In this document: one piece after another, positions 1 through 64,000 of the stretch
How positions within the stretch are numbered: the first letter of the stretch is position 1
How the letters are laid out: each line of letters opens with the position of its first letter
Assembly (NCBI GenBank): GCA_009692845.1
Contig: SHYK01000002.1
Location: 310,001-374,000, forward strand
Reading direction: 5' to 3'
Origin: Chloroflexota bacterium
GTDB taxonomy: Bacteria > Chloroflexota > UBA6077 > SHYK01
DNA: 64,000 bases
Notes under the pieces: generated by a model
Told to the model about the DNA's origin: nothing
The model's input: the letters and a program-made list of their open reading frames with translations, nothing else
The model's database searches: none
Position numbers and translations under genes: made by a program

Positions 1-19
1 GACCTCGGGTCCCCTGCTT

Positions 20-679
20 GTGGTGGCAATCGACGGGCCATCTGGAGCCGGAAAAACGGCGGCCGGTGCACTCCTGGCTCAGCGTATCGGGGCAGTCCTT
101 GTGGATACAGGAGTCTTTTATCGCGCACTCACCGTTCTCGCCATGCAGGAGCGCGTCTCGCCTGACGACGAGAACCGGCTCGTCGAGTTGGTGCCCCGAC
201 TGTCAGCCGCAATCCGACTCACAGCGGAGTCCAGCCCGTCGGCGGAGGTCTTGCTCGACGGTCGCCCGTTCGGCGATGACATATTTGCTCCAGACGTCGA
301 TGCACGGGTCTCCCGGGTGGCATCGCATCGGGCGGTGCGAGCGGCGTTGCTCGATCTGCAGCGGGCGCCCGCCGAGGGCCGGCGGGCGGTGGTGACTGGT
401 CGCGACGTCGGAACGGTCGTGTTCCCTGGAGCGGTCGTGAAGATCTATCTCGATGCATCGATTGAGGAGCGCGCTCGGCGAAGATCCAGGCAGGTCGGCG
501 GAGACGGCATCGCCGTCACTCAATCCATGACCCGGCGCGATGCGCTGGATGCCGGCCGGACCACAGCTCCGCTGGTCCAGGCGCGGGACGCCATCCGTCT
601 CGATACCGACGACCTGACGGTGGAACAGGTGGTTGATCGGTTGGAGGTGATCTTCCAACAGAGAGTGGAGTCCCCGTGA
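20..679 (+). CDS. cmk: (d)CMP kinase, 5' end possibly beyond the window
   Basis: Cytidylate kinase phosphorylates CMP/dCMP with ATP in cytoplasmic pyrimidine nucleotide metabolism. A P-loop (GPSGAGKT) lies at the very N-terminus, followed by the VDTGVFYRALT segment and the VTGRDVGTVVFP motif, both typical of Cmk. The length of 219 residues suits the family. The GTG at 20 is the first usable start, but the frame is open to the window edge and no Shine-Dalgarno is visible, so the true start may lie upstream. The stop overlaps the start of plsC (GTGA), which indicates translational coupling. A cmk-plsC pair is common in bacteria. Confidence 0.9.
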   Translation: MVAIDGPSGAGKTAAGALLAQRIGAVLVDTGVFYRALTVLAMQERVSPDDENRLVELVPRLSAAIRLTAESSPSAEVLLDGRPFGDDIFAPDVDARVSRVASHRAVRAALLDLQRAPAEGRRAVVTGRDVGTVVFPGAVVKIYLDASIEERARRRSRQVGGDGIAVTQSMTRRDALDAGRTTAPLVQARDAIRLDTDDLTVEQVVDRLEVIFQQRVESP

Positions 680-1371
680 CTGGCATCGGGGCCGGGTTGG
701 CCGGTGGAGAAGTTCTCCGGATGTCAGTCTGGTATTGGCTAAGTCGGGTTGGGGTCAAGGCACTGGCCGCGCTTTTGCTTCGATTGCACTTCGAGGGGTC
801 ATCTCGAGTCCCGCGGCGTGGCGGATTGTTGGTAGTGTCGAATCATATGAATATTGCGGACCCGCCACTCCTCGCTGGAGCTTTGACGAGACCCTTAGCC
901 TTCATGGCCAAGACGGAGCTCTTTCGAGGTCGCTGGTGGTCGGCTATCCTGCGGACGTGGGGAGTGTTCCCGGTTCGCCGAGGCGAGATTGACGTGGCCG
1001 CGGTTCGAGCCGCGCTCGCGCTGTTGAGGGCTGGGGGCGCCGTGGTCATTTTCCCGGAAGGAACTCGCCATCCCGACGGCCTCGGGGAAGCATTGCCCGG
1101 CATCGCCTATCTCGCGGCCCGCTCCGGTTGCGCCATTCTGCCTATCGGGATCACGGGGACTGAGCAACTTCGCGGGCTACGGAGCTTGCTGCACCGACCG
1201 GAAGTTTGGGTCCGGGTCGGCGAGCCGTTCAACATCGGCCGGGGTGATGCCCTGGAGGGAGCGGAGCACATCATGCACAGCATTGCCGCGCTGATTCCGC
1301 CGGCCAAGCGGGGGCGCTACGGTGCTTTGCCAGGCCTCGATGGCCGACTCGAAGAGCCGAAGGAGGCCTGA
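676..1371 (+). CDS. plsC: 1-acyl-sn-glycerol-3-phosphate acyltransferase
   Basis: Transfers an acyl chain to lysophosphatidic acid at the membrane, giving phosphatidic acid. The acyltransferase motif HX4D is seen in SNHMNIADPP (about residues 56-65), and the FPEGTR motif follows at about residue 134. A hydrophobic N-terminal segment precedes them. The length of 231 residues is usual. The GTG at 676 overlaps the cmk stop as GTGA and has GGAG just upstream; an ATG at 721 is an alternative. glmS follows one base after the stop, so cmk-plsC-glmS looks like one transcript. Confidence 0.88.
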   Translation: MTGIGAGLAGGEVLRMSVWYWLSRVGVKALAALLLRLHFEGSSRVPRRGGLLVVSNHMNIADPPLLAGALTRPLAFMAKTELFRGRWWSAILRTWGVFPVRRGEIDVAAVRAALALLRAGGAVVIFPEGTRHPDGLGEALPGIAYLAARSGCAILPIGITGTEQLRGLRSLLHRPEVWVRVGEPFNIGRGDALEGAEHIMHSIAALIPPAKRGRYGALPGLDGRLEEPKEA

Positions 1372-1372
1372 C

Positions 1373-3211
1373 ATGTGTGGGATCATGGGCTATGTAGGGG
1401 GACGAGAAGCGATTCCGCTGATCATGCGCGGCCTCCGCGGCCTTGAATATCGGGGGTACGACTCGGCAGGCGTGGCCGTTATCGAGGGTGACGAAATTCC
1501 GGTCCGACGCTCGGTGGGCAAGCTGGACCAGCTCCAGGCTCTGCTCGAGCGGGAACCCCTGTCTGGATCGGTCGGCGTCGGGCACACGCGATGGGCCACC
1601 CACGGGCGAGTCACCGACATCAATGCCCACCCGCAGTCCGACTGCAATCACGAGCTGGTCGTTATCCACAACGGGATCATCGAGAATTTTCTCGATCTGA
1701 AAGACGAGCTTGTGGCTAAGGGACATGCCTTCGTATCCCAAACGGATACCGAAGTTATTGCGCATCTGATTGAGGAAGCGCTCAAGAGCGCGAACCTAGT
1801 GGAGGCCTGCCGACTCGCCTTTTCGCGCCTCGACGGGCACAACGCGATCCTGATTATCAATCGCAGATATCCGGACCAACTGATTGCTGCTCGGCTCGGC
1901 AACGCGGGCGGCATCGTGCTCGGCTTCGGCGACGGTGAGATGTTCGTGGCCTCGGACCGGCTGCCCATCATGGAGCACACCCGGCGGCTTGCCTTCCTGG
2001 GCAACCGAGAAATGGCCCTGGTGGATCGGAACGGCGCGCAGCTCTTTGGGCTGGACGGCAGTACCATCAAGCGGGATCCGGAGATGTACATGTGGGATCC
2101 GCTGGCTACCGCCAAAGGTGGACATAAGCACTACATGCACAAGGAGATCCACGAGCAGCCGTCGGCTCTGACCGACACTATTCGGGGACGCATGGACCTC
2201 CAGCGGGGGCAGGTCTATCTCGACGAGCTGAATTTGGATGATGCTGTAATCCACTCGATGCAGCGGCTATCGATCGTGGCCTGCGGCACCGCCTGGCACG
2301 CGGGCTTGATCGGCAAATTCATGATCGAGCGTTTGGCAAAGATTCCGGTCGATGTCGAATTTGGATCGGAAGCGCGCTATCGAGAGCCGTTGATGGACCC
2401 GAGCACCTTTGTGCTGGCCATTACTCAATCGGGCGAAACCGCGGACACGGTGGCCCCCATGGAGCAGGCGCTGGAACGAGGCTTGCGTACATTGGTGATC
2501 TGCAACACACCCGGAAGTCGGGCCGCTCAGATCGCCGACGGTGTGCTCTACACCCAATGCGGCCCAGAGATAGGCGTCGCCTCGACGAAGTGTTTCACTG
2601 GGCAACTGGCCGCGCTTTACTTGCTGGGGGTCTTCCTCGGGACACGGCGGGGAGTGATCGACCCGGCTGAAGCGCGCCGCTATCTCGAAGGCCTGGAGAG
2701 ATTGCCCAGCCTGATGGGCCAGGTGCTCAGTCGGGAGCCCGCGACCGAGAAGCTGGCGGCGGCGTTCTTTCAGATGTGTGACTTTCTATTCCTGGGGCGG
2801 AATATCAATTACCCGATTGCCCTGGAGGGAGCGCTCAAGCTCAAAGAAATCTCCTACATCCATGCGGAGGGTTATGCGGCAGGCGAGATGAAGCATGGGC
2901 CGATCGCGCTGATCGACCAGAACATGCCGGTCGTGACAATCGCCACCCGGGATCATGTGTACGACAAAATGATCAGCCAGATCGAGCAGGTTCGGGCACG
3001 GGACGGAATCGTGATCGCCGTAGCCAATGACGGGGACGCCCGGATCGGCGACCTGGCTGATCACGTGCTCTACGTCCCGGAAACTGAGCCGTTGCTGCAG
3101 CCGATCCTGAATGTCATCCCGCTCCAGTTGCTGGCTTATCACGTGGCGCTTCGGCGGGGCTGCGACGTCGACCAGCCCCGAAATCTGGCCAAGTCTGTGA
3201 CCGTCGAGTAG
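1373..3211 (+). CDS. glmS: Glutamine--fructose-6-phosphate aminotransferase (isomerizing)
   Basis: Makes glucosamine-6-phosphate from fructose-6-phosphate and glutamine, the entry step to UDP-GlcNAc and cell-wall sugars. The ATG at 1373 is chosen because it exposes Cys2 (MCGIMGYVGG) as the N-terminal glutaminase nucleophile and has AGGAGG about 6 bases upstream. The class-II glutaminase domain fills roughly residues 1-230 (HTRWATHG, HNGIIENF). Two SIS isomerase domains follow (ITQSGETADT and the C-terminal GAGE-like region), and the protein ends in the family-typical KSVTVE. The size of 612 residues is normal. Confidence 0.97.
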   Translation: MCGIMGYVGGREAIPLIMRGLRGLEYRGYDSAGVAVIEGDEIPVRRSVGKLDQLQALLEREPLSGSVGVGHTRWATHGRVTDINAHPQSDCNHELVVIHNGIIENFLDLKDELVAKGHAFVSQTDTEVIAHLIEEALKSANLVEACRLAFSRLDGHNAILIINRRYPDQLIAARLGNAGGIVLGFGDGEMFVASDRLPIMEHTRRLAFLGNREMALVDRNGAQLFGLDGSTIKRDPEMYMWDPLATAKGGHKHYMHKEIHEQPSALTDTIRGRMDLQRGQVYLDELNLDDAVIHSMQRLSIVACGTAWHAGLIGKFMIERLAKIPVDVEFGSEARYREPLMDPSTFVLAITQSGETADTVAPMEQALERGLRTLVICNTPGSRAAQIADGVLYTQCGPEIGVASTKCFTGQLAALYLLGVFLGTRRGVIDPAEARRYLEGLERLPSLMGQVLSREPATEKLAAAFFQMCDFLFLGRNINYPIALEGALKLKEISYIHAEGYAAGEMKHGPIALIDQNMPVVTIATRDHVYDKMISQIEQVRARDGIVIAVANDGDARIGDLADHVLYVPETEPLLQPILNVIPLQLLAYHVALRRGCDVDQPRNLAKSVTVE

Positions 3212-4408
3212 GTGAGGATCGCCTACCTGGCCCCATTCGGCCTGCGGCCGAAGGGGACCACGGTTTCGCGGGTGCTGCCGCTGGCCCGAGCGCTCGCCTC
3301 CCAGGGCGCACAGGTGCGGCTGGTCATTCCGCCCTGGGATGACCCGGGATCAGCCGGAAAACAGGTGCTTGAAGGCGATCTGGAAATCGTCCATGCTTCG
3401 CTCACTCCTCACCCGGGGCGGTTCTTTGCTTTGATCAGAGAGCTCAACCGGCTCGTGGTGGCTTACGAGCCGGACGTGGTGCACGTTTTCAAGCCGATTG
3501 GGTACAGCGGACTTTTGGCGTGGTGGTGGGCAAATCGCTGGAAGGGAGACCAGGCGCCGCTGCTGTTCCTCGACTGCGATGATCTGGAGGGGGCGGCCGG
3601 TTGGGGTGGCCGCAGGGGGCTCGGAAGTTTGGGGTTCGTACGAGGTTTGCAGGAAACCCAGACCATCCGGGCGGTCGGCCGGGTCACTGCAGCGAGCCGG
3701 TGGCTTGAATCCTACGTTAGCCGGCTCGGGGTTTCAGCAGAGGACATCCAGTACCTGCCGAACGGTTGGAGCTCGGCTGATAGAACGGAGCTCGAAGATC
3801 CAGCCTTTGCGGCCGCACCGGCTGGCCCGCCTGCATTACTGTGGTACACCCGGTTCACCGAGGCGAAGCCTGCACGAGCCGCCGAACTATTGGCCCAACT
3901 GCTCCGGCCAGATCCTTCGAGGCGGCTGATCATCCTGGGTGACGAGCTGGAGCGGGGGGCTCAGGGGAAGCTTCGTTGGGCCCTGGAGCAACGGGGAGTG
4001 GGGGCGCAGGTCGATTGGCTTCCCTACGCTCCGGGCACCCTCGCGCGGATTGTCCGGACTCGAGACATCGTTGCCGTCTATCCGCTGGACGACGATCTCA
4101 CGAATCTGGCTCGCTGCCCCGCGAAGATCGTTGAGCTCATGTCCCTCGGAGTCCCAGTCGTGGCTGAGGCGGTGGGCGAGGCCACAACTTACCTGCGAGA
4201 GTTCGCCACCGATTGTCTGACCAGTCCTGGAGACTCGGACGCTTTGGGCCGTAGCGTCGAGCAACTCGTGAGGAACCCGGGCAAGCGGGAGTCGCTCGGG
4301 GACGGCCTCCGGCAGGAGGCCGTCCGCTGGGAGTGGGCGGGTCTGGGCGCCAATCTGATGGCGTGGTACGTCGAAGAGCAAGCGAGAGTTCAGCCGCTGG
4401 GGCGTTAA
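3212..4408 (+). CDS. Glycosyltransferase, GT4-like
   Basis: Probable sugar transferase with the GT-B two-domain layout. The N-terminal domain contains GTTVSRVLPLARALASQGAQ, the usual acceptor-side start of GT4-type enzymes. The C-terminal half has a donor-binding-like region with CPAKIVELMSLGVPVVAEAVGE, including the conserved Glu before the nucleotide-sugar site. Its length is 398 residues. The GTG start directly abuts the glmS stop, so it is probably co-transcribed with glmS and served by the amino-sugar pathway. Donor and acceptor cannot be read from the sequence. Confidence 0.7.
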   Translation: MRIAYLAPFGLRPKGTTVSRVLPLARALASQGAQVRLVIPPWDDPGSAGKQVLEGDLEIVHASLTPHPGRFFALIRELNRLVVAYEPDVVHVFKPIGYSGLLAWWWANRWKGDQAPLLFLDCDDLEGAAGWGGRRGLGSLGFVRGLQETQTIRAVGRVTAASRWLESYVSRLGVSAEDIQYLPNGWSSADRTELEDPAFAAAPAGPPALLWYTRFTEAKPARAAELLAQLLRPDPSRRLIILGDELERGAQGKLRWALEQRGVGAQVDWLPYAPGTLARIVRTRDIVAVYPLDDDLTNLARCPAKIVELMSLGVPVVAEAVGEATTYLREFATDCLTSPGDSDALGRSVEQLVRNPGKRESLGDGLRQEAVRWEWAGLGANLMAWYVEEQARVQPLGR

Positions 4409-4441
4409 CTCGGCTGGTCCAAGTCTCCAGCGTGCATCGCC

Positions 4442-4447
4442 TACAAT
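4442..4447 (+). promoter_or_regulatory. Candidate -10 box for the DinB-like gene
   Basis: TACAAT lies 28 bases before the GTG start of the DinB-like gene, in the short gap after the glycosyltransferase. No convincing -35 element is present at 16-18 bases, so this is only a weak promoter call. Confidence 0.3.
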
Positions 4448-4475
4448 CGGCAAACTCTCAATCGGAGGAGAAACC

Positions 4476-4907
4476 GTGGGACAGATTGCGGAGAGTGCGT
4501 TGGAGAAGCTTCGGGCCGAACGGAACGAAACATTGCGGCTGCTCTTGGGGTTGACTGAAGAGGAGTGTCGGATCCGTTGGCAAGGTGGAAACGTCAACCA
4601 CGAGCTCCGAAATTTCGCCAGCCACTACATGGACCACATGCAGCATCTCAACAAGATCCTCCGCCATCAGAACCGCTGGTTCACCGAAGCCGAGCTGCTG
4701 TTGCAACAAGCCCAGGCCTTGCATGGCGAGCTCGAAACGATGGTACTGAGCTTGAGTGACCAGGAAATGAGCGTGCCAGGACCGGACGAAGGCGACTGGA
4801 ACGCGCTCCAGGTCATCGAGCATATGGCCAGTAACGAGCGAATGTACCGGCAGCGCATCCTGGAGAACCTGCCGGCGGACCGCAGCCCGGCTCCTGCAAC
4901 AAGCTAG
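4476..4907 (+). CDS. DinB-like four-helix-bundle protein
   Basis: A small (143 residue) all-helical protein resembling the DinB/DUF664 superfamily, whose members often bind a metal ion through three histidines and can act as thiol-dependent transferases. His residues are seen in the HELRNFASHYMDHMQHL segment (about residues 40-60) and in VIEHMASNE near the C-terminus, which is the expected spacing pattern. The GTG start is chosen for the strong GGAGGAG a few bases upstream. It probably has its own promoter. Substrate unknown; the family assignment is by pattern only. Confidence 0.6.
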   Translation: MGQIAESALEKLRAERNETLRLLLGLTEEECRIRWQGGNVNHELRNFASHYMDHMQHLNKILRHQNRWFTEAELLLQQAQALHGELETMVLSLSDQEMSVPGPDEGDWNALQVIEHMASNERMYRQRILENLPADRSPAPATS

Positions 4908-4937
4908 AGGGTCGCCGGGTACTAGCTCAGCGCAAGG

Positions 4938-6725
4938 TCAGCGCACCGCGCGACGCCAGGGGCGAGTCAGAAGCAACGAGACCAGCACCACCAAGCTGGC
5001 CAGGGATAAGCGGGTGGCCCAGACTCGGATGTCAGTGTCGGTGAAGTCAAAGCGGACCTCGTGGAGCCCCGGTTTGATAGGGATTTCGAGGGCTGCTTGC
5101 TGGTTGTCATAACGGAGCTCCAGGGGGGCGCCGTCCACGCTGGCAACCCAGCCTGGGAAGTACGAGGTGTTGAGCCGCAAGCGGCTCTCGGTGTGGGCAT
5201 CGATCGTGAATTCGCGGGAAGTACCGGTGAGCTTTCGAACTTCCCAGTCAGCCTGACCGGAAACGACGGACAGTTGCTCGGGTGGCGGTTCGGTCGGGGT
5301 GGCTTGCACGTTGATGGGCTCGAACTCGTTGGCGTTGCTACCGACCAAGTGCCAGGCGGCCACGTTTTCGGCCGATAGAGTCTCGTCGACGCTCTGAATT
5401 GGTCCGTCAGGCCTGGCGTTCGGGAAACCCTGGAAAACGAAAAGCGCCACCACTCCAGCGGTCCACGCCAGGCCGAAGCGTCGCTTTCCCTTGAAGAGCA
5501 GACCCGCGGCCCCGCAGGCGAAAGAGAGGGCAACCGTGCCGAGGGAGAGAAAGCGCCAGGGAAACTGCAGAAACTGCAGGGTCGGGACGGCGGCCCATAG
5601 CCTGGCTGACGCGTCGGTCGCAAAGAAACTGGCCAGCGCCACGAGGCCAAGCGCGAATACGGAAGCGCCCGAGGCCCGGGGCGACTTGCGGAACCGGAGG
5701 AGGGACAGGCCGAGCAGGGCAGCCAAAATTAGGTGAGGGGTGCCGAGCGAAAGGCTGAGGCCGTCGCCGGGCCCTTCGACTGAGCCACCGTAACCCCAGG
5801 GCGAATAAAGAAGCTGTTCGGGATACACGAAGTGATGGAAGTATGCGTAGGCTCCCTTGATGGCTCGCCCGATGTACACCTCGTCGTGCTCAAGCAGGGC
5901 CGGCAGCCAGAAAAAGGCGGCCATGCCCACGCCAAGGGCGACCGTGGTTGCGCCCCGCGCGAGTGCTCCGACTGACCGATTCGCCAGAGCTATAGCCGTG
6001 ATGCCTGCCGCCACGCACGGGATGGTGATCAGCGCCACATGGTTGCTACTCAGCAATAGGAGAGCCGTTGCAACGCTCCCGATCGCAAGCGAGGGCGCCT
6101 GGGAATCGCGAGCGAAGCGGGTCGTTCCCCAGAAAGCGATCGGAACGAAGGCGAATGCGGCGAAGTCCCCCATGGCATAGCGGACGTAGAGCGTAACCAG
6201 CAAGTACGGAGCAAACAGGTACGCAGAGGCGGCAATCAGGCCGCCGGACGGCCCAAAGAAGTCGCGGGCGAGCAAGTACATTCCAAGGCCGGCGGTCGCA
6301 AGGAGCGACAACGCGGCCAGGCTGCTCGCGGCGGCGAGGCCGATCCCGAGGGAATGAACCGCCGCGGTCAGGTAGTAGAAGAGGGGTGGGGTGAAATTGA
6401 ACAGCGGTTCACCGTAGCCCAGATTAAGGTCGGGAGCCCAACGCGGGACCATCTGACCGTCGGCCAGGGCCTGCTCGAACTCAACGTGCCGCGGGAAATA
6501 GTAGACCGCGTCGTGGCCGCGCGGTGGCTGGAAGCCGAGCAACGAATGGCCGGCCATAAGAACGAGCAGGACTACCAAGGCCAGCCGGGTGGCTTCGGCC
6601 CCCGGAAGGCGGTTGGAACTGCGTCGCGAGGCCGACCGCCCATTTGGGGTGAGCCCTTCAGGGCGAGCGGTCGGTTCGGGGGCGCCCGGGTGGTTACGAG
6701 GTCCTCCTGGCCAGGGCGGCTTCAC
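4938..6725 (-). CDS. Multi-pass membrane protein, PTPS-related/YfhO-like
   Basis: A 595-residue integral membrane protein with about a dozen hydrophobic segments between residues 45 and 430 and a soluble, beta-rich C-terminal domain (about 430-570) before a last membrane helix. The region DAVYYFPRHVEFEQALADGQ followed by RWAPDLNLGYGEPLFNF resembles the loop after the first helix of PF10131-type (6-pyruvoyl-tetrahydropterin synthase related) and YfhO-like proteins, which belong to the wider GT-C membrane glycosyltransferase group. The C-terminal part (LNTSYFPGWVASVDG) matches the YfhO-type extracellular end. The GTG at 6725 has no clear ribosome site. Catalytic role not established. Confidence 0.6.
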   Translation of the reverse strand: MKPPWPGGPRNHPGAPEPTARPEGLTPNGRSASRRSSNRLPGAEATRLALVVLLVLMAGHSLLGFQPPRGHDAVYYFPRHVEFEQALADGQMVPRWAPDLNLGYGEPLFNFTPPLFYYLTAAVHSLGIGLAAASSLAALSLLATAGLGMYLLARDFFGPSGGLIAASAYLFAPYLLVTLYVRYAMGDFAAFAFVPIAFWGTTRFARDSQAPSLAIGSVATALLLLSSNHVALITIPCVAAGITAIALANRSVGALARGATTVALGVGMAAFFWLPALLEHDEVYIGRAIKGAYAYFHHFVYPEQLLYSPWGYGGSVEGPGDGLSLSLGTPHLILAALLGLSLLRFRKSPRASGASVFALGLVALASFFATDASARLWAAVPTLQFLQFPWRFLSLGTVALSFACGAAGLLFKGKRRFGLAWTAGVVALFVFQGFPNARPDGPIQSVDETLSAENVAAWHLVGSNANEFEPINVQATPTEPPPEQLSVVSGQADWEVRKLTGTSREFTIDAHTESRLRLNTSYFPGWVASVDGAPLELRYDNQQAALEIPIKPGLHEVRFDFTDTDIRVWATRLSLASLVVLVSLLLTRPWRRAVR

Positions 6726-6777
6726 TTATGATGCTCGGCACACTGGCCGCAACCAGGTGCTGAGGAGATCGAATTCG

Positions 6778-8127
6778 ATGAACGAAACCCGGGCTTTGGT
6801 GGAGTTCGTGGTGGGCTCCAATTACGCCGACCTACCGAAGGAGATCGTCGAGACCGTGCGGCTTTTCATTCTGGATGATCTCGCCTGCGGCTTCGCCGGC
6901 GCTCGTGCCCCCTGGGCAGATATGGTCGCCACGGTGGTGCGCGACTCAACTGCCGGCAGCAATTCCATGTTCGGTCGCGCATGGACCGCCTCCCCCGCCC
7001 AGGCCGCCCTGGTCAATGGCGTGAGCATCGGTGGCTTTGAGTGCGATCATGTCTATTCGCCCGGGTCGTGCCATCCGAGCGCCGGAGTCTTTCCAGCCGT
7101 GCTGGCGGCGGCCGAGCAAGGCCACATCGATGGCCGCGGCTTCCTCACCGCGGTGGCGCTCGGCTACGAGATCCTCTGCCGTATCGGCGCCGCTGCCACT
7201 CGGGCGGTCGAGGACGAGCGGGGCTTCCACGGCCCCGGGACCAATGCCGCGTTGGGGGCCGCATTTGGAGTCGGCAAGGCGCTGGGGCTCTCGGAGAAAG
7301 TGCTGCTCAACGCAGTTGGCATCGCGGGTTCGCACGGGAGCGGTCTCCTGGAGTTTTTCCACGAAGGGGCCATGACCAAGCGGATGCACCCTGGCCGGGG
7401 CAGCCAGCTTGGTCTCGAATGTGTGCTACTCGCTCAACAGGGCTTCACCGGCCCCTCAACTGTACTGGAGGGAGCGCAAGGGTTTCTGAACGTCTACTCG
7501 CCGTCCCCGAAGCCTGAGCGGCTTTTGAGCGGACTCGGCCAGGACTACCTGCTCCGCGAAATCACGTTGAAAGCCTATCCCTGTCACATCTCATTCCATC
7601 CGACGATTGATGCCCTCCAGCATTTTCGCGCTGAGAATCCATTCGACATCCAGATGATCCAACACGTGAAGATCGTTAGCGAAACCCGAATGATGGAGAG
7701 TCGTTTCGGGGGGCGGAGGCCAACGAATCTGCTGGGTGCGCAGTACAGTCTGCCGTGGTCCGCAGCCCTCGCGCTGTCCTGGGACGTCGCGGATCCGGCC
7801 GCGTGGACCGAGCGCGATCTCGCCGATCCGATGGTCAGCCACCTGGCCGCAACTATGGAGCTCGACGAGAGCAAGCCAGCGGGGTTCGGGGCCAACGCGG
7901 AGGTTGAGCTTACGGTTGGCGGACAGCGGCATGTTGTGACCGCCACCGATTGGAAAGGCGCGCCGACCAATCCCTACACGTTCCAGGAGATGGCCGAAAA
8001 GTTCCGCCGCTACGTGGGCGATCAGCTTACGAACGGCACCACTGAGGAGATCATTGCTCGGGTTGAGCGGCTCGAACACGAGGCTGACGTAGCATCGCTG
8101 GCCCGGCTGATTCGCGGGGTGGAATGA
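6778..8127 (+). CDS. MmgE/PrpD family protein
   Basis: Member of the MmgE/PrpD family (2-methylcitrate dehydratase and related lyases or isomerases such as cis-aconitate decarboxylase). The N-terminal all-helical domain (about residues 1-260) contains LFILDDLACGFAGARAPW and the GFECDHVYSPGSCHPSAGVF segment with conserved Asp and His. The smaller alpha/beta domain begins near KAYPCHISFHPTIDA. The length of 449 residues is typical. The ATG at 6778 has GAGGAG 9 bases upstream. No other methylcitrate-cycle gene is nearby, so the substrate is unknown. It converges with trpA only 5 bases away, leaving no room for a separate terminator. Confidence 0.85.
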   Translation: MNETRALVEFVVGSNYADLPKEIVETVRLFILDDLACGFAGARAPWADMVATVVRDSTAGSNSMFGRAWTASPAQAALVNGVSIGGFECDHVYSPGSCHPSAGVFPAVLAAAEQGHIDGRGFLTAVALGYEILCRIGAAATRAVEDERGFHGPGTNAALGAAFGVGKALGLSEKVLLNAVGIAGSHGSGLLEFFHEGAMTKRMHPGRGSQLGLECVLLAQQGFTGPSTVLEGAQGFLNVYSPSPKPERLLSGLGQDYLLREITLKAYPCHISFHPTIDALQHFRAENPFDIQMIQHVKIVSETRMMESRFGGRRPTNLLGAQYSLPWSAALALSWDVADPAAWTERDLADPMVSHLAATMELDESKPAGFGANAEVELTVGGQRHVVTATDWKGAPTNPYTFQEMAEKFRRYVGDQLTNGTTEEIIARVERLEHEADVASLARLIRGVE

Positions 8128-8132
8128 CCGGC

Positions 8133-8957
8133 TCAGGCCGAGGCGACAGCTGAGGGTTCGCAAGCGGCTCGGAGACTCGCAATGTAGGTGCTGAGGGCGG
8201 CTATCCTCTGGGCCGCGGGGGTCGCCTCGATGAGATCGGCGATGGCCGAAGCGACAATGCAGCCGTCCGCAATGGTGTGGAGGGCGGCCACGTGCTCGGG
8301 GCGAGAAATGCCAAAGCCGACTAAGAGAGGCTGGGACACCTGGTCGCGCACGGCTTTCATGAAGGCGGGGAGGCGATCGGAAAGCTGGGCGCGCGCTCCG
8401 GTGGTGCCCACCAATGAGACGCAATAGACGAAGCCCTGGGCAATTCGCCCAACCTCTTCCAGATGCTGGGGCGTACTGGTAGGGGCAACCATCTGAATCA
8501 GGTGGATGCCCTGGCTCTTCGCCGCCGGCAAGAGGGGGCTGGCCTCGGCGGTCGGCAGGTCGGGCACGATGAGCCCGTCGATTCCGGCGACCGCGGCATC
8601 CTGAACCAGCCGCGCCAATCCGTAGTGATAGATGGGGTTGTAGTAGGTCATTGCGATCAAGGGGGCATCGGTCTGGCCGCGCAGGCGGGCGACGACGTCG
8701 AGTGCCCAGGAGACCGAGGCGCCGTTACTGAGCGCTCGCTCGCTGGCGTGCTGAAGCGTGACCCCGTCAGCGACCGGGTCGGAAAATGGAATCCCAAGCT
8801 CAATGCCGTCGGCTCCAGCCTCCAACATTGCCAGGGCCAGCTGCTCGGTGGCGTCCAGGTCGGGAAAACCGACGGTGAGGTAAGGGAACAAGCCAAGCCG
8901 ATCAGCGGCCTTGAGCTGGGCGAAGGTTCGATCGATCCGGTTCAAGATTGCGGTCAC
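8133..8957 (-). CDS. trpA: Tryptophan synthase alpha subunit
   Basis: Cleaves indole-3-glycerol phosphate and channels indole to TrpB. The catalytic region GIELGIPFSDPVADG carries the active-site Glu and Asp (Glu49/Asp60 of the Salmonella enzyme), and the phosphate-binding glycines near VGFGISRPEH are present. The length of 274 residues is normal. It is the last gene of the trp operon. Unlike most junctions in the operon, trpB and trpA are separated by about 106 bases with no evident gene. Confidence 0.96.
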   Translation of the reverse strand: MTAILNRIDRTFAQLKAADRLGLFPYLTVGFPDLDATEQLALAMLEAGADGIELGIPFSDPVADGVTLQHASERALSNGASVSWALDVVARLRGQTDAPLIAMTYYNPIYHYGLARLVQDAAVAGIDGLIVPDLPTAEASPLLPAAKSQGIHLIQMVAPTSTPQHLEEVGRIAQGFVYCVSLVGTTGARAQLSDRLPAFMKAVRDQVSQPLLVGFGISRPEHVAALHTIADGCIVASAIADLIEATPAAQRIAALSTYIASLRAACEPSAVASA

Positions 8958-9063
8958 AGCTATCGAACGATCCGGGGACGGGCCTTCGAGGGCCTCAGGG
9001 CGTTGGGAGAGCCCCAGAGCGGACGAGGGGCCTTTGAGAGCCTCTGCGCGAACGGAGGGTTGG

Positions 9064-10335
9064 TCACAGCGTCTCCGCGAACGGCAGGGAGCGGTTGACG
9101 TCTTTGTCGCCCCGCCCGGACAGGATGATCAGTACCAGCGAGCCAGGGGCGAAGCGCTGGGGGTTGTCCGCCACGTAGGCGACGGCATGGGCCGATTCCA
9201 GGGCCGGCATGATGCCCTCAGTAGAGGACAGGAGGCGGAAGCCGCGAATGGCCGCCTCATCTTCGATCGACACATATTGGGCGCGGCCGGAGGTCTTCAG
9301 GAAGGCGTGCTCGGGTCCGACTCCCGGGTAATCCAGGCCGGCCGAGATACTGTGGGTGCCCAGGATCTGCCCGTCCGCATTTTGGAGGACGAGCGAGCGA
9401 GTGCCGTGCAGAATCCCGATCGAGCCGGCCGAAAGAGTCGCCGCATGCGCGCCAGATGCGATCCCGCTGCCGCCCGCCTCGACCCCGATCAGGGCCACCC
9501 CGGCATCTTCCACAAACGGCATGAATCCACCAATGGCGTTGCTGCCGCCCCCCACGCAGGCCACGACTGCATCGGGAAGGTGACTGAATTGCTCCAGGCA
9601 TTGCCGGCGGGCCTCCCAGCCAATCACCGATTGGAAGTCGCGCACCATGAGGGGGTAGGGATGGGGGCCGGTGGCGGAGCCCAGCATATAGTAGGTGGAC
9701 TCGACGTTCGTGCACCAATCGCGGAATGCCTCATTGATCGCGTCCTTGAGCGTCCGAGTACCGGAGTCGACCGGTCGGACCTCCGCCCCGAGCAGCTGCA
9801 TCCGATAGACGTTGAGCGCCTGGCGCTCGATGTCCTCGGTGCCCATGTAGACCACGCATTCCAGTCCCAGCTTGGCGCACACGGTGGCTGCCGCGACTCC
9901 GTGCTGGCCTGCGCCGGTTTCAGCAATGATGCGCTGGCGTCCCATGCGTCGAGCCAACAGGCCTTGCCCGAGGGCGTTGTTGATCTTGTGGGCGCCAGTG
10001 TGGGCCAGATCCTCGCGCTTGAGGACTACTTGGATATCGCCGAGACCCTGGCTGAATCGCTCAGCTAGGTAGACCGGAGTAGGGCGACCGGCGAAGGAAC
10101 GCCCAACCCCATCGAGCTCGCGCCAGAAAGCGAGGTCCTCTCGGGCTTCCAGGTAGGCCCGGCGCAGGTCATCGACCGCCGGGACGATGACTTCGGGGAT
10201 GAAAGCCCCGCCGAAATCGCCAAAATGGCCGTCAACGCCTTGCTCGTGGATGGTGCGGATGAGCCCCGGATGCCAGAACGGCGCGTTGGGGCGAAAGGTC
10301 TCCGAGTGGCTCGTCGTAACTGGATCCTGGGTCAT
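9064..10335 (-). CDS. trpB: Tryptophan synthase beta subunit
   Basis: PLP enzyme condensing indole and serine to tryptophan. The PLP lysine is in the HTGAHKINN motif (about residue 115), followed by AETGAGQHG and the glycine-rich phosphate-binding [11 protein letters not shown]. The length of 423 residues is slightly long because of an N-terminal extension before the DFGGAFIPE segment, which in most TrpB is near the start. The start ATG overlaps the trpF stop as ATGA. Confidence 0.97.
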
Positions 10336-10961
10336 AGCCGAGCCAATTCGGTGTCGGCGCTGCGAACCGCGGCGAGAAACGCGCGAATGAGGTCAAGGCT
10401 TTTGGTGCCATTGGCCTCCACGCCGGAGCTGACGTCAACGCCCCACGGGCGGGCCACCGTGATGGCGGTTTCAACGTTGTCCGGGGTCAGCCCGCCGGCC
10501 AGGAACCCGTCGGCTACCAGGGCGCGGACGGTGCTCCAGTCGTAGGTGACCCCGGTGCCGCCGTACTGCCCGCTCACGTTGGCATCGACCAGCAGGCGCT
10601 CGGCACCCCATTCCGAAGGTGCGCTGCAGGGCGCCCCGACCCGCACCGCTTTGAATACCGGGGCTTCGACGGTGCGAATGAAGTCGGGCGGCTCGTCTCC
10701 GCTGCACTGGACGACGTCCACCTTCGCTCGATGAACGATGGCGTTCACCACCTCAATCGGCTCGTTCACTACCACGCCAACCGCCTTCCAGCCGGTCGGG
10801 TGTTCCTGGCGGAGCTCATCGATCAGATGGGTTGCCTCATCAACGTCGATGGCCCGCGGACTAGCGGCATAGAACATGAACCCGAGATAGTCGGCGCCGG
10901 CGTCGAGCGCGGTGAGCCCCGCCTGGAGGGTCTTGATGCCGCAAATTTTGACCTTGGTCAT
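10332..10961 (-). CDS. trpF: Phosphoribosylanthranilate isomerase
   Basis: Catalyses the Amadori rearrangement of N-(5-phosphoribosyl)anthranilate. The N-terminal VKICGIKT carries the catalytic cysteine and the later [10 protein letters not shown] region is the phosphate-binding end of the TIM barrel. The length of 209 residues is usual. It is coupled by ATGA overlaps with both trpC upstream and trpB downstream. Confidence 0.95.
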
Positions 10962-11758
10962 ACCGGGCTCGGCCTCCCGAGCAGCTCGCGCACCTTGGCG
11001 GCCGGATCGATAGCGGTCACCAGCGCTGACCCTACCAGGACGGCGTGGACGCCGGCCGCCTGGAGCCGCTGGACGTCGGCCCGAGTGCTGATGCCGCTCT
11101 CGCCGATCACCAGGGTTCCATCCGGGATCAGTGGTCGCAGTTGCTCTGTGGTGGCGAGATCCACCTGAAAGGTGGCGAGGTTGCGATTGTTAATGCCAAT
11201 GATCGGGACGTGCAGTGCCACGGCGCGTCTCGTTTCTTCCTCCGAGTGGACCTCGACGATCGCGTCGAGACCGAGGGAATCGGCGGTGTCCAGGCAGGCG
11301 CTGATTTGCTCATCGGACAGCATCGAGACAATCAGCAGTACGGCGTCGGCCCCTAGAGTGCGAGCCTCGTAAATCTGGTAGCTGGAGATGGTGAAGTCCT
11401 TCCGCAAAAGTGGCGCGGTGACCCGCGTCCGTAGCTCGCGAAGATCGGAGTCGCGGCCGGAGAAGAAGCGCTCGTCGGTCAACACCGAGACCGCTGAAGC
11501 GCCGGCCTCCACATAGCTGCTGCCCAGCGCGGTGGCATCCGCATCCGGGCGTAGGGCGCCGGCCGAAGGTGAGCTGCGCTTGACCTCGGCAATCAGGGCG
11601 ATTCCGTCAGCAGCGGCGGCAGCGGCGAGGGTCTTGGCGAAGGGCTGGCCCTTAGCGGCTGAGCCGCAAGCGCCAATGAGCTCACTCAGAGGATGCCTGG
11701 CCTCCCGATCCGCCACCTCCTGCTCTTTGTGAGCGCGGATCTCGTCCAGGATGGTCAC
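10958..11758 (-). CDS. trpC: Indole-3-glycerol phosphate synthase
   Basis: Closes the indole ring from CdRP in tryptophan synthesis. The IAEVKRSSPSAG motif contains the catalytic lysine, and LLRKDF and GINNRNL are the other conserved barrel-strand motifs. The length of 266 residues is normal for the monofunctional enzyme. It starts with GTG overlapping the trpD stop (GTGA). Confidence 0.96.
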   Translation of the reverse strand: MTILDEIRAHKEQEVADREARHPLSELIGACGSAAKGQPFAKTLAAAAAADGIALIAEVKRSSPSAGALRPDADATALGSSYVEAGASAVSVLTDERFFSGRDSDLRELRTRVTAPLLRKDFTISSYQIYEARTLGADAVLLIVSMLSDEQISACLDTADSLGLDAIVEVHSEEETRRAVALHVPIIGINNRNLATFQVDLATTEQLRPLIPDGTLVIGESGISTRADVQRLQAAGVHAVLVGSALVTAIDPAAKVRELLGRPSPV

Positions 11759-12783
11759 GGGGCGGCTGGCTTCAAGCGTTGAGAAGTGGCAATCACCTGG
11801 TCGAGCTTACGACCGGCGGTGCCGTCCTCGATGACCTTTCGAGCGAGGTCGATGCCCGCCTTGAGGCTGGATACGACATCCGCCGCGAAGAGCGCGGCGC
11901 CAGCGTTGAGCTCCACGACGTCCCTGAACGGACTGGGCTCCGCGGCGAACACGGTATGGGCGATTCCCGCGTTGTGAATCGGATCTCCCCCCAGGAGTGC
12001 GCCCGGCGGGACCAGATTGAAGCCGTAGTCGGTCGGGTCCAGGGTCCAGTTGCGAACGGTCCCGTCCTTCACTTCATGGACTTCGGTGGGGCCAGTAAGG
12101 GTGATCTCGTCGAGGCCGTCGCTCCCATGGACCACCAGGGCATGCTTGGAACCCATCCGGAGCAGGACCTCGGCCATTTTGGGTGCGAGGGAGGACACCG
12201 CGACCCCCAGGAGTTGGTGGCGGGCGCGGGCCGGGTTGCTGAGCGGCCCCAGGACATTGAAGACGGTCCGCACGCCGATCTCCCGGCGGGGGCCGGCCGC
12301 GCTGGCCATGGCCGGGTGATAAGCGGGGGCGAAGAGGAAACCGATGCCGGTCTCAACGATGCACTGCGTGGCTTGGAGGGGCGGAAGATCGGGGACGATG
12401 CCGAGTGCTCCCAGCAAATCGGCGCTGCCGCTCTGGCTGGTCACCGCCCGGTTGCCGTGCTTCGCCACTCGCGCCCCGGCCGCCGCTGCCACGATGGCCG
12501 CGGTGGTGGAGATGTTGAAGGTCCCTGACCCATCGCCGCCGGTGCCACAGGTGTCGAGCAGCGGCTCATCGAGGACGATCTTGAGGGAGGCGTCGCGCAT
12601 CACCCGAGCGAGGCCGACCATCTCATCGATGGTCTCGCCCTTCATGCGTAAGGCCACCGCAAAGGCCGCGATCTGGGCCGGGGTGGCATTGCCGGCCACG
12701 ATGTCCTCCATTGCGGCGGTCGCTTCTTCTTCTGAAAGATTGATATTCTCGACGACCTTGGCTAGTGCCTCACGAATTCCCAT
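11755..12783 (-). CDS. trpD: Anthranilate phosphoribosyltransferase
   Basis: Joins anthranilate and PRPP. The glycine-rich LDTCGTGGDGSGTFNIS motif near residue 80 is diagnostic, and GNRAVTSQSGSADLL follows. The length of 342 residues is normal. The ATG has GGGAG 6 bases upstream. A 117-base gap containing an inverted repeat separates it from trpG, whereas trpC overlaps its stop. Confidence 0.96.
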   Translation of the reverse strand: MGIREALAKVVENINLSEEEATAAMEDIVAGNATPAQIAAFAVALRMKGETIDEMVGLARVMRDASLKIVLDEPLLDTCGTGGDGSGTFNISTTAAIVAAAAGARVAKHGNRAVTSQSGSADLLGALGIVPDLPPLQATQCIVETGIGFLFAPAYHPAMASAAGPRREIGVRTVFNVLGPLSNPARARHQLLGVAVSSLAPKMAEVLLRMGSKHALVVHGSDGLDEITLTGPTEVHEVKDGTVRNWTLDPTDYGFNLVPPGALLGGDPIHNAGIAHTVFAAEPSPFRDVVELNAGAALFAADVVSSLKAGIDLARKVIEDGTAGRKLDQVIATSQRLKPAAP

Positions 12784-12812
12784 CTCGCTCCCTTCCGGAC
12801 TTTGCCTGAAAG

Positions 12813-12835
12813 CCCTCCCCCTCGACAGGGGAGGG
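12813..12835. repeat. Intra-operon inverted repeat between trpG and trpD
   Basis: CCCTCCCC and GGGGAGGG form a perfect 8-bp stem around the 7-base loop CTCGACA, followed by G-rich sequence. It lies in the only long gap inside the upstream part of the trp operon, about 30 bases before trpD. There is no T-tract on the transcribed strand. It could be a REP-like intergenic repeat or a processing or attenuation hairpin. Confidence 0.5.
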
Positions 12836-12900
12836 TACGCGGTGGTCTGGGGTGCGGCTGGGGGTGCTTCCGCGTTCGTAGCGTATCAATTTATGATGGT

Positions 12901-13517
<617 letters not shown>

Positions 13518-13521
<4 letters not shown>

Positions 13522-15086
13522 GGGGCTGCCTGGGCGGCGACGGTCGCTTCTCCATGGCTCTGCGGCTGGGCCAACGCCTCGGCTAGCCGGAGCGCGGTCA
13601 GCATTCCTTGCGCTTTGGAAACGGTCTCTTCGTATTCTTCGGCGGGATCCGAATCGGCCACGATACCACCACCAGCCTGGACGTGGGCCACTCCATCTTT
13701 GAGCACCAGCGTCCGAATGGTGATGGCGGTTTCCATGCTGCCGCTGTATCCAAAGTAGCCGATTGCCCCGGCATAGGGGCCTCGGCCTTCCGCCTCCAGC
13801 TCAGAAATGATCTGCATGGCGCGAATCTTCGGCGCTCCGGACACCGTGCCGGCCGGAAAGCAGGCCCGCAACGCGTCCAGCGGGCTCAAGTCGGCGCGCA
13901 GGCGCCCGTTGACGTGAGTGACCAGGTGCATGACGTGGGAGTAGCGCTCGATGAACATCAAGCCATCGACCGCCACCGTTCCTGGAATCGCGACCCGGCC
14001 GACGTCATTACGGCCGAGATCGACCAGCATGATATGCTCGGCGCGATCCTTTTCGCTGGCCCGCAGCTCAGCCTCCAGCGCGGCGTCTTGCTCCTCGGTC
14101 GCTCCGCGCGGCCGTGATCCCGCGATGGGATGGGTGCTGACCAGGCCGTCTTCCACGCCAACCAGGAGCTCGGGGGACGAGCCGATCAGTTGGTAGGGAC
14201 CGAAGTCGAGCAGGTACATGTAGGGCGAGGGATTGACGACCCGCAGGGCCCGGTAGAGGGCGAGCGCAGACACCGAGGTCGGGACCGAGAACCGCTGGGA
14301 GGGAACGACCTGAAAGATGTCACCCGCCGCGATGTGCTCCTTCGCCTCTAAGACCATGGCCTCATATCGCTCGCGGCTGACATTCGATTGGCCGACCGGA
14401 GCCCGCCGAGGAAGGGTGGGGATGCTCAGCAGACGGGGAGCGGTGGCGTCGGGCGGGGCGGCCTTGCGAAGGCGGTCCAGGACCCGATCGATGCGCTGCT
14501 CGGCTGCCCGGTATTCGGCCTCGAGGTCGCCATCCAAACGCGCGTGGGCCACGACCTTCAGCGTGTGGCGGACGTGGTCGAAGACGAGCAAGGTCTCACA
14601 GAACGCCAGCTCGCCCAGGGGCAGGCCGTAGGGATCAGGCCGAGTGGGTCCGATCTCCTCATAGCAACGGATCAAGTCAAAGCCGAGGAAGCCGAGCGCG
14701 CCTCCGTGGAACCGCGGCAAGCCGGGGGTAGCGACCGCGCGACGCTCTTTGAGAATGGCCTCCAGGGCGAGCAGTGGGTCTGCGCAAGGGGTGCTGTCGG
14801 TTCCGTCCGGACCCTGATGGTGGGCCATGCCGCCCTCGAAGCGCAGCGTGTCGGTCGGCTCGGTCGCCACAATGGAATAGCGCCCCTGGCGCTCGCCGCC
14901 CTCGACGCTTTCCAGCAGGAAGCTCGGGCCGTCGGATCGGAGCTTGGCGTAGGCGGAGACCGGCGTTTCGGTGTCCGCGAGGCACTCGCGATAAATTGGC
15001 AGGAGGCCGCTGCCGCGCAGGGCCAGAGCCTCCTCCAGGGTCGGAGTGCAGAAGGAAGCGGGACGGGTGCTTGGGAGGGAAGTCAT
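13518..15086 (-). CDS. trpE: Anthranilate synthase component I
   Basis: Makes anthranilate from chorismate with TrpG. The N-terminal domain has the LLES-type tryptophan-binding motif (SFLLESVEGG, about residues 52-61), which suggests feedback inhibition by tryptophan. The catalytic domain shows IAGSRPRG, the LVDLGRNDVGRVA segment and AGTVSGAPKIRAM. The length of 522 residues is normal. The ATG overlaps the trpS stop (ATGA), so the biosynthetic operon is physically fused to trpS. Confidence 0.96.
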
Positions 15087-16102
15087 GTTGAGGTGTCCGA
15101 GGTGGTCGGGAGGACGAAGCCCACACGCTCCTTCAGGCCCAGCACCTTGGGTTCGGCGAGGGCGCGGGCTTGGGCCGCCCCGGTGGCGAGCAGGCGGTCG
15201 AGGTCATCGGGCTCTTGCATCAATTGAGCGTAGCGTTCCCGGATCGGCCGCAGCGACTCGATCACCACTTCAGTGACCGCTTTCTTGAGGTCCCCGTAGC
15301 CTCGCCCCTCGAAGTTGCGCTCGACTTCGGGCGCGGACTTTCCGCTCATCAGCAGGTAGATCTGGAGGAGGTTGTTGACGCCGGCCTTCTCGGGCGCGCT
15401 GCTGAATTGGATCTCGCGCCCGCTGTCGGTGACCGCGCGACCCAGCGTGTAGCGAATCTCATCCGGCTCGTCCACGATGCCGACGGCGTGGCCGCGGGCC
15501 GGCCCGCTCTTGCTCATTTTGGCGTTCGGGTCGTCCAGGCCCATCACCCGAGCGCCCTCTTCCCTAATCACGGCTTTGGGCACGACGAAGAAGTCACCGT
15601 AGATGTGGTTGAAGCGCACGGCGATGTCGCGGGTCAGCTCGACGTGCTGGCGCTGGTCATCGCCTACCGGGACCTCGTCGGCATCGTAGAGCAGGATGTC
15701 GGCGGCCATCAGGACGGGGTAATTGAGGAGTCCGGTGCTCACCGTTTCCTGGTTGGCGGCCTTGGACTTGTACTGGGTCATTCGTTCCAGCCAGCCGAGC
15801 GGGGTGAGGCAGTTGAGGATCCAGCAAGCCTCGGCGTGCGCGCGGACATGACTCTGGACGAAGAGCGTGCTCTTTTTCGGGTCGATGCCCGCGGCCAGGA
15901 GGATCGCCGCGGTTTGGCGGGTCTGCAGGCGGAGCTGGTCGGGGTCCTGGGGCACGGTGATCGCGTGGAGGTCGACGATACAGAAGAAATTGTCCTTAGC
16001 ATCCTGGCCGAGCACCCACTGTTGGATGGCCCCGAGGTAATTGCCGATGTGCAACCGACCCGACGGCTGAATGCCGGAGAGCACCCGCGGTCTCCCGTTC
16101 AT
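15083..16102 (-). CDS. trpS: Tryptophanyl-tRNA synthetase
   Basis: Class-I synthetase charging tRNA-Trp. It has the HIGH-type motif RLHIGNYLGA near residue 15 and the KMSKS loop AKMSKSGPARG near residue 200. The ATG at 16102 gives 339 residues, the family norm, and has GGAGG 9 bases upstream. The frame stays open further upstream only because it runs through the T-box leader; that extension has no similarity and is rejected. It is the first gene of the trp operon. Confidence 0.96.
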   Translation of the reverse strand: MNGRPRVLSGIQPSGRLHIGNYLGAIQQWVLGQDAKDNFFCIVDLHAITVPQDPDQLRLQTRQTAAILLAAGIDPKKSTLFVQSHVRAHAEACWILNCLTPLGWLERMTQYKSKAANQETVSTGLLNYPVLMAADILLYDADEVPVGDDQRQHVELTRDIAVRFNHIYGDFFVVPKAVIREEGARVMGLDDPNAKMSKSGPARGHAVGIVDEPDEIRYTLGRAVTDSGREIQFSSAPEKAGVNNLLQIYLLMSGKSAPEVERNFEGRGYGDLKKAVTEVVIESLRPIRERYAQLMQEPDDLDRLLATGAAQARALAEPKVLGLKERVGFVLPTTSDTST

Positions 16103-16443
16103 CCTTTCCAACCTCCAAAGAGCGACCTGAATAGCAAAAGGCCCTCGTCCGGGGAAGGGACGAGGGCCTTTCTCGTGGTGCCACCCTTCTTCGGTTCGCC
16201 GAAACGAACCCTCTGTGCTCAGGCCATCCCATGCTCGATCCGAAAACATCGACAGGAAAGGTCCGAACACCGCACAGATAACGGTTGCGGTTCCGTCGAA
16301 GCCTACTCCTTCGCTTGCGCGAAGTCTCAGCGCCGCGACTCGAGGATCCATTCGGTAGCGCCGCTTGGGCCGGCTTACACCTCGTCCGGCTCGCTGGGCC
16401 ACGCTCGCTACGTACTTGTTCCCTTCAACGTCTTTGCTTATGT
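16103..16443 (-). promoter_or_regulatory. Tryptophan T-box riboswitch leader
   Basis: A tRNA-sensing T-box leader in front of trpS and the trp genes. In transcript order: AAGTAC of the Stem I specifier-loop side (about 16412-16417); the distal Stem I signature GCGAGCCGG...GGTGTAAGCCGGC (about 16370-16393), very like the glyQS-type leader; a specifier context GAA-TGG-ATC with TGG at 16348-16350, which is the Trp codon; and the T-box AAGGGTGGCACCACG (16173-16187), whose TGGCACC is the tRNA acceptor-end binding bulge. A terminator hairpin follows. Known mechanism: uncharged tRNA-Trp stabilises the antiterminator and turns on expression. The 5' end is inferred from the promoter. Confidence 0.93.
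16136..16171 (-). terminator. T-box intrinsic terminator
   Basis: GGCCCTCGTCC pairs with GGACGAGGGCC around the 7-base loop CTTCCCC, flanked by AAA and TTTT, directly after the T-box sequence. The 5' side of the stem (CCCT) can instead pair with the AGGG of the T-box to form the antiterminator. Confidence 0.93.
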
Positions 16444-16451
16444 CAGGGATG

Positions 16452-16481
16452 ATTATCAGTCAGTCGGTTGCGCTCTCGCAA
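16452..16481 (-). promoter_or_regulatory. Candidate promoter of the T-box/trp operon
   Basis: TTGCGA (16476-16481) and GATAAT (16452-16457) are separated by 18 bases on the minus strand and overlap the 3' end of thpR. Transcription would begin near 16443 and give a leader of about 340 bases, the right size for the T-box element. Confidence 0.5.
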
Positions 16482-17169
16482 ATTCGGATTCGGCGAGAAA
16501 GAAGGGCGCACGGTGAAGGGGGGTGTAGATCGGGCCGGTGGGGCGGAGATCGCTCTGAAATAGGACGATCTCGGCACAGGGTTGCTCGCCGGTGGCCCAG
16601 GGTTTCGCCTCTTTCAGAGCCGGACGCAGAGCAGCCGATCCTTCGAGGTCTCCTCGGCGGCGGCTCCGTCCGAGCGTTATGTGGGGACGGAAGGGCGATT
16701 TATCGAAGGTGATCCGCCTCGCATCCAGTGCATTCGTTAGCGCCTTTCGGACGTCTCCGAAAGCGTCGTAGGGTTGACAAGTGATTCCGGCCCACACGAC
16801 ATCGACCGCTGCGCGAGCACCGAAGGAGCCCAACTGCCCGGGGATGAGGGTGAATGGCTTTCGTCCCCGGGCGGCCTCCGCCAGGCTCTCGGTAATAGCG
16901 GGCAGCCCGCTCTTCGGTTGATTGCCCAGAAACGCCAAAGTGATGTGATAGGTGGAGGGTTTCGCCCACCGAACGAACCCCGGCGCGGCAACCTCCAACG
17001 CGTGCGCGGTAGCGCTGAGCCTTGCTCGCCAGGAGTCGGAGAGCTCAATCGCGACGAACATGCGCAGCGGCGCGTCCGTCGCGGAAGCGTTGGGCTCGGT
17101 GATATTGGCGTCTGCAATGGGTTCGGCCAAGGTGACTAGGGCCCTAGAAGGCTCGATGGCCTCCGTCAT
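16456..17169 (-). CDS. thpR: RNA 2',3'-cyclic phosphodiesterase (2H family)
   Basis: Member of the LigT/ThpR two-histidine phosphoesterases, which hydrolyse 2',3'-cyclic phosphate RNA ends. Both HxTx motifs are visible, YHITLAFLG and PHITLGRS, separated by the usual distance, and the protein domain starts at MFVAIELSDSW. With the ATG at 17169 the protein is 237 residues, about 36 longer than the core domain; an internal ATG at 17061 would give 201 residues. Neither has a clear ribosome site. It lies 23 bases after marR and may share its transcript. Confidence 0.85.
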   Translation of the reverse strand: MTEAIEPSRALVTLAEPIADANITEPNASATDAPLRMFVAIELSDSWRARLSATAHALEVAAPGFVRWAKPSTYHITLAFLGNQPKSGLPAITESLAEAARGRKPFTLIPGQLGSFGARAAVDVVWAGITCQPYDAFGDVRKALTNALDARRITFDKSPFRPHITLGRSRRRGDLEGSAALRPALKEAKPWATGEQPCAEIVLFQSDLRPTGPIYTPLHRAPFFLAESEFARAQPTD

Positions 17170-17192
17170 GCGGCGCTCTGGAGTGGCCGGAA

Positions 17193-17669
17193 TCAAGCCC
17201 TGGGGTTGGCATTGGCGGGCTGGGTAGCCGCTTCGTCGCGGATCGCAATCTGAGCCGCGCGGAGCGCCTCCAGACCTTCGATTAACGAACGGCGTTCTCT
17301 CGGATTCAGATGTTCGACCAGGTGGGACATTCGGTCCTCGGCGCATTCCCGAGCCGACCGGTAGACATCGGTTCCGGCTTCGGTTAGCGCCAGGCGAACC
17401 CGCCGGCGATCAACCGGGTCATCGTGGCGGTCGATCCAGCCCCGGGACACCAAGCCATCGGCTAGTTGGGTCAAGGTCGGGAGGCGGACGCCCAGTGAGC
17501 CGGCCAGCTCGGATGCCGTGCGCTCCCGGACCGCGAGGGCCCGGAGGGCCAGAAACTGGGTCGTGGCGATTTGCTCGCCTCCGGGCACAGGTACTTCCGC
17601 GCCCAGCACGCGACGGACCGCGGCGAGGAGATCAAGGATACGGGCGACTTCGGTTGGCAGTTCCGTAAT
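17193..17669 (-). CDS. MarR family transcriptional regulator, possible ATT start
   Basis: Winged-helix regulator: the N-terminal dimerisation helix, then RTASELAGSLGVRLPTLTQLADGLVSRGWI as helix-turn-helix and DPVDRRRVRLALT as the wing with the family Asp/Arg pattern. The first conventional start is GTG at 17609, but that would remove the first dimerisation helix. The frame continues upstream through ITELPTEVARILDLLAAVRR, and AGGAG (17679-17683) sits 9 bases before an ATT codon at 17667-17669. I therefore infer a rare ATT start (158 residues). A palindromic operator overlaps the 5' region, suggesting autoregulation. Ligand and targets unknown. Confidence 0.75.
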   Translation of the reverse strand: MTELPTEVARILDLLAAVRRVLGAEVPVPGGEQIATTQFLALRALAVRERTASELAGSLGVRLPTLTQLADGLVSRGWIDRHDDPVDRRRVRLALTEAGTDVYRSARECAEDRMSHLVEHLNPRERRSLIEGLEALRAAQIAIRDEAATQPANANPRA

Positions 17670-17684
17670 CGCTTCAATCTCCTA

Positions 17685-17705
17685 ACTATTTTGCGGCCAA
17701 ATAGT
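17685..17705. promoter_or_regulatory. Candidate MarR operator palindrome
   Basis: ACTATTT and AAATAGT form a perfect 7-bp dyad around a 7-base centre (TGCGGCC), ending 2 bases upstream of the marR ribosome site. The A/T-rich arms stand out from the GC-rich surroundings. Size and position fit a MarR-family binding site that would block its own transcription. Confidence 0.65.
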
Positions 17706-17880
17706 GTGCCAGCAACGAGGGCAGTGTCAAGGAGAAGAGGAAGGCCCAGCCGCACCCCACCACCGCGGCCCCGCCTGGCCCATTTAACTCGGGGACTCCG
17801 CCCCCGAACCCCCGGCAGGCTCGTCGAGCCCGGTGACGCCCGTCTCGGGAATCGTTCGCTGCCTCAGAGGATTGAAGGCG

Positions 17881-19632
17881 CTATTTGATGTCCCACTCGT
17901 GAATGTTGACCTGGAAAGCGGTATTGAGGACGGCGCCTCGGGCTACTCCGGTCACGCCTTCGCGGGCGAAGATGACGGACGGGTTGTAATACGTGGGAAT
18001 GACCGGAAGGTCGTCCGCGATGATCTTGACCAGCTGGACCTCTTTTTCCTGGCGTTCGGCAACCGGTACGGCGGCAAAGCGCTCGGCGACTAGCTTGTCG
18101 TACAGCGGATTGGTGTAGCCGCCGGTGTTGATGCCGGTCCAGCGGTTCGTGTCGTTCGGCATCTGGTCGGTGGCTACCGAGAGGAAATGGGATCCGACGG
18201 TCATGTTCCAGTTGGTGATCTGGCCGCCCCAGTTGAAGTTGCCCGCCTTACGAAGATCGGTACCCGCGAGCCCGGCTGGAAGAGCGGGGACGGGATGCTG
18301 CGCATCGAGTCCTGCCTTCTTGAAGGCATCCACCCAGATCAGGCTTTCGCGAATGTTCTCGCTGCCGGTCGTGGCGTAACGGCAGCAGTAGAAGGGGCCA
18401 ACCGGTCCCGCGCTGTTGCGGAGGATCCCGTCTGGTCCCTTGGTCCAGCCGGCGTCGGCGAAGAGCTGCTGGCCTCGGGCGGGATCGTATTGATACTTCT
18501 GGAGGCCGCGCTGTTCCGCCAGCCGAAGCACCGGGTCCTCCGGAAAGAGGGTGAAGTAGGTGACTGCGCTCACGTCGCCACCCGCCGCCTCGATCAAGGC
18601 AGGGCGATCCATCGAGTAAGCTATGGCCTGTCTGAACCGGAGGTCGGTCGCCCAGGGGGCGCCTTCTCGGAGATTGAATTTCAGGGCGCGAATGAGCGAG
18701 TAGTCGGAGAAGCCAGTGCCCCAGTTGGCTCCCTTCTGTTGGCGAATCTCGACCAGCTGGTTGGGCTTAGCGTGGGCGTCGACCGGAATGAGATCGACCG
18801 CGCCAGCCAGGGTTCGCGACACCAACACATCGATGGGCATCCAGTTGATCTCGATTCGATCGATCTTGGGCCGGCCGAGGAAAAACTTGTCGAAGGCCTC
18901 GGCCTTGATTCCGCTCCCGAGCGCCCATTCGGTGATCCGGAAGGGCCCCAAACCGACGAACTCAGCTCGCCATGCCTGGCTCGACTCGAAGGCCACCGCG
19001 TCCGAGCTCCGGTAGAGCGGCTCGATGAGATGCTTGGGGATGGCGGGGATGCCGTCGTGGTTGTTGACGTTGCCATACATCCAATTCGAACGCCAGTTGA
19101 CCACCAGGGTGTTGGGGTCGGCCGCTCGGACTCCAACGATGGCCTTCAGGCTGTCGGTGCCTCCGGGGACGACCAACTTCGGATCCATCGCCACTTCGTA
19201 ACCGAACACGAAGTCGTCGGCGGTGAGAGGAGTCCCATCCTGCCACAAGACGTTGGGGCGCAGCTTCCACGTGACTTCCATGGTCCCGTCCGGGTTCAGC
19301 TTCCAGTCCCCGTCCTGGATCGAGGGGAGTTTCTGCGCAGCATGGGCAACCGGGTTTCCCTGGAGATCAAAGACAGTCAGATTCGCGTGGAAGTAGTAGA
19401 AGCGCTCCGGGGCGGGCGAGGTGCTTGCCACCCGGCCGTACTCGATCAGGTATGCGTATTCATCCTGGGTGGCAATCTGGAGGACCTTCGGCGCGGTCCG
19501 GGTGGCCGGTTGGGCCGGATTGACCGGTCCCGGGACCGGATTGGCCGGACTGCAGGCGAGCAGCAGGAGAGTGGTGACGATGAAAGGGACGCTAGCTACG
19601 GAGCTCGCTCGTCGGCGGTTGACCCAGTTCAT
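17881..19632 (-). CDS. Family-5 extracellular solute-binding lipoprotein
   Basis: Peptide/nickel-type (SBP_bac_5) ABC binding protein. The N-terminus (MNWVNRRR then a hydrophobic stretch ending LLLLAC) is a lipoprotein signal with cysteine at the lipobox, followed by a Pro-rich linker. The binding domain shows WKLRPNVLWQDGTPLTADDF and the FRQAIAYSMDR segment, both diagnostic. The length is 583 residues. The ATG at 19632 is preferred over an upstream one because AGGAGG lies 8 bases before it. No permease or ATPase genes flank it, so it is an orphan receptor; the substrate is unknown. Its 3' side faces marR, about 210 bases away. Confidence 0.9.
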   Translation of the reverse strand: MNWVNRRRASSVASVPFIVTTLLLLACSPANPVPGPVNPAQPATRTAPKVLQIATQDEYAYLIEYGRVASTSPAPERFYYFHANLTVFDLQGNPVAHAAQKLPSIQDGDWKLNPDGTMEVTWKLRPNVLWQDGTPLTADDFVFGYEVAMDPKLVVPGGTDSLKAIVGVRAADPNTLVVNWRSNWMYGNVNNHDGIPAIPKHLIEPLYRSSDAVAFESSQAWRAEFVGLGPFRITEWALGSGIKAEAFDKFFLGRPKIDRIEINWMPIDVLVSRTLAGAVDLIPVDAHAKPNQLVEIRQQKGANWGTGFSDYSLIRALKFNLREGAPWATDLRFRQAIAYSMDRPALIEAAGGDVSAVTYFTLFPEDPVLRLAEQRGLQKYQYDPARGQQLFADAGWTKGPDGILRNSAGPVGPFYCCRYATTGSENIRESLIWVDAFKKAGLDAQHPVPALPAGLAGTDLRKAGNFNWGGQITNWNMTVGSHFLSVATDQMPNDTNRWTGINTGGYTNPLYDKLVAERFAAVPVAERQEKEVQLVKIIADDLPVIPTYYNPSVIFAREGVTGVARGAVLNTAFQVNIHEWDIK

Positions 19633-19736
19633 TCCTTGTTCCTCCTGCACATTGATCGAGCACCGCTGGCTGAGTTTTCCCAGTGGTGCTTGGTCCCCCG
19701 TTCGGACCCGGTCCGGTTGGGCGATTGTGAGCTTGC

Positions 19737-20810
19737 TTAGACATCCCCTCCATAGAAGACGACGGTGTTGCCCGCGAGCAGGGCTTCCTTGTCGGCGTTG
19801 TCGAGGTCTTCCCGTCGGAGAACCTCGTTGATCTCGCCCCGACAGTACTTCGCGGAAGTTGACTCATGGGGGAAGTCGCTGGCAAACATGAACGGCTGGC
19901 GGCCGGCCCGCTGCACGGCGTAGCCGAGGCTTTCGTCGTCACATTCGTAGCCCACGAAGATGCGCCCTTCGTGCATGAAGCGAAGGAGGTAATCGCTGGC
20001 GCCCTCGCCGGGGCGGGGATTGCCGGCGACCGGGGTGCCGTCCGGATTCACCTGGTGATGGGCCCGGTGGGAGAGGTCGATGCGGTCGAGCACAAAGGGG
20101 ACCCAACTCGCGCCGCCTTCGAGGTAGCCGACCTTCAGCTTCGGAAAGGCGTCGAAGACTCCGTGGGTGAGCATCCCTACACACTGGATGATGATCCCGA
20201 AGGGGTGGCCCAGAGCATGGGCGCCGTAATAAGTGCTGTAGGTATCGAAGCCCATGTGGTGGTGCACGCCGCCATGCACGGCGAGCGGGCAGCCGAGCTC
20301 CTGGGCCTTTTCATAGATTGGCCAGTAAATCTTGTCGCCCAGGTGGGCCTTCATGCCGTCCCCGTTCGAGGGCAGCATCGCTCCGCACATGCCGAGCTCG
20401 GTGACCGCCCGCTCCAGCTCGTCGACCGCTGCGGCGGGATCCTGGACGGGGATCAGGGCCATGCCTTTGAGGCGCTTGTCCTGTCCGGTGAAAGCTTCAT
20501 GGAGCCAGTCGTTGTAGGCGCGGCAGGAAGCGAGGGCGAAATCCCTATCGATGATCCGGCCGACCGCCAGCCCCCAGGTTGGATAGAGCACGGTCCAATC
20601 GATCTCCGCGTCCTCGAGGAAAGTCGTCCAGCCCTTGGCGTCCGGGGGACTGGCCAGTCCGGAGCCGCCCTCGCGCCGCTCGTTGAACTTACCTGCGTCG
20701 TGAAAATGATCCAGCTGAGGAAAGATTTTCCCCCGATAGCCGTTGGGCATGAACTTGGCGATTGCGTCGCCGTCTTCTATGACGTGGCCGTCGCCGTCGA
20801 TTACGCGCAT
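19737..20810 (-). CDS. Amidohydrolase family protein (ACMSD-like)
   Basis: Metal-dependent TIM-barrel hydrolase or decarboxylase of the amidohydrolase-2 group. The start MRVIDGDGHVIEDGDAI has the Asp-x-His metal motif, internal VHGGVHHHMGFD supplies the next histidine region, and FASDFPHE near the C-terminus has the metal-binding Asp. The ATG at 20810 (357 residues) is chosen because the domain begins there and AAGGGG lies upstream; a longer frame exists. The same strand and a gap of about 100 bases suggest possible co-transcription with the binding protein. Substrate unknown. Confidence 0.85.
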   Translation of the reverse strand: MRVIDGDGHVIEDGDAIAKFMPNGYRGKIFPQLDHFHDAGKFNERREGGSGLASPPDAKGWTTFLEDAEIDWTVLYPTWGLAVGRIIDRDFALASCRAYNDWLHEAFTGQDKRLKGMALIPVQDPAAAVDELERAVTELGMCGAMLPSNGDGMKAHLGDKIYWPIYEKAQELGCPLAVHGGVHHHMGFDTYSTYYGAHALGHPFGIIIQCVGMLTHGVFDAFPKLKVGYLEGGASWVPFVLDRIDLSHRAHHQVNPDGTPVAGNPRPGEGASDYLLRFMHEGRIFVGYECDDESLGYAVQRAGRQPFMFASDFPHESTSAKYCRGEINEVLRREDLDNADKEALLAGNTVVFYGGDV

Positions 20811-20986
20811 CTTTCGTTCCCCTTCTTGGAGTTGGCGCCGCTTCGCCCAGAGTCGGTTCGAGCCGTCAAGTGTAGCATGCCTGCTCGGGGCTTCAACTGG
20901 ACTTGGGGGAGACCCCCCCCACGAAAACGCGGCTGCCCGTGCTACCATGAGAACGCGAGCCAAGCGAAGCATTTAGGAGAATCCGA

Positions 20987-22120
20987 ATGGCCCTAGCTCC
21001 CGAGGAGCGGGCAGCGATCCAGCCGCGTCCAACCCGACCCCGGGTCGCGGTAGTGAAGGCTTCGCCAGAAACGATCCTCGACGACATCGCGAAAGCCATG
21101 CGGCTGGCCGGTTCAACCGATGCGCTTCAGCCGGGCATTCGGACTGGACTCAAGATCAACGTGTCCTGGCAGGTCTACTACCCGGGCTGCTCCACGACGC
21201 CCTGGCAATTGGACGGGGTCATTCGGACGCTAACTGAAGACGGTCATCGACCCGACGACCTGGTCGGGGTGCACAACCGCACCGTGGTGGTCGACTCCAA
21301 GGTGGGCGAGGTCGCCAACAAGCACCTGCCGGTCGTGCAGAAATGGGGAGTGCCCAACGTGCACACGCACGACCCCGAAGTGCAATGGATGCGCTACGAA
21401 CCGGGGTTCCCCACTCGGGTGCTGCACGAGATATTCCCGGACGGCATCTACATCCCGCGGTTCTTCGTGGGGATGAACATGGTGCATCTCCCCACGATGA
21501 AGACGCACGTCTTCACGACGATGACCGGGGCAATCAAGAACGCCTTCGGCGGCTTGCTGCAGGATCGCAGGCATTGGACGCACAGCGTTATCCATCAGAC
21601 CCTGGCTGACCTGCTGCAGATTCAGCAGGAGATTCACCCCGGGCTGTTCGCGGTGATGGACGGAACTATCGCCGGGGACGGGCCTGGCCCGCGAGCCATG
21701 GTTCCTCATGTGAAGAATTACATCCTGGCCAGCGCCGATCAGGTCGCGATCGACGCGATCGCAGCGAAGATGATGGGCTTCGATCCACTTTCGATCGAAT
21801 TCATTCGGCTCTGCCACGAGTCAGGTTTGGGCCACGGGGATCCGCGCGAGGTCGAGGTGCTTGGAGAAGACATCTCTGAGGTGAATTTCCATTTCCAGCG
21901 GGATGCCGAGACCCTCGCCAGCCGGGGTCAGAAGCTCATTTACCACGGCCCGCTGCACGGGCTCGAAAATCTGCTTTTGCGTTCGCCCATCGTTCCGTGG
22001 GCCTACGCCGCCTCCCGCCTCTACCACGACGGCTTCTGGTACCCCTTCATCGGGAAGCAGCGGGTCGCCGAGATGATGGCTTCGCCCTGGGGACGGCTAT
22101 TCGAGGCTTATCCCGGGTAG
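20987..22120 (+). CDS. DUF362 domain-containing protein
   Basis: A 377-residue protein with the DUF362 core (uncharacterised, often linked with iron-sulfur proteins). The segment PTMKTHVFTTMTGAIKNAFGG (about residues 166-186) matches the conserved K-T-H...T-G-A-I-K-N core of this family. Further on are MDGTIAGDGPGPR and ASADQVAIDAIAAKMMGFDP, also typical. No ferredoxin CxxC motifs are present here. The ATG at 20987 has AGGAG upstream. It is divergent from the amidohydrolase. Function unknown. Confidence 0.82.
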   Translation: MALAPEERAAIQPRPTRPRVAVVKASPETILDDIAKAMRLAGSTDALQPGIRTGLKINVSWQVYYPGCSTTPWQLDGVIRTLTEDGHRPDDLVGVHNRTVVVDSKVGEVANKHLPVVQKWGVPNVHTHDPEVQWMRYEPGFPTRVLHEIFPDGIYIPRFFVGMNMVHLPTMKTHVFTTMTGAIKNAFGGLLQDRRHWTHSVIHQTLADLLQIQQEIHPGLFAVMDGTIAGDGPGPRAMVPHVKNYILASADQVAIDAIAAKMMGFDPLSIEFIRLCHESGLGHGDPREVEVLGEDISEVNFHFQRDAETLASRGQKLIYHGPLHGLENLLLRSPIVPWAYAASRLYHDGFWYPFIGKQRVAEMMASPWGRLFEAYPG

Positions 22121-22187
22121 CTGCCTGAGCGTAATATCTGCCGCGGCCCCGTTCGTGATGAGGCGCTCGAAGCATTTGCTGCGACAG

Positions 22188-23558
22188 TCAGAGGACTGGC
22201 TTGCGCGCCACGGCGATCAACTGAACGCCACTCGTTACGGTGAGCCGACCTTCGATGGCCGCTTGCAGCGGGACTAATGAATCGAGAAAGGTCGCCTTTG
22301 AGGCTCGCTTGGTTCCCAGGGCGGAGGCCAATGCAGCCCGCTTTTTTAGCCCGAGCCAATCGAAGGGGCGACAGCTCACTACTTGCAGGCCAGCGTCGGT
22401 CAGCGTGGCCGAAAGGCTGGTAATCGTGTGGTGACGGGGTGGCTCGGAGGGACCGCTTGGCGGAGCCGGGGTTGCATCGACTATGCACACGAAGCTGCCG
22501 CCAGGCTTGAGAACGCCCAGTGCGTTACGGGTGATCGGACCGGGATCGCCGTATTCCAGGATATGGCAAGCAACGACAGTGTCGAATGGGGTAGAGGGCA
22601 ATCCCTGCCACGGCTCCTGGTAAGGATCAAGATCCAGGATATCGATGTCGTCCCAAAAACGATATCGCTCATGCAGAGCCTGGAGCAGGATGGGATCCCA
22701 ATTGGTCGCCACGAGATGTTCTCGATTGGCCAGGAATACGGTGAGGCCGCTGTTCCCGGAGCCGAGCTCGAGCACTCTCCCGCCGACTGAAGGCTCGATG
22801 GTCTCCCAAAGCCAGCGGGCATAATTTCGGCCAAGTGGTGGCTGGGTCGGGACTTTGACCTGGCGGTGGGGCGGCTGACCAGGCGCAAAGCCGTACTTGG
22901 CAATTTGCCCGAGCGCGCGGATCCCATCCTTCCAGGTAATTTTCTTCCCTTCCTCATAATCGCGCCCCCGGTATGAAATGGGCACCTCGTAGATCCGGTA
23001 GCCGGCCTTGGCCACCTTTGCGGTCACCTCGGGTTCGAAGCCGAAACGCTGGGATTCCAGTTCGATGCCCTGGATTACATCCCGCCGGAAGGCCTTGTAC
23101 CCGGTTTCCATGTCGGTGAGGTTGAGGCCCGTGGTCAGGTTGGACAGAAAAGTGAGCATGCGGTTGGCCAGCTCGTGCCAGAACAGGTGCACTCGATGCG
23201 GGCCGCTCAGGAAGCGCGAGCCGTAGACGACGTCCGCCAACCCCTCCTCGATAGGTTGAAGGAGCTGGGGATAGTCCGAAGGGTCGTATTCCAGATCCGC
23301 GTCCTGCACGAGTACGATGTCGCCGGTGGCAGCGGCAAATCCTCGCCGCAAGGCTGCACCCTTGCCCTGGTTGTGGTCCTGCAGGAGCACCGAGATTCCA
23401 TCGTCCGAGAATCCGGCCAGGATGTCTCGGGTCCCGTCGCGAGAGCCATCGTCAACGATGATGATCTCTTTGTCGTAGGGCGTGGCTTGCACGCGGCGAA
23501 CGACCTCGCGGATGGTGTGGCGCTCGTTGTAGCAGGGGATGACGACAGAGACTTTCAA
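22188..23558 (-). CDS. GT2 glycosyltransferase fused to SAM methyltransferase
   Basis: Residues 1-235 are a GT-A family 2 glycosyltransferase of the dolichyl-phosphate-sugar synthase type: [26 protein letters not shown], the [11 protein letters not shown] metal-binding motif and ETGYKAFRR. From about residue 260 a class-I methyltransferase follows ([16 protein letters not shown] as SAM motif [12 protein letters not shown] as motif IV). The GT2 part probably makes a polyprenyl-phosphate sugar for the adjacent multi-pass GT39-like proteins; the methyltransferase might modify the sugar or an acceptor. Length is 456 residues. It is the last gene of the minus-strand glycan arm. Confidence 0.85.
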
Positions 23559-23659
23559 ATTGTGCTTCCCCCTGTCGAGAATCGATGCAGTCTGGCGCCT
23601 GCGATTTCCGCCCCAACTTTAACCGAGCAGCGCCGTCTGGCGTTGGAGCGGCCCCTTTG

Positions 23660-24490
23660 TTACCAGGGGTGCGTAATTCGGTAGCCGATGAGCCGCTCGT
23701 TGTCCACAAGGTACAGAATTCCATTCGGATCATAGGCGATTCCCCGGACCCAGCCTGGGCGGGGCTCTTGCCCAATGATGCGTGACCGGGCCACTCGTCC
23801 GGACTCAACATCGATCGATACCATGGCTTTCTGGGCGCAGGCCACATCGAGCCAACGTCCGTTGTCAGCCGCATAGTAGGGATCACACTTGAGAGCGAAT
23901 GCTTGGGGGCGACCGCCCCCTGCCGTGTATTGAAAGAATCTTCTTTCGCCCGAAATGGGCGCGTAGAAGCGGCCTTGCTCGTCCAGCCAGACTGCACCGG
24001 GGTTGTTAAGCCCTCCTGCGCTGCTTTGCAGAGGCAACCGGGCACCGTTGGGCGCGTAATGCTGGATGTTCCCGGCTGCAAAGTCTGAGATGTAGATCGT
24101 CCCATCTGGGGCGAAAGCCAGCCCGGAGCTCGCGAGCGTCTTGCCCGGTAACGGCAGCACGCTCAGGACCGTTCCATCTGGCGCGAGCCGCACAACCCCG
24201 TTGGCGCTCGGGTCGTTGTTCAGTACCGAGATGGCCCCGTCCGGACCGATCTTGACATCGGCCGGTCTGCGGAGCATGACTGGCGCGCCGCTGGACTTCG
24301 CGGTGACCCGGGAAGCGTCCCCGCTCGCCAGGTCCACCGAGATTAGTCCTCCATCCGATGCTGGATTTCCGAAATCGGCGATGAAGAGGTGGCCTGCCGC
24401 AAAGGCAGCGCCTCTGGCCTCGGTGATCTGAATGTTAATTGGCCAACGCAGCACTTCGACTAGCTCGTTCTTGGGCGCGAACTCGTCCAT
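23660..24490 (-). CDS. NHL-type beta-propeller protein (probably the C-terminal part of the split upstream gene)
   Basis: A beta-propeller made of NHL/SMP-like repeats: RGAAFAAGHLFIADFGN, ADVKIGPDGAISVLN, SGLAFAPDGTIYISDF, GAVWLDEQGRFYAP and RGIAYDPNGILYLVD mark successive blades. With the ATG at 24490 it has 276 residues and no signal peptide of its own. It overlaps the end of the membrane protein upstream in another frame by about 56 bases. Three other proteins here (31205-35119, 40848-43757 and this pair) combine membrane glycosyltransferase-like parts with NHL propellers, so a frameshift that split one protein is likely; coupled overlapping genes are the alternative. Confidence 0.65.
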   Translation of the reverse strand: MDEFAPKNELVEVLRWPINIQITEARGAAFAAGHLFIADFGNPASDGGLISVDLASGDASRVTAKSSGAPVMLRRPADVKIGPDGAISVLNNDPSANGVVRLAPDGTVLSVLPLPGKTLASSGLAFAPDGTIYISDFAAGNIQHYAPNGARLPLQSSAGGLNNPGAVWLDEQGRFYAPISGERRFFQYTAGGGRPQAFALKCDPYYAADNGRWLDVACAQKAMVSIDVESGRVARSRIIGQEPRPGWVRGIAYDPNGILYLVDNERLIGYRITHPW

Positions 24491-25748
24491 GCTCACCAGG
24501 TACCAGCCCAAGCATGCTTCCGCCAAAGATCGCCGCCAGAAGCCCAAGTAAGGGGATGCGGCGGGTCCGCCAAATCCGGGCTGGGCGAACCGGCTCCGAA
24601 TATGCGAACGATAGACAGAGGGCGACGAGCAGCCCGCTGCCAGCCAGGCAGGCCACTAGCTGCCAGGGGAGGCTTGACTCGCCCGCCTCAAACAGGGAGG
24701 AGAAGGCGGGAAGCCCTTCGAATAAATTGAAGCCGCGCTCTCTGAACGGCAAGGCTGGGGATTCGCTGATCAGCTTGAACGGAGAACTGATGGGCCACAT
24801 TGACAACGGATTCGCCACCATCACACCCATCACGAGCATGCCGACGGTGGTCGTAACCAAAAGGAGGGGCCAGGTCGGAGAGCGCCGCGGGGAAGAAGCA
24901 AGGAGAAGAGCCAGGCCGGCCGCGCCCAGGGGCGCGACCACAGTAATCATCCGAGCCGGTGGAGCCCAGGAGCCATTCCAAAAGTAATAGGCGCCCGTAG
25001 CCAGGACGTAGGGAGTGGCTAGGAAACAGGAGGCGCCAAAGATGCGTCGCACCCAGCCGACTGGGCTCGCGAGTCCCAATAGCAACCCGCCAAAGCTGAG
25101 TATGTAGATAGGAGCCAGGGGGAACAGACCGGCCTGTCGATCGAAAAATAATCCGAGGCTACCGCGCGCAAACTCCTGAAGATCACCGAGGCCCGACCAG
25201 GGAAGAACAAACGGGAGCGTACCCCCGAGCTCAGGGATGCTTGGCGGTGGAATGGGGCGACCGTAAATGAACCAGCTGTAGGCGGCAAGCAGGAGGGCCG
25301 ATACGCCGACCGGAGCGGCAACGAGCGCCCATGAGACCCTGCTCAGCTTTTTCCATGGCGCCACCAGTCCCCCGGACGGGAAGGCGCTCCGTTCGTTGCC
25401 GTCAGACTTATCACCCGCATGGAAGCGCCACCCGGCGAGGAAGTACAGGAAGGCAGTGACTGAGAGAATTGCGTACCTCCAAGACAGCCAGGGGAGAAAG
25501 CCGATCGCCAAGCCAACCAACAGCCATTGGGACGGCGTGTTCATCGACCAGCCAATCGCGAGCTTCCTCACCGTGTAAAGGAGCAGTAGAGCCGCGGCAA
25601 TCTCCGGAAAGATAACCAGTGAATAAGTCCACAGCGGATTGCTAAAAGCGAGGGCTAGCCAGGTCAGTACCGCGACGAGGTGACGGCCGCTTAGCTCATA
25701 GGCGAGCAGGAATATGTTGACGCTGACCAGCGCTCCGAGGACGCACAT
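24435..25748 (-). CDS. Membrane glycosyltransferase-like protein, main open portion
   Basis: A 437-residue, highly hydrophobic protein with about ten membrane segments and the pattern VNIFLLAYELSGRHLVAVLT and WTYSLVIFPEIAAALLLL of GT-C/GT39-type membrane proteins. It lacks the N-terminal helix and the catalytic first loop; these are encoded just upstream but are cut off by an in-frame TGA at 25782-25784 and a frameshift. The ATG at 25748 is internal to the ancestral gene. Its C-terminal end (LLGLLAAIFGGSMLGLVPGEHG) overlaps the NHL reading frame. It is probably a remnant or a mis-sequenced part of one GT39-NHL protein. Confidence 0.6.
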   Translation of the reverse strand: MCVLGALVSVNIFLLAYELSGRHLVAVLTWLALAFSNPLWTYSLVIFPEIAAALLLLYTVRKLAIGWSMNTPSQWLLVGLAIGFLPWLSWRYAILSVTAFLYFLAGWRFHAGDKSDGNERSAFPSGGLVAPWKKLSRVSWALVAAPVGVSALLLAAYSWFIYGRPIPPPSIPELGGTLPFVLPWSGLGDLQEFARGSLGLFFDRQAGLFPLAPIYILSFGGLLLGLASPVGWVRRIFGASCFLATPYVLATGAYYFWNGSWAPPARMITVVAPLGAAGLALLLASSPRRSPTWPLLLVTTTVGMLVMGVMVANPLSMWPISSPFKLISESPALPFRERGFNLFEGLPAFSSLFEAGESSLPWQLVACLAGSGLLVALCLSFAYSEPVRPARIWRTRRIPLLGLLAAIFGGSMLGLVPGEHGRVRAQERASRSAALAN

Positions 25749-25781
25749 AGCGACGATCGTAGCTGGCCACCAGAGTGCGAC

Positions 25782-26236
25782 TCACGAGCCAATGGTCCAG
25801 GCGAGGACGAGCACAAGGGGCAGCCCGGGCATGTGGAAGCTGTATCGCTCGACCGGAGGGCGCACCTGCGTTACCACGCCATCCCGACGAACCCGGGCGG
25901 ATGCGGAGCGAGGGAATAAAATCGGTCCTCTTCGTGGTTGGCGAACTGGTTGGCCAGGTCGAAATCGCGGTCCTCGGCGAGGCTGGCCGTGATCATTAGG
26001 TACGACGGCTGGTCTCCAGTTGGGGGTGAGGCGAACAGGACAAAATGAGGGATCGTCGCGACATATATAGCGCACGTTGCGGCAAAGACTACGATGGGGA
26101 CCCAGAGGCGGAGAGGGCGTGGCGGTTCCGCCTGCAGGCACAAAAACTCGGCCGCCCGCCTTCCGAGCCCGCCGAAAAATCTCGCCGCAACGAATAGTGG
26201 CCAGGCCATCCTACTCATCTGCGCCCAGGCTCCCAT
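25782..26236 (-). pseudogene. 5' part of the broken GT39-NHL gene (two frames)
   Basis: The first frame starts with an ATG overlapping the TGA of the YYY fusion gene and encodes a membrane helix, then GDQPSYLMITASLAEDRDFDLANQF, the usual loop of these proteins, and ends at a TAA near 25870. The protein pattern then continues in another frame as RDGVVTQVRPPVERYSFHMPGLPL until a TGA at 25782-25784. After that TGA the same frame carries on as VALWWPATIVAMCVLGAL into the next open portion. One base lost near the CCCGGG at about 25886-25891 would explain the first break. Confidence 0.7.
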
Positions 26237-29200
26237 CAACGCAACACCCGATAGATCGTGACTGCGCCAGCCTGATAGACGCGGTCCAGGCGCGATCCCA
26301 GCATCTGGTCGAACTTGGCGAGCCCAGACGGTGGGTAGAGAGCCTTTTCCTGACCACCCACGTACACGTATTCGACTCGGTACTTATCAAGCAGGGCCTG
26401 AACCTCGGCCGGCGATTCGGAACGGTAGATGGTTTCGACATCCCGGGTGCGGGTGTCCACCATGGCGGCGAAGTCGCCTCGCTGCTGCTTCTGGTGGAAA
26501 TCCCAGCCGCGCACGGTGGGGAGACCGGTGTAAATCGAGACCCGGGAGGTCCATCGATACAGATCTCCCAGGCCCTCGACGATAACCGGGGTCCCCTCAA
26601 TGTTGTCGAGCATCCAATTGATGGCGGGGAAATCGTCTTTCATCAACACGTCGGTGCCGTCGTGATTGGTGTAGCGGGAAACTTCCATGAAGGCCATGCC
26701 ATCCAGGCTCGGCGGGAGCGGCGTGAACCGCTGCTGGACCTTGGATGGGGTGGCCAGCAGCGGATAAAGCAAGGTTATCGCCAGGGTCGCGCTCAGGCCG
26801 ATGGCCCATACCGCGCGAGGTCCCCGCAGGAGCCAGGGAGAACGCCAGGCTCGGCGAGCCAGGAGGGTCAGGCCTACGGCGCTAGCGATCGAAAAGAGGA
26901 ACCAGGCCTGCAAGTAGAACTTGAACACGGTGTTCATACGCCCGGCCCCGCTAAGGACGATGAGGTCAACGCCCGCAGTAACGGCCAAGCCCGTGGCCAC
27001 GAGCAAGAATGCGAAGCGGGTCCCGATTGATGGATTCCCGAGGGTTGTGATAATCGCCAGGACGCCCACCCCCAAGACCGCTACTCCGCCGACCGGAAGA
27101 TCGGACGCGAGAAGTGCTAAGCCAGTGAAACTGGAAAGCGTACCCAAGACGACCCAAGCGGTCGAAGCCGGCGACCGCCACTGCATGGTCAGGTGGGAGG
27201 CGGTCGCGGAAAGGGGGGCGGCCCCGCTTCCCAGGGCTCCGACACCGAACAGGAGTCCCTGGGCCAGGCGTTCCCGCAGGGCCCACAGACGGAAGCCGGC
27301 ATAGAGGCCCAGGCAGGCCAGGAAAGCGCCCATGATGAGGGTGAAATCACCGAGCGGGGTGTGGGCGGTGGACCGTTCCACGCCCGAGTAGAAGAGCACG
27401 TTCTGCCGGATGTAGGGCGTCACCACGAGCTCGCTGATGAGCGCTACTGCCGCCGCCAGGCCTAGGCCGCGAGCGAAAACGGTTGGCCAGTGACGGGGTC
27501 GCCGCCTGGCTTCCGCCAGCAACAATGAGGCGGCGATGAGTCCCAGGTAGGTCGGATAGTCCCACGAGTTGGTCATCCGGATCACGCCGATCATGACCGC
27601 GCCGACGATGAGCGTGGCTCCGCCGGGACTCACTATGGCGCGGGCGATGGCGGTGAAGGCCGCCGGCGGCGATTTTCCGCTGAGGTTCGGAATCCAGTTG
27701 GGCTGACGGACCAGGTTGAGCGCCAGGGCAATCGCAAAGATACCGAGGGGCATTGCAATCATATGGGCATGGAGGTCGCCGTAGAGAAAGGTGAAATAAG
27801 GGAACTCGGTGATCTCGGATTCTCGGTTGATGATCCGGGTGGGAGCCCAGAAGTCGAAGCTCCAGGGCGGAAGGCCCTGGCCGAAGCTCATGATGAGGGC
27901 AACGGTCCCTCCGATGACCCGTAAGAAGCCGTCAACCGGTCCGATCGAAGTAGGCCCCGAGGCCGGCCCCAGGCTGGCCAGGCGCTGCAAAACCTGCAGG
28001 ATCCCCTGCAGGTTCCCGGCGGCGACCGCGAAGTAGGCGCCGAGCAGTCCACCCGCCCATGCCCACAGTTGCCGGGTGGGCGGCGCCCCCTGGCGATGAA
28101 CCAGGATGTTGAACACGACCGAGGCCACGCTGGTAGCGGTGAGCGCAGCAATAGTGGGGATGGCGAGGTTGTAGGCGACCCAGGGCAAAACGCCGGTCAG
28201 CTTGCTCAATGAACCGACGATCACGAATCCAAAGTAGTAGTAGTTGATGTAGCCGACGGCGAACCAGGGGTCGTAGGGCGGGAACCAGGTGGATTTCATG
28301 ACCGCGTTCAAGTAGGCGAAGTCCATGGGTTTTTCCCCGCCATAAGCTGAGTGCCAGAGGTCGGGGTTGGCGCTTCGGAGGGCGACGAAGCCTAGAAATG
28401 CCACGGCGAATAACGCCTCGGTCAGAACGATCGTGAGACGCTGGGAAGATAGATCGGCCCGGAAGTGCGCCCAATGCTTCGCGAGAACCAGGCTCGACAT
28501 GGCCGCCAGGAAGAGGGCAGCCAGGCCGATCGCCCCCTGCGTATATGGGATTATCCGCAGGCTGGCCAGCAGCCAGGGCAAATAGGCAATTGTCAATAGC
28601 GCCAGGGTTTTGGCCAACGCGTAGCCGCCGTCCGCGAGATGGCGGCACAAGAACCAGGTGAGCGGCAGGGCGAGCAACCCAAGGACCTCGAGAGTGAGAT
28701 ACCAGACCGGTAACGGCAAGCGATTCGCCAGCGACTCGCGATTGAACATATCCGACCACGTTCCGCCAGATTGGGTGGCTAGGCGTTCCGCTTCATCCAT
28801 AAGCAACCCACCGCTGGTGGCGAATTTTGGTCGGAGGCCCTGGACGACCTCGTTGAGCGAAACGGCCTCGAGCAACTGGCGGGCGGTCGTTGCGGAATAA
28901 GTGTCGGTCTTGTGGTAGATGTTCACTTTGGGGTGGTCGTAAACAGTGAAGCTCTCTTCGGAGTCGTCGTCGTTCAACTCCAGGCCGAACAGGCCGGGCC
29001 GGGAGGTGAATTCAGCGACCGACTCGAAGCCAAGCTCCCCCCCGAAAAGGGCCTGGTAGTAGCGAGTAGACACCGGATAGCGCTGGGGCAGCTTGGGGAT
29101 GGAGCCATAGAGCCGGTTGCTGGTTAGGACGATGTAGTCGGTTTGGTCGAGGTGGGTGAGCAGTTGATTCCGCTTTTCGGGAGTGTCGGGATCGTAGTTG

Positions 29201-30801
29201 TTGAACTCGACATATCGATACCGGTCCGGATTGTCGCCCGGCAGCCCAAGCGGCAACCGGTCGTCCCAGTGCTCGGTGCCCAGCGTCGCGCCGGCTGGGA
29301 CATTGGTATAGATCCAGGCCGACGCGGCCATCCGCGAGTGCGGCCTGGTGTAGATCGAACTAAAAGCCAGCGCGTAGAAGGCGGTCCAGCCGACGACGCC
29401 GACGACCAGGACTCGAGCAGCGATGCGCTGGTGTGACCGGCTCCATTGCCAGGCGGCGATGAGGAGGGCGGCTGCGAAGATCGTCAGGAAGGGATAAATG
29501 GGCAGCATGTAGCGCATGAGCTTGGTGAACTGGATGCCCCAGTAAGCGAAGTTCACCCCTATCCAGAGCAGCGGAAGGATGAGGAGGTGGTAGCGGCGGG
29601 GGTTGCCTATCGTTTGCAGTGCGGCCCAGGCGAAGCCCACCCAGGATGCGAGGGCCAATGCCGGGCCCATCCCCCACATGGTCATTTCACGCAGTTGCCA
29701 GACATAAGGGATTGCTCCTGCCCACGAGTCATTGAACGGCACGTCGGCGTCGCCAGTACCGATCCGCTGAAAGGCGCTAAACACCTCCATCCAGCGAGAA
29801 TCGGGACGGAGATCAAAAATGCCCGGCCCGGCGAATGTATAGGGCTGAGCCAGCCGGAATACGCTGAAGGCCAGGCCGCCGGCTACGAACAGGCCGGTCA
29901 GCAGATCTTCAGCCAGGAAGCGTCGACGCTCGTAGGCGTCCAGGCGGGCTGCGCGATACCAAAGCAGGGCCCCGGCGGTCAGGAAGATAGCTCCGAGCAT
30001 GAGAGCAGTGACCTTGCTCGCCGCGGCCAGGCCAGTTGCAAGCCCGAGCATTGACCAATCCAACAGCCGTCCAGATTGTGCCGCCCGGAGTCCAAAATAC
30101 ATGGCTATGGTGACAAGCAGAGTGAGCGACGTTTCGACGGTGAAGAAGTGGGAAGCCTGGATCTGCAGCACGGTCAGCGCGGCCAGGACCGCCGCGAGCA
30201 CAGCGACTTTGGGGTCATAAAGGCGACGGGCGATTAAGAAGATGAATACGATCGTCGCCAGGTCGTAGCCAGCTGAAAGGATGCGCCCAACTAAGTAGAT
30301 GCCATCGTATTGCCCCATGAGCCGAAGCTTTTCGAAAACCGGACCGGGCGCCATAGCGATGGCAATTCCCTGAATCGCGCCCCCGAGGAGCCTGGCGGCA
30401 TAGAGGGGGAGCGTGCCATAGACGTAGTTGGTGTTGGGGAGCCCATTGGGATTGAAGGGCGACTTCGTGGTGTCGAAGTACTGACTCAAAGCGGGAAGCT
30501 GGAGGGCGCTGGCGACCGAGGTGATGAACCGCTCATCGGGATGGAGGTGATGTCCAGAGTCCCAATCCAGACCGATCAGGCGAAGCCCGGCCGCCAAGAG
30601 GAGCGTCGCCACGAGAGCGGCCGCAGTCCAGGTTGGTCGAGGAGGGCGGATCGGGATGCGAAGCCGGCCGGGCCTAGGCACACGGCGCACCATGCCTCGG
30701 CCCCAGGAAAGGCCCTGGGCGGGCGGCTGCACCATCGGGTCACCGGGAGTAGGGATTTCGGGAGGAAGGCCGGCCTCGGCCAGGGGCAATTCGGCGGTCA
30801 T
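26236..30801 (-). CDS. GT39-like domain fused to Chlor_Arch_YYY membrane domain
   Basis: A 1521-residue polytopic protein. Residues 55-560 resemble PMT/GT39-type glycosyltransferases, with a first-loop HHLHPDERFI (Asp-Glu at 89-90, the usual catalytic-acid position). A soluble stretch (about 500-660) follows. Residues 690-1400 form a Chlor_Arch_YYY (DUF2298) domain: the defining YYYFG lies near residue 853, and RMNTVFKFY and EFPYFTFLYGDLHAHM are also present. A C-terminal soluble segment ends the protein. The start is uncertain: ATG at 30801 is used, TTG at 30855 is possible, and neither has a strong ribosome site. The family's function is unknown; sugar transfer is inferred. Confidence 0.85.
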   Translation of the reverse strand: MTAELPLAEAGLPPEIPTPGDPMVQPPAQGLSWGRGMVRRVPRPGRLRIPIRPPRPTWTAAALVATLLLAAGLRLIGLDWDSGHHLHPDERFITSVASALQLPALSQYFDTTKSPFNPNGLPNTNYVYGTLPLYAARLLGGAIQGIAIAMAPGPVFEKLRLMGQYDGIYLVGRILSAGYDLATIVFIFLIARRLYDPKVAVLAAVLAALTVLQIQASHFFTVETSLTLLVTIAMYFGLRAAQSGRLLDWSMLGLATGLAAASKVTALMLGAIFLTAGALLWYRAARLDAYERRRFLAEDLLTGLFVAGGLAFSVFRLAQPYTFAGPGIFDLRPDSRWMEVFSAFQRIGTGDADVPFNDSWAGAIPYVWQLREMTMWGMGPALALASWVGFAWAALQTIGNPRRYHLLILPLLWIGVNFAYWGIQFTKLMRYMLPIYPFLTIFAAALLIAAWQWSRSHQRIAARVLVVGVVGWTAFYALAFSSIYTRPHSRMAASAWIYTNVPAGATLGTEHWDDRLPLGLPGDNPDRYRYVEFNNYDPDTPEKRNQLLTHLDQTDYIVLTSNRLYGSIPKLPQRYPVSTRYYQALFGGELGFESVAEFTSRPGLFGLELNDDDSEESFTVYDHPKVNIYHKTDTYSATTARQLLEAVSLNEVVQGLRPKFATSGGLLMDEAERLATQSGGTWSDMFNRESLANRLPLPVWYLTLEVLGLLALPLTWFLCRHLADGGYALAKTLALLTIAYLPWLLASLRIIPYTQGAIGLAALFLAAMSSLVLAKHWAHFRADLSSQRLTIVLTEALFAVAFLGFVALRSANPDLWHSAYGGEKPMDFAYLNAVMKSTWFPPYDPWFAVGYINYYYFGFVIVGSLSKLTGVLPWVAYNLAIPTIAALTATSVASVVFNILVHRQGAPPTRQLWAWAGGLLGAYFAVAAGNLQGILQVLQRLASLGPASGPTSIGPVDGFLRVIGGTVALIMSFGQGLPPWSFDFWAPTRIINRESEITEFPYFTFLYGDLHAHMIAMPLGIFAIALALNLVRQPNWIPNLSGKSPPAAFTAIARAIVSPGGATLIVGAVMIGVIRMTNSWDYPTYLGLIAASLLLAEARRRPRHWPTVFARGLGLAAAVALISELVVTPYIRQNVLFYSGVERSTAHTPLGDFTLIMGAFLACLGLYAGFRLWALRERLAQGLLFGVGALGSGAAPLSATASHLTMQWRSPASTAWVVLGTLSSFTGLALLASDLPVGGVAVLGVGVLAIITTLGNPSIGTRFAFLLVATGLAVTAGVDLIVLSGAGRMNTVFKFYLQAWFLFSIASAVGLTLLARRAWRSPWLLRGPRAVWAIGLSATLAITLLYPLLATPSKVQQRFTPLPPSLDGMAFMEVSRYTNHDGTDVLMKDDFPAINWMLDNIEGTPVIVEGLGDLYRWTSRVSIYTGLPTVRGWDFHQKQQRGDFAAMVDTRTRDVETIYRSESPAEVQALLDKYRVEYVYVGGQEKALYPPSGLAKFDQMLGSRLDRVYQAGAVTIYRVLR

Positions 30802-31204
30802 GGATGTATTACGGAGCGGTGAAGCCCGGCGGATTCGGGCCCCGGCAGCTGGCAAAGGTCAAACTTGGATCGCACAAGCATGTGCTCCGCCTCCAAATTT
30901 CTGGACTTAGGGTTGAGGCTGGAGCCGCGACCCGGAGCGGCGAAATATGGGCGGGTGAACCAGGCCGAGCCGGGCGCCTCGATTGAGGAGGCTGGTGTAG
31001 CGAACCCCACGTCCGTACTGACAGGAGTGCCGGAGATTGATGGATGACGACTCAGGAGTATAGCGGGTGGGGCAAGAAACTTCGCCAACCCGAAAGCCTA
31101 AGAACAGGATCTGGGCCAGCTTTTGGTTGTCAAAAGACAAAGTCGTCCGAGTTCCACTTACCTTCGATCATGCTTGCCTTTCCAGGGTGCCTACGGCTCA
31201 GAGC
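30802..31204. other. Intergenic region, no gene seen
   Basis: About 400 bases between two genes on the minus strand. Only short, unsupported frames are present and no tRNA, hairpin terminator or clear promoter could be recognised. It probably carries the leader or promoter of the YYY fusion gene. Confidence 0.4.
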
Positions 31205-34200
31205 TCAGGGCAGAGCGATCAAGGAGATCACTCCAGTCTCGAAGTCCGCCACCACCAGGCCGATCTGCCCGGCCGCAATGCCGACCGGCTTGTGCCAATC
31301 GGGCGCGGGCTGCGAGGGCTGGGGTGATCCGCCGCCGGGACTCATCCGCAAGAGGCCGCGCTGTTCAGGGGCTGTCGCCACCCATCCGCCGTTGGGCAGA
31401 ACAGCGACGTGCGGGCCCTGGACGGTGGTCGACGCCGGCATCGGCCAACTGGCGCCCCGTTTCCCGTCCAGCCCTACGATCACCAGCTGGTTGGCGCCGG
31501 TTTCGGCGACCAGGAGGGTGCCGTCCGGGAGGAAAGCGGCATCGGTTGGCTCTTTGAGTCCGCCGATGGTTTGGGTGAGGCGCCCGTCCGCTCCCAGGAC
31601 GAGCAAGCGGTTACCTCCGGTGTCCGCAACCACCAGCCGGCCATCTTTGGCGGCGGCCATGCCCCGCGGACCGAATAGGCCTTCAGTCGGAATGAGGCGT
31701 TCGCCGCGTGTGCCATCCCGTCCCATGCGCTGGAGGGATCCCGTTTTTGCATCGAGCACGACGAGTCCTCCGTTGGGCAGTACCGCCACCGCGGTCGGCT
31801 CCTCAAATTGCCCATTGCCGAGCAAGTGGGTCGCTCCATCAGGATCGATGGCGACGATCGCGTGTTTTCCGGCATCCGCGACGAATACCGTTCCATCGGG
31901 CCCGATGGCGAGCCCCCGGGGCTCGGCCACGGCGCCCGGGGGGCCGAGCTTTCGGCCTCCTGAAGTCGGCGCTTGTCCCGTCGCGGTAGGCGCCCCGGGT
32001 TGGGGGGCGGGAGGTGGAATATCTGTGAAGATACTCTGCTCGGTCTGTTCCGGTTGAATCGAGGCTGGCCAGGCTCGGATAGCGTGGCTGGGGATGATTT
32101 CCTGGGCTTGCCCAGGGGGCGTCCAGTAGAGTTGGATATGGGTGTAATTCGTGGAATCAAGGAGGCGGACCCGCAGATCGTGCCACCCGGCACTCAGCTG
32201 TGTGCTCCCCTCGGCCACGCCCGTGGGATTGTTCACGATAGGCCGGCCGTCGATCCACACCGTGCTGGCGTCACGGGAGTCGGTGCTGAATCGGTACGAC
32301 CCCTCTCGCGTTGCGAGCAGCGAGCCGGTCCACTCGATCGTGTAGGGCCTCGGCCATGGCAACAAGTGGACGCGCAGATCGATCTCGGGATCGATCTGTT
32401 CCAGAGCAGGTAACCCCGAGGCAACATTGCCTGGGTAAAGGCGAGCCAATAGCCCAGTCGCCTGAATCGGGGGCGCCAGGAGCGCCGTGGGCGGGATCAA
32501 CTGGAGCTGACCGTTGGGTGGGGACCAATAGAGGCGGAGCGGAGTCTCGCCAACGGTCGGAGCGTCGATCTGGAGGGCATGGGCGCCTCGAGCCAGGACC
32601 AGAGTGGTTTCACGGCCTCCGGACAGTACGTTGGCGCCATTTATGTTCAACGTGACGTCGTCAGCCGCTTCTAGTGCGAAACGATAGCTTCCGGTTTCCG
32701 GCGCAGCGAGGGTGGACTGGATGTTCCCGGTCGCCAACGGGGGTGGGGTTCGAGTCAGCCAATCGAAATTGACCTGAGACGCTAGTTGATCCACGGACCC
32801 GGCTGCGGACGAATAATGGAGGAGAACTCCCTGGTGGGCCTGGAAGACCTCCGGTGGGATCAGCAGGGTGTTGAGCGCGACATCATTCCTGCCAGGGACT
32901 CGGAGCTGATTCCAGGTGAGTTCCGGGTAAAGGCTCGCCAGGTACTTGGCGGCGGAAGCTTCTCGGTCGGTTAAGAATAGCGCGGTCCCTTGTCTGGGGA
33001 GCAAGGTGGATTGGAACGCGGTGAAAGTCGGGAACTCCCGGGGGTTTTGGAGCATGAACTTAAGCGATGGATCGCCGTTGAGCACCGGATCCACGTAGAC
33101 GGCCCAGCCAGCCGGGACCTCGTTAATCTCACGTCCAGCGGTGGTCTCAGCGACGAATGACTCGGTCCAGGTTCGCGGGTCGCGCTCCTGATAGTTGAAA
33201 TAACGGTTGAGATTATTGAGTCCCGTCCCGATGAGGCCCAGCGAGACCAGACCGGTCACGAGGGTGGATGGCCTGACTGCGGCCCGTAGGAGGGGTGAAA
33301 TCTCGAGCTGAGATCGCACGAACGACAGATGCCACCAGCGGAGCCGCCCCGCCGCGTTCAAGAGGGTGCTAACCGGCAGCGCCGCAAGTAACACGAGCGG
33401 GGTGAGCGCATCGATGGAGCGATTGGCTTGGGGAGCCTCCCCGCTGATGGCGAATATCCCGCTCGCCATTGCGACTGGCAGCCAGAGCACCGGCAGTGCG
33501 TAGTCCGAGCGGCGCGATCGACTGATGGCTAGGAAGAGACCGAGGATCGCGAGCGCTCCGGTGACTTCGTCCAGCATCGGCCGGCCGGACCAATTGTGGC
33601 GGCCATTGTTGTCGCCGCGAACGTTGAACATCAGCAAATGAGCGCGGGCACTCTCGACCAGGGGCGCCCAGCTCTGATCGTGCAGGACCTCATTGAGGAC
33701 ACTCACGGTTCCCAGCCGCCGCGTGAACTCGCTCGGGTGAAGCGCCGCAAATTGGGCCAGTGGCGCGGCAGCCAAGGCGAAGCCCGCAGCGGCGAGGAGC
33801 AAGCCGGCGGCATGGACTCGGAGAAACGCGCCTCGGCCACTCACGATGCGGTGGGTGAGAAACAGCACGAGCACGAGCGGGAAGAGCCAGCTGCTGTAAT
33901 AGAAGTGGAGGGCTAACCCGGCCGCGAGCCCGGCTGCGCCTAGGGCAAGTGCGCTTCGTCGACGGAGGCCGACAACAAGTAGGCCTGCCGCCAGCGCATC
34001 GAGGCCTACCGAGTACATATCTGGGAATGCCAGCCGACTGAAGGTGAGATGCCAAGTCAAGGCAGCGGTGATGGCACCTGCAACAAGGGCGGTTCGACGG
34101 TCGAAGAGAATCCTGGCGAGGAGGTAGAGGGCGCCAACCCCCAGGCAGCCGGCTAGCACCGAGGGAAGACGAAGGGCCAGAGGCGTCGGCCCAAACAGCC

Positions 34201-35119
34201 CGATGAAAGGGACGATAAGGTACCAGAACGCTGTTGGCTCCTGGGTCCGTACAGGAACGAACACTGGTCGGTAGCCGGGGTCAGCGGTAATGTGAAGGGC
34301 TTCAATGCCTCGCTGGGCCTCGTCTGAGAAAATGCCCGGAGGAAGATCGGCCAGCTGCCACAGGCGAGCAGCGAATGCGATCACGATAAGTAGGGCAACC
34401 GAGGCCAGCTCCCACCGTGGACAATCGCGCATCAGTTGTCGGAATCCGACTCTCGAGAGCTGGCTCAGCCCCTGTACAAATAGGGTGGCTGCCCCCAGAT
34501 GCAGGAGCCATCCCCACCCGCCTAGTGCTCCGATTGGGAAGCAGACCAGCGCGAGACCTTCAGCGGCGGCGGCGGCCACGAGTAACTGGCCCGCCCGCTT
34601 TCGGGAATGGAGATCACTTCGCCAATAGCGGCCGGGGCTCTCCTGCCGGTCGGCCGGTGAATCGAGCGTGAGACCGGGCCTCCTCTCGAAACCCGGTAGA
34701 GACTCAACGAGCCACCGCCCAACGATCGTGGCGAAGCCGATCCCGGTCGCGAGCAAGAGCCAAAAGGGGGTCAGGTCGGTCTGGTTCTGCCAGAGCTGGC
34801 GTTGGAGAAGTACCGCGCACATCAGTAGACCAGCGGCAACGATCCAAGCCCGCGCAAAGGACCGGGGGGGAGGACTCGACTCGGCCAGTGTGGCCGTCGG
34901 GACATCCCACGCGGTTTCGTCATCGCTTTCGACCTGGGCTAGCTCGAGACTGCTCGGCCTCCGGGCTCTGGCCAGCCCCTCAGTGACGAGCTTGAGCACC
35001 ATCTGGGGGACCCCCAGGCCTGGGCCGGTCCAGATGCCTGAGAAGCCGTAGTGGCGCAGTCGGACCACGACAAAGGTCGCCACGGCGGTCAGGGCCAACA
35101 GAGCAACGAGGTCGATCAA
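31205..35119 (-). CDS. GT39-like membrane protein with PA14-like and NHL domains
   Basis: A 1304-residue protein with three parts. Residues 1-650 are polytopic; after a first set of helices, a GT39/PMT-like core begins near 250 with LPPGIFSDEAQRGIEAL (Asp-Glu after the first core helix) and SRLAFPDMYSVGLDAL. Residues 790-1030 hold two PA14-like beta domains, each ending in an LYW(S/T)PP motif (LRLYWSPPNGQ and IQLYWTPPGQAQ), a fold known for carbohydrate binding. Residues 1050-1304 are an NHL-type propeller (PRGLAIGPDGTVFVADAG and similar repeats). This suggests an enzyme with extracytoplasmic glycan-binding modules. It may head the minus-strand glycan arm. Confidence 0.82.
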   Translation of the reverse strand: MIDLVALLALTAVATFVVVRLRHYGFSGIWTGPGLGVPQMVLKLVTEGLARARRPSSLELAQVESDDETAWDVPTATLAESSPPPRSFARAWIVAAGLLMCAVLLQRQLWQNQTDLTPFWLLLATGIGFATIVGRWLVESLPGFERRPGLTLDSPADRQESPGRYWRSDLHSRKRAGQLLVAAAAAEGLALVCFPIGALGGWGWLLHLGAATLFVQGLSQLSRVGFRQLMRDCPRWELASVALLIVIAFAARLWQLADLPPGIFSDEAQRGIEALHITADPGYRPVFVPVRTQEPTAFWYLIVPFIGLFGPTPLALRLPSVLAGCLGVGALYLLARILFDRRTALVAGAITAALTWHLTFSRLAFPDMYSVGLDALAAGLLVVGLRRRSALALGAAGLAAGLALHFYYSSWLFPLVLVLFLTHRIVSGRGAFLRVHAAGLLLAAAGFALAAAPLAQFAALHPSEFTRRLGTVSVLNEVLHDQSWAPLVESARAHLLMFNVRGDNNGRHNWSGRPMLDEVTGALAILGLFLAISRSRRSDYALPVLWLPVAMASGIFAISGEAPQANRSIDALTPLVLLAALPVSTLLNAAGRLRWWHLSFVRSQLEISPLLRAAVRPSTLVTGLVSLGLIGTGLNNLNRYFNYQERDPRTWTESFVAETTAGREINEVPAGWAVYVDPVLNGDPSLKFMLQNPREFPTFTAFQSTLLPRQGTALFLTDREASAAKYLASLYPELTWNQLRVPGRNDVALNTLLIPPEVFQAHQGVLLHYSSAAGSVDQLASQVNFDWLTRTPPPLATGNIQSTLAAPETGSYRFALEAADDVTLNINGANVLSGGRETTLVLARGAHALQIDAPTVGETPLRLYWSPPNGQLQLIPPTALLAPPIQATGLLARLYPGNVASGLPALEQIDPEIDLRVHLLPWPRPYTIEWTGSLLATREGSYRFSTDSRDASTVWIDGRPIVNNPTGVAEGSTQLSAGWHDLRVRLLDSTNYTHIQLYWTPPGQAQEIIPSHAIRAWPASIQPEQTEQSIFTDIPPPAPQPGAPTATGQAPTSGGRKLGPPGAVAEPRGLAIGPDGTVFVADAGKHAIVAIDPDGATHLLGNGQFEEPTAVAVLPNGGLVVLDAKTGSLQRMGRDGTRGERLIPTEGLFGPRGMAAAKDGRLVVADTGGNRLLVLGADGRLTQTIGGLKEPTDAAFLPDGTLLVAETGANQLVIVGLDGKRGASWPMPASTTVQGPHVAVLPNGGWVATAPEQRGLLRMSPGGGSPQPSQPAPDWHKPVGIAAGQIGLVVADFETGVISLIALP

Positions 35120-35326
35120 CTAATCACCCGAGGCGAGGAAGACAGCAGCTAGGCAGGAGGATCGCCTCGACGGAAAGTACCGTCTCTGCATCTATTGTGG
35201 AGGCCGTGCCCGGCCCGCATCAATCAACCATATACGGAAACGGCTGACTCGCCGGACCCGCAGCTCGCCCTCGAAGCCTTAGTCAAGCCCGTTCCGGTTG
35301 GGGGACCCCGTTTGGCAACGGCTTCA

Positions 35327-36395
35327 CTAGAGCAGGGTAGATAGAGTGAAGGTGCCCTGGGCACTGTTGAAGCCCAGTACCTGCACCCAATAGATCTCGC
35401 CGACGATTACCCCGACGGAACGCACCAGCGACTGAACGCCCAGGCCGGGGTAATCGTCGCTGCAGTCCAGCTCAGCCAGGGACGAGTCGTAGAGTGCGAC
35501 GACGGTGTCGAGCGTGCTCCCAGCCGTGGTTACGGTGAGGGTATTGCTCAGGGGGCTAGCAAGACTGGGAATGGCAATTTTGAACCACGCGCTGGATCCG
35601 ACTGAGCTGCCGCAGCTCGGAACCGGCTCGCCGCTCCCTAGCGTCATTCCGACATTCGTGGTGTGGATCACGGAAGGGGCATTCACGACCAACGCCGCGC
35701 CCAAAGAGTCTGGCTTGGGAGTGCGGGTGATGGTCGGGGTCCTGGTGGTGGTGGGAGTCTGGGTGATGGTAGGCGTCGGGGTGACGGTGCGAGTGTTGGT
35801 GGGAGTCTGGGTGACGGTGCGAGTGTTGGTGGGAGTCTGGGTGATGGTGGGAGTGTTGGTGGGAGTCGCGGTGGGCTTGGGTGTCGCCTCGACCACGATC
35901 TGCTCCACCATGGTCCCGAAGCTGGCCGCGAAGTCGGCGTCCGCCGGGGTGTATGTCGCAACGATGTTGTGGGTGCCGAGGGGGAGGGTGCCGGGGCTAA
36001 CGTCAATGGTGCAGTAAGCCAGAAAGGTGCCCGCTGGCGTGAGCACGGGGCAGCTCCCCAGTGATGTGGCCCCCTCCGAGAGAGCAACTGAGCCGGCCGG
36101 TGGAGCGACCCCCCTCGAGAGGATCGCCAACTGTTACGTAGAAGGTGAGGTCGGCGGTGGTGGTCGCCGGATTCGGGACCGCCCAGACCCGGGTCTCCGT
36201 GGCGGTGGTGACCGCGAGAGCGGGAGAGACTCCCAGCAGGCCAACCAGCGTGGCCACGGCCACCACGGCCAGCGGTGCCAGGCGGGGCATCCGAGAAAAC
36301 CCAGTATGACCTGTTCGCTGGCGAAGCCGTCTCAGTAAGGACAGCGCCACGGCGAGGCTTTGCCCAGGGCCTGGTTTTCGCTCGCCCGTGTGCAT
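35327..36395 (-). pseudogene. Exported Ig-like/Thr-Pro-rich protein interrupted by a frameshift
   Basis: The ATG at 36395 has a strong GGGAGG site and encodes a long basic N-region and a signal peptide (LAVVAVATLVGLLGVSPALA), then the beginning of an Ig-like domain (NPATTTADLTFYVTVGDP). The domain continues in another frame as VAPPAGSVALSEGATSLG. The break coincides with a run of six G on the coding strand (36109-36114); removing one G restores a continuous protein. Beyond it are a Thr/Pro/Gln repeat linker (about 60 residues) and a C-terminal domain like bacterial pre-peptidase beta domains (STLDTVVALYDSSLAELDCSDD). Likely a surface protein. It is either a true frameshift, phase variation or a sequence error. 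Confidence 0.75.
35781..35870. repeat. 30-bp tandem repeat encoding a Thr/Pro linker
   Basis: Units at 35781-35810 and 35811-35840 are identical and a third at 35841-35870 differs at several bases. Each encodes ten residues of the PTNTRTVT(Q/P)T type in the exported protein. Shorter related repeats flank them. Copy number may vary between strains. Confidence 0.85.
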
Positions 36396-36635
36396 AGATC
36401 CTCCCGAGCCTGCTTTAGTTCCGTCGGCGCTTGACCGTCATTGTTAATAGGCCTTCTGGGGGTTTTGGGGTTTTGGAGTCAGCAGATCACCCAGTTGGGC
36501 GGTTGCGCGCATTCAGCGTGGGGTGGGAGTAACCGACTTGGAGTCGTTATGCTTGGCCGAGCACGCGCAGCTCCGCGGCCAAACGGCATCGACCGACGGG
36601 TGCTTGAAGCCGTCGGGTGTAGGTAGGGGGAAGGT
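36396..36635. other. Divergent intergenic region between the two glycan arms
   Basis: 240 bases between divergently transcribed genes, so both promoters should lie here. A G5-T4-G4-T4-G2 tract (36458-36476) and an A/T-rich patch with TATTAA on the minus strand (36444-36449) stand out. No convincing paired -35/-10 was found. Confidence 0.4.
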
Positions 36636-39044
36636 TTGGGGTTTGACGTCCTGCGTTGGCTGGTTGGGATCGAGTTGATCGGCTTTGCGGCCTGGCCGTT
36701 GGCCGCTCGGCTCTTTGCTGTCTGGCCGGACCGGGGCTATGCCTGGGCGAAGATCTTGGGCCTCTTAATCGTGGGGTACCTGGTCTGGCTGGGGTCCATG
36801 CTTGGGGTGGCGGGGTTCACTGGGCCCACGCTGATGGTCGTGGCGGGAGCCCTGGCCCTAGTCGGTTGGAGTACCGGTCCCCGCCCTACCTCCGGGGTGT
36901 CCAGGCGACTAGTCGCACTCGAAGAGGGACTGTTCCTGGCTACCTTTGTAGCCGCGGTCGCGGTGCGGTCCTTCAGCCCAGCGGCGGACGGGCAGGAAAA
37001 AGCGATGGATTTCAACTTCCTCCATTCGCTGATCCAAGCAGACCATCTGCCCGCCGCAGACCACTGGCTGGCCGGCTACGGGCTTCCTTATTACTATTTC
37101 GGCTACCTGATTCAGTCCATAGTCCCGAAGCTGGCCGCGATTGACGCGTCGGTGGCCTACAACCTGGCTCTGGCGAGCATCCCCGCCCTGGCGGCGATGG
37201 GAGCCTTTGGTCTGGTAGTCAATCAGTTGATAGGCCCGCCCAGCGGCACGACCGTCAGCTCGGCGGCCGGTGTACCCCGGGCGACGGCAGCGGAGCGGGG
37301 GCGGCCCGCCACTGGCCAGGGAGGTGGGCGGCCCGGCGGAATCGCCGAGTTCCCGACCGATCCCGCGGACGCCACTTGGCGGCAGCTGGCCGGTCCGGCC
37401 GCCTGGGGCCTATTGGGGGCACTTGGCTTGACGGTGCTCGGTAACCTGGAAGCGCTGATTGAAGTTCTGGCCGGCCGAGGATTCGGTTCCCTCGGATTCT
37501 GGACCGCGCTGGGGGTCAAGAATTTGACCCCCAATCTGAGCGGAGGATGGTTCCCAACCGATGGTAATTGGTGGTTCCATGCGGCTCGGGTGATCCCGAA
37601 TATCGAGCCGGACGGGATCACCGAATTCCCCTACTTCAGTTTCCTGCTCGGCGACCTTCATCCCCATTTCATGACGCTTCCGCTGTTCGGGCTGATCGGG
37701 GCGCTGGCCATAGTCCCGCTCTATAAGGGACTCGCTGCGTCGAAGGATGCGGTTGGAGGTGGGGACGGCTCTCGGACCCTCGCCATCCAAATCGGTGCTC
37801 AGGCCGTAGTGTTGGGAGCGGTCATCCCGACCAACACCTGGGATGTGCCCACTCTTTGGGGAGTCTTCGCGGCTGGCACGATAGGAGGTGGGTTGGTGCA
37901 GCTCGGGCGGTCCTGGCCATTGGTGGGTCAGGGGCTGAGACGGGTTGGGTTGATCCTCGGTTTGGCTGTCGCCCTGTACCTTCCGTATCTTGTCGGCTAC
38001 CAGTCACCGCCCCTCGGCCTGAGTCTCGTAGTGGGGGAACGGACGCCGCTCGGATCGCTGATGATCCTGTTTGGAGTGCTCCTGGTTCTTCCGGTTATCG
38101 CGGGACTAGTCGAGCTCAGTCGTTCCGACGGCGCCCTTTCGGGCCGCATCCGGTTTGTGGCCATAGGGGGGATCGCCCTGGGCGGGCTGCTCAGTTTGGG
38201 TGGGCAGCCGACTTTGGGGGTCTTGTTCGCCTTACTCATACTCTGGGCGCTGGTACTCGGGGGCCGGTTGAGCCGGGCTAGGTCGGCCCTCAGCATTGCG
38301 GCGGCGGCGTTCGCCCTGGCCGGTTTGGCGGCGATCCTGTTGCCGGAGCTTATCTTCTTGCGAGACTCCTTCGGCACCCGCATGAACACCGTCTTCAAGT
38401 TCTACTACGACGGGTGGGTGCTCCTCGCCCTGGCTGCTCCCCTGCTCGGATGGGAGCTGTGGAGTATGACCGGGCGAGATGGCTGGCCCAGCCGAGTGGT
38501 GGGGGTGGCCGGGCTCGCTGCCTGCGGGCTGTTGGCTTTGGCCGGGCTCCTTTACCCATTGGGGGCAACCCCGGTTCGAACGAATGCCTTTCTCTCCGGG
38601 CCCACCCTGGATGGCATGGTGCATTTGCGGGTCTTTCGTCCGGATGACGCTGCGGCAATCGACTGGCTGCAGCGGCTACATCCGGGTGTGCGGGTGGCGG
38701 AGGCGATTGGAGACGATTATTCGGACGCCGGCCGCTTCGCAACCTTCGGTGGGGCCATTGCCCCGCTGGGTTGGATTGGGCACGAGCTGCAGTGGCGCGG
38801 CCAGATCCCCGATCTGGTCGAGCGTCAGACCTTGGTCCGGCAGCTTTACACCGCCCCCACGGAAGAGGGCTGGCGAGCAGCGCTAAAGGCATTGCACCTG
38901 GAATTTGTGGCGGTGGGGACTTTGGAACGTGAGATCTATGGTCCAGGGGTCAGCTTCCAGTTTGAGGGGGCACTCCAGCCCGCTTACCAGTCCGGCGCGA
39001 CCGTACTCTATCGAGCGGGGAGCGACGAGCGTGCGGCCTCGTGA
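36636..39044 (+). CDS. Chlor_Arch_YYY (DUF2298) membrane protein
   Basis: An 802-residue, almost wholly hydrophobic protein of the single-domain YYY class. The defining YYYFG occurs at about residue 151 (GLPYYYFGYLIQ), with EFPYFSFLLGDLHPHFM near 330 and GTRMNTVFKFYYDGWV near 580. The same landmarks occur in the YYY half of the gene at 26236-30801, so the two are paralogues. The TTG at 36636 follows a GGGGGAAGG site. It heads the plus-strand glycan arm. The family's activity is unknown; GT-C-like sugar transfer or transport is an inference. Confidence 0.87.
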   Translation: MGFDVLRWLVGIELIGFAAWPLAARLFAVWPDRGYAWAKILGLLIVGYLVWLGSMLGVAGFTGPTLMVVAGALALVGWSTGPRPTSGVSRRLVALEEGLFLATFVAAVAVRSFSPAADGQEKAMDFNFLHSLIQADHLPAADHWLAGYGLPYYYFGYLIQSIVPKLAAIDASVAYNLALASIPALAAMGAFGLVVNQLIGPPSGTTVSSAAGVPRATAAERGRPATGQGGGRPGGIAEFPTDPADATWRQLAGPAAWGLLGALGLTVLGNLEALIEVLAGRGFGSLGFWTALGVKNLTPNLSGGWFPTDGNWWFHAARVIPNIEPDGITEFPYFSFLLGDLHPHFMTLPLFGLIGALAIVPLYKGLAASKDAVGGGDGSRTLAIQIGAQAVVLGAVIPTNTWDVPTLWGVFAAGTIGGGLVQLGRSWPLVGQGLRRVGLILGLAVALYLPYLVGYQSPPLGLSLVVGERTPLGSLMILFGVLLVLPVIAGLVELSRSDGALSGRIRFVAIGGIALGGLLSLGGQPTLGVLFALLILWALVLGGRLSRARSALSIAAAAFALAGLAAILLPELIFLRDSFGTRMNTVFKFYYDGWVLLALAAPLLGWELWSMTGRDGWPSRVVGVAGLAACGLLALAGLLYPLGATPVRTNAFLSGPTLDGMVHLRVFRPDDAAAIDWLQRLHPGVRVAEAIGDDYSDAGRFATFGGAIAPLGWIGHELQWRGQIPDLVERQTLVRQLYTAPTEEGWRAALKALHLEFVAVGTLEREIYGPGVSFQFEGALQPAYQSGATVLYRAGSDERAAS

Positions 39045-39140
39045 GGGTTGTCCGATGGGGAAGTGGGCCGGGACGAAGCGATCTTGCGGCCTCTGCCGCT
39101 CGCGGATGTTGCGAATTGGTAGAGCCGTGATGGGCTGCGA

Positions 39141-40838
39141 ATGACCTCCGCCCAACCGGACCTGGAGAGTGGGCTGAGTGCGTGGCTGCGGGCCCACCTC
39201 TGGCTGGCGTCCTGGGTGGGGGTTGGCCTGCTAGCCGGGCTGCTCCGGGTCGGGTGGCTTGACACTCTTCCCCTAGACAGCGAGGAAGCCAGACTTGCCC
39301 TGGCCGCCTGGCACGCCAGCCTAGGCGAAGGGCTGACCGGTATGCTGCCCACCGACGGACGGGTCCTGCCGAATCTGATGACCTTCATCGTCTGGCTGTT
39401 TGGGGCGAGCGATGCGTCCTCCCGACTGGTCCCGGCCCTGGCGGGAACCGCTACTGCACTGATGCCCGCGCTGATCCAGGGCTGGCTGGGGCCGCGGGTA
39501 GCACTGGCTACTGGGATTATTTTGGCCATTTCGCCAGTTGGGATCGAGACGTCGCGGGAGGTCAATCCGGTTGCCGTCAACGTCGGCCTCGTTCTTTTTT
39601 TTGCGGTATGCGCAGTGCGGATGGCGACCGATCGCCCGAGCTGGGCGACCTGGGGATTGGCAGGGTCGCTGGGGCTCGGGGTGGCCAGCGGCCCCGGCTT
39701 TGTCCTGGGCCTGCTGAGCCTTGGAGTGGCACTCTTCGCGCTGGGGAATGAGGTGAATCGGTTGCTCCCTCAACTGAGTCAGGGTTTGCGTCAGGTGGCG
39801 AAAGCGCCGGGCCCGGCGCTTTTCGGTATCGGGGTCGGATTCCTCACCACGACCGGGGGCCTTATGGATCTGGGGGGCGTCGGCTACTTACTCGGCGGAG
39901 TGTGGGGAGCCATGCCGGGGCTGATGAAGCCGTCGGCTCCTTCAGTTCGCAATGCGCTTGGGTTGACTGGATATGTCGGGCCGCTCATCGTCGTAGGTCT
40001 GGCTGGGCTGGGCTGGGGCATTCGACAAAGAGACCGCACCGTTTACTTCGGGGCCGGGTGGGCGGGCCTGCTACTGGTGCTTCACCTGACTACGCCGGAG
40101 GGTTCTCCCCTGTTCCTGGCATTGCTCACCCTTCCACTCGCTTGGCTGGCCGGCTCATTGATCGCCGGTCTGCCGTTTAAGCTGGCGGACCTCCATCTCT
40201 CCGGAGCTGGCTGGTGGGCCCTGGTGGCCTCGGGTGCAGTCGTCGCGGTGGGGCTGGCGATCATTACCGATTCAGTCGGCGCCGCGCGGGCCGCTTCGGT
40301 GCCAAAGCTGATCCTGACGGTTGGGGTCGTCATAGTCGCTGGATGGGGCTGGCGCCAGGCGTGGTCGTCCCGTTGGGTCGTGGCAACGCTCCTCGGTGGC
40401 GCACTGTTCGCGCTGGGCACCTTCGGGACGATAGGACGGTTGAGCTTCGGGGGCAGTCCGCCGGGCAGTGAGCCATTCCGGACGGAACAGACCGACAGTG
40501 AGTTCCGGGCGGCCTTCCCAAAGCTGGTGATCCTGGCTGATCCAGGTGTGCTCCTGTCGGTGAATACGGAGCCGCGCACCGCAGGCAAATGGTACGGTCG
40601 AAGCTTGAAGCTGGCCCCGGACGGCGTCAATCCGGGCGCGAATGGTATCGTTATACGGACCGCCACCGGATCGATTGGATCGGGCCCCTCCCTGGAACGG
40701 GGCACCCGCCTGCCCTGGCGCATCCAATCACAGATCGTCGTTGAGGACCTGAATCCATTAGGTATTCTGAGGTGGTTGATCACTCGTCATGGGCTCGTCG
40801 TCGGCCGCTTCGACGATGTGAGTCTGCTTCGATCTTAA
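39141..40838 (+). CDS. GT39-like multi-pass membrane protein
   Basis: A 565-residue protein with about a dozen membrane helices and a small C-terminal soluble domain. The loop after the first helix reads LPLDSEEARLALAAWHASLG, resembling the acidic first loop of GT39/ArnT-like transferases, and SRLVPALAGTATALMPALI is the typical second helix region. The C-terminal part (KWYGRSLKLAPDGVNPGANG) has no recognised domain. It lies between the YYY and Agl23 genes, 9 bases before the latter, so they are almost certainly co-expressed. Precise function unknown. Confidence 0.65.
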   Translation: MTSAQPDLESGLSAWLRAHLWLASWVGVGLLAGLLRVGWLDTLPLDSEEARLALAAWHASLGEGLTGMLPTDGRVLPNLMTFIVWLFGASDASSRLVPALAGTATALMPALIQGWLGPRVALATGIILAISPVGIETSREVNPVAVNVGLVLFFAVCAVRMATDRPSWATWGLAGSLGLGVASGPGFVLGLLSLGVALFALGNEVNRLLPQLSQGLRQVAKAPGPALFGIGVGFLTTTGGLMDLGGVGYLLGGVWGAMPGLMKPSAPSVRNALGLTGYVGPLIVVGLAGLGWGIRQRDRTVYFGAGWAGLLLVLHLTTPEGSPLFLALLTLPLAWLAGSLIAGLPFKLADLHLSGAGWWALVASGAVVAVGLAIITDSVGAARAASVPKLILTVGVVIVAGWGWRQAWSSRWVVATLLGGALFALGTFGTIGRLSFGGSPPGSEPFRTEQTDSEFRAAFPKLVILADPGVLLSVNTEPRTAGKWYGRSLKLAPDGVNPGANGIVIRTATGSIGSGPSLERGTRLPWRIQSQIVVEDLNPLGILRWLITRHGLVVGRFDDVSLLRS

Positions 40839-40847
40839 GGAGAAGTC

Positions 40848-43757
40848 ATGGTCCAGCTTGCTGAGCGGGTTCAGGAGTCAGAAGAGCCCGCGGTTGCGCC
40901 CCTCGAATCGGTGGCTCCCCCCGAGGTCGGCCCCAGTTGGTGGTGGGTGTTCTTCGTTGGGCTCACGCTGTTGGCTCTGGTGCTGCGGCTCTATGACCTC
41001 GGCGCCCGGGCAATGCACCATGACGAGAGCCTGCATGCGCTTTATTCCTGGTCCCTGTACGTCGGGCGGGGGTACGTCCACGACCCCATGATGCACGGAC
41101 CGGGCCTGTTCGAGGGGACGGCCCTCATGTACTTCCTGTTTGGCGACAGCGAGGTCACCGCGCGGCTGATCATGGCCTTGATGGGGACGGGGATCGTCGT
41201 TCTTCCGTATTTTCTGCGGCACGAGCTGGGGCGATTCGGTGCAGTCGCCGCGGCGGCTTTCCTCGCCCTCGAGCCGTCCTTCGTGTACTTCTCGCGCTTC
41301 GCGCGCCACGATGCGATGGTCGTTTTCGAGGCCATGCTCCTGGTGGTGGGTATGTTCGGGTGGTTTCGGACCCGCAACTCGGCGTACTTCTACACGGCGG
41401 TAGTCGGGCTGGCGCTGTTGTTCTCCACCAAAGAGGACTCCTTTATCTACGGGTTTATCTTTGCTACTTTCCTAGTCGGGGCCACGATTGTGGACCGACG
41501 GCGGGGGTCGGGCCGGCTGCTGGAGGGCCTGGCGGAGATCGGGATCCGCCGCTGGATGGTGGCGGCGGCGATCTTTTTCGGCATCTCGGCGGTCCTCTAC
41601 ACGAGCTTCTTCACGAACCTCGAAGGCCTCTGCACGGCCATCTGGTCGCCGCCGGTGGGGAGCTGCACGGGCAAGCAGGGTGCGCTCCAGTACTGGCTGT
41701 CCCAACAGGGAGTCGCGCGAGGCTCCCAACCCTGGTTCTATTACTTCCTGCTGATTCCGCTTTACGAGATTCTTCCGCTGACCCTGGCTTTAGTGAGTCC
41801 GTTCATCGCGCGGCGCCCTAGGAGTCTCATCTTCTGGTTTTCGGCCTGGTGGGCGATCACGGCCATCGTCATCTACACCTGGGCCGGCGAGAAGATGCCC
41901 TGGCTCGTGGTGCATCCGGTCCTTCCACTCATCCTCCTGGCTAGCCTATCAGTGGACCGCATCGCCGGTTGGCTCCGGCTCCCCTGGGGTCTGACGGCTC
42001 GCCAGTGGTCGGTGGCCGGTCTCAGTCTGCTGGGCGGAGCGGCCGTTATCGCCTTGGCGGGACTGGGCGGATTGCCCACAGACGCATTGGAATCGCAAAC
42101 CAATACGCTCCGACGGATCGCCTTGGTGGTTGTGGTGGTAGGTATCGCAGCCGGCACCGCGCGAGCTGGCTGGCCGCTTGGCCGAACCCGAGTGCTGGGC
42201 GCACTGGGGGTGGCCGGCCTGGTGGTTCTTCTCCTGTATACCGTGCGCGCGGGCTGGCAGGTGAACTACAAGAATGGGGACACCCCGGTGGAGACGCTGG
42301 TGTACGTGCAGAGCTCGCCGGACGTTCCCTATGTCTTGTCGGAACTGGATCGGTTGGGCAACCAGCTCGGAATGCACAAGGATCTTCCCATACTGCTCGA
42401 TGGCGGTTATACCGACACCGTGGCTGGCCAGAGCGTGGATCATGAGGCCATTTCTTGGCCCTTCGAATGGTACCTGAGGGACTTCAAGGCCAAGCAGTAC
42501 TACAGTCGGAATTTCCCGTCCGATTTCTCCACCAACAAGTACGCAGCGGTGCTAGTCATGGGCCCCAGCCTGGACCCGGTCCGAGATGACCTGGGTGGCT
42601 ATACCGGGAATAAGTTGAAGCTCAACTGGTGGTATCCGGAAGACTACAAGCAGCTCACCTGGTCGACGCTTTTCGATGGGCTGCTGGATCCGGGCGTCCG
42701 CACGAAGCTGTGGAAGTACATCGTCTATCGGGATCTGGTGAATCCGCCGCTGGGCGCCCGCGAATTCTATTTCTACGTGCGTAATGATCTCGTGGGCACC
42801 CAAGCTGGCTCGGCGCCCTCTGCCGCGAGCCCGTCCGCGCCGAGATCGGCCCCCCAGACCGAGACGGTGGCCGTGCGCAACGTCACCGCTTTTGGACGAC
42901 CGAACGGAATCGCTGCTCTCCGCGATCCCAAGAGCTTTGCCCTGGCCCCGGACGGGCGAATCTTCGTTGTCGATGGAGCCAACGCGAACGTGACCGTCTT
43001 CACCCGGGATGGATCGGTCGAGCGAAGCTGGGGCCGAGCGGGTACAGGCGATGGGGAGTTCACCGAGCCCTGGGGCATCGCCCTCGGTCCGGATGGGTCG
43101 ATCTACGTGGCCGATACCTGGAACCACCGGGTTCAGAAATTCGACTCTCAGGGACGGTTCGTCACTAAGTGGGGCAATTTTGGCGACGCGCAGGGGCAGA
43201 TCAAGAACCTGCCGGGGAGCTTCTTCGGTCCCCGGGATCTGGTTTTCAACCAGCAAGGGGAGCTGTTGGTGACGGACACTGGCAACAAACGCATCCAGGC
43301 CTTTGACCAGGACGGCCATTTCCTTCGGGCCTATGGCGGCGAAGGGCGGGCGGTTGGACAGCTGCGTGAACCGACCGGCATCGCCGTGGATTCGGGTGGT
43401 CGGATCTATGTGGCGGATACGTGGAACCAGCGCATCCAGGTATTTTCGGCGCAGTTTGATCCGATTGCCCAATACCCGGTCCCTCAATGGACGAGCCAGT
43501 CAGCGCTGCACAAACCCTACCTTGCCGTGAGCCCGTCCGGGGATATCTACGCGACGATTCCCGAGCGGGGAACGCTGCTGCACGTGCATGACGGGGCGGT
43601 GACAACGTTGACGCTCCAGGGAGCGCCCCCGTTGGGATTGCCGCTTGGGATCAAGGTGAACCTGGACGGCAATCTGCTGGTGAGCGACGCACAAGGCGCC
43701 AGCGTGCTGCGGTATGAGCTCCCGTCCCCAGATCTACCGAGCGAGCAGCCCGAATGA
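40848..43757 (+). CDS. TIGR03663/Agl23-type membrane protein with NHL propeller
   Basis: A 969-residue protein. The membrane half (about 30-470) shows the invariant features described for TIGR03663: the Asp-Glu dipeptide at residues 59-60 (MHHDESLHALYSW) and the His-Gly-Pro tripeptide at 83-85 (MMHGPGLFEG). A mixed domain (about 470-660) leads into an NHL propeller of about six blades (680-960), with repeats such as PWGIALGPDGSIYVADTWNH and PTGIAVDSGGRIYVADTWNQ. This family tends to co-occur with YYY proteins, as here. The ATG has GGAG upstream. Activity unproven; a lipid-linked-sugar transferase is plausible. Confidence 0.88.
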   Translation: MVQLAERVQESEEPAVAPLESVAPPEVGPSWWWVFFVGLTLLALVLRLYDLGARAMHHDESLHALYSWSLYVGRGYVHDPMMHGPGLFEGTALMYFLFGDSEVTARLIMALMGTGIVVLPYFLRHELGRFGAVAAAAFLALEPSFVYFSRFARHDAMVVFEAMLLVVGMFGWFRTRNSAYFYTAVVGLALLFSTKEDSFIYGFIFATFLVGATIVDRRRGSGRLLEGLAEIGIRRWMVAAAIFFGISAVLYTSFFTNLEGLCTAIWSPPVGSCTGKQGALQYWLSQQGVARGSQPWFYYFLLIPLYEILPLTLALVSPFIARRPRSLIFWFSAWWAITAIVIYTWAGEKMPWLVVHPVLPLILLASLSVDRIAGWLRLPWGLTARQWSVAGLSLLGGAAVIALAGLGGLPTDALESQTNTLRRIALVVVVVGIAAGTARAGWPLGRTRVLGALGVAGLVVLLLYTVRAGWQVNYKNGDTPVETLVYVQSSPDVPYVLSELDRLGNQLGMHKDLPILLDGGYTDTVAGQSVDHEAISWPFEWYLRDFKAKQYYSRNFPSDFSTNKYAAVLVMGPSLDPVRDDLGGYTGNKLKLNWWYPEDYKQLTWSTLFDGLLDPGVRTKLWKYIVYRDLVNPPLGAREFYFYVRNDLVGTQAGSAPSAASPSAPRSAPQTETVAVRNVTAFGRPNGIAALRDPKSFALAPDGRIFVVDGANANVTVFTRDGSVERSWGRAGTGDGEFTEPWGIALGPDGSIYVADTWNHRVQKFDSQGRFVTKWGNFGDAQGQIKNLPGSFFGPRDLVFNQQGELLVTDTGNKRIQAFDQDGHFLRAYGGEGRAVGQLREPTGIAVDSGGRIYVADTWNQRIQVFSAQFDPIAQYPVPQWTSQSALHKPYLAVSPSGDIYATIPERGTLLHVHDGAVTTLTLQGAPPLGLPLGIKVNLDGNLLVSDAQGASVLRYELPSPDLPSEQPE

Positions 43758-43788
43758 CTCTACGGGATAGGCCCCGGCGCCTCGCTCG

Positions 43789-44865
43789 GTGAGGAGATTT
43801 CCATTCCTTCGCCTGGGCCTCGGCCTGGCCATCAGCGTCGCTGCGATCGTGCTGATCGCCCGAACCGTATCTGCCAACGACGTACTGGAGAGTGTCCGGG
43901 CGGGTAATCCGCTGCTGCTGATTCCAGCCGTGGCCCTCTACTTCGTGGGACTCGGAGCTCGGAGTCTGCGCTGGCGGGTGCTGCTGGTTAATCAGCCAGT
44001 CGGGCTCGTCCTCTTGTTTCGAACTCTTGTGATTGGCTTCACGGTCAATGACATCCTGCCCGCCCGAATTGGGGAGCTGGCGAGGATCGTGCTGCTGGCC
44101 CGGAAAGCGAGCATCCCATCCGGAATCTCTTTTGCATCGATCATCGCTGAGCGAGTGCTCGATGGCCTGGTGGTCACAGCTTTCTTGATTGTCGGGCTGA
44201 TCCGGGTCCCTGGCGATGAGGGGCTACGGCTGGTGGCCCGCTTCGCGACAGTGGTCTTCGTCGCCCTGACCCTCGGGATCGTGGCTGCTGCGCTGGCGCC
44301 GGACCCCTTTCGGAGGGTGGGCCTGGCTCTGGCCCGACTCGCCCCCGGGCACTGGACGGAGCGGCTAACCCGATTGGTGCACTTCACCCTGGAAGGCCTG
44401 GCCGCGCTGACCGCCTGGCGGACGGCTGGCCTGGCGCTCGGGCTCTCAATCCTGGTGTGGACCATCGAGGCCACCACCTATCGGATCATTATGTTGGGCT
44501 TTCCCGTCCCGGGTGGAATGACTGCGGCAGTTATGGGGACCGGGGTGGCCAACCTGGCTACTCTGGTGCCATCCTCACCTGGCTATGTCGGAACCTTCGA
44601 CGCTGCGCTTCAGTCGACGCTAGTCGGCGCGTTCCAGGCGGTGCCTTCAGAGGCACTCGCCTTTACGGTTGTGGTCCATCTGGCGGTGCTGGTGCCCGTG
44701 GTGATCCTGGGACTCGTGTACATTTGGCAGGAAGGGTTCACCCTCGGGGGGTTGAGCCGAGTATCGTCGCAACCTCGCCCTGAGGCGTCTCGGGACGTTG
44801 ACGAAGTGGAAGTCGACGCGCGGATCCGGGTCGGGGCAGGCAAACGAGGTCGAAATAGACGCTAA
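43789..44865 (+). CDS. UPF0104/AglD-like (lysylphosphatidylglycerol synthase TM) protein
   Basis: A 358-residue membrane protein with about eight helices and the UPF0104 pattern: LGARSLRWRVLL at the end of the second helix, FTVNDILPARIGELARIVLLARK, the ERVLDGLVV segment and VPSSPGYVGTFDAAL. Relatives include archaeal AglD parts and the MprF flippase-like half. A role in moving or handling lipid-linked sugars is inferred from the cluster. The GTG start has only a weak ribosome site. It sits 31 bases after Agl23 and 33 before ugd. Confidence 0.82.
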   Translation: MRRFPFLRLGLGLAISVAAIVLIARTVSANDVLESVRAGNPLLLIPAVALYFVGLGARSLRWRVLLVNQPVGLVLLFRTLVIGFTVNDILPARIGELARIVLLARKASIPSGISFASIIAERVLDGLVVTAFLIVGLIRVPGDEGLRLVARFATVVFVALTLGIVAAALAPDPFRRVGLALARLAPGHWTERLTRLVHFTLEGLAALTAWRTAGLALGLSILVWTIEATTYRIIMLGFPVPGGMTAAVMGTGVANLATLVPSSPGYVGTFDAALQSTLVGAFQAVPSEALAFTVVVHLAVLVPVVILGLVYIWQEGFTLGGLSRVSSQPRPEASRDVDEVEVDARIRVGAGKRGRNRR

Positions 44866-44898
44866 TTTGAGTCGCGTCATCCGGACCGGGAGTTCATC

Positions 44899-46233
44899 GT
44901 GGCAAGAATAGCTGTTATTGGAGTGGGCTATGTAGGGCTGGTTACGGCGGCCTGTTTCGCGGACCTCGGGCATGAAGTCACCGGGATCGACATTGACGAA
45001 GGCCGAATTCGTCGTCTGCGGGTGAAGATCTCGCCAATCTATGAGCCAGGCCTGGACGCCCTGATCGGCCGCAATATCGACGCCGAGCGGCTGCATTTCA
45101 CGACCAACTATCGGGAAGGTCTGGAGGGTGCGCAGTTCGCGTTCATCGCGGTGGGAACGCCGAGCGGACCGGCCGGCGAAGCGGACATGACCGCTTGCGA
45201 CGCGGCGGCCAAGGGTATTGCAGATGCCGCCAGGGGTTCAATCATTGTGGTCAACAAGAGCACCATGCCGATCGGAAGCGGGGATCGGTTGGAAGCCATC
45301 ATTCGCCAGTCAGGTACTGAGAGTCTCGACGCGCGGGTGGTCTCCAATCCGGAGTTTCTCCGCGAGGGGACGGCAGTGAGTGACTTCTTCGCGCCCGACC
45401 GGATCGTGCTCGGCTCGACCGATACCGAGGCGGCTAACGCGGTCGCCGAACTGCATCGGCCACTCAATGCACGGATCCTTCTCACGGACATGCGGACCGC
45501 CGAAATGGTGAAGTACGCGTCGAATGCTTTCCTGGCTACCAAGATCTCATTCATCAACGAGATCGCGAGCATCTGTGAGCGGCTCGGAGCGGACGTGAAA
45601 CAGGTTGCGGACGGGATGGGCCTAGACGGACGGATCGGTCGCGGCTTTCTGGAAGCGGGACTTGGCTATGGCGGGTCCTGCTTCCCGAAAGATGTCCGGG
45701 CCCTGGAATTCATGGCTTCGGTGCAGGGTTGCCATCCCCAGCTGTTGCGGGCGGTGATGGAAATCAACCGGGATGTGCGCCGGACGGCGGTGCAAAAGCT
45801 TCGGGAGGTCCTGGGCGGGTTGGATGGAAAGCTCATCGGGGTGCTCGGTCTCTCCTTCAAGCCAAACACTGATGACATCCGAGAGGCGGCAGCGATCGAG
45901 ATCATTCATCTGCTACAGAACGAGGGTGCGCTGATCCGGGCCTATGATCCGGTTGCCATGGAGCATGCGGCGCCCTTCATCCCCAGCGTGGATTTTGCTC
46001 AGAACCCGTATGAGCTGGCCGTGGGGTGTGACGCCTTGGCTTTGGTCACTGAATGGAACGAGTTCAAAGAACTGGACATGGCGCGGATTCGCCAGGCCAT
46101 GCGGACCCCGGTCCTCCTAGACGGCCGCAATATCTACGACCCCCACCGGATGGCCGAGCTCGGCTTCACTTATCTGGGGATGGGCCGGTCTGCTCCCGCG
46201 GCCGACCCGATCGCCCCCGCGCTGGCTCCCTAG
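44899..46233 (+). CDS. UDP-glucose/GDP-mannose 6-dehydrogenase family protein
   Basis: Oxidises a nucleotide sugar to its uronic acid with 2 NAD+, most likely UDP-glucose to UDP-glucuronate. An N-terminal Rossmann motif ([18 protein letters not shown]), [11 protein letters not shown] and the catalytic cysteine in [11 protein letters not shown] (about residue 260) are all present. The C-terminal domain shows [15 protein letters not shown]. The length of 444 residues is normal. The GTG at 44899 has GGGAG 7 bases upstream. As the last glycan gene of the plus arm it would supply the acidic sugar donor. Confidence 0.92.
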
Positions 46234-46248
46234 CTCTCCGCCCGGGAC

Positions 46249-48945
46249 ATGCAGCTCGCCTTTGTCCCCCGCGATGCCAGCCCGATTCGCCGCCAGTACC
46301 TCGCGCTCAAACACGAGCACCCGGGCGCCATTCTTTTTTTTCAGCTCGGGGATTTCTATGAGACCTTCGAGGATGATGCTCGGACCGTCGCGGAGGTCTG
46401 CGAGGTTGCCCTAACCTCCCGGGAAATGGGACACGGCGAGCGGGTGCCGATGGCGGGAGTCCCGGTCCACGCCGCCGAAACCTACATCGCGCGATTGGTC
46501 GAGCACGGCTATCACGTGGCCCTGTGTCGGCAGGTCGAGAATCCGGCTGAGGCGGCCATTCGAGGCAGTGCTGGGCTGGTCCGCCGGGAGGTCATCCGGG
46601 TCATCACTCCGGGCACCCTGGTCGATCCGGGCCTGCTGCCGGTCGCCCGGGCGAACCTGCTGGCGGCGATGGCGGTCGACGGCCAGCACACCGGGATCGC
46701 CTACGTCGACATCAACTCGGGCGAGCTGGGCTGCACCGAAATCGGCGGGCCGAGCCAGACCGAGGCCGCCCGGGCCGAGCTGTGGCGACTAGAACCGGCC
46801 GAGATTCTGCTGGAGGCGGCGACATCGGTACCGCTGCCGACCGGCTGCGCATCGACCGATGATCAGTCGCTCTTCCTGGACGCCGAGACCACCCTGTGCA
46901 GCCACTTCGGGGTCGCTTCATTGGTTGCCCTGGGTTTGGCGGAGCGGCCGTTCGCGGCCCGGGCAGCGGCGGCGATCATTCGCTACGCGGCGCGGACCAA
47001 TCCGCAGGCCGGGGCACTGCTTCGGGAGGTCAAAGTCTACGATGCGGCGGGCCACATGATCCTGGACCCGGTGACCCGGGACCACCTAGAGCTGACTCGC
47101 GGGGCCCGCGGGCGCAAGGAGGGGTCTCTCCTCCACACGCTGGATCGCACGCTAACCCCTATGGGAGCTCGCTTGCTGAATACCTGGCTGGCGTCGCCTT
47201 TGCTACAACGGGAACAGATTCAAGCCCGGCTGGACGCGGTGGAAACGCTAGTTGAAACTGACTCGCTCCGGTCCGCGATTCGGGAGCGGCTCAGCGGGCT
47301 GCCGGACCTCGAGCGGCTAACCGGCCGGGCGGTTCAGCGCTTATTGGGCCCCCGAGAGGCCCTGGCGCTGGCCAGGGCAATTGAAGGCGCGCGGGCAATC
47401 GCGGATTGCCTCCAAGTGACGGGTGCCGCGGCGCTCGCTGGTTGCCTCGAACGGCTGGATGTGTCGGACGATTTGGCCGAGCAGATTCGGGGAACCCTGG
47501 TTGAAGACCCACCCGTGAATTTCGGCGAAGGGGTGATCCAGGCGGGGCGTTTGGCTGAGCTCGACGAGCTCTCGGCGCAATCCAGCAGCGGGCGCCAATG
47601 GCTGCTCGATCTCGAACGGGCGGAACGCGACCGGAGCGGGGTGCGGAGCCTGAAGATTGGATACAACCGGGTCTTCGGTTATTACCTGGAAGTTCCGACC
47701 GCGGCCCTCGGCCAAGCGCTGGACTACTACAGGCAGCAGGAGACTGGGGCGGCGACCGTCGGCGCGCTCTTAGAGCAGCTCGGCTATCAGCGTCGCCAGA
47801 CGACCGTGAATGCCGAACGCTTTGTGGTGCCGGCCCTGCGCGATTACGAACGCCAGCAGGCCCGCTCCACTTCTCGCATGGCCGATCTGGAGCGGGAGGT
47901 TTACGAGCAGCTGGTGGCCAAAATCGCCAGCCAGGCGCAAAAACTCCTCCGCGCAGCCTCCGCGCTCGCCGAGCTTGACGCCTTCGCCGGCCTAGCCAGC
48001 CTGAGTCGGGATCGCCACTACGTCCGGCCGGAGCTCACCGAAGAACCCATCATCGAGATTCGGGGCGGCCGCCACCCGGTAGTCGAGAGCGCGCTCGGGT
48101 GGTCGGTCTACGTTGCCAGCGATTTGGCCCTCGGCGGGGCCGCGGCAGAGTCGGAGTCCTCGATCATCCTGTTGACCGGACCGAACATGGCGGGCAAAAC
48201 CACCTATGGGCGAATGGTGCTGCTCATCTGCCTGATGGCCCAGGTGGGCTGCTTCGTCCCGGCTGCCCGGGCTCGGTTGGGACTGGTTGACCGCCTGTTC
48301 CTTCGCTCGGGGGCCAGCGACGACATCGCCGGGGGACAAAGCACCTTCATGGTGGAGATGACCGAGGCGGCGGCAATCTTGCGGAGTGCCACGCCTAACA
48401 GCCTGGCTTTCTTTGATGAGGTCGGGCGGGGGACCAGCACCTACGATGGAATGGCGATTGCGCGCGCTATCGTGGAGTTCCTGGCCACGAGCCCCAGCCA
48501 TGGTTGCCGGGTCATTTTTTCCACCCACTATCACGAGTTGGCTGTCCTGGAAGCCGCCCTCCCCAAGGTCCGGAATTACCGAATGGAAGTGGTTGAGGCT
48601 GCGGATCAGGTCGTGTTTACCTACCGAGTCGTCCCTGGCAATGCCGATCGGAGCTACGGGGTGCACGTCGCCCGACTGGCCGGCCTCCCGCCCTCGGTCG
48701 TGGCTCGTGCCGAAGAAGTCCTCGCCGCACTCGAAGCCGAGGGCGCGCGAGGGGCAGGCCAGGAGAGGCAGCCCCGTACTCCGGTTGGGGCGTCGACTCG
48801 GTCGTCCCTGATCGAGGAGCTGGCCGGGCTGGAGGTGGACATTCTGACCCCGATCGAGGCGCTAAACCGTCTGGCCCGGCTACGGGCCCAAGCAAGAACA
48901 GAGCTGGAGGCCGAGAATGGAACCCAGGGTACCCGCGATCACTGA
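46249..48945 (+). CDS. mutS: DNA mismatch repair protein MutS
   Basis: Recognises mismatches and initiates repair. The N-terminal GDFYETF motif carries the mismatch-stacking Phe and Glu. The Walker A motif is GPNMAGKTT (slightly altered from the usual GPNMGGKST), then SGASDDIAGGQSTFMVEM and FFDEVGRGTSTYDG (Walker B), and STHYHEL. The length of 898 residues is normal. It starts 15 bases after ugd and its end overlaps the next gene by 29 bases. Confidence 0.97.
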   Translation: MQLAFVPRDASPIRRQYLALKHEHPGAILFFQLGDFYETFEDDARTVAEVCEVALTSREMGHGERVPMAGVPVHAAETYIARLVEHGYHVALCRQVENPAEAAIRGSAGLVRREVIRVITPGTLVDPGLLPVARANLLAAMAVDGQHTGIAYVDINSGELGCTEIGGPSQTEAARAELWRLEPAEILLEAATSVPLPTGCASTDDQSLFLDAETTLCSHFGVASLVALGLAERPFAARAAAAIIRYAARTNPQAGALLREVKVYDAAGHMILDPVTRDHLELTRGARGRKEGSLLHTLDRTLTPMGARLLNTWLASPLLQREQIQARLDAVETLVETDSLRSAIRERLSGLPDLERLTGRAVQRLLGPREALALARAIEGARAIADCLQVTGAAALAGCLERLDVSDDLAEQIRGTLVEDPPVNFGEGVIQAGRLAELDELSAQSSSGRQWLLDLERAERDRSGVRSLKIGYNRVFGYYLEVPTAALGQALDYYRQQETGAATVGALLEQLGYQRRQTTVNAERFVVPALRDYERQQARSTSRMADLEREVYEQLVAKIASQAQKLLRAASALAELDAFAGLASLSRDRHYVRPELTEEPIIEIRGGRHPVVESALGWSVYVASDLALGGAAAESESSIILLTGPNMAGKTTYGRMVLLICLMAQVGCFVPAARARLGLVDRLFLRSGASDDIAGGQSTFMVEMTEAAAILRSATPNSLAFFDEVGRGTSTYDGMAIARAIVEFLATSPSHGCRVIFSTHYHELAVLEAALPKVRNYRMEVVEAADQVVFTYRVVPGNADRSYGVHVARLAGLPPSVVARAEEVLAALEAEGARGAGQERQPRTPVGASTRSSLIEELAGLEVDILTPIEALNRLARLRAQARTELEAENGTQGTRDH

Positions 48946-50731
48946 ACCCGCAGGCTCGGAGCGGCTGCGCGGGACCCCTTCCCGGGCGGAGTTCGGTTCC
49001 GACTACATGGCCGAGGTGATCCGAGCCCTCGGCATCAAATACGCGGCGCTCAACCCCGGGTCCAGCTTTCGGGGGCTCCACGATTCGCTGGTGAACTTCA
49101 ACGGAAACGAGCGGCCCGAGATCATCGAATGCTGCCACGAGGAAGTAGCGGTGGCGATTGCGCACGGCTATGCCAAGGCGGCCAATGAGCCGATGGTGAC
49201 CATCGCACACAACGTGGTGGGGCTGCAGCACGCGACGATGGGGATCTTCAACGCCTGGTGTGATCGGGTGCCCATGCTGGTACTGGGCGGAACGGGTCCG
49301 GTCGACGCCATGCAGCGACGGCCCTGGATCGATTGGATGCACACCGCCCTGGTGCAGGGGAACCTGGTGCGCGATTTCGTCAAGTGGGACGACCAGCCGG
49401 CCGGGTTGGCCGCCTGTGGGGAGGCGCTGGCCCGCGGTTTTCGGGTAGCGACCACCGAGCCGATGGGGCCGGTCTACGTGTGCTTCGACACCGAGCTCCA
49501 GGAGATGCGGGTCGACGAGAGGCTCTTGATCCCTGAGCTGGGCCGGTTGGGGGCGCCGACCGCCCTGGGGCCGGACCCCGACGCCTTGGTGCGGGCGGCC
49601 GATCTCCTCGTGAAAGCCGAAAGGCCCGTCATTGTCGCGGACCTGGTGGGTCGCAATCCGGGTGCCGTATCAGCGCTGGTCGGCCTGGCGGAGGCACTGG
49701 GGGCGCCGGTCCTGGATAAGGGGAACCGCTTCAACATGCCGACCACCCATCCACTGGATGCAAGCGACTTTGCCTTCGAGGCGCTCCAAGACGCGGATCT
49801 GGTGCTGCTCCTGGACGTCCGGGATGCTTATGGTGCTTTGACGACGGTGGACCGGGTGACTCGAACCAGCGTCTACGTCCAGCCGCCAGACGCGCAGATC
49901 ATCGTCATGTCGGTGAACGACCTGTTGGTCCGGAGCTGGACCGGCGATTACCAGCGAATGGTTCCGACGGACCTGAGCATCGCGGCAGACACCTCAATTG
50001 CCCTGCCGCTGCTATTGGCCTTAGTACGGGGGGCACTGGTCAAGAATGGGGCTGCCCGGGATCGGGCGTCGGAACGGGGAGCGGTCTGGGCGGACCGCAC
50101 TCGAGCTGCCCGCCGCCGCTGGCGAGACGAGGCGGCGTCGGCCACCGCCCGGTCGCCGCTGGCGTTGCCCGCGGTGGCGGCGAGCGTCTGGGACGTGATC
50201 AAGGGCGAGGATTGGGTTCTCGCCAACGGGGCCCTGCAGGGCTGGGCTAGGCGGCTGTGGGACTTCCGGGAGCCGTATCAGTATTTGGGCACCAGCGGGG
50301 GAGCCGGGCTCGGCTATGGCATGGGGGCTTCGATGGGCGCGGCACTTGCCGCCCGGGGGACCAACCGATTGGTGGTTGACCTCCAGGCCGACGGCGATCT
50401 GCTGTTTACCGCGAGCGCGCTGTGGACGGCTGCCCACCATCAGCTCCCGATTTTGACCGTGCTGCACAACAACCGCTCCTACTACAACTCCGAAGAGCAT
50501 GCGATCAGCGTGGCCCGGTTCCGGGAACGACCGCTCGAGAATGCCGGTATCGGAACTCGGATCGACGATCCGGCGGTCGATTTCGCCACTCTGGCGCGGG
50601 CTTTCGGCTTGCACGGGGAGGGTCCCATCACCCGGGCGGAAGACCTGGAGCCGGCCCTCAAGCGCGCGTTGCGGTTCGTCAAGGAGCAGGGCCGACTTTC
50701 CCTGGTAGATGTAGTCTGTGAGACTCGGTAA
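48917..50731 (+). CDS. Thiamine-pyrophosphate-dependent enzyme (acetolactate synthase-like)
   Basis: A 604-residue protein with the three-domain layout of TPP decarboxylases and synthases. The Pyr domain contains the activating glutamate in CCHEEVAVAIAHGYAKA (about residue 75), the middle domain follows, and the PP domain has the GDG-type motif ADGDLLFTASALW ending in LHNNRSYYN. No FAD-domain signature was evident. It could be an acetolactate synthase-like, sulfopyruvate- or benzoylformate-decarboxylase-like enzyme; no pathway partner is adjacent. It lies between mutS (overlapping) and mutL, so it appears inserted in the repair operon. Confidence 0.82.
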   Translation: MEPRVPAITEPAGSERLRGTPSRAEFGSDYMAEVIRALGIKYAALNPGSSFRGLHDSLVNFNGNERPEIIECCHEEVAVAIAHGYAKAANEPMVTIAHNVVGLQHATMGIFNAWCDRVPMLVLGGTGPVDAMQRRPWIDWMHTALVQGNLVRDFVKWDDQPAGLAACGEALARGFRVATTEPMGPVYVCFDTELQEMRVDERLLIPELGRLGAPTALGPDPDALVRAADLLVKAERPVIVADLVGRNPGAVSALVGLAEALGAPVLDKGNRFNMPTTHPLDASDFAFEALQDADLVLLLDVRDAYGALTTVDRVTRTSVYVQPPDAQIIVMSVNDLLVRSWTGDYQRMVPTDLSIAADTSIALPLLLALVRGALVKNGAARDRASERGAVWADRTRAARRRWRDEAASATARSPLALPAVAASVWDVIKGEDWVLANGALQGWARRLWDFREPYQYLGTSGGAGLGYGMGASMGAALAARGTNRLVVDLQADGDLLFTASALWTAAHHQLPILTVLHNNRSYYNSEEHAISVARFRERPLENAGIGTRIDDPAVDFATLARAFGLHGEGPITRAEDLEPALKRALRFVKEQGRLSLVDVVCETR

Positions 50732-50770
50732 GGTGTAGCTCGGCACGATAGCAAGGGGCGACAATAGACC

Positions 50771-52501
50771 ATGCCGATTCGTGAGCTAGCCCCGGAACTC
50801 ATTGCCCAGATTGCGGCCGGCGAGGTGGTAACCCGCCCGGGCGATGCGGTCAAAGAGTTGGTGGAGAACGCGGTCGACGCCCTCCTGGCTCGCCCGGCCG
50901 GCTCCTTGCCGGGCGCCATTGCGATCGAAATCGCGGATGGCGGCTACACCCGGATCCGGGTGGCCGACAATGGCTGTGGCATCCCGGCCCAGGAGTTGCC
51001 CCTGGCGCTGCGGCGGCATGCCACCAGCAAGATCGCCGAGGCCGAGGACCTCGAACACATCGTATCGCTGGGGTTTCGGGGCGAAGCCCTGGCGGCGATC
51101 GCCGCCGTGGCTGACGTCACCGTACTGAGCGCCCCGATGGGCGCTGAGGTCGGTGCTTGGGTGGAGGCGGTGGGCGGAGAAATCGGTGTGGTGCGGGCGG
51201 CCAGCCGTCCAATCGGCACGACCCTAACGGTCGAGCGGGTCTTCGAGCGATTGCCCGGCCGGCGTAAGTTTCAGCGGGCCCCTTCGGCCGAAGCGGCGCA
51301 CATTTCGCGAATCGTCCAGGGCTACGCGCTCGCTTACCCGGAGATCGCGTTCAGCCTGGGGTCGGATGGGCGGGCAGTGCTCGCGACGCCCGGGAGCGGC
51401 GATGTGCGCCTGGCGGTAAAGGCCATTTTTGGGGTCGAGGTCGAGCGCGAGATGTTGGTCCTGCTGGACGAGCGGGAGAACACGGACGGCCACTTGTCCG
51501 CACTCGCCTTGTCCGGCTTGATTGGCGATCCCGATCTCCATCGAGCCACCCGCAATGGGATCTTCCTCACCGTCAACCGACGGCCGATCGAGAGCCGGTC
51601 GCTGGGTTTCGCCATTGAGGACGCGTATGCCACTCAATTGCCGGTCGGGCGGCATCCGATGGCCATTATTGACATAACAGTGCCGCTAGAAGAGCTGGAC
51701 CCGAACGTCCACCCGACCAAGCGGGAGGTGCGGCTGCAACGGGAGCGCCTGGCCTTTGGGGCCCTCCAACAGGCAATTCGGGGTACGCTCGGCCGTTTCA
51801 CCGGCATCCCGCTGATGGGTGACCGGGCTCGCGCGGGTTTTGTCGGCGGGAGAGAGTGGCCCCAGGCAGTGACCATGCCCAGCTTCAGCGCGGCGCCGGT
51901 GGCAATCGCGAGTGCCGAGCGGGAGCGGCCGCGGCTGGGCAGCCTGCGGATTCTGGGCCAGGTCGGGCTGACCTACATCATTTGCGAGGGCGAGGCGGGG
52001 CTGTACCTAGTGGACCAGCATGCGGCTCATGAGCGGGTTCTGCTGGAGCGGCTGGAACACGCCCTCGGTCACCAGGAAGGCGCTCAGCTGCTGCTGGCGC
52101 CGGTGGGCCTAGCGCTGCCGCCCGCCCTCCGTGGGGCAGGACCCCAGTACATCGACGCCCTGACCAGGCTGGGCTTCGCCGCCGAGGCGTTGGGAGAATC
52201 GGACTTTGTGGTCCGCGCCGTGCCGGCCGCGTTGCCCGCGCGGGGGATCGATCGGGCGCTGCAAGAGACTCTGGAGTCGTTGGACGAAGAAGGCCCTGGG
52301 CCCGATTGGCGGGAGCGGCTGGCGGTTTTACTCTCCTGCAAGACCGCGGTCAAAGCGGGCCAGCACCTCGAAATCGCCGAGATGCAGGCGCTACTCCAGC
52401 AGTTGGACGAGGCTACCCTATGCGCGACCTGCTCCCACGGGCGCCCAACCGCAATCCTCCTGTCCCATGCCGCCCTCGAGCGGGAGTTCGGCCGCCGCTG
52501 A
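50771..52501 (+). CDS. mutL: DNA mismatch repair protein MutL
   Basis: GHKL ATPase coordinating mismatch repair. N-terminal motifs KELVENAVDAL, DNGCGIP, RHATSKI and GFRGEALAAI form the ATP site. The C-terminal domain carries the endonuclease motif DQHA-x2-E-x4-E (VDQHAAHERVLLE), plus SCKTAVKAG and CATCSHGRP, so this is a nicking MutL, as expected in bacteria lacking MutH. The length is 576 residues. The ATG has AAGGGG upstream. Its 3' end overlaps an opposing gene by 84 bases. Confidence 0.96.
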   Translation: MPIRELAPELIAQIAAGEVVTRPGDAVKELVENAVDALLARPAGSLPGAIAIEIADGGYTRIRVADNGCGIPAQELPLALRRHATSKIAEAEDLEHIVSLGFRGEALAAIAAVADVTVLSAPMGAEVGAWVEAVGGEIGVVRAASRPIGTTLTVERVFERLPGRRKFQRAPSAEAAHISRIVQGYALAYPEIAFSLGSDGRAVLATPGSGDVRLAVKAIFGVEVEREMLVLLDERENTDGHLSALALSGLIGDPDLHRATRNGIFLTVNRRPIESRSLGFAIEDAYATQLPVGRHPMAIIDITVPLEELDPNVHPTKREVRLQRERLAFGALQQAIRGTLGRFTGIPLMGDRARAGFVGGREWPQAVTMPSFSAAPVAIASAERERPRLGSLRILGQVGLTYIICEGEAGLYLVDQHAAHERVLLERLEHALGHQEGAQLLLAPVGLALPPALRGAGPQYIDALTRLGFAAEALGESDFVVRAVPAALPARGIDRALQETLESLDEEGPGPDWRERLAVLLSCKTAVKAGQHLEIAEMQALLQQLDEATLCATCSHGRPTAILLSHAALEREFGRR

Positions 52502-53395
52502 GCCGTCGTCATGGGGGACGCCTCCCGAAAAACTCGGGCAGACGAGAGACGTATTACCTGCCGCCCCCAGGTCAGCTACCCCCGAAGCAGTGAGCGGCGG
52601 AGCGGTGGCCAGCCGGCGGAGCAGAAGCCCAGCGCCGGCCAAGGACGCGCCCAGACCGGCGAAATAGAGCCAGGTGCGGGGATCCTGGGGCGACATGATC
52701 GTTGAGCTCGCCAGTGCGGCCAGGATGAACAGGGTGACCGTTACCATCCATCCCATCAGCGGGACGCGAAGAGTCGCCGCGTCGGCGGTGAGCGCGCCGC
52801 TCAGGCTGAGGGCGGCCCCGACTGAGATCCAGCCCGCGATCACCCGATCGGTGAGCAGAGTGAGCGGCCACGGCCAGACCAGCGCGCCGTAGCTCGGGAA
52901 GACAAACATGGCCGCCGCCCAGACGGCCATTACGAGTCCAGCGAAGGCGAGCATGAGGTGCTCCGCGCGGGTGAGGCGCCGCCCACTGAAAACGTCGCGG
53001 CGGGCGGGCGGCTCGGTGCGGGCCAGGATGGCGGCGCCCGCCATGATCACGCCGTAGAGGCTGACCCAGAGCCAGGTCTGCGGCCGATCCCAGAAGAATT
53101 TCTCCGCGTGCAGCCCGGTGGCGGCCAGCATGAGCCCCGCGAAAACGACGATGGGGCCGATCAAGAGACGGACTTCCTGCCAGGAACGGGCGATGAATAG
53201 GGCACCCAGCGTGGTTAGACCGGTGCCCAGATAGCCGGCCCCGATGAAATAGACCGTGCTCAGCTGGCCGGTCGGCGGGCCGACCGGCCAGACAAAGTAG
53301 TCGGCGGTCCGGTCGGGGGCCCCAATCAACACGGCCCCCGTGATCAGCCCAGTGATGCCCAGGATCGTGAGGTAGACGCGCGTATGCCACGACAT
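52418..53395 (-). CDS. Hypothetical eight-helix membrane protein
   Basis: A 325-residue protein, not assigned to a family. About eight hydrophobic helices lie in residues 5-265, arranged as two similar halves of four (for example YFIGAGYLGTGLTTLGALFIARSW in the first half and DRVIAGWISVGAALSLSGAL in the second), suggesting an internal duplication. The last 60 residues are hydrophilic and low in complexity, and are encoded antisense to the end of mutL, so the true C-terminus may be non-essential. No neighbour gives a clue to function. Confidence 0.6.
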   Translation of the reverse strand: MSWHTRVYLTILGITGLITGAVLIGAPDRTADYFVWPVGPPTGQLSTVYFIGAGYLGTGLTTLGALFIARSWQEVRLLIGPIVVFAGLMLAATGLHAEKFFWDRPQTWLWVSLYGVIMAGAAILARTEPPARRDVFSGRRLTRAEHLMLAFAGLVMAVWAAAMFVFPSYGALVWPWPLTLLTDRVIAGWISVGAALSLSGALTADAATLRVPLMGWMVTVTLFILAALASSTIMSPQDPRTWLYFAGLGASLAGAGLLLRRLATAPPLTASGVADLGAAGNTSLVCPSFSGGVPHDDGSAAAELPLEGGMGQEDCGWAPVGAGRA

Positions 53396-53474
53396 GCTAA
53401 CCCCTCGCCGCCGAATGACCTATGGAGAACTAGCGCAAGCCCCGCCTCGTTATGTTCAGGATCGGGGCAACCGG

Positions 53475-54125
53475 CTAGCGACGCGTCTGCAGTTGGTGGT
53501 AGGCGAACTCTTTGCGCGCGTCCACCAGGCGCATGCCGCGCCGGATGCGCTCGAGGATGGCGTCCTCGGCGGTCTCGACGTCGGCCGCCGCCTCCAAGAT
53601 CGAATCCTCATGAATCTTGGGCACGACCACGATGCCGTCCGCGTCGCCGACCAGGATGTCGCCCGGCCGAACCTGGACGTCCCCCAGCGAAACTGGGACG
53701 TTCATCGCGTCGCACTCGACCCGATCTTTGCCGGTGCGCATGAAGCGGCTCTTGCTGAAAATCGGGTAGCCGAGCTCGAGGCTGCGGGCGACGTCCCGAC
53801 AGACCCCGTTGATGACGGTACCCCCGACCCCCCGAATGTGGGACATCTCGGTGAGGATATTCCCCCAGACCGTGGCGTCCAGCCGTCCGGCGTTGTCGAG
53901 GACGCAGATGTCGCCCGGCGGCACATCGTCGATGTAGTCGCCGACCGTCCCCCGCTCCTCGTAGCCGATGGTCCGATAGTGCACGGTGAACGCCCGTCCC
54001 ACGAGGCGGAAGCTCGGATCGAGCGGTGCGATGCCGAGGGCCTGGCCATGCACCCCCAACCGGTCCATGGCGTCCGAGATCGCGGCGGTGGAATAGCGCT
54101 TATAGGCTTCGACTTTCTCGTCCAT
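53475..54125 (-). CDS. RraA-like protein (HMG/CHA aldolase-type)
   Basis: Belongs to the RraA/4-hydroxy-4-methyl-2-oxoglutarate aldolase fold. The core GGTVINGVCRDVARSLELGYPIF contains the Gly-x3-Asp-Gly-like motif with Arg-Asp for pyruvate and metal binding, and the C-terminal PGDILVGDADGIVVVP is diagnostic. The length of 216 residues is typical. The ATG at 54125 is chosen over longer frames because AGGGGG lies upstream and the family starts there. It follows the flavoprotein gene by 34 bases, an apparent two-gene operon. An aldolase or decarboxylase role in ring or side-chain catabolism is plausible. Confidence 0.88.
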   Translation of the reverse strand: MDEKVEAYKRYSTAAISDAMDRLGVHGQALGIAPLDPSFRLVGRAFTVHYRTIGYEERGTVGDYIDDVPPGDICVLDNAGRLDATVWGNILTEMSHIRGVGGTVINGVCRDVARSLELGYPIFSKSRFMRTGKDRVECDAMNVPVSLGDVQVRPGDILVGDADGIVVVPKIHEDSILEAAADVETAEDAILERIRRGMRLVDARKEFAYHQLQTRR

Positions 54126-54159
54126 TTTCTTTCCCCCTCTTGATTTGCGAGCCAGTTGT

Positions 54160-55566
54160 CTAGGAGGCGGCTTCCGCCTCCCAGTTTCCGAACAAGTTGT
54201 TGAGCGATTCGGCCAGGGTTGGGTGGGCAAAAACCATATTGCGGAGAGTCGTCCAGGGCACGTTGCCCAGCATCGCGATCTGGAGCATAGCCATCAGCTC
54301 GCCACCGTCCACTCCCAGGATTGCGCACCCGAGGATTTGATCGTTGTCGGCGTCGACCACGGCTTTCAGGAACCCCCGGGTTTCGCCGGTCTCAATCGCC
54401 CGGGCAACCCAGGCCATGGGCATCTTGGCGACCCGGATCTTGCGGCCGGCGGCGCGGGCCTCGGCCACGCTAAGACCGATTCGCGCGAGCTGGGGGTCGG
54501 TGAACACGGTATAGGGAACCATCCGGCCAGCCGTGCTCGCATTCCCGCCCTCGATCACGTTGGTTCGGACGATCCGGAAATCGTCGTAGGAGATATGGGT
54601 GAACCAGGGGCCGTCCTTCACGTCGCCCATGGCAAATACCCCAGGTACGCTCGTTTCGAGCCTGGGGTTGACTTTGATCAACCCTCGCTCGTCTGACTCG
54701 ATCCCGGCTGCCGCGAGGTCGAGTCGATCCACGTTCGAAGTGCGTCCGGCCGCCAGCAGGAGGTGCGATGCCGCTACAAAACGCTGTCCAGCGGCCGTCT
54801 TAACCTCGGCCATAACCCCCGGGCCAACTGGACCGACTCCGCTGATCTCGCTCCCGAGGATGAGCTCGATGCCGTCCTCGCGCAACATGTTCGCCAGCGC
54901 TTCCGAGACGTCCACGTCTTCGCGGGGGGTTAGCCGCTGCATTCGCTCGATGATGGTCACCTGACTGCCGAATCGCCGAAACATCTGGCTGAACTCTAGT
55001 GCCACGTAGCCGCCCCCGACCACCAGCAGGTGCTCTGGAAGCTCGTTCAACTCCATGACTGACGTCGAATCCAGCGGCGTGATGGTCTCCAGGCCCGGAA
55101 TGGCGGGACGCTGGGGACGGGCCCCGACGTTGATGAAGATCTGCTCCGCGACTACCTGACGAGTGCCGCCGGCGTTGAGGTTGATCTCCAGCGTCTTGGG
55201 GCCTGTGAACCGAGCGTGACCGAAGATCAGATCCATATCGGGGGTCTGCTCCATGCGCCGTTGGCTGGAGTCGCGCCAACTCTCCACCAGCGCACGCTTG
55301 CGCTCAACCACTGCGCCCAGGTCGACCTTCACGGGGCCAGTCTGGACCCCGAAGTCGGAAGCCCGGCGGGCCAGGTAAGCGACCCGCGCGCTCGCCGCCA
55401 TGGTCTTGGTGGGAGTGCAGCCGTCATTGATGCACGTCCCGCCGACGAACCGCTCCTCGATGAGCGCCGTGTGGCGGCCCGACTGGGCCAGCGCGGTGGA
55501 GAGTGGACCACCGGCTTGGCCAGCACCCAGCACGATCGCGTCGAATCGTTCCGGAATGATGGCCAA
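54160..55566 (-). CDS. FAD pyridine nucleotide-disulfide oxidoreductase (mercuric-reductase-like)
   Basis: A 468-residue flavoprotein. The N-terminal FAD fingerprint is VLGAGQAGGPLSTALA, and the redox-active disulfide is in GGTCINDGCTPTKTM (CxxxxC). The NAD-binding motif is VVGGGYVALEFSQMF, and the second FAD motif is VFAMGDVKDGP. The dimer domain includes AHPTLAESLNNLF with the catalytic His. The TPTKT sequence after the disulfide is like mercuric reductase-type branches rather than lipoamide dehydrogenase, but the N-terminal HMA domain and C-terminal Cys pair are missing. TTG start with GAGGAG 8 bases upstream. Confidence 0.88.
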   Translation of the reverse strand: MAIIPERFDAIVLGAGQAGGPLSTALAQSGRHTALIEERFVGGTCINDGCTPTKTMAASARVAYLARRASDFGVQTGPVKVDLGAVVERKRALVESWRDSSQRRMEQTPDMDLIFGHARFTGPKTLEINLNAGGTRQVVAEQIFINVGARPQRPAIPGLETITPLDSTSVMELNELPEHLLVVGGGYVALEFSQMFRRFGSQVTIIERMQRLTPREDVDVSEALANMLREDGIELILGSEISGVGPVGPGVMAEVKTAAGQRFVAASHLLLAAGRTSNVDRLDLAAAGIESDERGLIKVNPRLETSVPGVFAMGDVKDGPWFTHISYDDFRIVRTNVIEGGNASTAGRMVPYTVFTDPQLARIGLSVAEARAAGRKIRVAKMPMAWVARAIETGETRGFLKAVVDADNDQILGCAILGVDGGELMAMLQIAMLGNVPWTTLRNMVFAHPTLAESLNNLFGNWEAEAAS

Positions 55567-55746
55567 TGTCGATATCTCCTCGATCAGCGAGCGCCGTACC
55601 TTACCACACCGGCCCCGCAGTCACCGGGTGTCTCCTCGGCTATTGGAAGATCGCTCGGCCGTGGTTGCGCTATCATCCCCTGGCCATCCCGAATTCGCCG
55701 CTCAGGCTATCCGAGACCTGCTTAGCCTGCTCCAGGGCACCATTAA

Positions 55747-56581
55747 ATGAGCGCAACTGTTCCCGTACGGACCCCCGGTACCCCTCCTGACCAATGGCTT
55801 GTCGCGCGTCTTGCGTTCTGGCTGGGCTGGCTCCGAACACCCATTTCGGCCGGTACTGGACGCGTTGCCTCGAGGCTGGGTCGAGCCGGCCGAACCACCT
55901 GGATGCTGCTGACCGTCCTTTGCCTGCTTATTGGAGTCGGTGGTTCCTATGCTCTCGCTTGGGCGCTGGGTGGCGATTTCGGGGTGGTGATCGGCCGAAC
56001 GGCCGCTGGGACGCTGATCGCCAGCGGGTTCTTGCTAGTGGGCCTGACCGGAGCGCTCCCGGGACGCCCGTCCGTCCTCTCGCCCGACGATTGGCTGGTG
56101 CAGCGGCTGGGGGGCGCCACTCAGGAGAGCGGCGGTGCCGGCGTCAAGGCACCCCGCGGTCAGATCGCTCCGCGCCCTGTGGGTGCTTGCCCAGCGAGAG
56201 CGTTTTGCGCAACTGCTTTTGGTCGCGTTGGGCCTGTTCTTCGTCAGCGGCGTAGTGGTCTACGTGATGGAGCAGCAGGGAGACGAGCCGCTGATCACTA
56301 GCATCGGGGAAGGACTCTGGTACAGCATCGTGACCATGGCCAGCGTCGGATACGGCGACTATACGCCGAAGACGCCGCTGGGTCGGATCTATGGCGGGTT
56401 TCTGATCTTCGCCGGCGTCACCTTGTTCTCGTTCATGAGCGCCACCATCGCGTCGATCCTGGTGGCCAAACGCATTCGGGAGGGTAGGGGTTTGCAAGCA
56501 ATAAAATTCAAGAATCACATTCTGGTCTGTGGATGGAACGCCCATGCCGAGCGGATTCTGCAGGGGATCGTGCTGGCTTAG
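55747..56581 (+). pseudogene. Potassium channel, membrane part (frameshifted)
   Basis: The frame from the ATG at 55747 encodes two membrane helices (about residues 50-105) and PDDWLVQRLGG, then degenerates. The pore module is in another frame from about 56115: helices LLLVALGLFFVSGVVVYV and GGFLIFAGVTLFSFMSATIA around the K+ selectivity filter TMASVGYGDYTP, then the start of a Rossmann domain (HILVCGWNAHAERIL) ending at TAG (56579-56581). Removing one G from the G6 run at 56109-56114 joins both frames. A gene with its own GTG start at 56135 is the alternative reading. Confidence 0.75.
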
Positions 56582-57331
56582 GGGACTCAACGCACTCAGC
56601 TCGTGCTGATCAACGAACTAGCGGAAGACACGGCCACCGAGGCGCTGATGCGGCTGGATAGCCTCGAAACCCGATACGTGCGCGGAGACTCCGCCTCGGA
56701 AGCGGTCCTGGACCGGGCTAACGCCCGCGAGGCGAAGTCAGCCATCGTGCTGGCCGATGCCTCCCACCCCGGGTCCCTGGCCTCCGATGAGCGGACTACC
56801 CTCGTGATCCTGGCCCTAAAGAGCGTGAAGAAGGAACTGAAAGTCTCGGCTGAAGCGCTCGAGATCGAGAGCGGAACCCACCTGAAGCGGGCCGGTGCAG
56901 ACGACGTGGTCGTCCGCGGTGAGTTCAACGGGTTCCTGCTCTCATCCTCGGCCCTGGCGCCCGGCGTTCCGGAAGTGGCTCGCCAGGTGCTGGCGCTGGG
57001 AGCCTCCGAGCTGCGGCGGGAGCCAGTTCCACCCGCCCTGGTGGGTCGCACCTTCAAAGAGTTGTTCGAGGCACTGCGGGCCCGAGACGGCTTTATGGCG
57101 ATGGCGATTGTGACGGAAGCGAAAGGACTGGCCCTCGACGACTTGCTAACCGACAGCTTCTCGCTGGTCGATAACTTCATCAAAGAGCAGTTCTCGGCGG
57201 CGGGCATGGAGCATCTTCGGTTCGAGGAAGGCGGGGTGAAGGTGACCGTAAACCCGCCCGACGACTACGTCATTGGCCCCAGCGACACCGCCATCGGGAT
57301 CGGGACGACCCCACTCGCGGCTCTGAGCTGA
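56582..57331 (+). pseudogene. Potassium channel, cytoplasmic RCK part after an in-frame TAG
   Basis: The sequence continues in exactly the same frame after the TAG: TQLVLINELAEDTATEALMRLD, then RGDSASEAVLDRANAREAKSAIVLAD, the usual second half of a TrkA-N/RCK Rossmann domain, and a C-terminal regulatory domain to the TGA at 57331. The frame has a possible internal start near 56603, but the domain would be cut. The TAG replaces one residue between two parts of a single domain, which indicates a nonsense mutation or sequence error. Confidence 0.75.
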
Positions 57332-57336
57332 GCCAG

Positions 57337-57837
57337 TTGGCCGATCTTGAGAGCCTCAGCAAGATGCCCCTGTTCATGGGCCTGGCCCGCGAACAGGTGA
57401 ACGCGTTTTTGAAGGAAGGGAGAACCCTCCAGATCGGGACCGGGGAGCCGATTCTAGTCGAGGGCGAGTCCGGGGCCTCGATGTATATTTTGGCCGCGGG
57501 CACCGTCGAGGTGACCCGCCGCTTCGGTACTACTACTGACGACCGCATCGGCCCCCAGCGCAAGAAGACGCTCCTCAGCATCAATGCGCCTCAGTTCTTC
57601 GGCGAGATGGGGCTGCTCGAAGATGCCGAGCGTTCGGCGACCGTCACCGCGTCTACCGAGTGTGAGGTTCTGGAGTTCACCCGGGAAGGCTTCTCTAAGC
57701 TCGTTGAGGCCGACCGGGCGCTCGGCTACCAGGTCATCTACAACATCGCGCTGGTCTTATCTGGACGGCTGCGAGGCACCAACCGGGACCTGCTCAAGCT
57801 GACCGCCGCGCTTAGTCTGGCCCTGGGTAACCGATAG
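57337..57837 (+). CDS. Cyclic-nucleotide-binding-domain protein
   Basis: A 166-residue single CNB domain. ESLSKMPLFMGLAREQVNAFL is the N-terminal helix pair, VEGESGASMYILAAGTVEV is the beta-roll, and FFGEMGLLEDAERSATVTAST is the phosphate-binding cassette with its Gly-Glu and Arg. No DNA-binding domain follows. The TTG start is 5 bases after the channel stop, so it is coupled to the potassium channel and may act as a separate regulatory subunit. The bound nucleotide is unknown. Confidence 0.85.
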   Translation: MADLESLSKMPLFMGLAREQVNAFLKEGRTLQIGTGEPILVEGESGASMYILAAGTVEVTRRFGTTTDDRIGPQRKKTLLSINAPQFFGEMGLLEDAERSATVTASTECEVLEFTREGFSKLVEADRALGYQVIYNIALVLSGRLRGTNRDLLKLTAALSLALGNR

Positions 57838-57867
57838 AGCAGAGGAAGGTCCGCCCCGCTGAACCCC

Positions 57868-58680
57868 CTAAAGACGGGCCCGCATTGAGTGCCAGCGGGG
57901 AAGCGGCTTGGGCTCCGGCTCGTCGTCCACGTGGACCTCGTCGACCCGCTCGTTATAGAAGGAGATGAGCCCCGCAATCTTGGGGCACTCGGGTAGCGGG
58001 GCGAGATAGGCCCAGGCGATCTCTTGAACCGCACCTTTTACCTTCCAATAGGAGGCCTCACCCTTGTAGGGACAGCTGGTCTTGAGATCGGGAACAGGCT
58101 CCAGGAGGTCCATCCGGATGTCGTCCTGCGGGATGTAGTAGCGGGTGGGCATCTGGGTCTCGAAAAGCAGCTTGGGTCGCGTGGTGTCGGCGATGGTCTG
58201 GCCACCTACGACCACTCGCACGTGGCGGTCGCTCTGAGCGACGTCCACCCGATGGTAGGGATCGCGGGGGTGCTTGATGACCTCTTCCGTTTCTTCGAGC
58301 CAGCGGTCCATCTTTTCCCAGGCGAAAGCGACGTAATCCGGCCGCCCAGGCCACTCGGGCACCGGATCTGCGTAGGTAAACGCCCCTTGTTCGGCGGTCC
58401 GGTTCCCCACGACGACATCCGAGAAATGGGCGACACCTTTGAGCGGGTCCTCCGCGGTGCTGCTGGTGGGAATCAGAAAATCGGCCCGCACGTCGGCCCG
58501 CGGGAAGTAGTAGGTCGGCGTTCCGCGGCTCCAGCGGAACAGGATCACTCGCTTGCTGTCGGCAATCGTCTGGCCGCCGAATTCCACCCGGACTCGGCGT
58601 GGAGTGGGCTCGACCGACATCCAGCCGGGGGTGTCGGAGCGGGACTGGGGATTGATGGTCGGAGCGCTCGGTTGGGTCAT
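57868..58680 (-). CDS. Tandem DUF427 domain protein
   Basis: A 270-residue protein with two copies of the DUF427 fold. Copy one (about residues 28-125) has VRVEFGGQTIADSKRVILF, YYFPRADVRADFL and the ending WPGRPDYVAFAWEKMD. Copy two (about 145-250) has VRVVVGGQTIADTTRPKLLF, YYIPQDDIRMDLL and SCPYKGEASYW. The paired motif pattern shows internal duplication. DUF427 proteins are small enzymes or binding proteins without established activity in bacteria. It converges with the cNMP-binding gene. Confidence 0.87.
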   Translation of the reverse strand: MTQPSAPTINPQSRSDTPGWMSVEPTPRRVRVEFGGQTIADSKRVILFRWSRGTPTYYFPRADVRADFLIPTSSTAEDPLKGVAHFSDVVVGNRTAEQGAFTYADPVPEWPGRPDYVAFAWEKMDRWLEETEEVIKHPRDPYHRVDVAQSDRHVRVVVGGQTIADTTRPKLLFETQMPTRYYIPQDDIRMDLLEPVPDLKTSCPYKGEASYWKVKGAVQEIAWAYLAPLPECPKIAGLISFYNERVDEVHVDDEPEPKPLPRWHSMRARL

Positions 58681-58761
58681 AGCGGAATCTCTCCTTTGAT
58701 TTGGTTCACCTCGTATCGGTCGGATCAGCTAGATCGTGCTCCCCCGCCGAGAGATCCTTCG

Positions 58762-59706
58762 CTAGGTGGAGGCGTTCCGTTGGGCGACCGCGGCCGGATT
58801 GGTGGAATTGGGGCCCATGTAAATGCCTCGGGGCCAGGAGCGTTTCAGGGGATCAGCGACCTTAACGGTGAGGCGGCCGATTCCCCCGATCTCGATGGAG
58901 ACGACATCCTCATCCTGCAGCGGGCCCAATCCTTCGTGGTTGGTGCCACAGGAAATCAGGTCCCCGTTGTTCAGAGTCATGATCGCGGTGGCAAATTCGA
59001 TGAGCTCCGGGACGCGATGCTCCATGTCTTCGGTTGAGTAGTCATGCATCAGCCCACCCGAGTTCCAGAACTGGACGTGCAGGCGGTTGGGATCTTCGAC
59101 TTCATCGGCCGTCAGGATACAGGGGCCCATCGGGCCAAAGGTGTCGAAGGACTTGCCCATCCAGCTGCCGGACCGCCAGGTGCCCCGGCCCGCCGCCCGC
59201 GCGGACACGTCGATAAAACAGGTGTAGCCGAACACCGCGCTCTGCCAGTCGGCCTGAGCCACCTGTTTGGAGGGTCCCTTGAGCACCAGGCCCAGCTCGG
59301 CTTCGTGCTGGAAAACTTCGGGCTCGGTGAACTCCGGCAGCACGATGGTGTCGCCCTCGCCGATCACCGCGTCGGGGTTCTTGAGGAACATGTTCAGCGG
59401 GCGGGGATCGCGCTGGGCGTGCTCCCAGTAGTTGCCGATGCAGTTCAGGATCTTGCCCGGCCGGGTGATGGGCGCCCGCAGGCGAATGCTGGACATAGGC
59501 AGTGGAGAGGCGCTCGCCGCGAGCGCCTCGAACTGAGACCGCAGCGTGTCGAAATGCTCGATGACTCGCTGCATCAAGCGGTCGGTCGGGCCCACCGTGG
59601 CCGGGCCCAGCGCGGAGGAGAGGTCAACTACCCCCTGCGGCAGCAGCAGGCCGGCCTGGGGTGGGGCATCGGGGCGGGACGCCGGCTGGAACAAGACCAG
59701 TTTCAT
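58762..59706 (-). CDS. Fumarylacetoacetate hydrolase family protein
   Basis: FAH-superfamily metal enzyme (hydrolase, hydratase or decarboxylase acting on oxo-acids from ring cleavage). The C-terminal catalytic domain begins at about residue 80: KILNCIGNYWEHAQ, FLKNPDAVIGEGDTIVLPE, the metal-binding acidic residues in FQHEAELGLVLKG and the FIDVSARAAGRG segment, then SWMGKSFDTFGPMGP. An N-terminal domain of about 75 residues precedes it. The length is 314 residues. GAGGAG lies 6 bases before the ATG. The true substrate is unknown. Confidence 0.9.
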   Translation of the reverse strand: MKLVLFQPASRPDAPPQAGLLLPQGVVDLSSALGPATVGPTDRLMQRVIEHFDTLRSQFEALAASASPLPMSSIRLRAPITRPGKILNCIGNYWEHAQRDPRPLNMFLKNPDAVIGEGDTIVLPEFTEPEVFQHEAELGLVLKGPSKQVAQADWQSAVFGYTCFIDVSARAAGRGTWRSGSWMGKSFDTFGPMGPCILTADEVEDPNRLHVQFWNSGGLMHDYSTEDMEHRVPELIEFATAIMTLNNGDLISCGTNHEGLGPLQDEDVVSIEIGGIGRLTVKVADPLKRSWPRGIYMGPNSTNPAAVAQRNAST

Positions 59707-59835
59707 GCAAATCTCCTCAGTCGAATGGATCGCTGGTTTTCAAGCGACGTAGGCTGAGCGTAGCGCGTCCGGGGTTCGTTTGGCAAAAAGCTCGAATCCT
59801 GAAAGAAATTCAGTCGCGAATTGAGAAATAGCCAC

Positions 59836-59862
59836 TTAACTTTCCGCTCGTTCTGCCGATGG
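59836..59862 (+). promoter_or_regulatory. Candidate sigma-28 (FliA) promoter
   Basis: TTAACTTT-N11-GCCGATGG compares with the known flagellar consensus TAAAGTTT-N11-GCCGATAA: six of eight bases match in each box and the 11-base spacer is exact. It lies 66 bases before the flagellin start. Confidence 0.6.
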
Positions 59863-59927
59863 AGTAAAGTTCGGCTGCGAGGCCGGTCATTGAGGTCCGG
59901 TCCCCACACTGCGGGAGATCGCGGCCG

Positions 59928-60752
59928 ATGAGTCTCTCGGTCAATTTCAATCCCAGCGCGCTCAGTATTGCGCGCCGGTTTGACACCGATTCCCTGTCCC
60001 TCGCGCGGCGGCTCCAGCGGATCGCGAGCGATCAAGCCCAGCTAGCCGCCGAGAAGCCCGCCTCGGTCGGCATATCCCAGCGGCTCATTGCCCAAATCCG
60101 AGGCACCCTCCAAGCCGAGTCAGATCTCCAGCTCGGGGTTTCAGTCGCCCAATCCGCCGACAGTGCCCTGGGTCAGGTGGCCGACACGCTGCAGCGGATC
60201 CGCCAGCTCGGAGTGCAGGCCAGCAACGCGACGCTCTCGGCGGACGATCAGGCAGCGATCAACACCGAGCTGACCCAGCTCGTCGACGAGATCCAGGACA
60301 CGATCTCGGGGGCGAGCTTCAACGGAAGCAATCCGCTCACCGCCAATCAAGCGATAACCATTCAAGCTGGGCCGGATGCCGGACAGACCCTCACAGTTCC
60401 CGCCCAGGGTCCCGAGGTCCAAGCGGCCGCCAATCAGATCAGTCTCGCGATCGGCAATCTCGCCGCCGATCCCAGCACCGCGACGCAGCTGATTTCGGCC
60501 GCCGACGATGCTCTGGCGACGATCAGCACTGCGCAGTCGACCCTGGGGGCCACCGTCAACCGCTTCGAGAGTGCAATGCGGACCCTAGCCGAAGGGTCGA
60601 TCACCGCCGGTGTCGCCCAATCGGGGCTCAGCCAGGACGTGGCGACGGACGCGGTTGGCGCGGCCCGCCAGTCGATCCTGCAACGGGGACGGATCGCGCT
60701 GCTCGCCCAGGCTAACCTGCAACCCCAATTACTGCTGAAGCTGCTCGGCTGA
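59928..60752 (+). CDS. Flagellin-like protein (minimal, D0/D1 only)
   Basis: A 274-residue flagellin homologue. The N-terminal part shows the D0/D1 pattern: LQRIASDQAQLAAEKPASVGISQRLIAQIRG, SVAQSADSALGQVADTLQRI and RQLGVQASNATLS. The C-terminal part has the conserved QSILQRGRIALLAQANLQPQLLLKLLG, the usual flagellin D0 end. Only a short central region remains, so the variable outer domains are absent. The canonical N-S-A-x-D-D-A-A-G sequence after the first helix is replaced (AAEKPASVG), so it is divergent. No other flagellar gene is nearby. The ATG has a GGGAGATC site a few bases upstream. A sigma-28-like promoter precedes it. Confidence 0.85.
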   Translation: MSLSVNFNPSALSIARRFDTDSLSLARRLQRIASDQAQLAAEKPASVGISQRLIAQIRGTLQAESDLQLGVSVAQSADSALGQVADTLQRIRQLGVQASNATLSADDQAAINTELTQLVDEIQDTISGASFNGSNPLTANQAITIQAGPDAGQTLTVPAQGPEVQAAANQISLAIGNLAADPSTATQLISAADDALATISTAQSTLGATVNRFESAMRTLAEGSITAGVAQSGLSQDVATDAVGAARQSILQRGRIALLAQANLQPQLLLKLLG

Positions 60753-60760
60753 TCGAGGAC

Positions 60761-60794
60761 CTCCCCCAGACAGGGAAATGACGCTTTGGGGGAG
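60761..60794 (+). terminator. Hairpin after the flagellin gene
   Basis: CTCCCCCA and TGGGGGAG form an 8-bp stem around an 18-base loop, 8 bases after the flagellin stop. No T-run follows, so termination is uncertain. Confidence 0.4.
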
Positions 60795-60924
60795 CAAGCT
60801 CGCCCTTCGCTTTGACAGAATCCCCTTATTTTTATGGAGGGTCGGCCTATAATTGGCCGCTTCGACGCCTGGATTTCGATTCGCAAGCGCGCGGGGCCGC
60901 ATTTTCACGAGGTCGGAGGCAGTT

Positions 60925-61692
60925 ATGTGGAATCAGCTCAAGACTGACGCCTACGAGGGCTTGATCGCGGAGACGGTTCCGCTCAGTGGCTACAACGGAG
61001 CGGTGATCAACGCCTATACCGCCCGTCCGCTCGGTCCAGGTCCTTTCCCAGGAATGGTGCTGGTGCACCACGCCCCCGGCTGGGACGAATTCTATCGAGA
61101 GACCACTCGGCGGTTCGCTCAACATGGCTACAACACCATCTGCCCCAACCTCTACTTCCGGGCCGGGCACGGAACACCCGAGGACATTGCGGCCAAAGTG
61201 CGCGGGGAAGGCGGCGTCGCCGACGACATGGTGCTGGGGGATCTGGATGGAGCGAAGCTGTGGCTGAAGGTGCTCCCCACCAGCAATGGGAAGGTCGCAA
61301 TCATGGGTACCTGCTCCGGGGGCCGCCAGACCTTTTTGGCTGCCTGCCGGCTCGCCGGTTTCGATGCGGCGGTCGAATGCTGGGGTGGCGCCGTGGTGAT
61401 GACCCCGGACCAACTGAATGAGAAACGTCCGGTCGCCCCGATTGACCTGACCAGTGAGCTCTCCTGCCCGCTACTGGGACTTTTCGGAAATGACGATCAG
61501 GGGCCATCACCGGAGCAGGTGAATCTGCACGAGGCCGAGCTGAAGAAGCACGGGAAGAACTACGAATTCCACCGCTACGATGGCGCCGGTCACGGCTTCT
61601 TTTATTACGACCGACCGATGTATCGCCAGCAGCAGGCGATGGACGGCTGGCAGAAAGTATTCGCTTTTCTGGAGCAGCACGTCCAGAACTGA
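60925..61692 (+). CDS. Dienelactone hydrolase family protein
   Basis: Alpha/beta hydrolase of the dienelactone hydrolase type, 255 residues. The nucleophile is a cysteine in the elbow GTCSGG (about residue 130), not Ser, as in classical dienelactone hydrolase. The acid is in GNDDQG and the His is in GAGHGF. The N-terminal PFPGMVLVHHAPGWDE gives the oxyanion strand. The ATG at 60925 has GGAGG 6 bases upstream. A perfect TATAAT at 60848-60853 could be the -10 box. Transcription should end at the following strong hairpin. Substrate unknown. Confidence 0.92.
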   Translation: MWNQLKTDAYEGLIAETVPLSGYNGAVINAYTARPLGPGPFPGMVLVHHAPGWDEFYRETTRRFAQHGYNTICPNLYFRAGHGTPEDIAAKVRGEGGVADDMVLGDLDGAKLWLKVLPTSNGKVAIMGTCSGGRQTFLAACRLAGFDAAVECWGGAVVMTPDQLNEKRPVAPIDLTSELSCPLLGLFGNDDQGPSPEQVNLHEAELKKHGKNYEFHRYDGAGHGFFYYDRPMYRQQQAMDGWQKVFAFLEQHVQN

Positions 61693-61703
61693 CATCAGCC
61701 AGC

Positions 61704-61757
61704 AACCAAGAAAAGAGAGGCCTTCCGATACTTCGGGAGGCCTCTCTTTTCTTGGTT
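61704..61757. terminator. Bidirectional terminator between converging genes
   Basis: A near-perfect 20-bp inverted repeat: the left arm runs AACCAAGAAAAGAGAGGCCT and the right arm is its complement, around a short loop. A-rich and T-rich outer arms give a U-rich tract on both strands, so it can end the hydrolase gene (+) and the selenoprotein gene (-). Confidence 0.93.
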
Positions 61758-61773
61758 AGCTTGGAGCCAGCCG

Positions 61774-62064
61774 CTAGGCCGGGACCTCGGCGGTGTCCAG
61801 GGCTTCTAGCAGCACCTTGCGGGCCTGACGCATAGCGCCGAGGCCCCTGTACATGTCTCCGTTTCCGGCTTCCATCCGGTCGTAAACTTTCTGGTCGTTC
61901 ACATAGATCTCGAATCGTCCCCCGTGAACCGGAGTCAACTGGATGTTGGTTTCCTTGACTCGGCCCTCGGCCAGTTCAGCCGCCACACTGGCGGCTTGCC
62001 AGAAGTAGCCTCAAGTGACGCAATACTTTATTTCGAGCTTCGCCTTGCCCGCTGATTCATCCAT
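61774..62064 (-). CDS. SelW-like (Rdx family) selenoprotein with UGA-encoded Sec18
   Basis: A 96-residue thioredoxin-like Rdx protein. Normal ORF calling starts at 61986, but the frame continues upstream through a TGA at 62011-62013 to an ATG at 62064, which has GGGGGGAGG 6 bases before it. Reading TGA as selenocysteine gives IKYC-V-T-U-GYFWQAA, the CxxU redox motif of SelW, with Cys15 and Sec18. The rest, GRFEIYVNDQKVYDR, matches the family. A SECIS-like hairpin lies 3' of the TGA. It is 41 bases after the cupin gene. The role is a thiol-redox one, inferred from the family. The TGA could in theory be a nonsense mutation of a Cys codon. Confidence 0.9.
61978..61996 (-). promoter_or_regulatory. 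Candidate bacterial SECIS hairpin
   Basis: AGCCGCCA and TGGCGGCT pair as a perfect 8-bp stem with loop GTG, entirely inside the coding region. The loop begins 23 bases after the TGA with G first, which fits the bacterial SECIS model (loop about 16-37 bases from UGA, G in its first positions). Confidence 0.8.
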
Positions 62065-62104
62065 CCGCTTCCTCCCCCCGGTCGTCTTTCCCATTATCGA
62101 CTAT

Positions 62105-62641
62105 CTACGGTCGGCCTGGCGCCTCACCAGCGGCTTCGGTCGTGCGGGCCCCGAGGGGCTCACTGGCTCCCCGGTCCGTTCTGGGACCCTGCGGGTGCGA
62201 GGAGAGGTCCCAGGTGGGAAGCGGTTTGCGCGAGTTCTCAGCGTTGTAGGGGTACGACTCGCCCAGCGGGCTGATCCGGCGGTGGTTTCCGTCTGGACTG
62301 CTCACCCGGAGCAAGATGAGCTTTTCATCTTGCAGGCTCTCAAACCAGTAGAAGGTATCTCGGGGCATCACCACCGCATCGCCCCGGTTCAGCACCACGA
62401 CCTTTTCCTGCCGGCCTGCGTCCACTCCTAAATGGAAGGCCACCTGGCCATGCAGCACGTAGTAGGTGTGGTCCTGGTTGTCGTGGCGATGCATCCGGCT
62501 CTCGCCCGGTCCCTTGTCATAACGCTTGATCACTCCGGAGAGCCCTTCGGTCCCGGGGAGATTGAGGTCTCCGTTCGCGGCCATGATTGCATCGTCCAGA
62601 AAAGTGAACACCATCGCTTTGGTATCGGTCTCAGCAGCCAT
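62105..62641 (-). CDS. Cupin domain protein
   Basis: A small single-cupin protein of 178 residues. The cupin motif 1 appears as ESRMHRHDNQDHTYYVLHGQ with two His and an acidic residue, and motif 2 as NRGDAVVMPRDTFYWFE. Metal binding by these His is the family norm. The C-terminal 45 residues are Pro/Gly-rich and unlikely to be part of the fold. AAAGGAGG lies just before the ATG. It is followed by the selenoprotein gene 41 bases later, so they may be co-transcribed. Substrate unknown. Confidence 0.87.
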   Translation of the reverse strand: MAAETDTKAMVFTFLDDAIMAANGDLNLPGTEGLSGVIKRYDKGPGESRMHRHDNQDHTYYVLHGQVAFHLGVDAGRQEKVVVLNRGDAVVMPRDTFYWFESLQDEKLILLRVSSPDGNHRRISPLGESYPYNAENSRKPLPTWDLSSHPQGPRTDRGASEPLGARTTEAAGEAPGRP

Positions 62642-62814
62642 AAAGCCTCCTTTTAGTGCGCTATTCTCACATTATTCCGCATACCGGGGGGGATTCCGCC
62701 AGGCGGTTTCGCCCTCCGAACGATAGGAACGATAGCAGGGAAGGCTGGACGGCTGCCGCCTGGGACGGCGAAGCTTAGGTGAGTTCTCGATGTCCTGGTG
62801 CCGCTGCACCACCG

Positions 62815-64000
62815 ATGCGCACAGCGATGGGAAAATCGATTCGGTTGGACCGCTTACTGATTGGTGTGCTCGCGCTTCTGGGCTCAGCCGCCTTGGGCCA
62901 GGTGATCGCGGGAGACCCGGAGCCGGCCCTGGCTGCGAGTGCGGCTGCTCCGTTGCCGGCGACTTCCAGTCCAACCCGGACGGCGACCCGGGTCGCGATT
63001 CAGACGCCGACCATTTCTCGCACCAGCACACCCCGGCCCACGAACACCCCCCGATCTACCAATACCCTCAGTCCCACCCGAACCACTACTCCGACCCGCA
63101 CCCCGCGATTACCGACGCCGACACCCACCGCGGTTCCCGAGCTAAATTGGACGAGCATTCATGCGCTGCCGTCGCGGTCCGGTCCACTCCTCGTTGCCTA
63201 TTACTACCCGTGGTACGACGCGAGGACCTGGACCTCTCGCATCACCCCGGACCAGCCCGCCCAGCCCTATATTTCGGCCGATCCGGCGGTGATGGAGCGC
63301 CACATCGGTCAGGCCCAGGGGGCGGGAATCGACGTGTTCAACGTCGCCTGGCTGGGTCCTGGGAATCCGACCGACGCCAACCTCGCCCGGATGCTACCGA
63401 TCGCGGCGGCTCACGGATTTGATCTGACTGTCGGCTTTGAAACCGACAGTCCGTTCCTGAGCTCCCAATCGGATTTCGTCCAGGCATTGCGGTATGCTCT
63501 GGCCAGGTATGCTGCCCAGCCCGGCTACCTCCGCTATGAAGGGAAGCCGGTCCTGTTCTTCTGGCGACCGAGAGCGATTCCGCTCGACGGATTGGAGAAC
63601 CCGGTCGCAGCCTGGCACGCGGTTCGAGACGCCGTCGACCCCAATGGCGATGCGATCTGGATTGCCGAAGGTGATCGATTCGAATTCCTGGAAGTTTTTG
63701 ACGGGATCTATCCCTATAGCGTGGCCTGGTCCCCGGACGTTGACCAAACGCTCCGACTGTACGCGGCGCGCACCCGACGCCAGGCGGAGAACCTCAACAC
63801 ATCCAAGCTCTGGGTGGCCGGGGTCATGCCCGGCTACGATGACCGGCTCACTGGCCGCTCGGACGCCTTTACCCGGGACCGAGCCACCGGAAGGTTCTAC
63901 GGCGAGACCTGGCGGGCGGCGGTGGGCACTCGCCCTGACTGGATCATGATCGTGAGCTGGAACGAATGGGTCGAAGGCACCCAGATCGAGCCCAGTCGCT
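62815..64000 (+). CDS. Exported GH99-like glycosidase (3' end outside the window)
   Basis: This frame is open to the window edge (at least 395 residues). An N-terminal hydrophobic segment (LLIGVLALLGSAALGQVIA) is a signal or anchor. A Thr/Pro/Arg linker (about residues 48-105, PTRTATR to PTPTPTAVP) precedes a catalytic domain starting LLVAYYYPWYD. The strings VFNVAWLGPGNPTDANL and IMIVSWNEWVEGTQIEP, the last with the typical acidic W-N-E-W-x-E-G-T, match the GH99/GH71-type endo-mannosidase-like family. The ATG at 62815 is used; 62827 is an alternative. It is likely to act on surface or environmental glycans. Confidence 0.82.
   Translation, partial: MRTAMGKSIRLDRLLIGVLALLGSAALGQVIAGDPEPALAASAAAPLPATSSPTRTATRVAIQTPTISRTSTPRPTNTPRSTNTLSPTRTTTPTRTPRLPTPTPTAVPELNWTSIHALPSRSGPLLVAYYYPWYDARTWTSRITPDQPAQPYISADPAVMERHIGQAQGAGIDVFNVAWLGPGNPTDANLARMLPIAAAHGFDLTVGFETDSPFLSSQSDFVQALRYALARYAAQPGYLRYEGKPVLFFWRPRAIPLDGLENPVAAWHAVRDAVDPNGDAIWIAEGDRFEFLEVFDGIYPYSVAWSPDVDQTLRLYAARTRRQAENLNTSKLWVAGVMPGYDDRLTGRSDAFTRDRATGRFYGETWRAAVGTRPDWIMIVSWNEWVEGTQIEPSR

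Follow-up and report, generated by a model that had tools for sequence, protein, structure and literature searches.

GT-C membrane enzymes with an extracytoplasmic binding module are known, as exemplified by the mycobacterial arabinosyltransferase EmbC, in which conserved tryptophan residues of the C-terminal module bind the acceptor, according to published work (PMC3044687; for the carbohydrate-binding modules [CBMs] of GT-C enzymes, PMC11127046). For ArnT, a passage of PMC7801869 names residues D55/E56 and D158, and archaeal Agl23 is described in part of PMC11182771 as a flippase of lipid-linked oligosaccharide; Agl23 is absent from the main text of PMC8993221. Open-access literature searches for NHL repeats with glycosyltransferases and Chloroflexi, and for TIGR03663, returned nothing, those for NHL, propeller, and glycosyltransferase gave matches that were unrelated by title, and no NHL-bearing GT-C enzyme appeared in the titles and abstract beginnings of the matches listed. 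NHL propellers are common in other contexts. Those of TRIM71, Thin, and Brat and that of PknD sit on RING/B-box-type proteins or on a kinase and not on a GT-C enzyme. To our knowledge, surface glycosylation in the Chloroflexota has been little studied.

The locus described here lies in a 64,000-nucleotide stretch of Chloroflexota DNA (the window) and is a variant of the EmbC-like arrangement: in place of the lectin-like CBM of EmbC, the GT-C enzyme carries a six-bladed NHL propeller, and a degenerate paralogue is encoded next to it. The main gene and its neighbours are as follows.

40848 to 43757, plus strand: P0001, an Agl23-type GT-C protein of 969 amino acids with a C-terminal NHL propeller
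40944 to 42272, plus strand: GT-C membrane part of P0001 (residues 33 to 475; 13 transmembrane helices)
42306 to 42797, plus strand: extracytoplasmic alpha/beta domain of P0001 (residues 487 to 650), with the conserved motifs WPFEWYLRD and WW.PEDY
42855 to 43718, plus strand: six-bladed NHL propeller of P0001 (residues 670 to 957)
39141 to 40838, plus strand: propeller-less paralogue of P0001 (565 amino acids), directly upstream and likely a degenerate partner
36636 to 39044, plus strand: TIGR03662/DUF2298 membrane protein, a conserved upstream neighbour
43789 to 44865, plus strand: LPG_synthase_TM/TIGR00374 flippase-like protein, a frequent downstream neighbour

P0001 is encoded by a single intact ORF and matches both TIGR03663 (Agl23; 269.1 bits, cut-off 126.25) and the NHL repeat PF01436 (129.3 bits, gathering cut-off 20). 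The Agl23 model spans only residues 36 to 550, and the propeller and the pairing with the paralogue fall outside it. In the AlphaFold2 model of P0001 (pLDDT 89.3), residues 30 to 651 superpose on ArnT (PDB 5f15; Z 30.1, rmsd 3.6 over 435 residues, 14% identity), and this match stops where the propeller starts. Like ArnT (PDB 5f15 and 5ezm), P0001 is predicted to combine a 13-helix GT-C fold with an extracytoplasmic C-terminal alpha/beta domain. A phmmer search with the membrane part gave no significant match among PDB sequences, and the membrane-fold match is purely structural. The propeller consists of 23 modelled strands and an N-terminal closing strand, which form six four-stranded blades. 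A structure search matched residues 672 to 956 to NHL domains with Z scores of up to 38.2; the TRIM71, Thin, and Brat NHL domains and the PknD extracellular domain share this fold (Z 29 to 38), while viral structures yielded generic propellers only.

The original prediction, which treated the propeller as extracellular, withstood a topology check that could have contradicted it. The 13-helix model puts the whole C-terminal part, propeller included, outside the cell, as does the superposed ArnT, the C-terminal domain of which is periplasmic. The density of lysine and arginine was higher in inside than in outside loops in 56/56 rows, and net charge pointed the same way in 52/56. The charge counts and the ArnT similarity together place the propeller, as a prediction, outside the cell.

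The acidic sites of P0001 are D59/E60 in external loop EL1, D155 in EL2, and E196 in EL3, accompanied by an E348-K349 motif. The EL1 pair and the EL2 residue are of the ArnT type, D59/E60/D155 corresponding by position and motif to D55/E56/D158 of ArnT. H57, H58, D59, and E60, as well as E348 and K349, were kept in all 56 rows, and D155 was kept in 54 (glutamate in the other 2). These residues bear on whether P0001 could be a flippase for lipid-linked sugars, as archaeal Agl23 is reported to be, with a propeller that caps or gates its outer side. The name of TIGR03663, "flippase activity-associated protein Agl23," speaks for such a role, as does the translocation of M5GN2-PP-Dol by Haloarcula hispanica Agl23 in proteoliposomes (from the relevant part of PMC11182771). 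However, an ArnT fold with catalytic acidic residues in every row would be superfluous for a pure flippase, and flippase-like LPG_synthase_TM proteins adjoin the propeller gene in 20/53 loci; we consider this role improbable.

The best explanation, which we hold at about even chances, is that an active, propeller-bearing transferase and a degenerate partner modify surface glycans. P0001 would then belong to the ArnT-type GT-C glycosyltransferases and would transfer sugar from a polyprenyl-phosphate carrier on the outer side of the membrane. The propeller would stick out of the cell on the same side as the active site, and its top face might bind either the acceptor, which could be a surface glycan or a glycoprotein, or a partner presenting that acceptor, acting much like the EmbC module that holds arabinan. 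The lectin-like CBM of EmbC and the NHL propeller are different domains that may work alike, and near-invariant tryptophans occur in the accessory domain of P0001, as do conserved ones in that of EmbC. P0001 would pair with the product of 39141 to 40838, a putative structural or regulatory subunit that appears to have lost most catalytic residues in this lineage. Computed support consists of the domain make-up, the predicted fold and outside location, and the ArnT-like acidic residues of P0001, together with what sequence comparison indicates, namely the common propeller origin, the conservation of the tandem pair, and the loss of the partner's catalytic residues; from these we infer the transferase activity, the sugar and acceptor, the propeller ligand, the physical pairing, and the retained role of the partner.

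The upstream paralogue scored only 40.7 bits against TIGR03663 (cut-off 126.25) and is hence called Agl23-like. At sites 59, 60, 155, 196, 348, and 349 it reads EEVPEG, compared with DEDEEK in P0001, a loss of catalytic residues typical of a pseudoenzyme, in which the change of D59 to glutamate is conservative. Within the class, the complete six-site signature was found in 0/20 upstream partners versus 18/20 propeller copies. It was incomplete in 6/14 phylum partners and in 14/18 further named partners and intact in the other 8 and 4, respectively, and a dead partner is thus not found throughout. (Some genomes recur in the class, phylum, and named sets of loci, which are not additive, except that the 18 named pairs are new by sequence.) All 20 class partners are ORFs of 482 to 742 amino acids (the 482-residue one at a contig end), and E60 is present in 19 of them, with a gap in the other; these lengths and this conservation suggest that the degenerate partners have retained a role. 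Among the class and phylum loci, 34/36 adjacent Agl23-like pairs have the propeller-less copy followed by the propeller copy.

The gene order also bears on whether the propeller is a protein-docking scaffold and not a glycan reader, joining the degenerate partner, the DUF2298 protein, or a polymerising complex at the outer face. A conserved gene run including DUF2298 and the paralogue would fit such a scaffold (YYY within three genes upstream in 34/53 loci and an Agl23-like ORF immediately upstream in 28/53), as would the finding of degenerate partners only beside a propeller-bearing copy, in loci picked around good Agl23 matches, where lone degenerate copies elsewhere would be missed. By sequence and fold, the PDB relatives of the propeller include the NHL domains of TRIM71 and Brat, which are interaction platforms. 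Against a scaffold, propeller copies lack an upstream Agl23-like ORF at 20/54 loci, some of them at contig ends, and the remaining 2/36 adjacent pairs (2/18 phylum pairs) have no propeller at all. We regard docking as possible but unlikely.

Conservation on the propeller surface is concentrated in the top-face loops, where 9/71 positions other than glycine and proline show at least 90% identity, compared with 0/31 on the bottom face. The excess is modest (0.566 for Agl23 propellers versus 0.504 for standalone ones; PMT-PA14 propellers, at 0.456, do not show it), and several of the conserved residues are part of the NHL motif in general. W758, E841, and W881 are near-invariant in Agl23 propellers and not in standalone ones. 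Two further roles can be imagined for this domain. It could sense the state of the envelope and regulate the transferase, much as the extracellular propeller of PknD, a mycobacterial kinase, may regulate that enzyme; the PknD domain matches it in sequence (E 3.2e-32) and fold (Z 29.5), but the fusions examined contain no signalling domain and the propeller goes together with GT-C proteins, which leaves a sensor quite improbable. The propeller might also be an enzyme itself, of the lyase or lactonase type, given an SGL match of 33.5 bits (cut-off 26.3) and a subthreshold Vgb_lyase similarity of 26.9 bits (cut-off 50) in P0001. Such cross-matches between families are usual among propellers, however, and we give an enzymatic propeller very little credence.

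The original prediction named three combinations of a membrane glycosyltransferase with NHL propellers in the window. That in P0001 was confirmed, and the second proved real but lies on the minus strand, whereas the third, supposed to be a split pair at 23660 to 26236, was a misreading of one broken minus-strand gene. Read on the plus strand, both 31205 to 35119 and 23660 to 26236 contain many stops, which rules that orientation out. The minus-strand features are as follows.

31205 to 35119, minus strand: P0002, PMT_2 with two PA14 stretches and an NHL propeller (1,304 amino acids, open throughout; TTG start as mechanically listed)
32078 to 32719, minus strand: PA14 region of P0002 (residues about 801 to 1014)
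31211 to 31990, minus strand: NHL propeller of P0002 (residues about 1044 to 1303)
26236 to 30855, minus strand: P0003, a PMT_2-DUF2298 fusion homologous to the conserved PMT-YYY neighbour
23660 to 26239, minus strand: broken GT-C and NHL gene in pieces 26239 to 25871, 25748 to 24435, and 24547 to 23660, between which the frame changes, and with a TGA codon at 25784 to 25782

A polytopic part precedes the propeller in both P0001 and P0002, as predicted, but in P0002 two PA14 stretches (PF07691; 65.1 bits, gathering cut-off 24) that had been overlooked lie between the two; its NHL match reached 66 bits (PF01436; gathering cut-off 20). The structure model of P0002, from six rows, had a pLDDT of 70.9 and was too weak for a fold search. 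An appendix table in PMC8756737 lists a "PMT2/PA14" hypothetical protein of Chloroflexi bacterium 44-23 beside DUF2298, a neighbourhood of the same type as P0002 with DUF2298, and the PMT-PA14 combination was thus already known to annotators; the entry has no propeller and, in the passage concerned, no analysis. In P0003, the longest polytopic neighbour, the domain search found no propeller.

At the broken locus, the middle piece (24435 to 25748) is polytopic and has no family match. It overlaps, in another frame, the NHL piece (23660 to 24547; 37.4 bits), which shares its frame with the piece from 26239 to 25871; the TGA lies in the middle frame. The intact homologue L248 (635 amino acids) aligns with the first piece at its residues 51 to 118 and with the middle piece at 152 to 389, which makes the polytopic part a single broken gene and rules out a two-protein system. 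Homologues of this gene (P0004) occur in 4/29 class genomes, its own included, and those in L247 to L251 have no propeller.

At two of the three loci, a single ORF scores above the curated cut-offs both for PMT_2 or Agl23 and for NHL, and no NHL match at E ≤ 0.001 in the 1.88-Mb genome lies outside P0001 and P0002, which account for all five; for both reasons, the pairing exceeds chance. Across the class, the Agl23 copy bears a propeller in 27/29 genomes (26 fetched, plus the window). Propeller distances track those of the neighbouring alpha/beta domain (r 0.733) and of the membrane part (r 0.429), values reached by 0/1,000 permutations in each case. Propeller-less Agl23 proteins with intact catalytic sites exist, and genomes G079 and G171, in which Agl23 is propeller-less, gave no NHL match at E ≤ 1e-15; the propeller is therefore not needed for the core reaction. 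On a quick glycosyltransferase tree (SH-aLRT only; ORFs with fewer than 430 aligned residues left out), propeller presence requires eight changes, too many for gains and losses to be ordered, and the degenerate partners have long branches, so that long-branch attraction may affect their placement.

In a 71-row propeller tree built without four long-branch propellers (L271, P0005, the L262 standalone, and L126), all 45 glycosyltransferase-fused propellers, from Agl23-type, PMT-PA14-type, and other GT-C proteins, fell on one side of a branch and 26 standalone ones on the other (99/99), a separation by similarity that is favoured by the collection of standalone propellers with a profile of the fused ones. 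With P0005, L262, and L126 restored, the 26 standalone rows still stood apart (89/96), and P0005 and the L262 lipoprotein grouped with the fused rows. An enlarged tree (L268, L258, and L260 added; the duplicate L288 removed) separated 26/27 standalone rows at 100/98 and placed the L268 lipoprotein inside the PMT-PA14 group, so that the propeller group as a whole is not purely glycosyltransferase fused; in the earliest tree, L271 had a branch of 5.3 and grouped with the Agl23 propellers. The original prediction thus also withstood the check on propeller origin, and the idea of a propeller module shared by different transferases is supported by the grouping of fused propellers across GT-C types, with the reservations that two lipoproteins join them and that NHL is not confined to transferases. 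The propeller lineage of P0001 appears to occur also on other GT-C proteins, such as the PMT-PA14-NHL protein at 31205 to 35119.

In many Chloroflexota, the gene for a membrane sugar transferase with an outside propeller appears to adjoin that for a related protein, often one without the catalytic residues, an arrangement suggestive of a two-part machine for surface sugars. We tentatively extend this, at somewhat less than even chances, to a two-subunit GT-C machine present in much of the Chloroflexota, in which the propeller-bearing transferase would have taken over catalysis and acceptor capture, the inactive paralogue would be an obligatory structural or allosteric subunit kept only beside it, and the propeller lineage would have moved to other GT-C proteins. 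The juxtaposition of active and degenerate copies makes it testable here whether bacterial "Agl23" acts as a transferase or as a flippase. The cluster is widespread and conserved, and its combination of a GT-C enzyme that carries a propeller outside the cell with a GT-C paralogue that has degenerated repeatedly also raises the testable questions of which acceptor the propeller holds and whether a membrane glycosyltransferase can retain a catalytically inactive twin as its subunit.

The 1.88-Mb source genome of the window is 89% complete, and the following genes were identified in the window:
40848-43757, plus strand: gene for P0001, a single intact ORF of 969 aa matching TIGR03663 (Agl23; 269.1 bits) and NHL (129.3 bits).
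39141-40838, plus strand: the upstream partner, an Agl23-like protein (40.7 bits, under the TIGR03663 cut-off).
36636-39044, plus strand: a DUF2298 protein, by domain match.
31205-35119, minus strand: gene for P0002, matching PMT_2 (50.1 bits), PA14 (65.1 bits, two stretches), and NHL (66 bits).
26236-30855, minus strand: gene for P0003, a fourth large membrane protein, with PMT_2 and DUF2298 domains and without a propeller.

The original prediction was that a polytopic part precedes an NHL propeller in three places and that the propeller is a shared module. The intact ORF and domain matches of P0001 bear out the first case. In P0002 the polytopic part and the propeller were likewise recovered, but the gene is on the minus strand and also encodes the PA14 stretches. 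The third case, a split pair at 23660-26236, proved to be not two proteins but one broken minus-strand gene: its first piece stops at 25871, a TGA at 25784-25782 interrupts the middle frame, the propeller piece is back in the frame of the first, and an intact homologue (L248) covers the first two pieces. The adjacent gene at 22188-23558 (minus strand) encodes a fusion of a family 2 glycosyltransferase with a Methyltransf_12 domain. All five NHL matches in the whole genome (E ≤ 0.001) fall inside the P0001 or P0002 genes. A profile of these propellers identified two strong places and the broken gene (E = 4.1e-8), as well as one weak standalone protein in two pieces (E = 4.7e-5) and three additional matches with E above 0.05.

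The predicted model of P0001 (56 rows; pLDDT 89.3, pTM 0.76) has helices for 13 transmembrane (TM) segments, an alpha/beta domain (residues 487 to 650), and six blades (670 to 957). Residues 30 to 651 superposed with ArnT (5f15; Z 30.1, rmsd 3.6, 435 residues) and residues 672 to 956 with NHL domains (Z up to 38.2), suggesting that P0001 resembles ArnT as far as ArnT extends and carries an additional propeller behind the extracytoplasmic domain. P0001 D59/E60 and D155 are conserved and correspond by position to ArnT D55/E56 and D158, which one study describes as active-site and substrate contacts (PMC7801869). With 13 TM segments, a manual choice guided by the GT-C pattern (a plain hydropathy pass gave 12), the K+R fraction was 0.158 in inside loops versus 0.076 in outside loops; inside exceeded outside in 56/56 rows, and in 52/56 by net charge. 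Together with the ArnT superposition, this pattern would place the propeller outside, as had been proposed.

In the class search, 28 of 29 genomes passed the TIGR03663 cut-off, and the propeller was present on the Agl23 ORF in the window and in all 26 other neighbourhoods fetched; of the two remaining genomes, G010 has a fragment at a contig edge, and nothing in G009 reached the cut-off. In the phylum search, 248 of 400 genomes passed. Of 40 phylum neighbourhoods, sampled by family and not at random, 39 had an Agl23 ORF of at least 500 aa, 27 with a propeller copy and 12 without. Propeller ORFs in the sampled neighbourhoods were always fused to a GT-C part (class, 32/32; phylum, 28/28); the named set had 65/66 so fused, the exception being a 171-aa contig-edge piece. 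The titles of the 73 named loci of P0001 relatives are mostly Chloroflexi/Chloroflexota or classes thereof; the exceptions by title are three Proteobacteria MAGs, one Peregrinibacteria, and "Bacterium HR29."

Elsewhere in class genomes, NHL propellers also occur standalone or on other proteins, and further GT-C fusions were found in L252, L259, L262, L263, L265, L266, and L267. Those at L259:1310-3493, L262:3610-6000, L265:3717-5999, and L252:2692-5082 are distinct from Agl23 and have no PA14 match. The standalone propellers L254:1452-3533 and L256:700-1776 follow a single TM segment and a cytoplasmic-looking N terminus (cysteine-rich in L256), and these proteins resemble sensors.

All propeller trees were unrooted. 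In a 71-row tree made without four long rows, 45 GT-fused propellers (28 Agl23, 13 PMT-PA14, and 4 other GT-C) were separated from 26 standalone ones by one branch (99/99), and the PMT-PA14/other propellers formed a 16-row subgroup (99/97). A second tree, with three of the four rows restored, retained the standalone split (89/96) and placed P0005, the propeller of the broken gene, among the GT-fused rows. Adding three further rows left 26 of 27 standalone rows separate (100/98) and put the lipoprotein L268 within the PMT-PA14 group. The trees therefore indicate that the GT-linked propellers are likely of one origin. The few standalone propellers among the GT-linked ones are likely derivatives or donors. 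L262:2625-3587, which directly precedes a GT-C-NHL gene, and L268:2131-3180 have lipoprotein-like N termini and propellers that group with the GT-fused ones; they are possibly split-off propellers.

Pairwise distances of the propeller correlated with those of the alpha/beta domain (r = 0.733) and the membrane part (r = 0.429), both matched by 0 of 1,000 permutations; shared descent alone yields such correlation, which speaks for joint inheritance, not contact. The propeller and membrane part are about equally conserved (mean majority fraction of columns, 0.562 versus 0.537). Conserved residues other than Gly and Pro numbered 9/71 in top-face loops and 0/31 in bottom-face loops, the faces being those we assume from strand order and general propeller geometry, not coordinates. 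Trp758, Arg796, Glu841, and Trp881 are near-invariant in Agl23 propellers, not in the standalone set.

Adjacent Agl23-like pairs had the order propeller-less, then propeller, in 18/18 class and 16/18 phylum cases, the two other phylum pairs having no propeller on either copy. A signature of six sites (D E D E E K in P0001) was scored in the partners: it was complete in 0/20 class and 8/14 phylum partners versus 18/20 and 14/14 propeller copies. Among 18 further named-genome pairs, 4 partners were intact and 14 altered, and all 18 propeller copies were intact. The window partner reads EEVPEG, in which the initial D-to-E substitution is conservative and the remaining changes are not. E60 was kept in 33 of 34 partners, with one gap. 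Eight propeller-less Agl23 proteins that had no propeller copy downstream of them all kept an intact signature. In the GT tree, a degenerate branch comprised 15 rows, all from the upstream-partner position, and D59 and E348 were kept in 21/21 other propeller-less rows. In these counts, catalytic decay was confined to partners beside a propeller-bearing copy, within loci chosen around good Agl23 matches. The two deviating class propeller copies (DEEVEK, with E for D155 and V for E196), L062:10691-13606 and L064:2156-5071, come from two same-family relatives and possibly reflect early decay or a changed substrate.

Among 53 loci, some shortened by contig ends, a DUF2298/TIGR03662 protein was encoded at most three genes upstream in 34, and a flippase-like LPG_synthase_TM protein at most three genes downstream in 20. 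In relatives, counterparts of the window's PMT_2-DUF2298 fusion and DUF2298 protein (PMT-YYY and YYY) recur as a set near the Agl23-NHL gene.

In the open-access literature, to which our search was confined, no description of NHL-bearing GT-C enzymes was found and DUF2298 turned up in only two papers. Flippase activity of archaeal Agl23, reported in one paper (PMC11182771), speaks against a plain transferase. The closest working model is EmbC, in which Trp residues of the C-terminal module are reported to bind the acceptor (PMC3044687). The best-supported reading is that the protein is an outside-acting GT-C transferase, paired with a degenerate twin, whose propeller would bind an acceptor or a partner.

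Follow-up and report, generated by a model that had tools for sequence, protein, structure and literature searches.

A predicted SelW-like selenoprotein gene with an in-frame TGA and a covarying SECIS hairpin in a Chloroflexota genome

The analysed DNA (hereafter the window) is a 64,000-nt stretch of contig SHYK01000002.1 of a Chloroflexota bacterium, the minus strand of which carries a selW-like gene with an internal TGA (Table 1). The original prediction had described a continuous frame leading from an ATG with a strong ribosome site through this TGA to a stop, and all of these elements were present on the minus strand: the start codon occupies 62064–62062 and the TAG stop 61776–61774, while the ribosome-binding site includes GGAGG at 62075–62071 with a spacing of 6 nt to the ATG. 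The read-through product, MDESAGKAKLEIKYCVTUGYFWQAASVAAELAEG...VPA, has 96 residues, and the TGA falls, as had been claimed, at the U of a CxxU motif (U18 within CVTU). The sole entry at this locus in the plain ORF list was a 70-aa ORF starting with GTG (61774–61986), in accordance with the expectation that the usual annotation would give a truncated 70-residue protein. A scan of the window for TGAs combining an open frame, a CxxU or UxxC motif and a G-loop hairpin returned two positions, the selW-like TGA and a candidate at 45755 on the plus strand; the latter was rejected as a second selenoprotein of the window, being not gene-like.

Table 1. Features of the selW-like locus (positions within the window).
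Feature	Position	Strand	Basis
selW-like gene, 96 codons + TAG stop, internal TGA read as Sec (predicted)	61774..62064	-	Rdx PF10262 E 3.5e-12; TIGR02174; AF2 model vs SelW structures
In-frame TGA, Sec18 of CxxU (C15-V-T-U18)	62011..62013	-	sequence; same-codon TGA in orthologues
Ribosome-binding site GGGGGGAGGAAG	62068..62079	-	sequence
SECIS hairpin, 8-bp stem, 3-nt loop GUG	61978..61996	-	covariation in 20 sequences; missing in six TGA-less relatives
Terminator-like inverted repeat of 25 bp, flanked by the convergent selW and dienelactone hydrolase genes	61704..61757	.	terminator role inferred
Cupin-domain gene, 40 nt upstream of selW, same strand	62105..62641	-	Cupin_2 E 3.3e-9

The inverted repeat is 96% complementary with a 4-nt spacer and probably represents a bidirectional terminator. 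It was not among the terminators listed by a consensus terminator scan, and the Rfam matches in its vicinity (mir-26, mir-551 and others) were below gathering scores and arise from the repeat. The cupin-domain gene is possibly co-transcribed with selW. When the order of the genes flanking selW was compared across eight relatives, no clear conserved neighbourhood emerged, except that the closest relative has a divergent gene that appears GH99-like. The window also contains a short flagellin-like gene (59928–60752) coding for 274 aa with Flagellin_N and Flagellin_C domains.

For profile searches, the TGA was entered as a residue with Cys substituted. The product matched Rdx (PF10262) with 46.8 bits against a curated cut-off of 22.6 and the NCBIfam family TIGR02174 (SelT/SelW/SelH) with 39.5 bits against 34.2, consistent with the Rdx-type protein originally proposed. 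In an AlphaFold2 model built from the window protein and related ones, 14 sequences in all (mean pLDDT 76), the CxxU motif was located between a strand (residues 8–15) and a helix (residues 21–31), and the best 22 PDB matches of this model in a structure search (chains, E ≤ 0.001) were all SelW-related, mouse SelW (2npb) included. The best matches in a PDB sequence search were likewise SelW-related proteins, and the suggested alignment with SelW homologues placed Cys at position 18 in both alignments shown (2p0g and 3dex).

The TGA was found at the same codon in a genome of the same family (G002, 83% identity) and in two genomes of another family, f41 (65–66% identity). Of the 15 loci that a DNA pattern including the TGA recovered in genome_contigs, 14 belonged to Chloroflexota MAGs, and each of these 14 encoded, in a SelW-like frame, YCV[TS]UGYFW. 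Single-protein scans run on viral_contigs and genome_contigs gave no match; the probable reason is that the patterns require TGY where the Sec codon stands, or else that close records were omitted. Among 400 sampled genomes of the phylum, 120 had a detectable Rdx relative of the query, which contained TGA in 95 genomes and was present exclusively in TGA-less form in the remaining 25, the TGA at the CxxU position having been read in the fetched loci and the other genomes counted from the search table only. While selA was above the cut-off in 320 of the 400 genomes, its distribution at E < 1e-60 differed between the two groups: 94/95 of the TGA genomes against 18/25 of the TGA-less ones (Fisher P 6e-5, with no correction for kinship), with seven of the latter lacking selA. 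The sole TGA genome without selA (G328, 77% complete) had a clear tRNA-Sec of 73.9 bits; the tRNA-Sec score in the seven selA-less Cys genomes was at most 51 bits, which would be about the level expected for other long-arm tRNAs. The codon changes between the window and G002 comprised 7 synonymous and 3 nonsynonymous ones before the TGA and 17 synonymous and 6 nonsynonymous ones after it, and, judged by this mainly synonymous change, both stretches are evolving as coding sequence. A second potential Sec codon in two relatives (L043 and L049, ...HLGUFRY) was rejected as most likely a natural TGA stop, because L051 and L054 end there.

An 8-bp hairpin with a G-first loop had been predicted to start 23 bases after the TGA. 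The hairpin itself was recovered, with the stem arms AGCCGCCA (61996–61989) and TGGCGGCT (61985–61978) and the loop GTG at 61988–61986, but its distance had to be corrected: it is the loop that starts at 23 bases (22 nt between TGA and loop), the stem starting already at 15 bases from the TGA. The published model of the bacterial SECIS has an apical loop of 3–9 nt located 16–37 nt after the UGA, with G in the first two loop positions (PMC13188914), and the window hairpin fits it with its 22 nt and loop GUG. In the single sequence, the hairpin exceeded chance by no more than a modest margin (z of -1.0 in an 81-nt fold; P about 0.04 for the 8-pair run under synonymous-codon shuffling) and is weak evidence, the strong evidence being comparative. 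In 20 distinct aligned sequences, the hairpin stood at one fixed distance without gaps, the TGA, the following two G and the loop G were invariant, and the eight stem pairs were 86% standard, with 20 cells altered on both sides. The covariation score reached 0.423 versus 0.182 ± 0.025 under shuffling (0/500), with slid partners giving at most 0.134, and the summed stem runs of 143 over 21 sequences exceeded all 4000 synonymous-codon shuffles (maximum 103); since the compared sequences are kin, these shuffle counts overstate independence. The hairpin position in six TGA-less relatives, two of which carry the similar motif YCVPCGY, had runs of 0–3 pairs.

These comparisons bear on the possibility that the TGA is a true stop, the locus being either a pseudogene or a CxxC gene with a sequencing error. 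Such a reading agrees with the neighbouring genes, which end in TGA as an ordinary stop (60752 and 61692), but it is already refuted by the conservation of the TGA: many Chloroflexota assemblies, independent of one another, have it at this codon, which rules out a sequencing error. The synonymous-biased change on either side of the TGA and the covarying hairpin also contradict this reading, leaving it with a negligible probability.

The window's genome (1.88 Mb in 10 contigs, 88.9% complete) was searched for the selenocysteine machinery. The genes selB and tRNA-Sec, on whose absence the original prediction had staked itself, were both found together with selA and selD. The selA gene (556 bits) shares contig C5 with the window, which excludes a binning artefact; selB scored 370 bits against a cut-off of 242; tRNA-Sec scored 69.5 bits, and ARAGORN gave tRNA-SeC with the anticodon tca (TCA). 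In the selD gene (369 bits), the active-site motif CAGU itself contains an in-frame TGA, and a hairpin lies downstream. This selD (L011, G000:C1:31437-32360, minus) is itself a predicted selenoprotein gene; the loop of its 8-bp hairpin starts approximately 15 nt from the TGA and so falls slightly short of the usual 16–37 nt. Furthermore, a peroxiredoxin-like (AhpC-TSA) gene (L089, G000:C10:57227-57583, minus) had an in-frame TGA in the motif UGKC (FRGWYUGKCLVQL). This TGA is followed by a hairpin resembling a bSECIS, TGGTGC-AGTT-GCGCCA, whose loop contains a G and lies 16 nt downstream. The genome is thereby predicted to hold at least three selenoprotein genes: the selW-like gene, selD and L089. 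No TGA was found in the formate dehydrogenase and AhpD-like (CMD) families of this genome, and a SECIS-model search of the genome produced no other strong copy (next best E 0.09).

Reassignment of UGA, or its decoding by read-through as an ordinary amino acid (Trp, Cys or Gly) instead of Sec, is highly improbable: two neighbouring genes stop at TGA, therefore the codon is not reassigned, and the tRNA-Sec(TCA) with selA, selB and selD in the genome and the Cys at this position in TGA-less relatives also oppose it. The 70-residue protein from GTG 61986, downstream of the TGA, is listed by the standard caller but can hardly be the functional product, as it is devoid of the first beta-strand and the CxxU motif, while the upstream stretch ending at the TGA, LEIKYCVTU, is among the most conserved codons.

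We consider the locus, on sequence grounds, to be almost certainly a SelW-like (Rdx family) selenoprotein gene with the TGA read as Sec. The machinery, the family match, the TGA conservation and the covarying hairpin support the predicted ability of this organism to insert selenocysteine; the gene and these features are seen in the sequence, and the insertion itself, the redox activity of the product and its partners are inferred. SelB with Sec-tRNA-Sec(UCA) would bind the hairpin downstream of the UGA and insert selenocysteine. The product would be a thioredoxin-like protein of 96 residues, in which Cys15 and Sec18 could form a reversible selenenylsulfide. The predicted role is most likely that of a small thiol/selenol oxidoreductase.

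A second Rdx paralogue was present in the window's genome (L023, G000:C9:32314-32535, minus), with a CxxC motif (YCAECGY) and without a hairpin at the SECIS position, and similar CxxC copies occurred in the same-family genomes G001, G003 and G004. Two small-genome Chloroflexota without true selA (G202 and G099) had the Cys form YCVPCGY (L039 and L044), which is near the Sec forms YCVPUGY of family f90 and might reflect a possible Sec/Cys switch. In a tree of 29 rows, which was built from a short protein and had long branches flagged, the G002 and f41 Sec forms clustered with the window protein on starred branches. The Cys forms fell into two sets, one including the CxxC paralogue of the window's genome with its family relatives and the other placing G099/G202 beside the f90 Sec forms; because the protein is short and the branches are long, no direction of the Sec/Cys change is claimed. 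It is about an even call whether Chloroflexota are widespread and largely undocumented Sec users, with SelW switching between Sec and Cys and with SECIS hairpin and selA lost in the Cys-form lineages, no direction being implied.

That few Chloroflexota selenoproteins had been described agrees with the literature, a 2006 survey having reported three in Chloroflexi (PMC1794560), while the Sec trait, judging by the genes counted above (selA and TGA-containing SelW relatives), is not rare in the phylum. The literature search found no paper on Chloroflexota SelW, which is not proof of none. Standard annotation would drop or truncate the gene in the window's genome and its relatives, so that the use of selenium in this large phylum, most of it uncultured, would go unseen. 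With the covarying SECIS set of 20 sequences and the Sec-to-Cys contrast, an annotation rule is at hand, as is a case on which SelB recognition can be tested.

The mechanism is ordinary and the SelW-like redox selenoprotein belongs to a type already known; the frequency of SelW-like selenoprotein genes in Chloroflexota is less well documented in the searchable literature. Bacterial SelW-like selenoproteins have long been known (PMC1088965, PMC1794560); in the Sargasso Sea set, no other selenoprotein family had as many members, the SelW-like genes numbering 48 (PMC1088965). The window gene shares with them (PF10262 / TIGR02174) the same domain, the same place of CxxU and a bSECIS directly 3' of the UGA, while its lineage is distinguished by the conserved YCV[TS]UGYFW and approximately 30% identity to solved SelW-related proteins. 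The Cys-containing SelW-related proteins of V. cholerae (2p0g), A. tumefaciens (2fa8) and S. avermitilis (3dex) have, as here, a thioredoxin-like Rdx fold in which strand 1 and helix 1 flank the redox motif, and in 2p0g and 3dex a Cys is aligned where the window gene has its Sec codon. Mouse SelW (NMR structure 2npb) has the same fold (TM-score 0.71 on the query) at 17% identity. Animal SelW also carries CxxU; however, the eukaryotic SECIS is located in the 3' UTR, in contrast to that of the window gene, which lies within the coding region.
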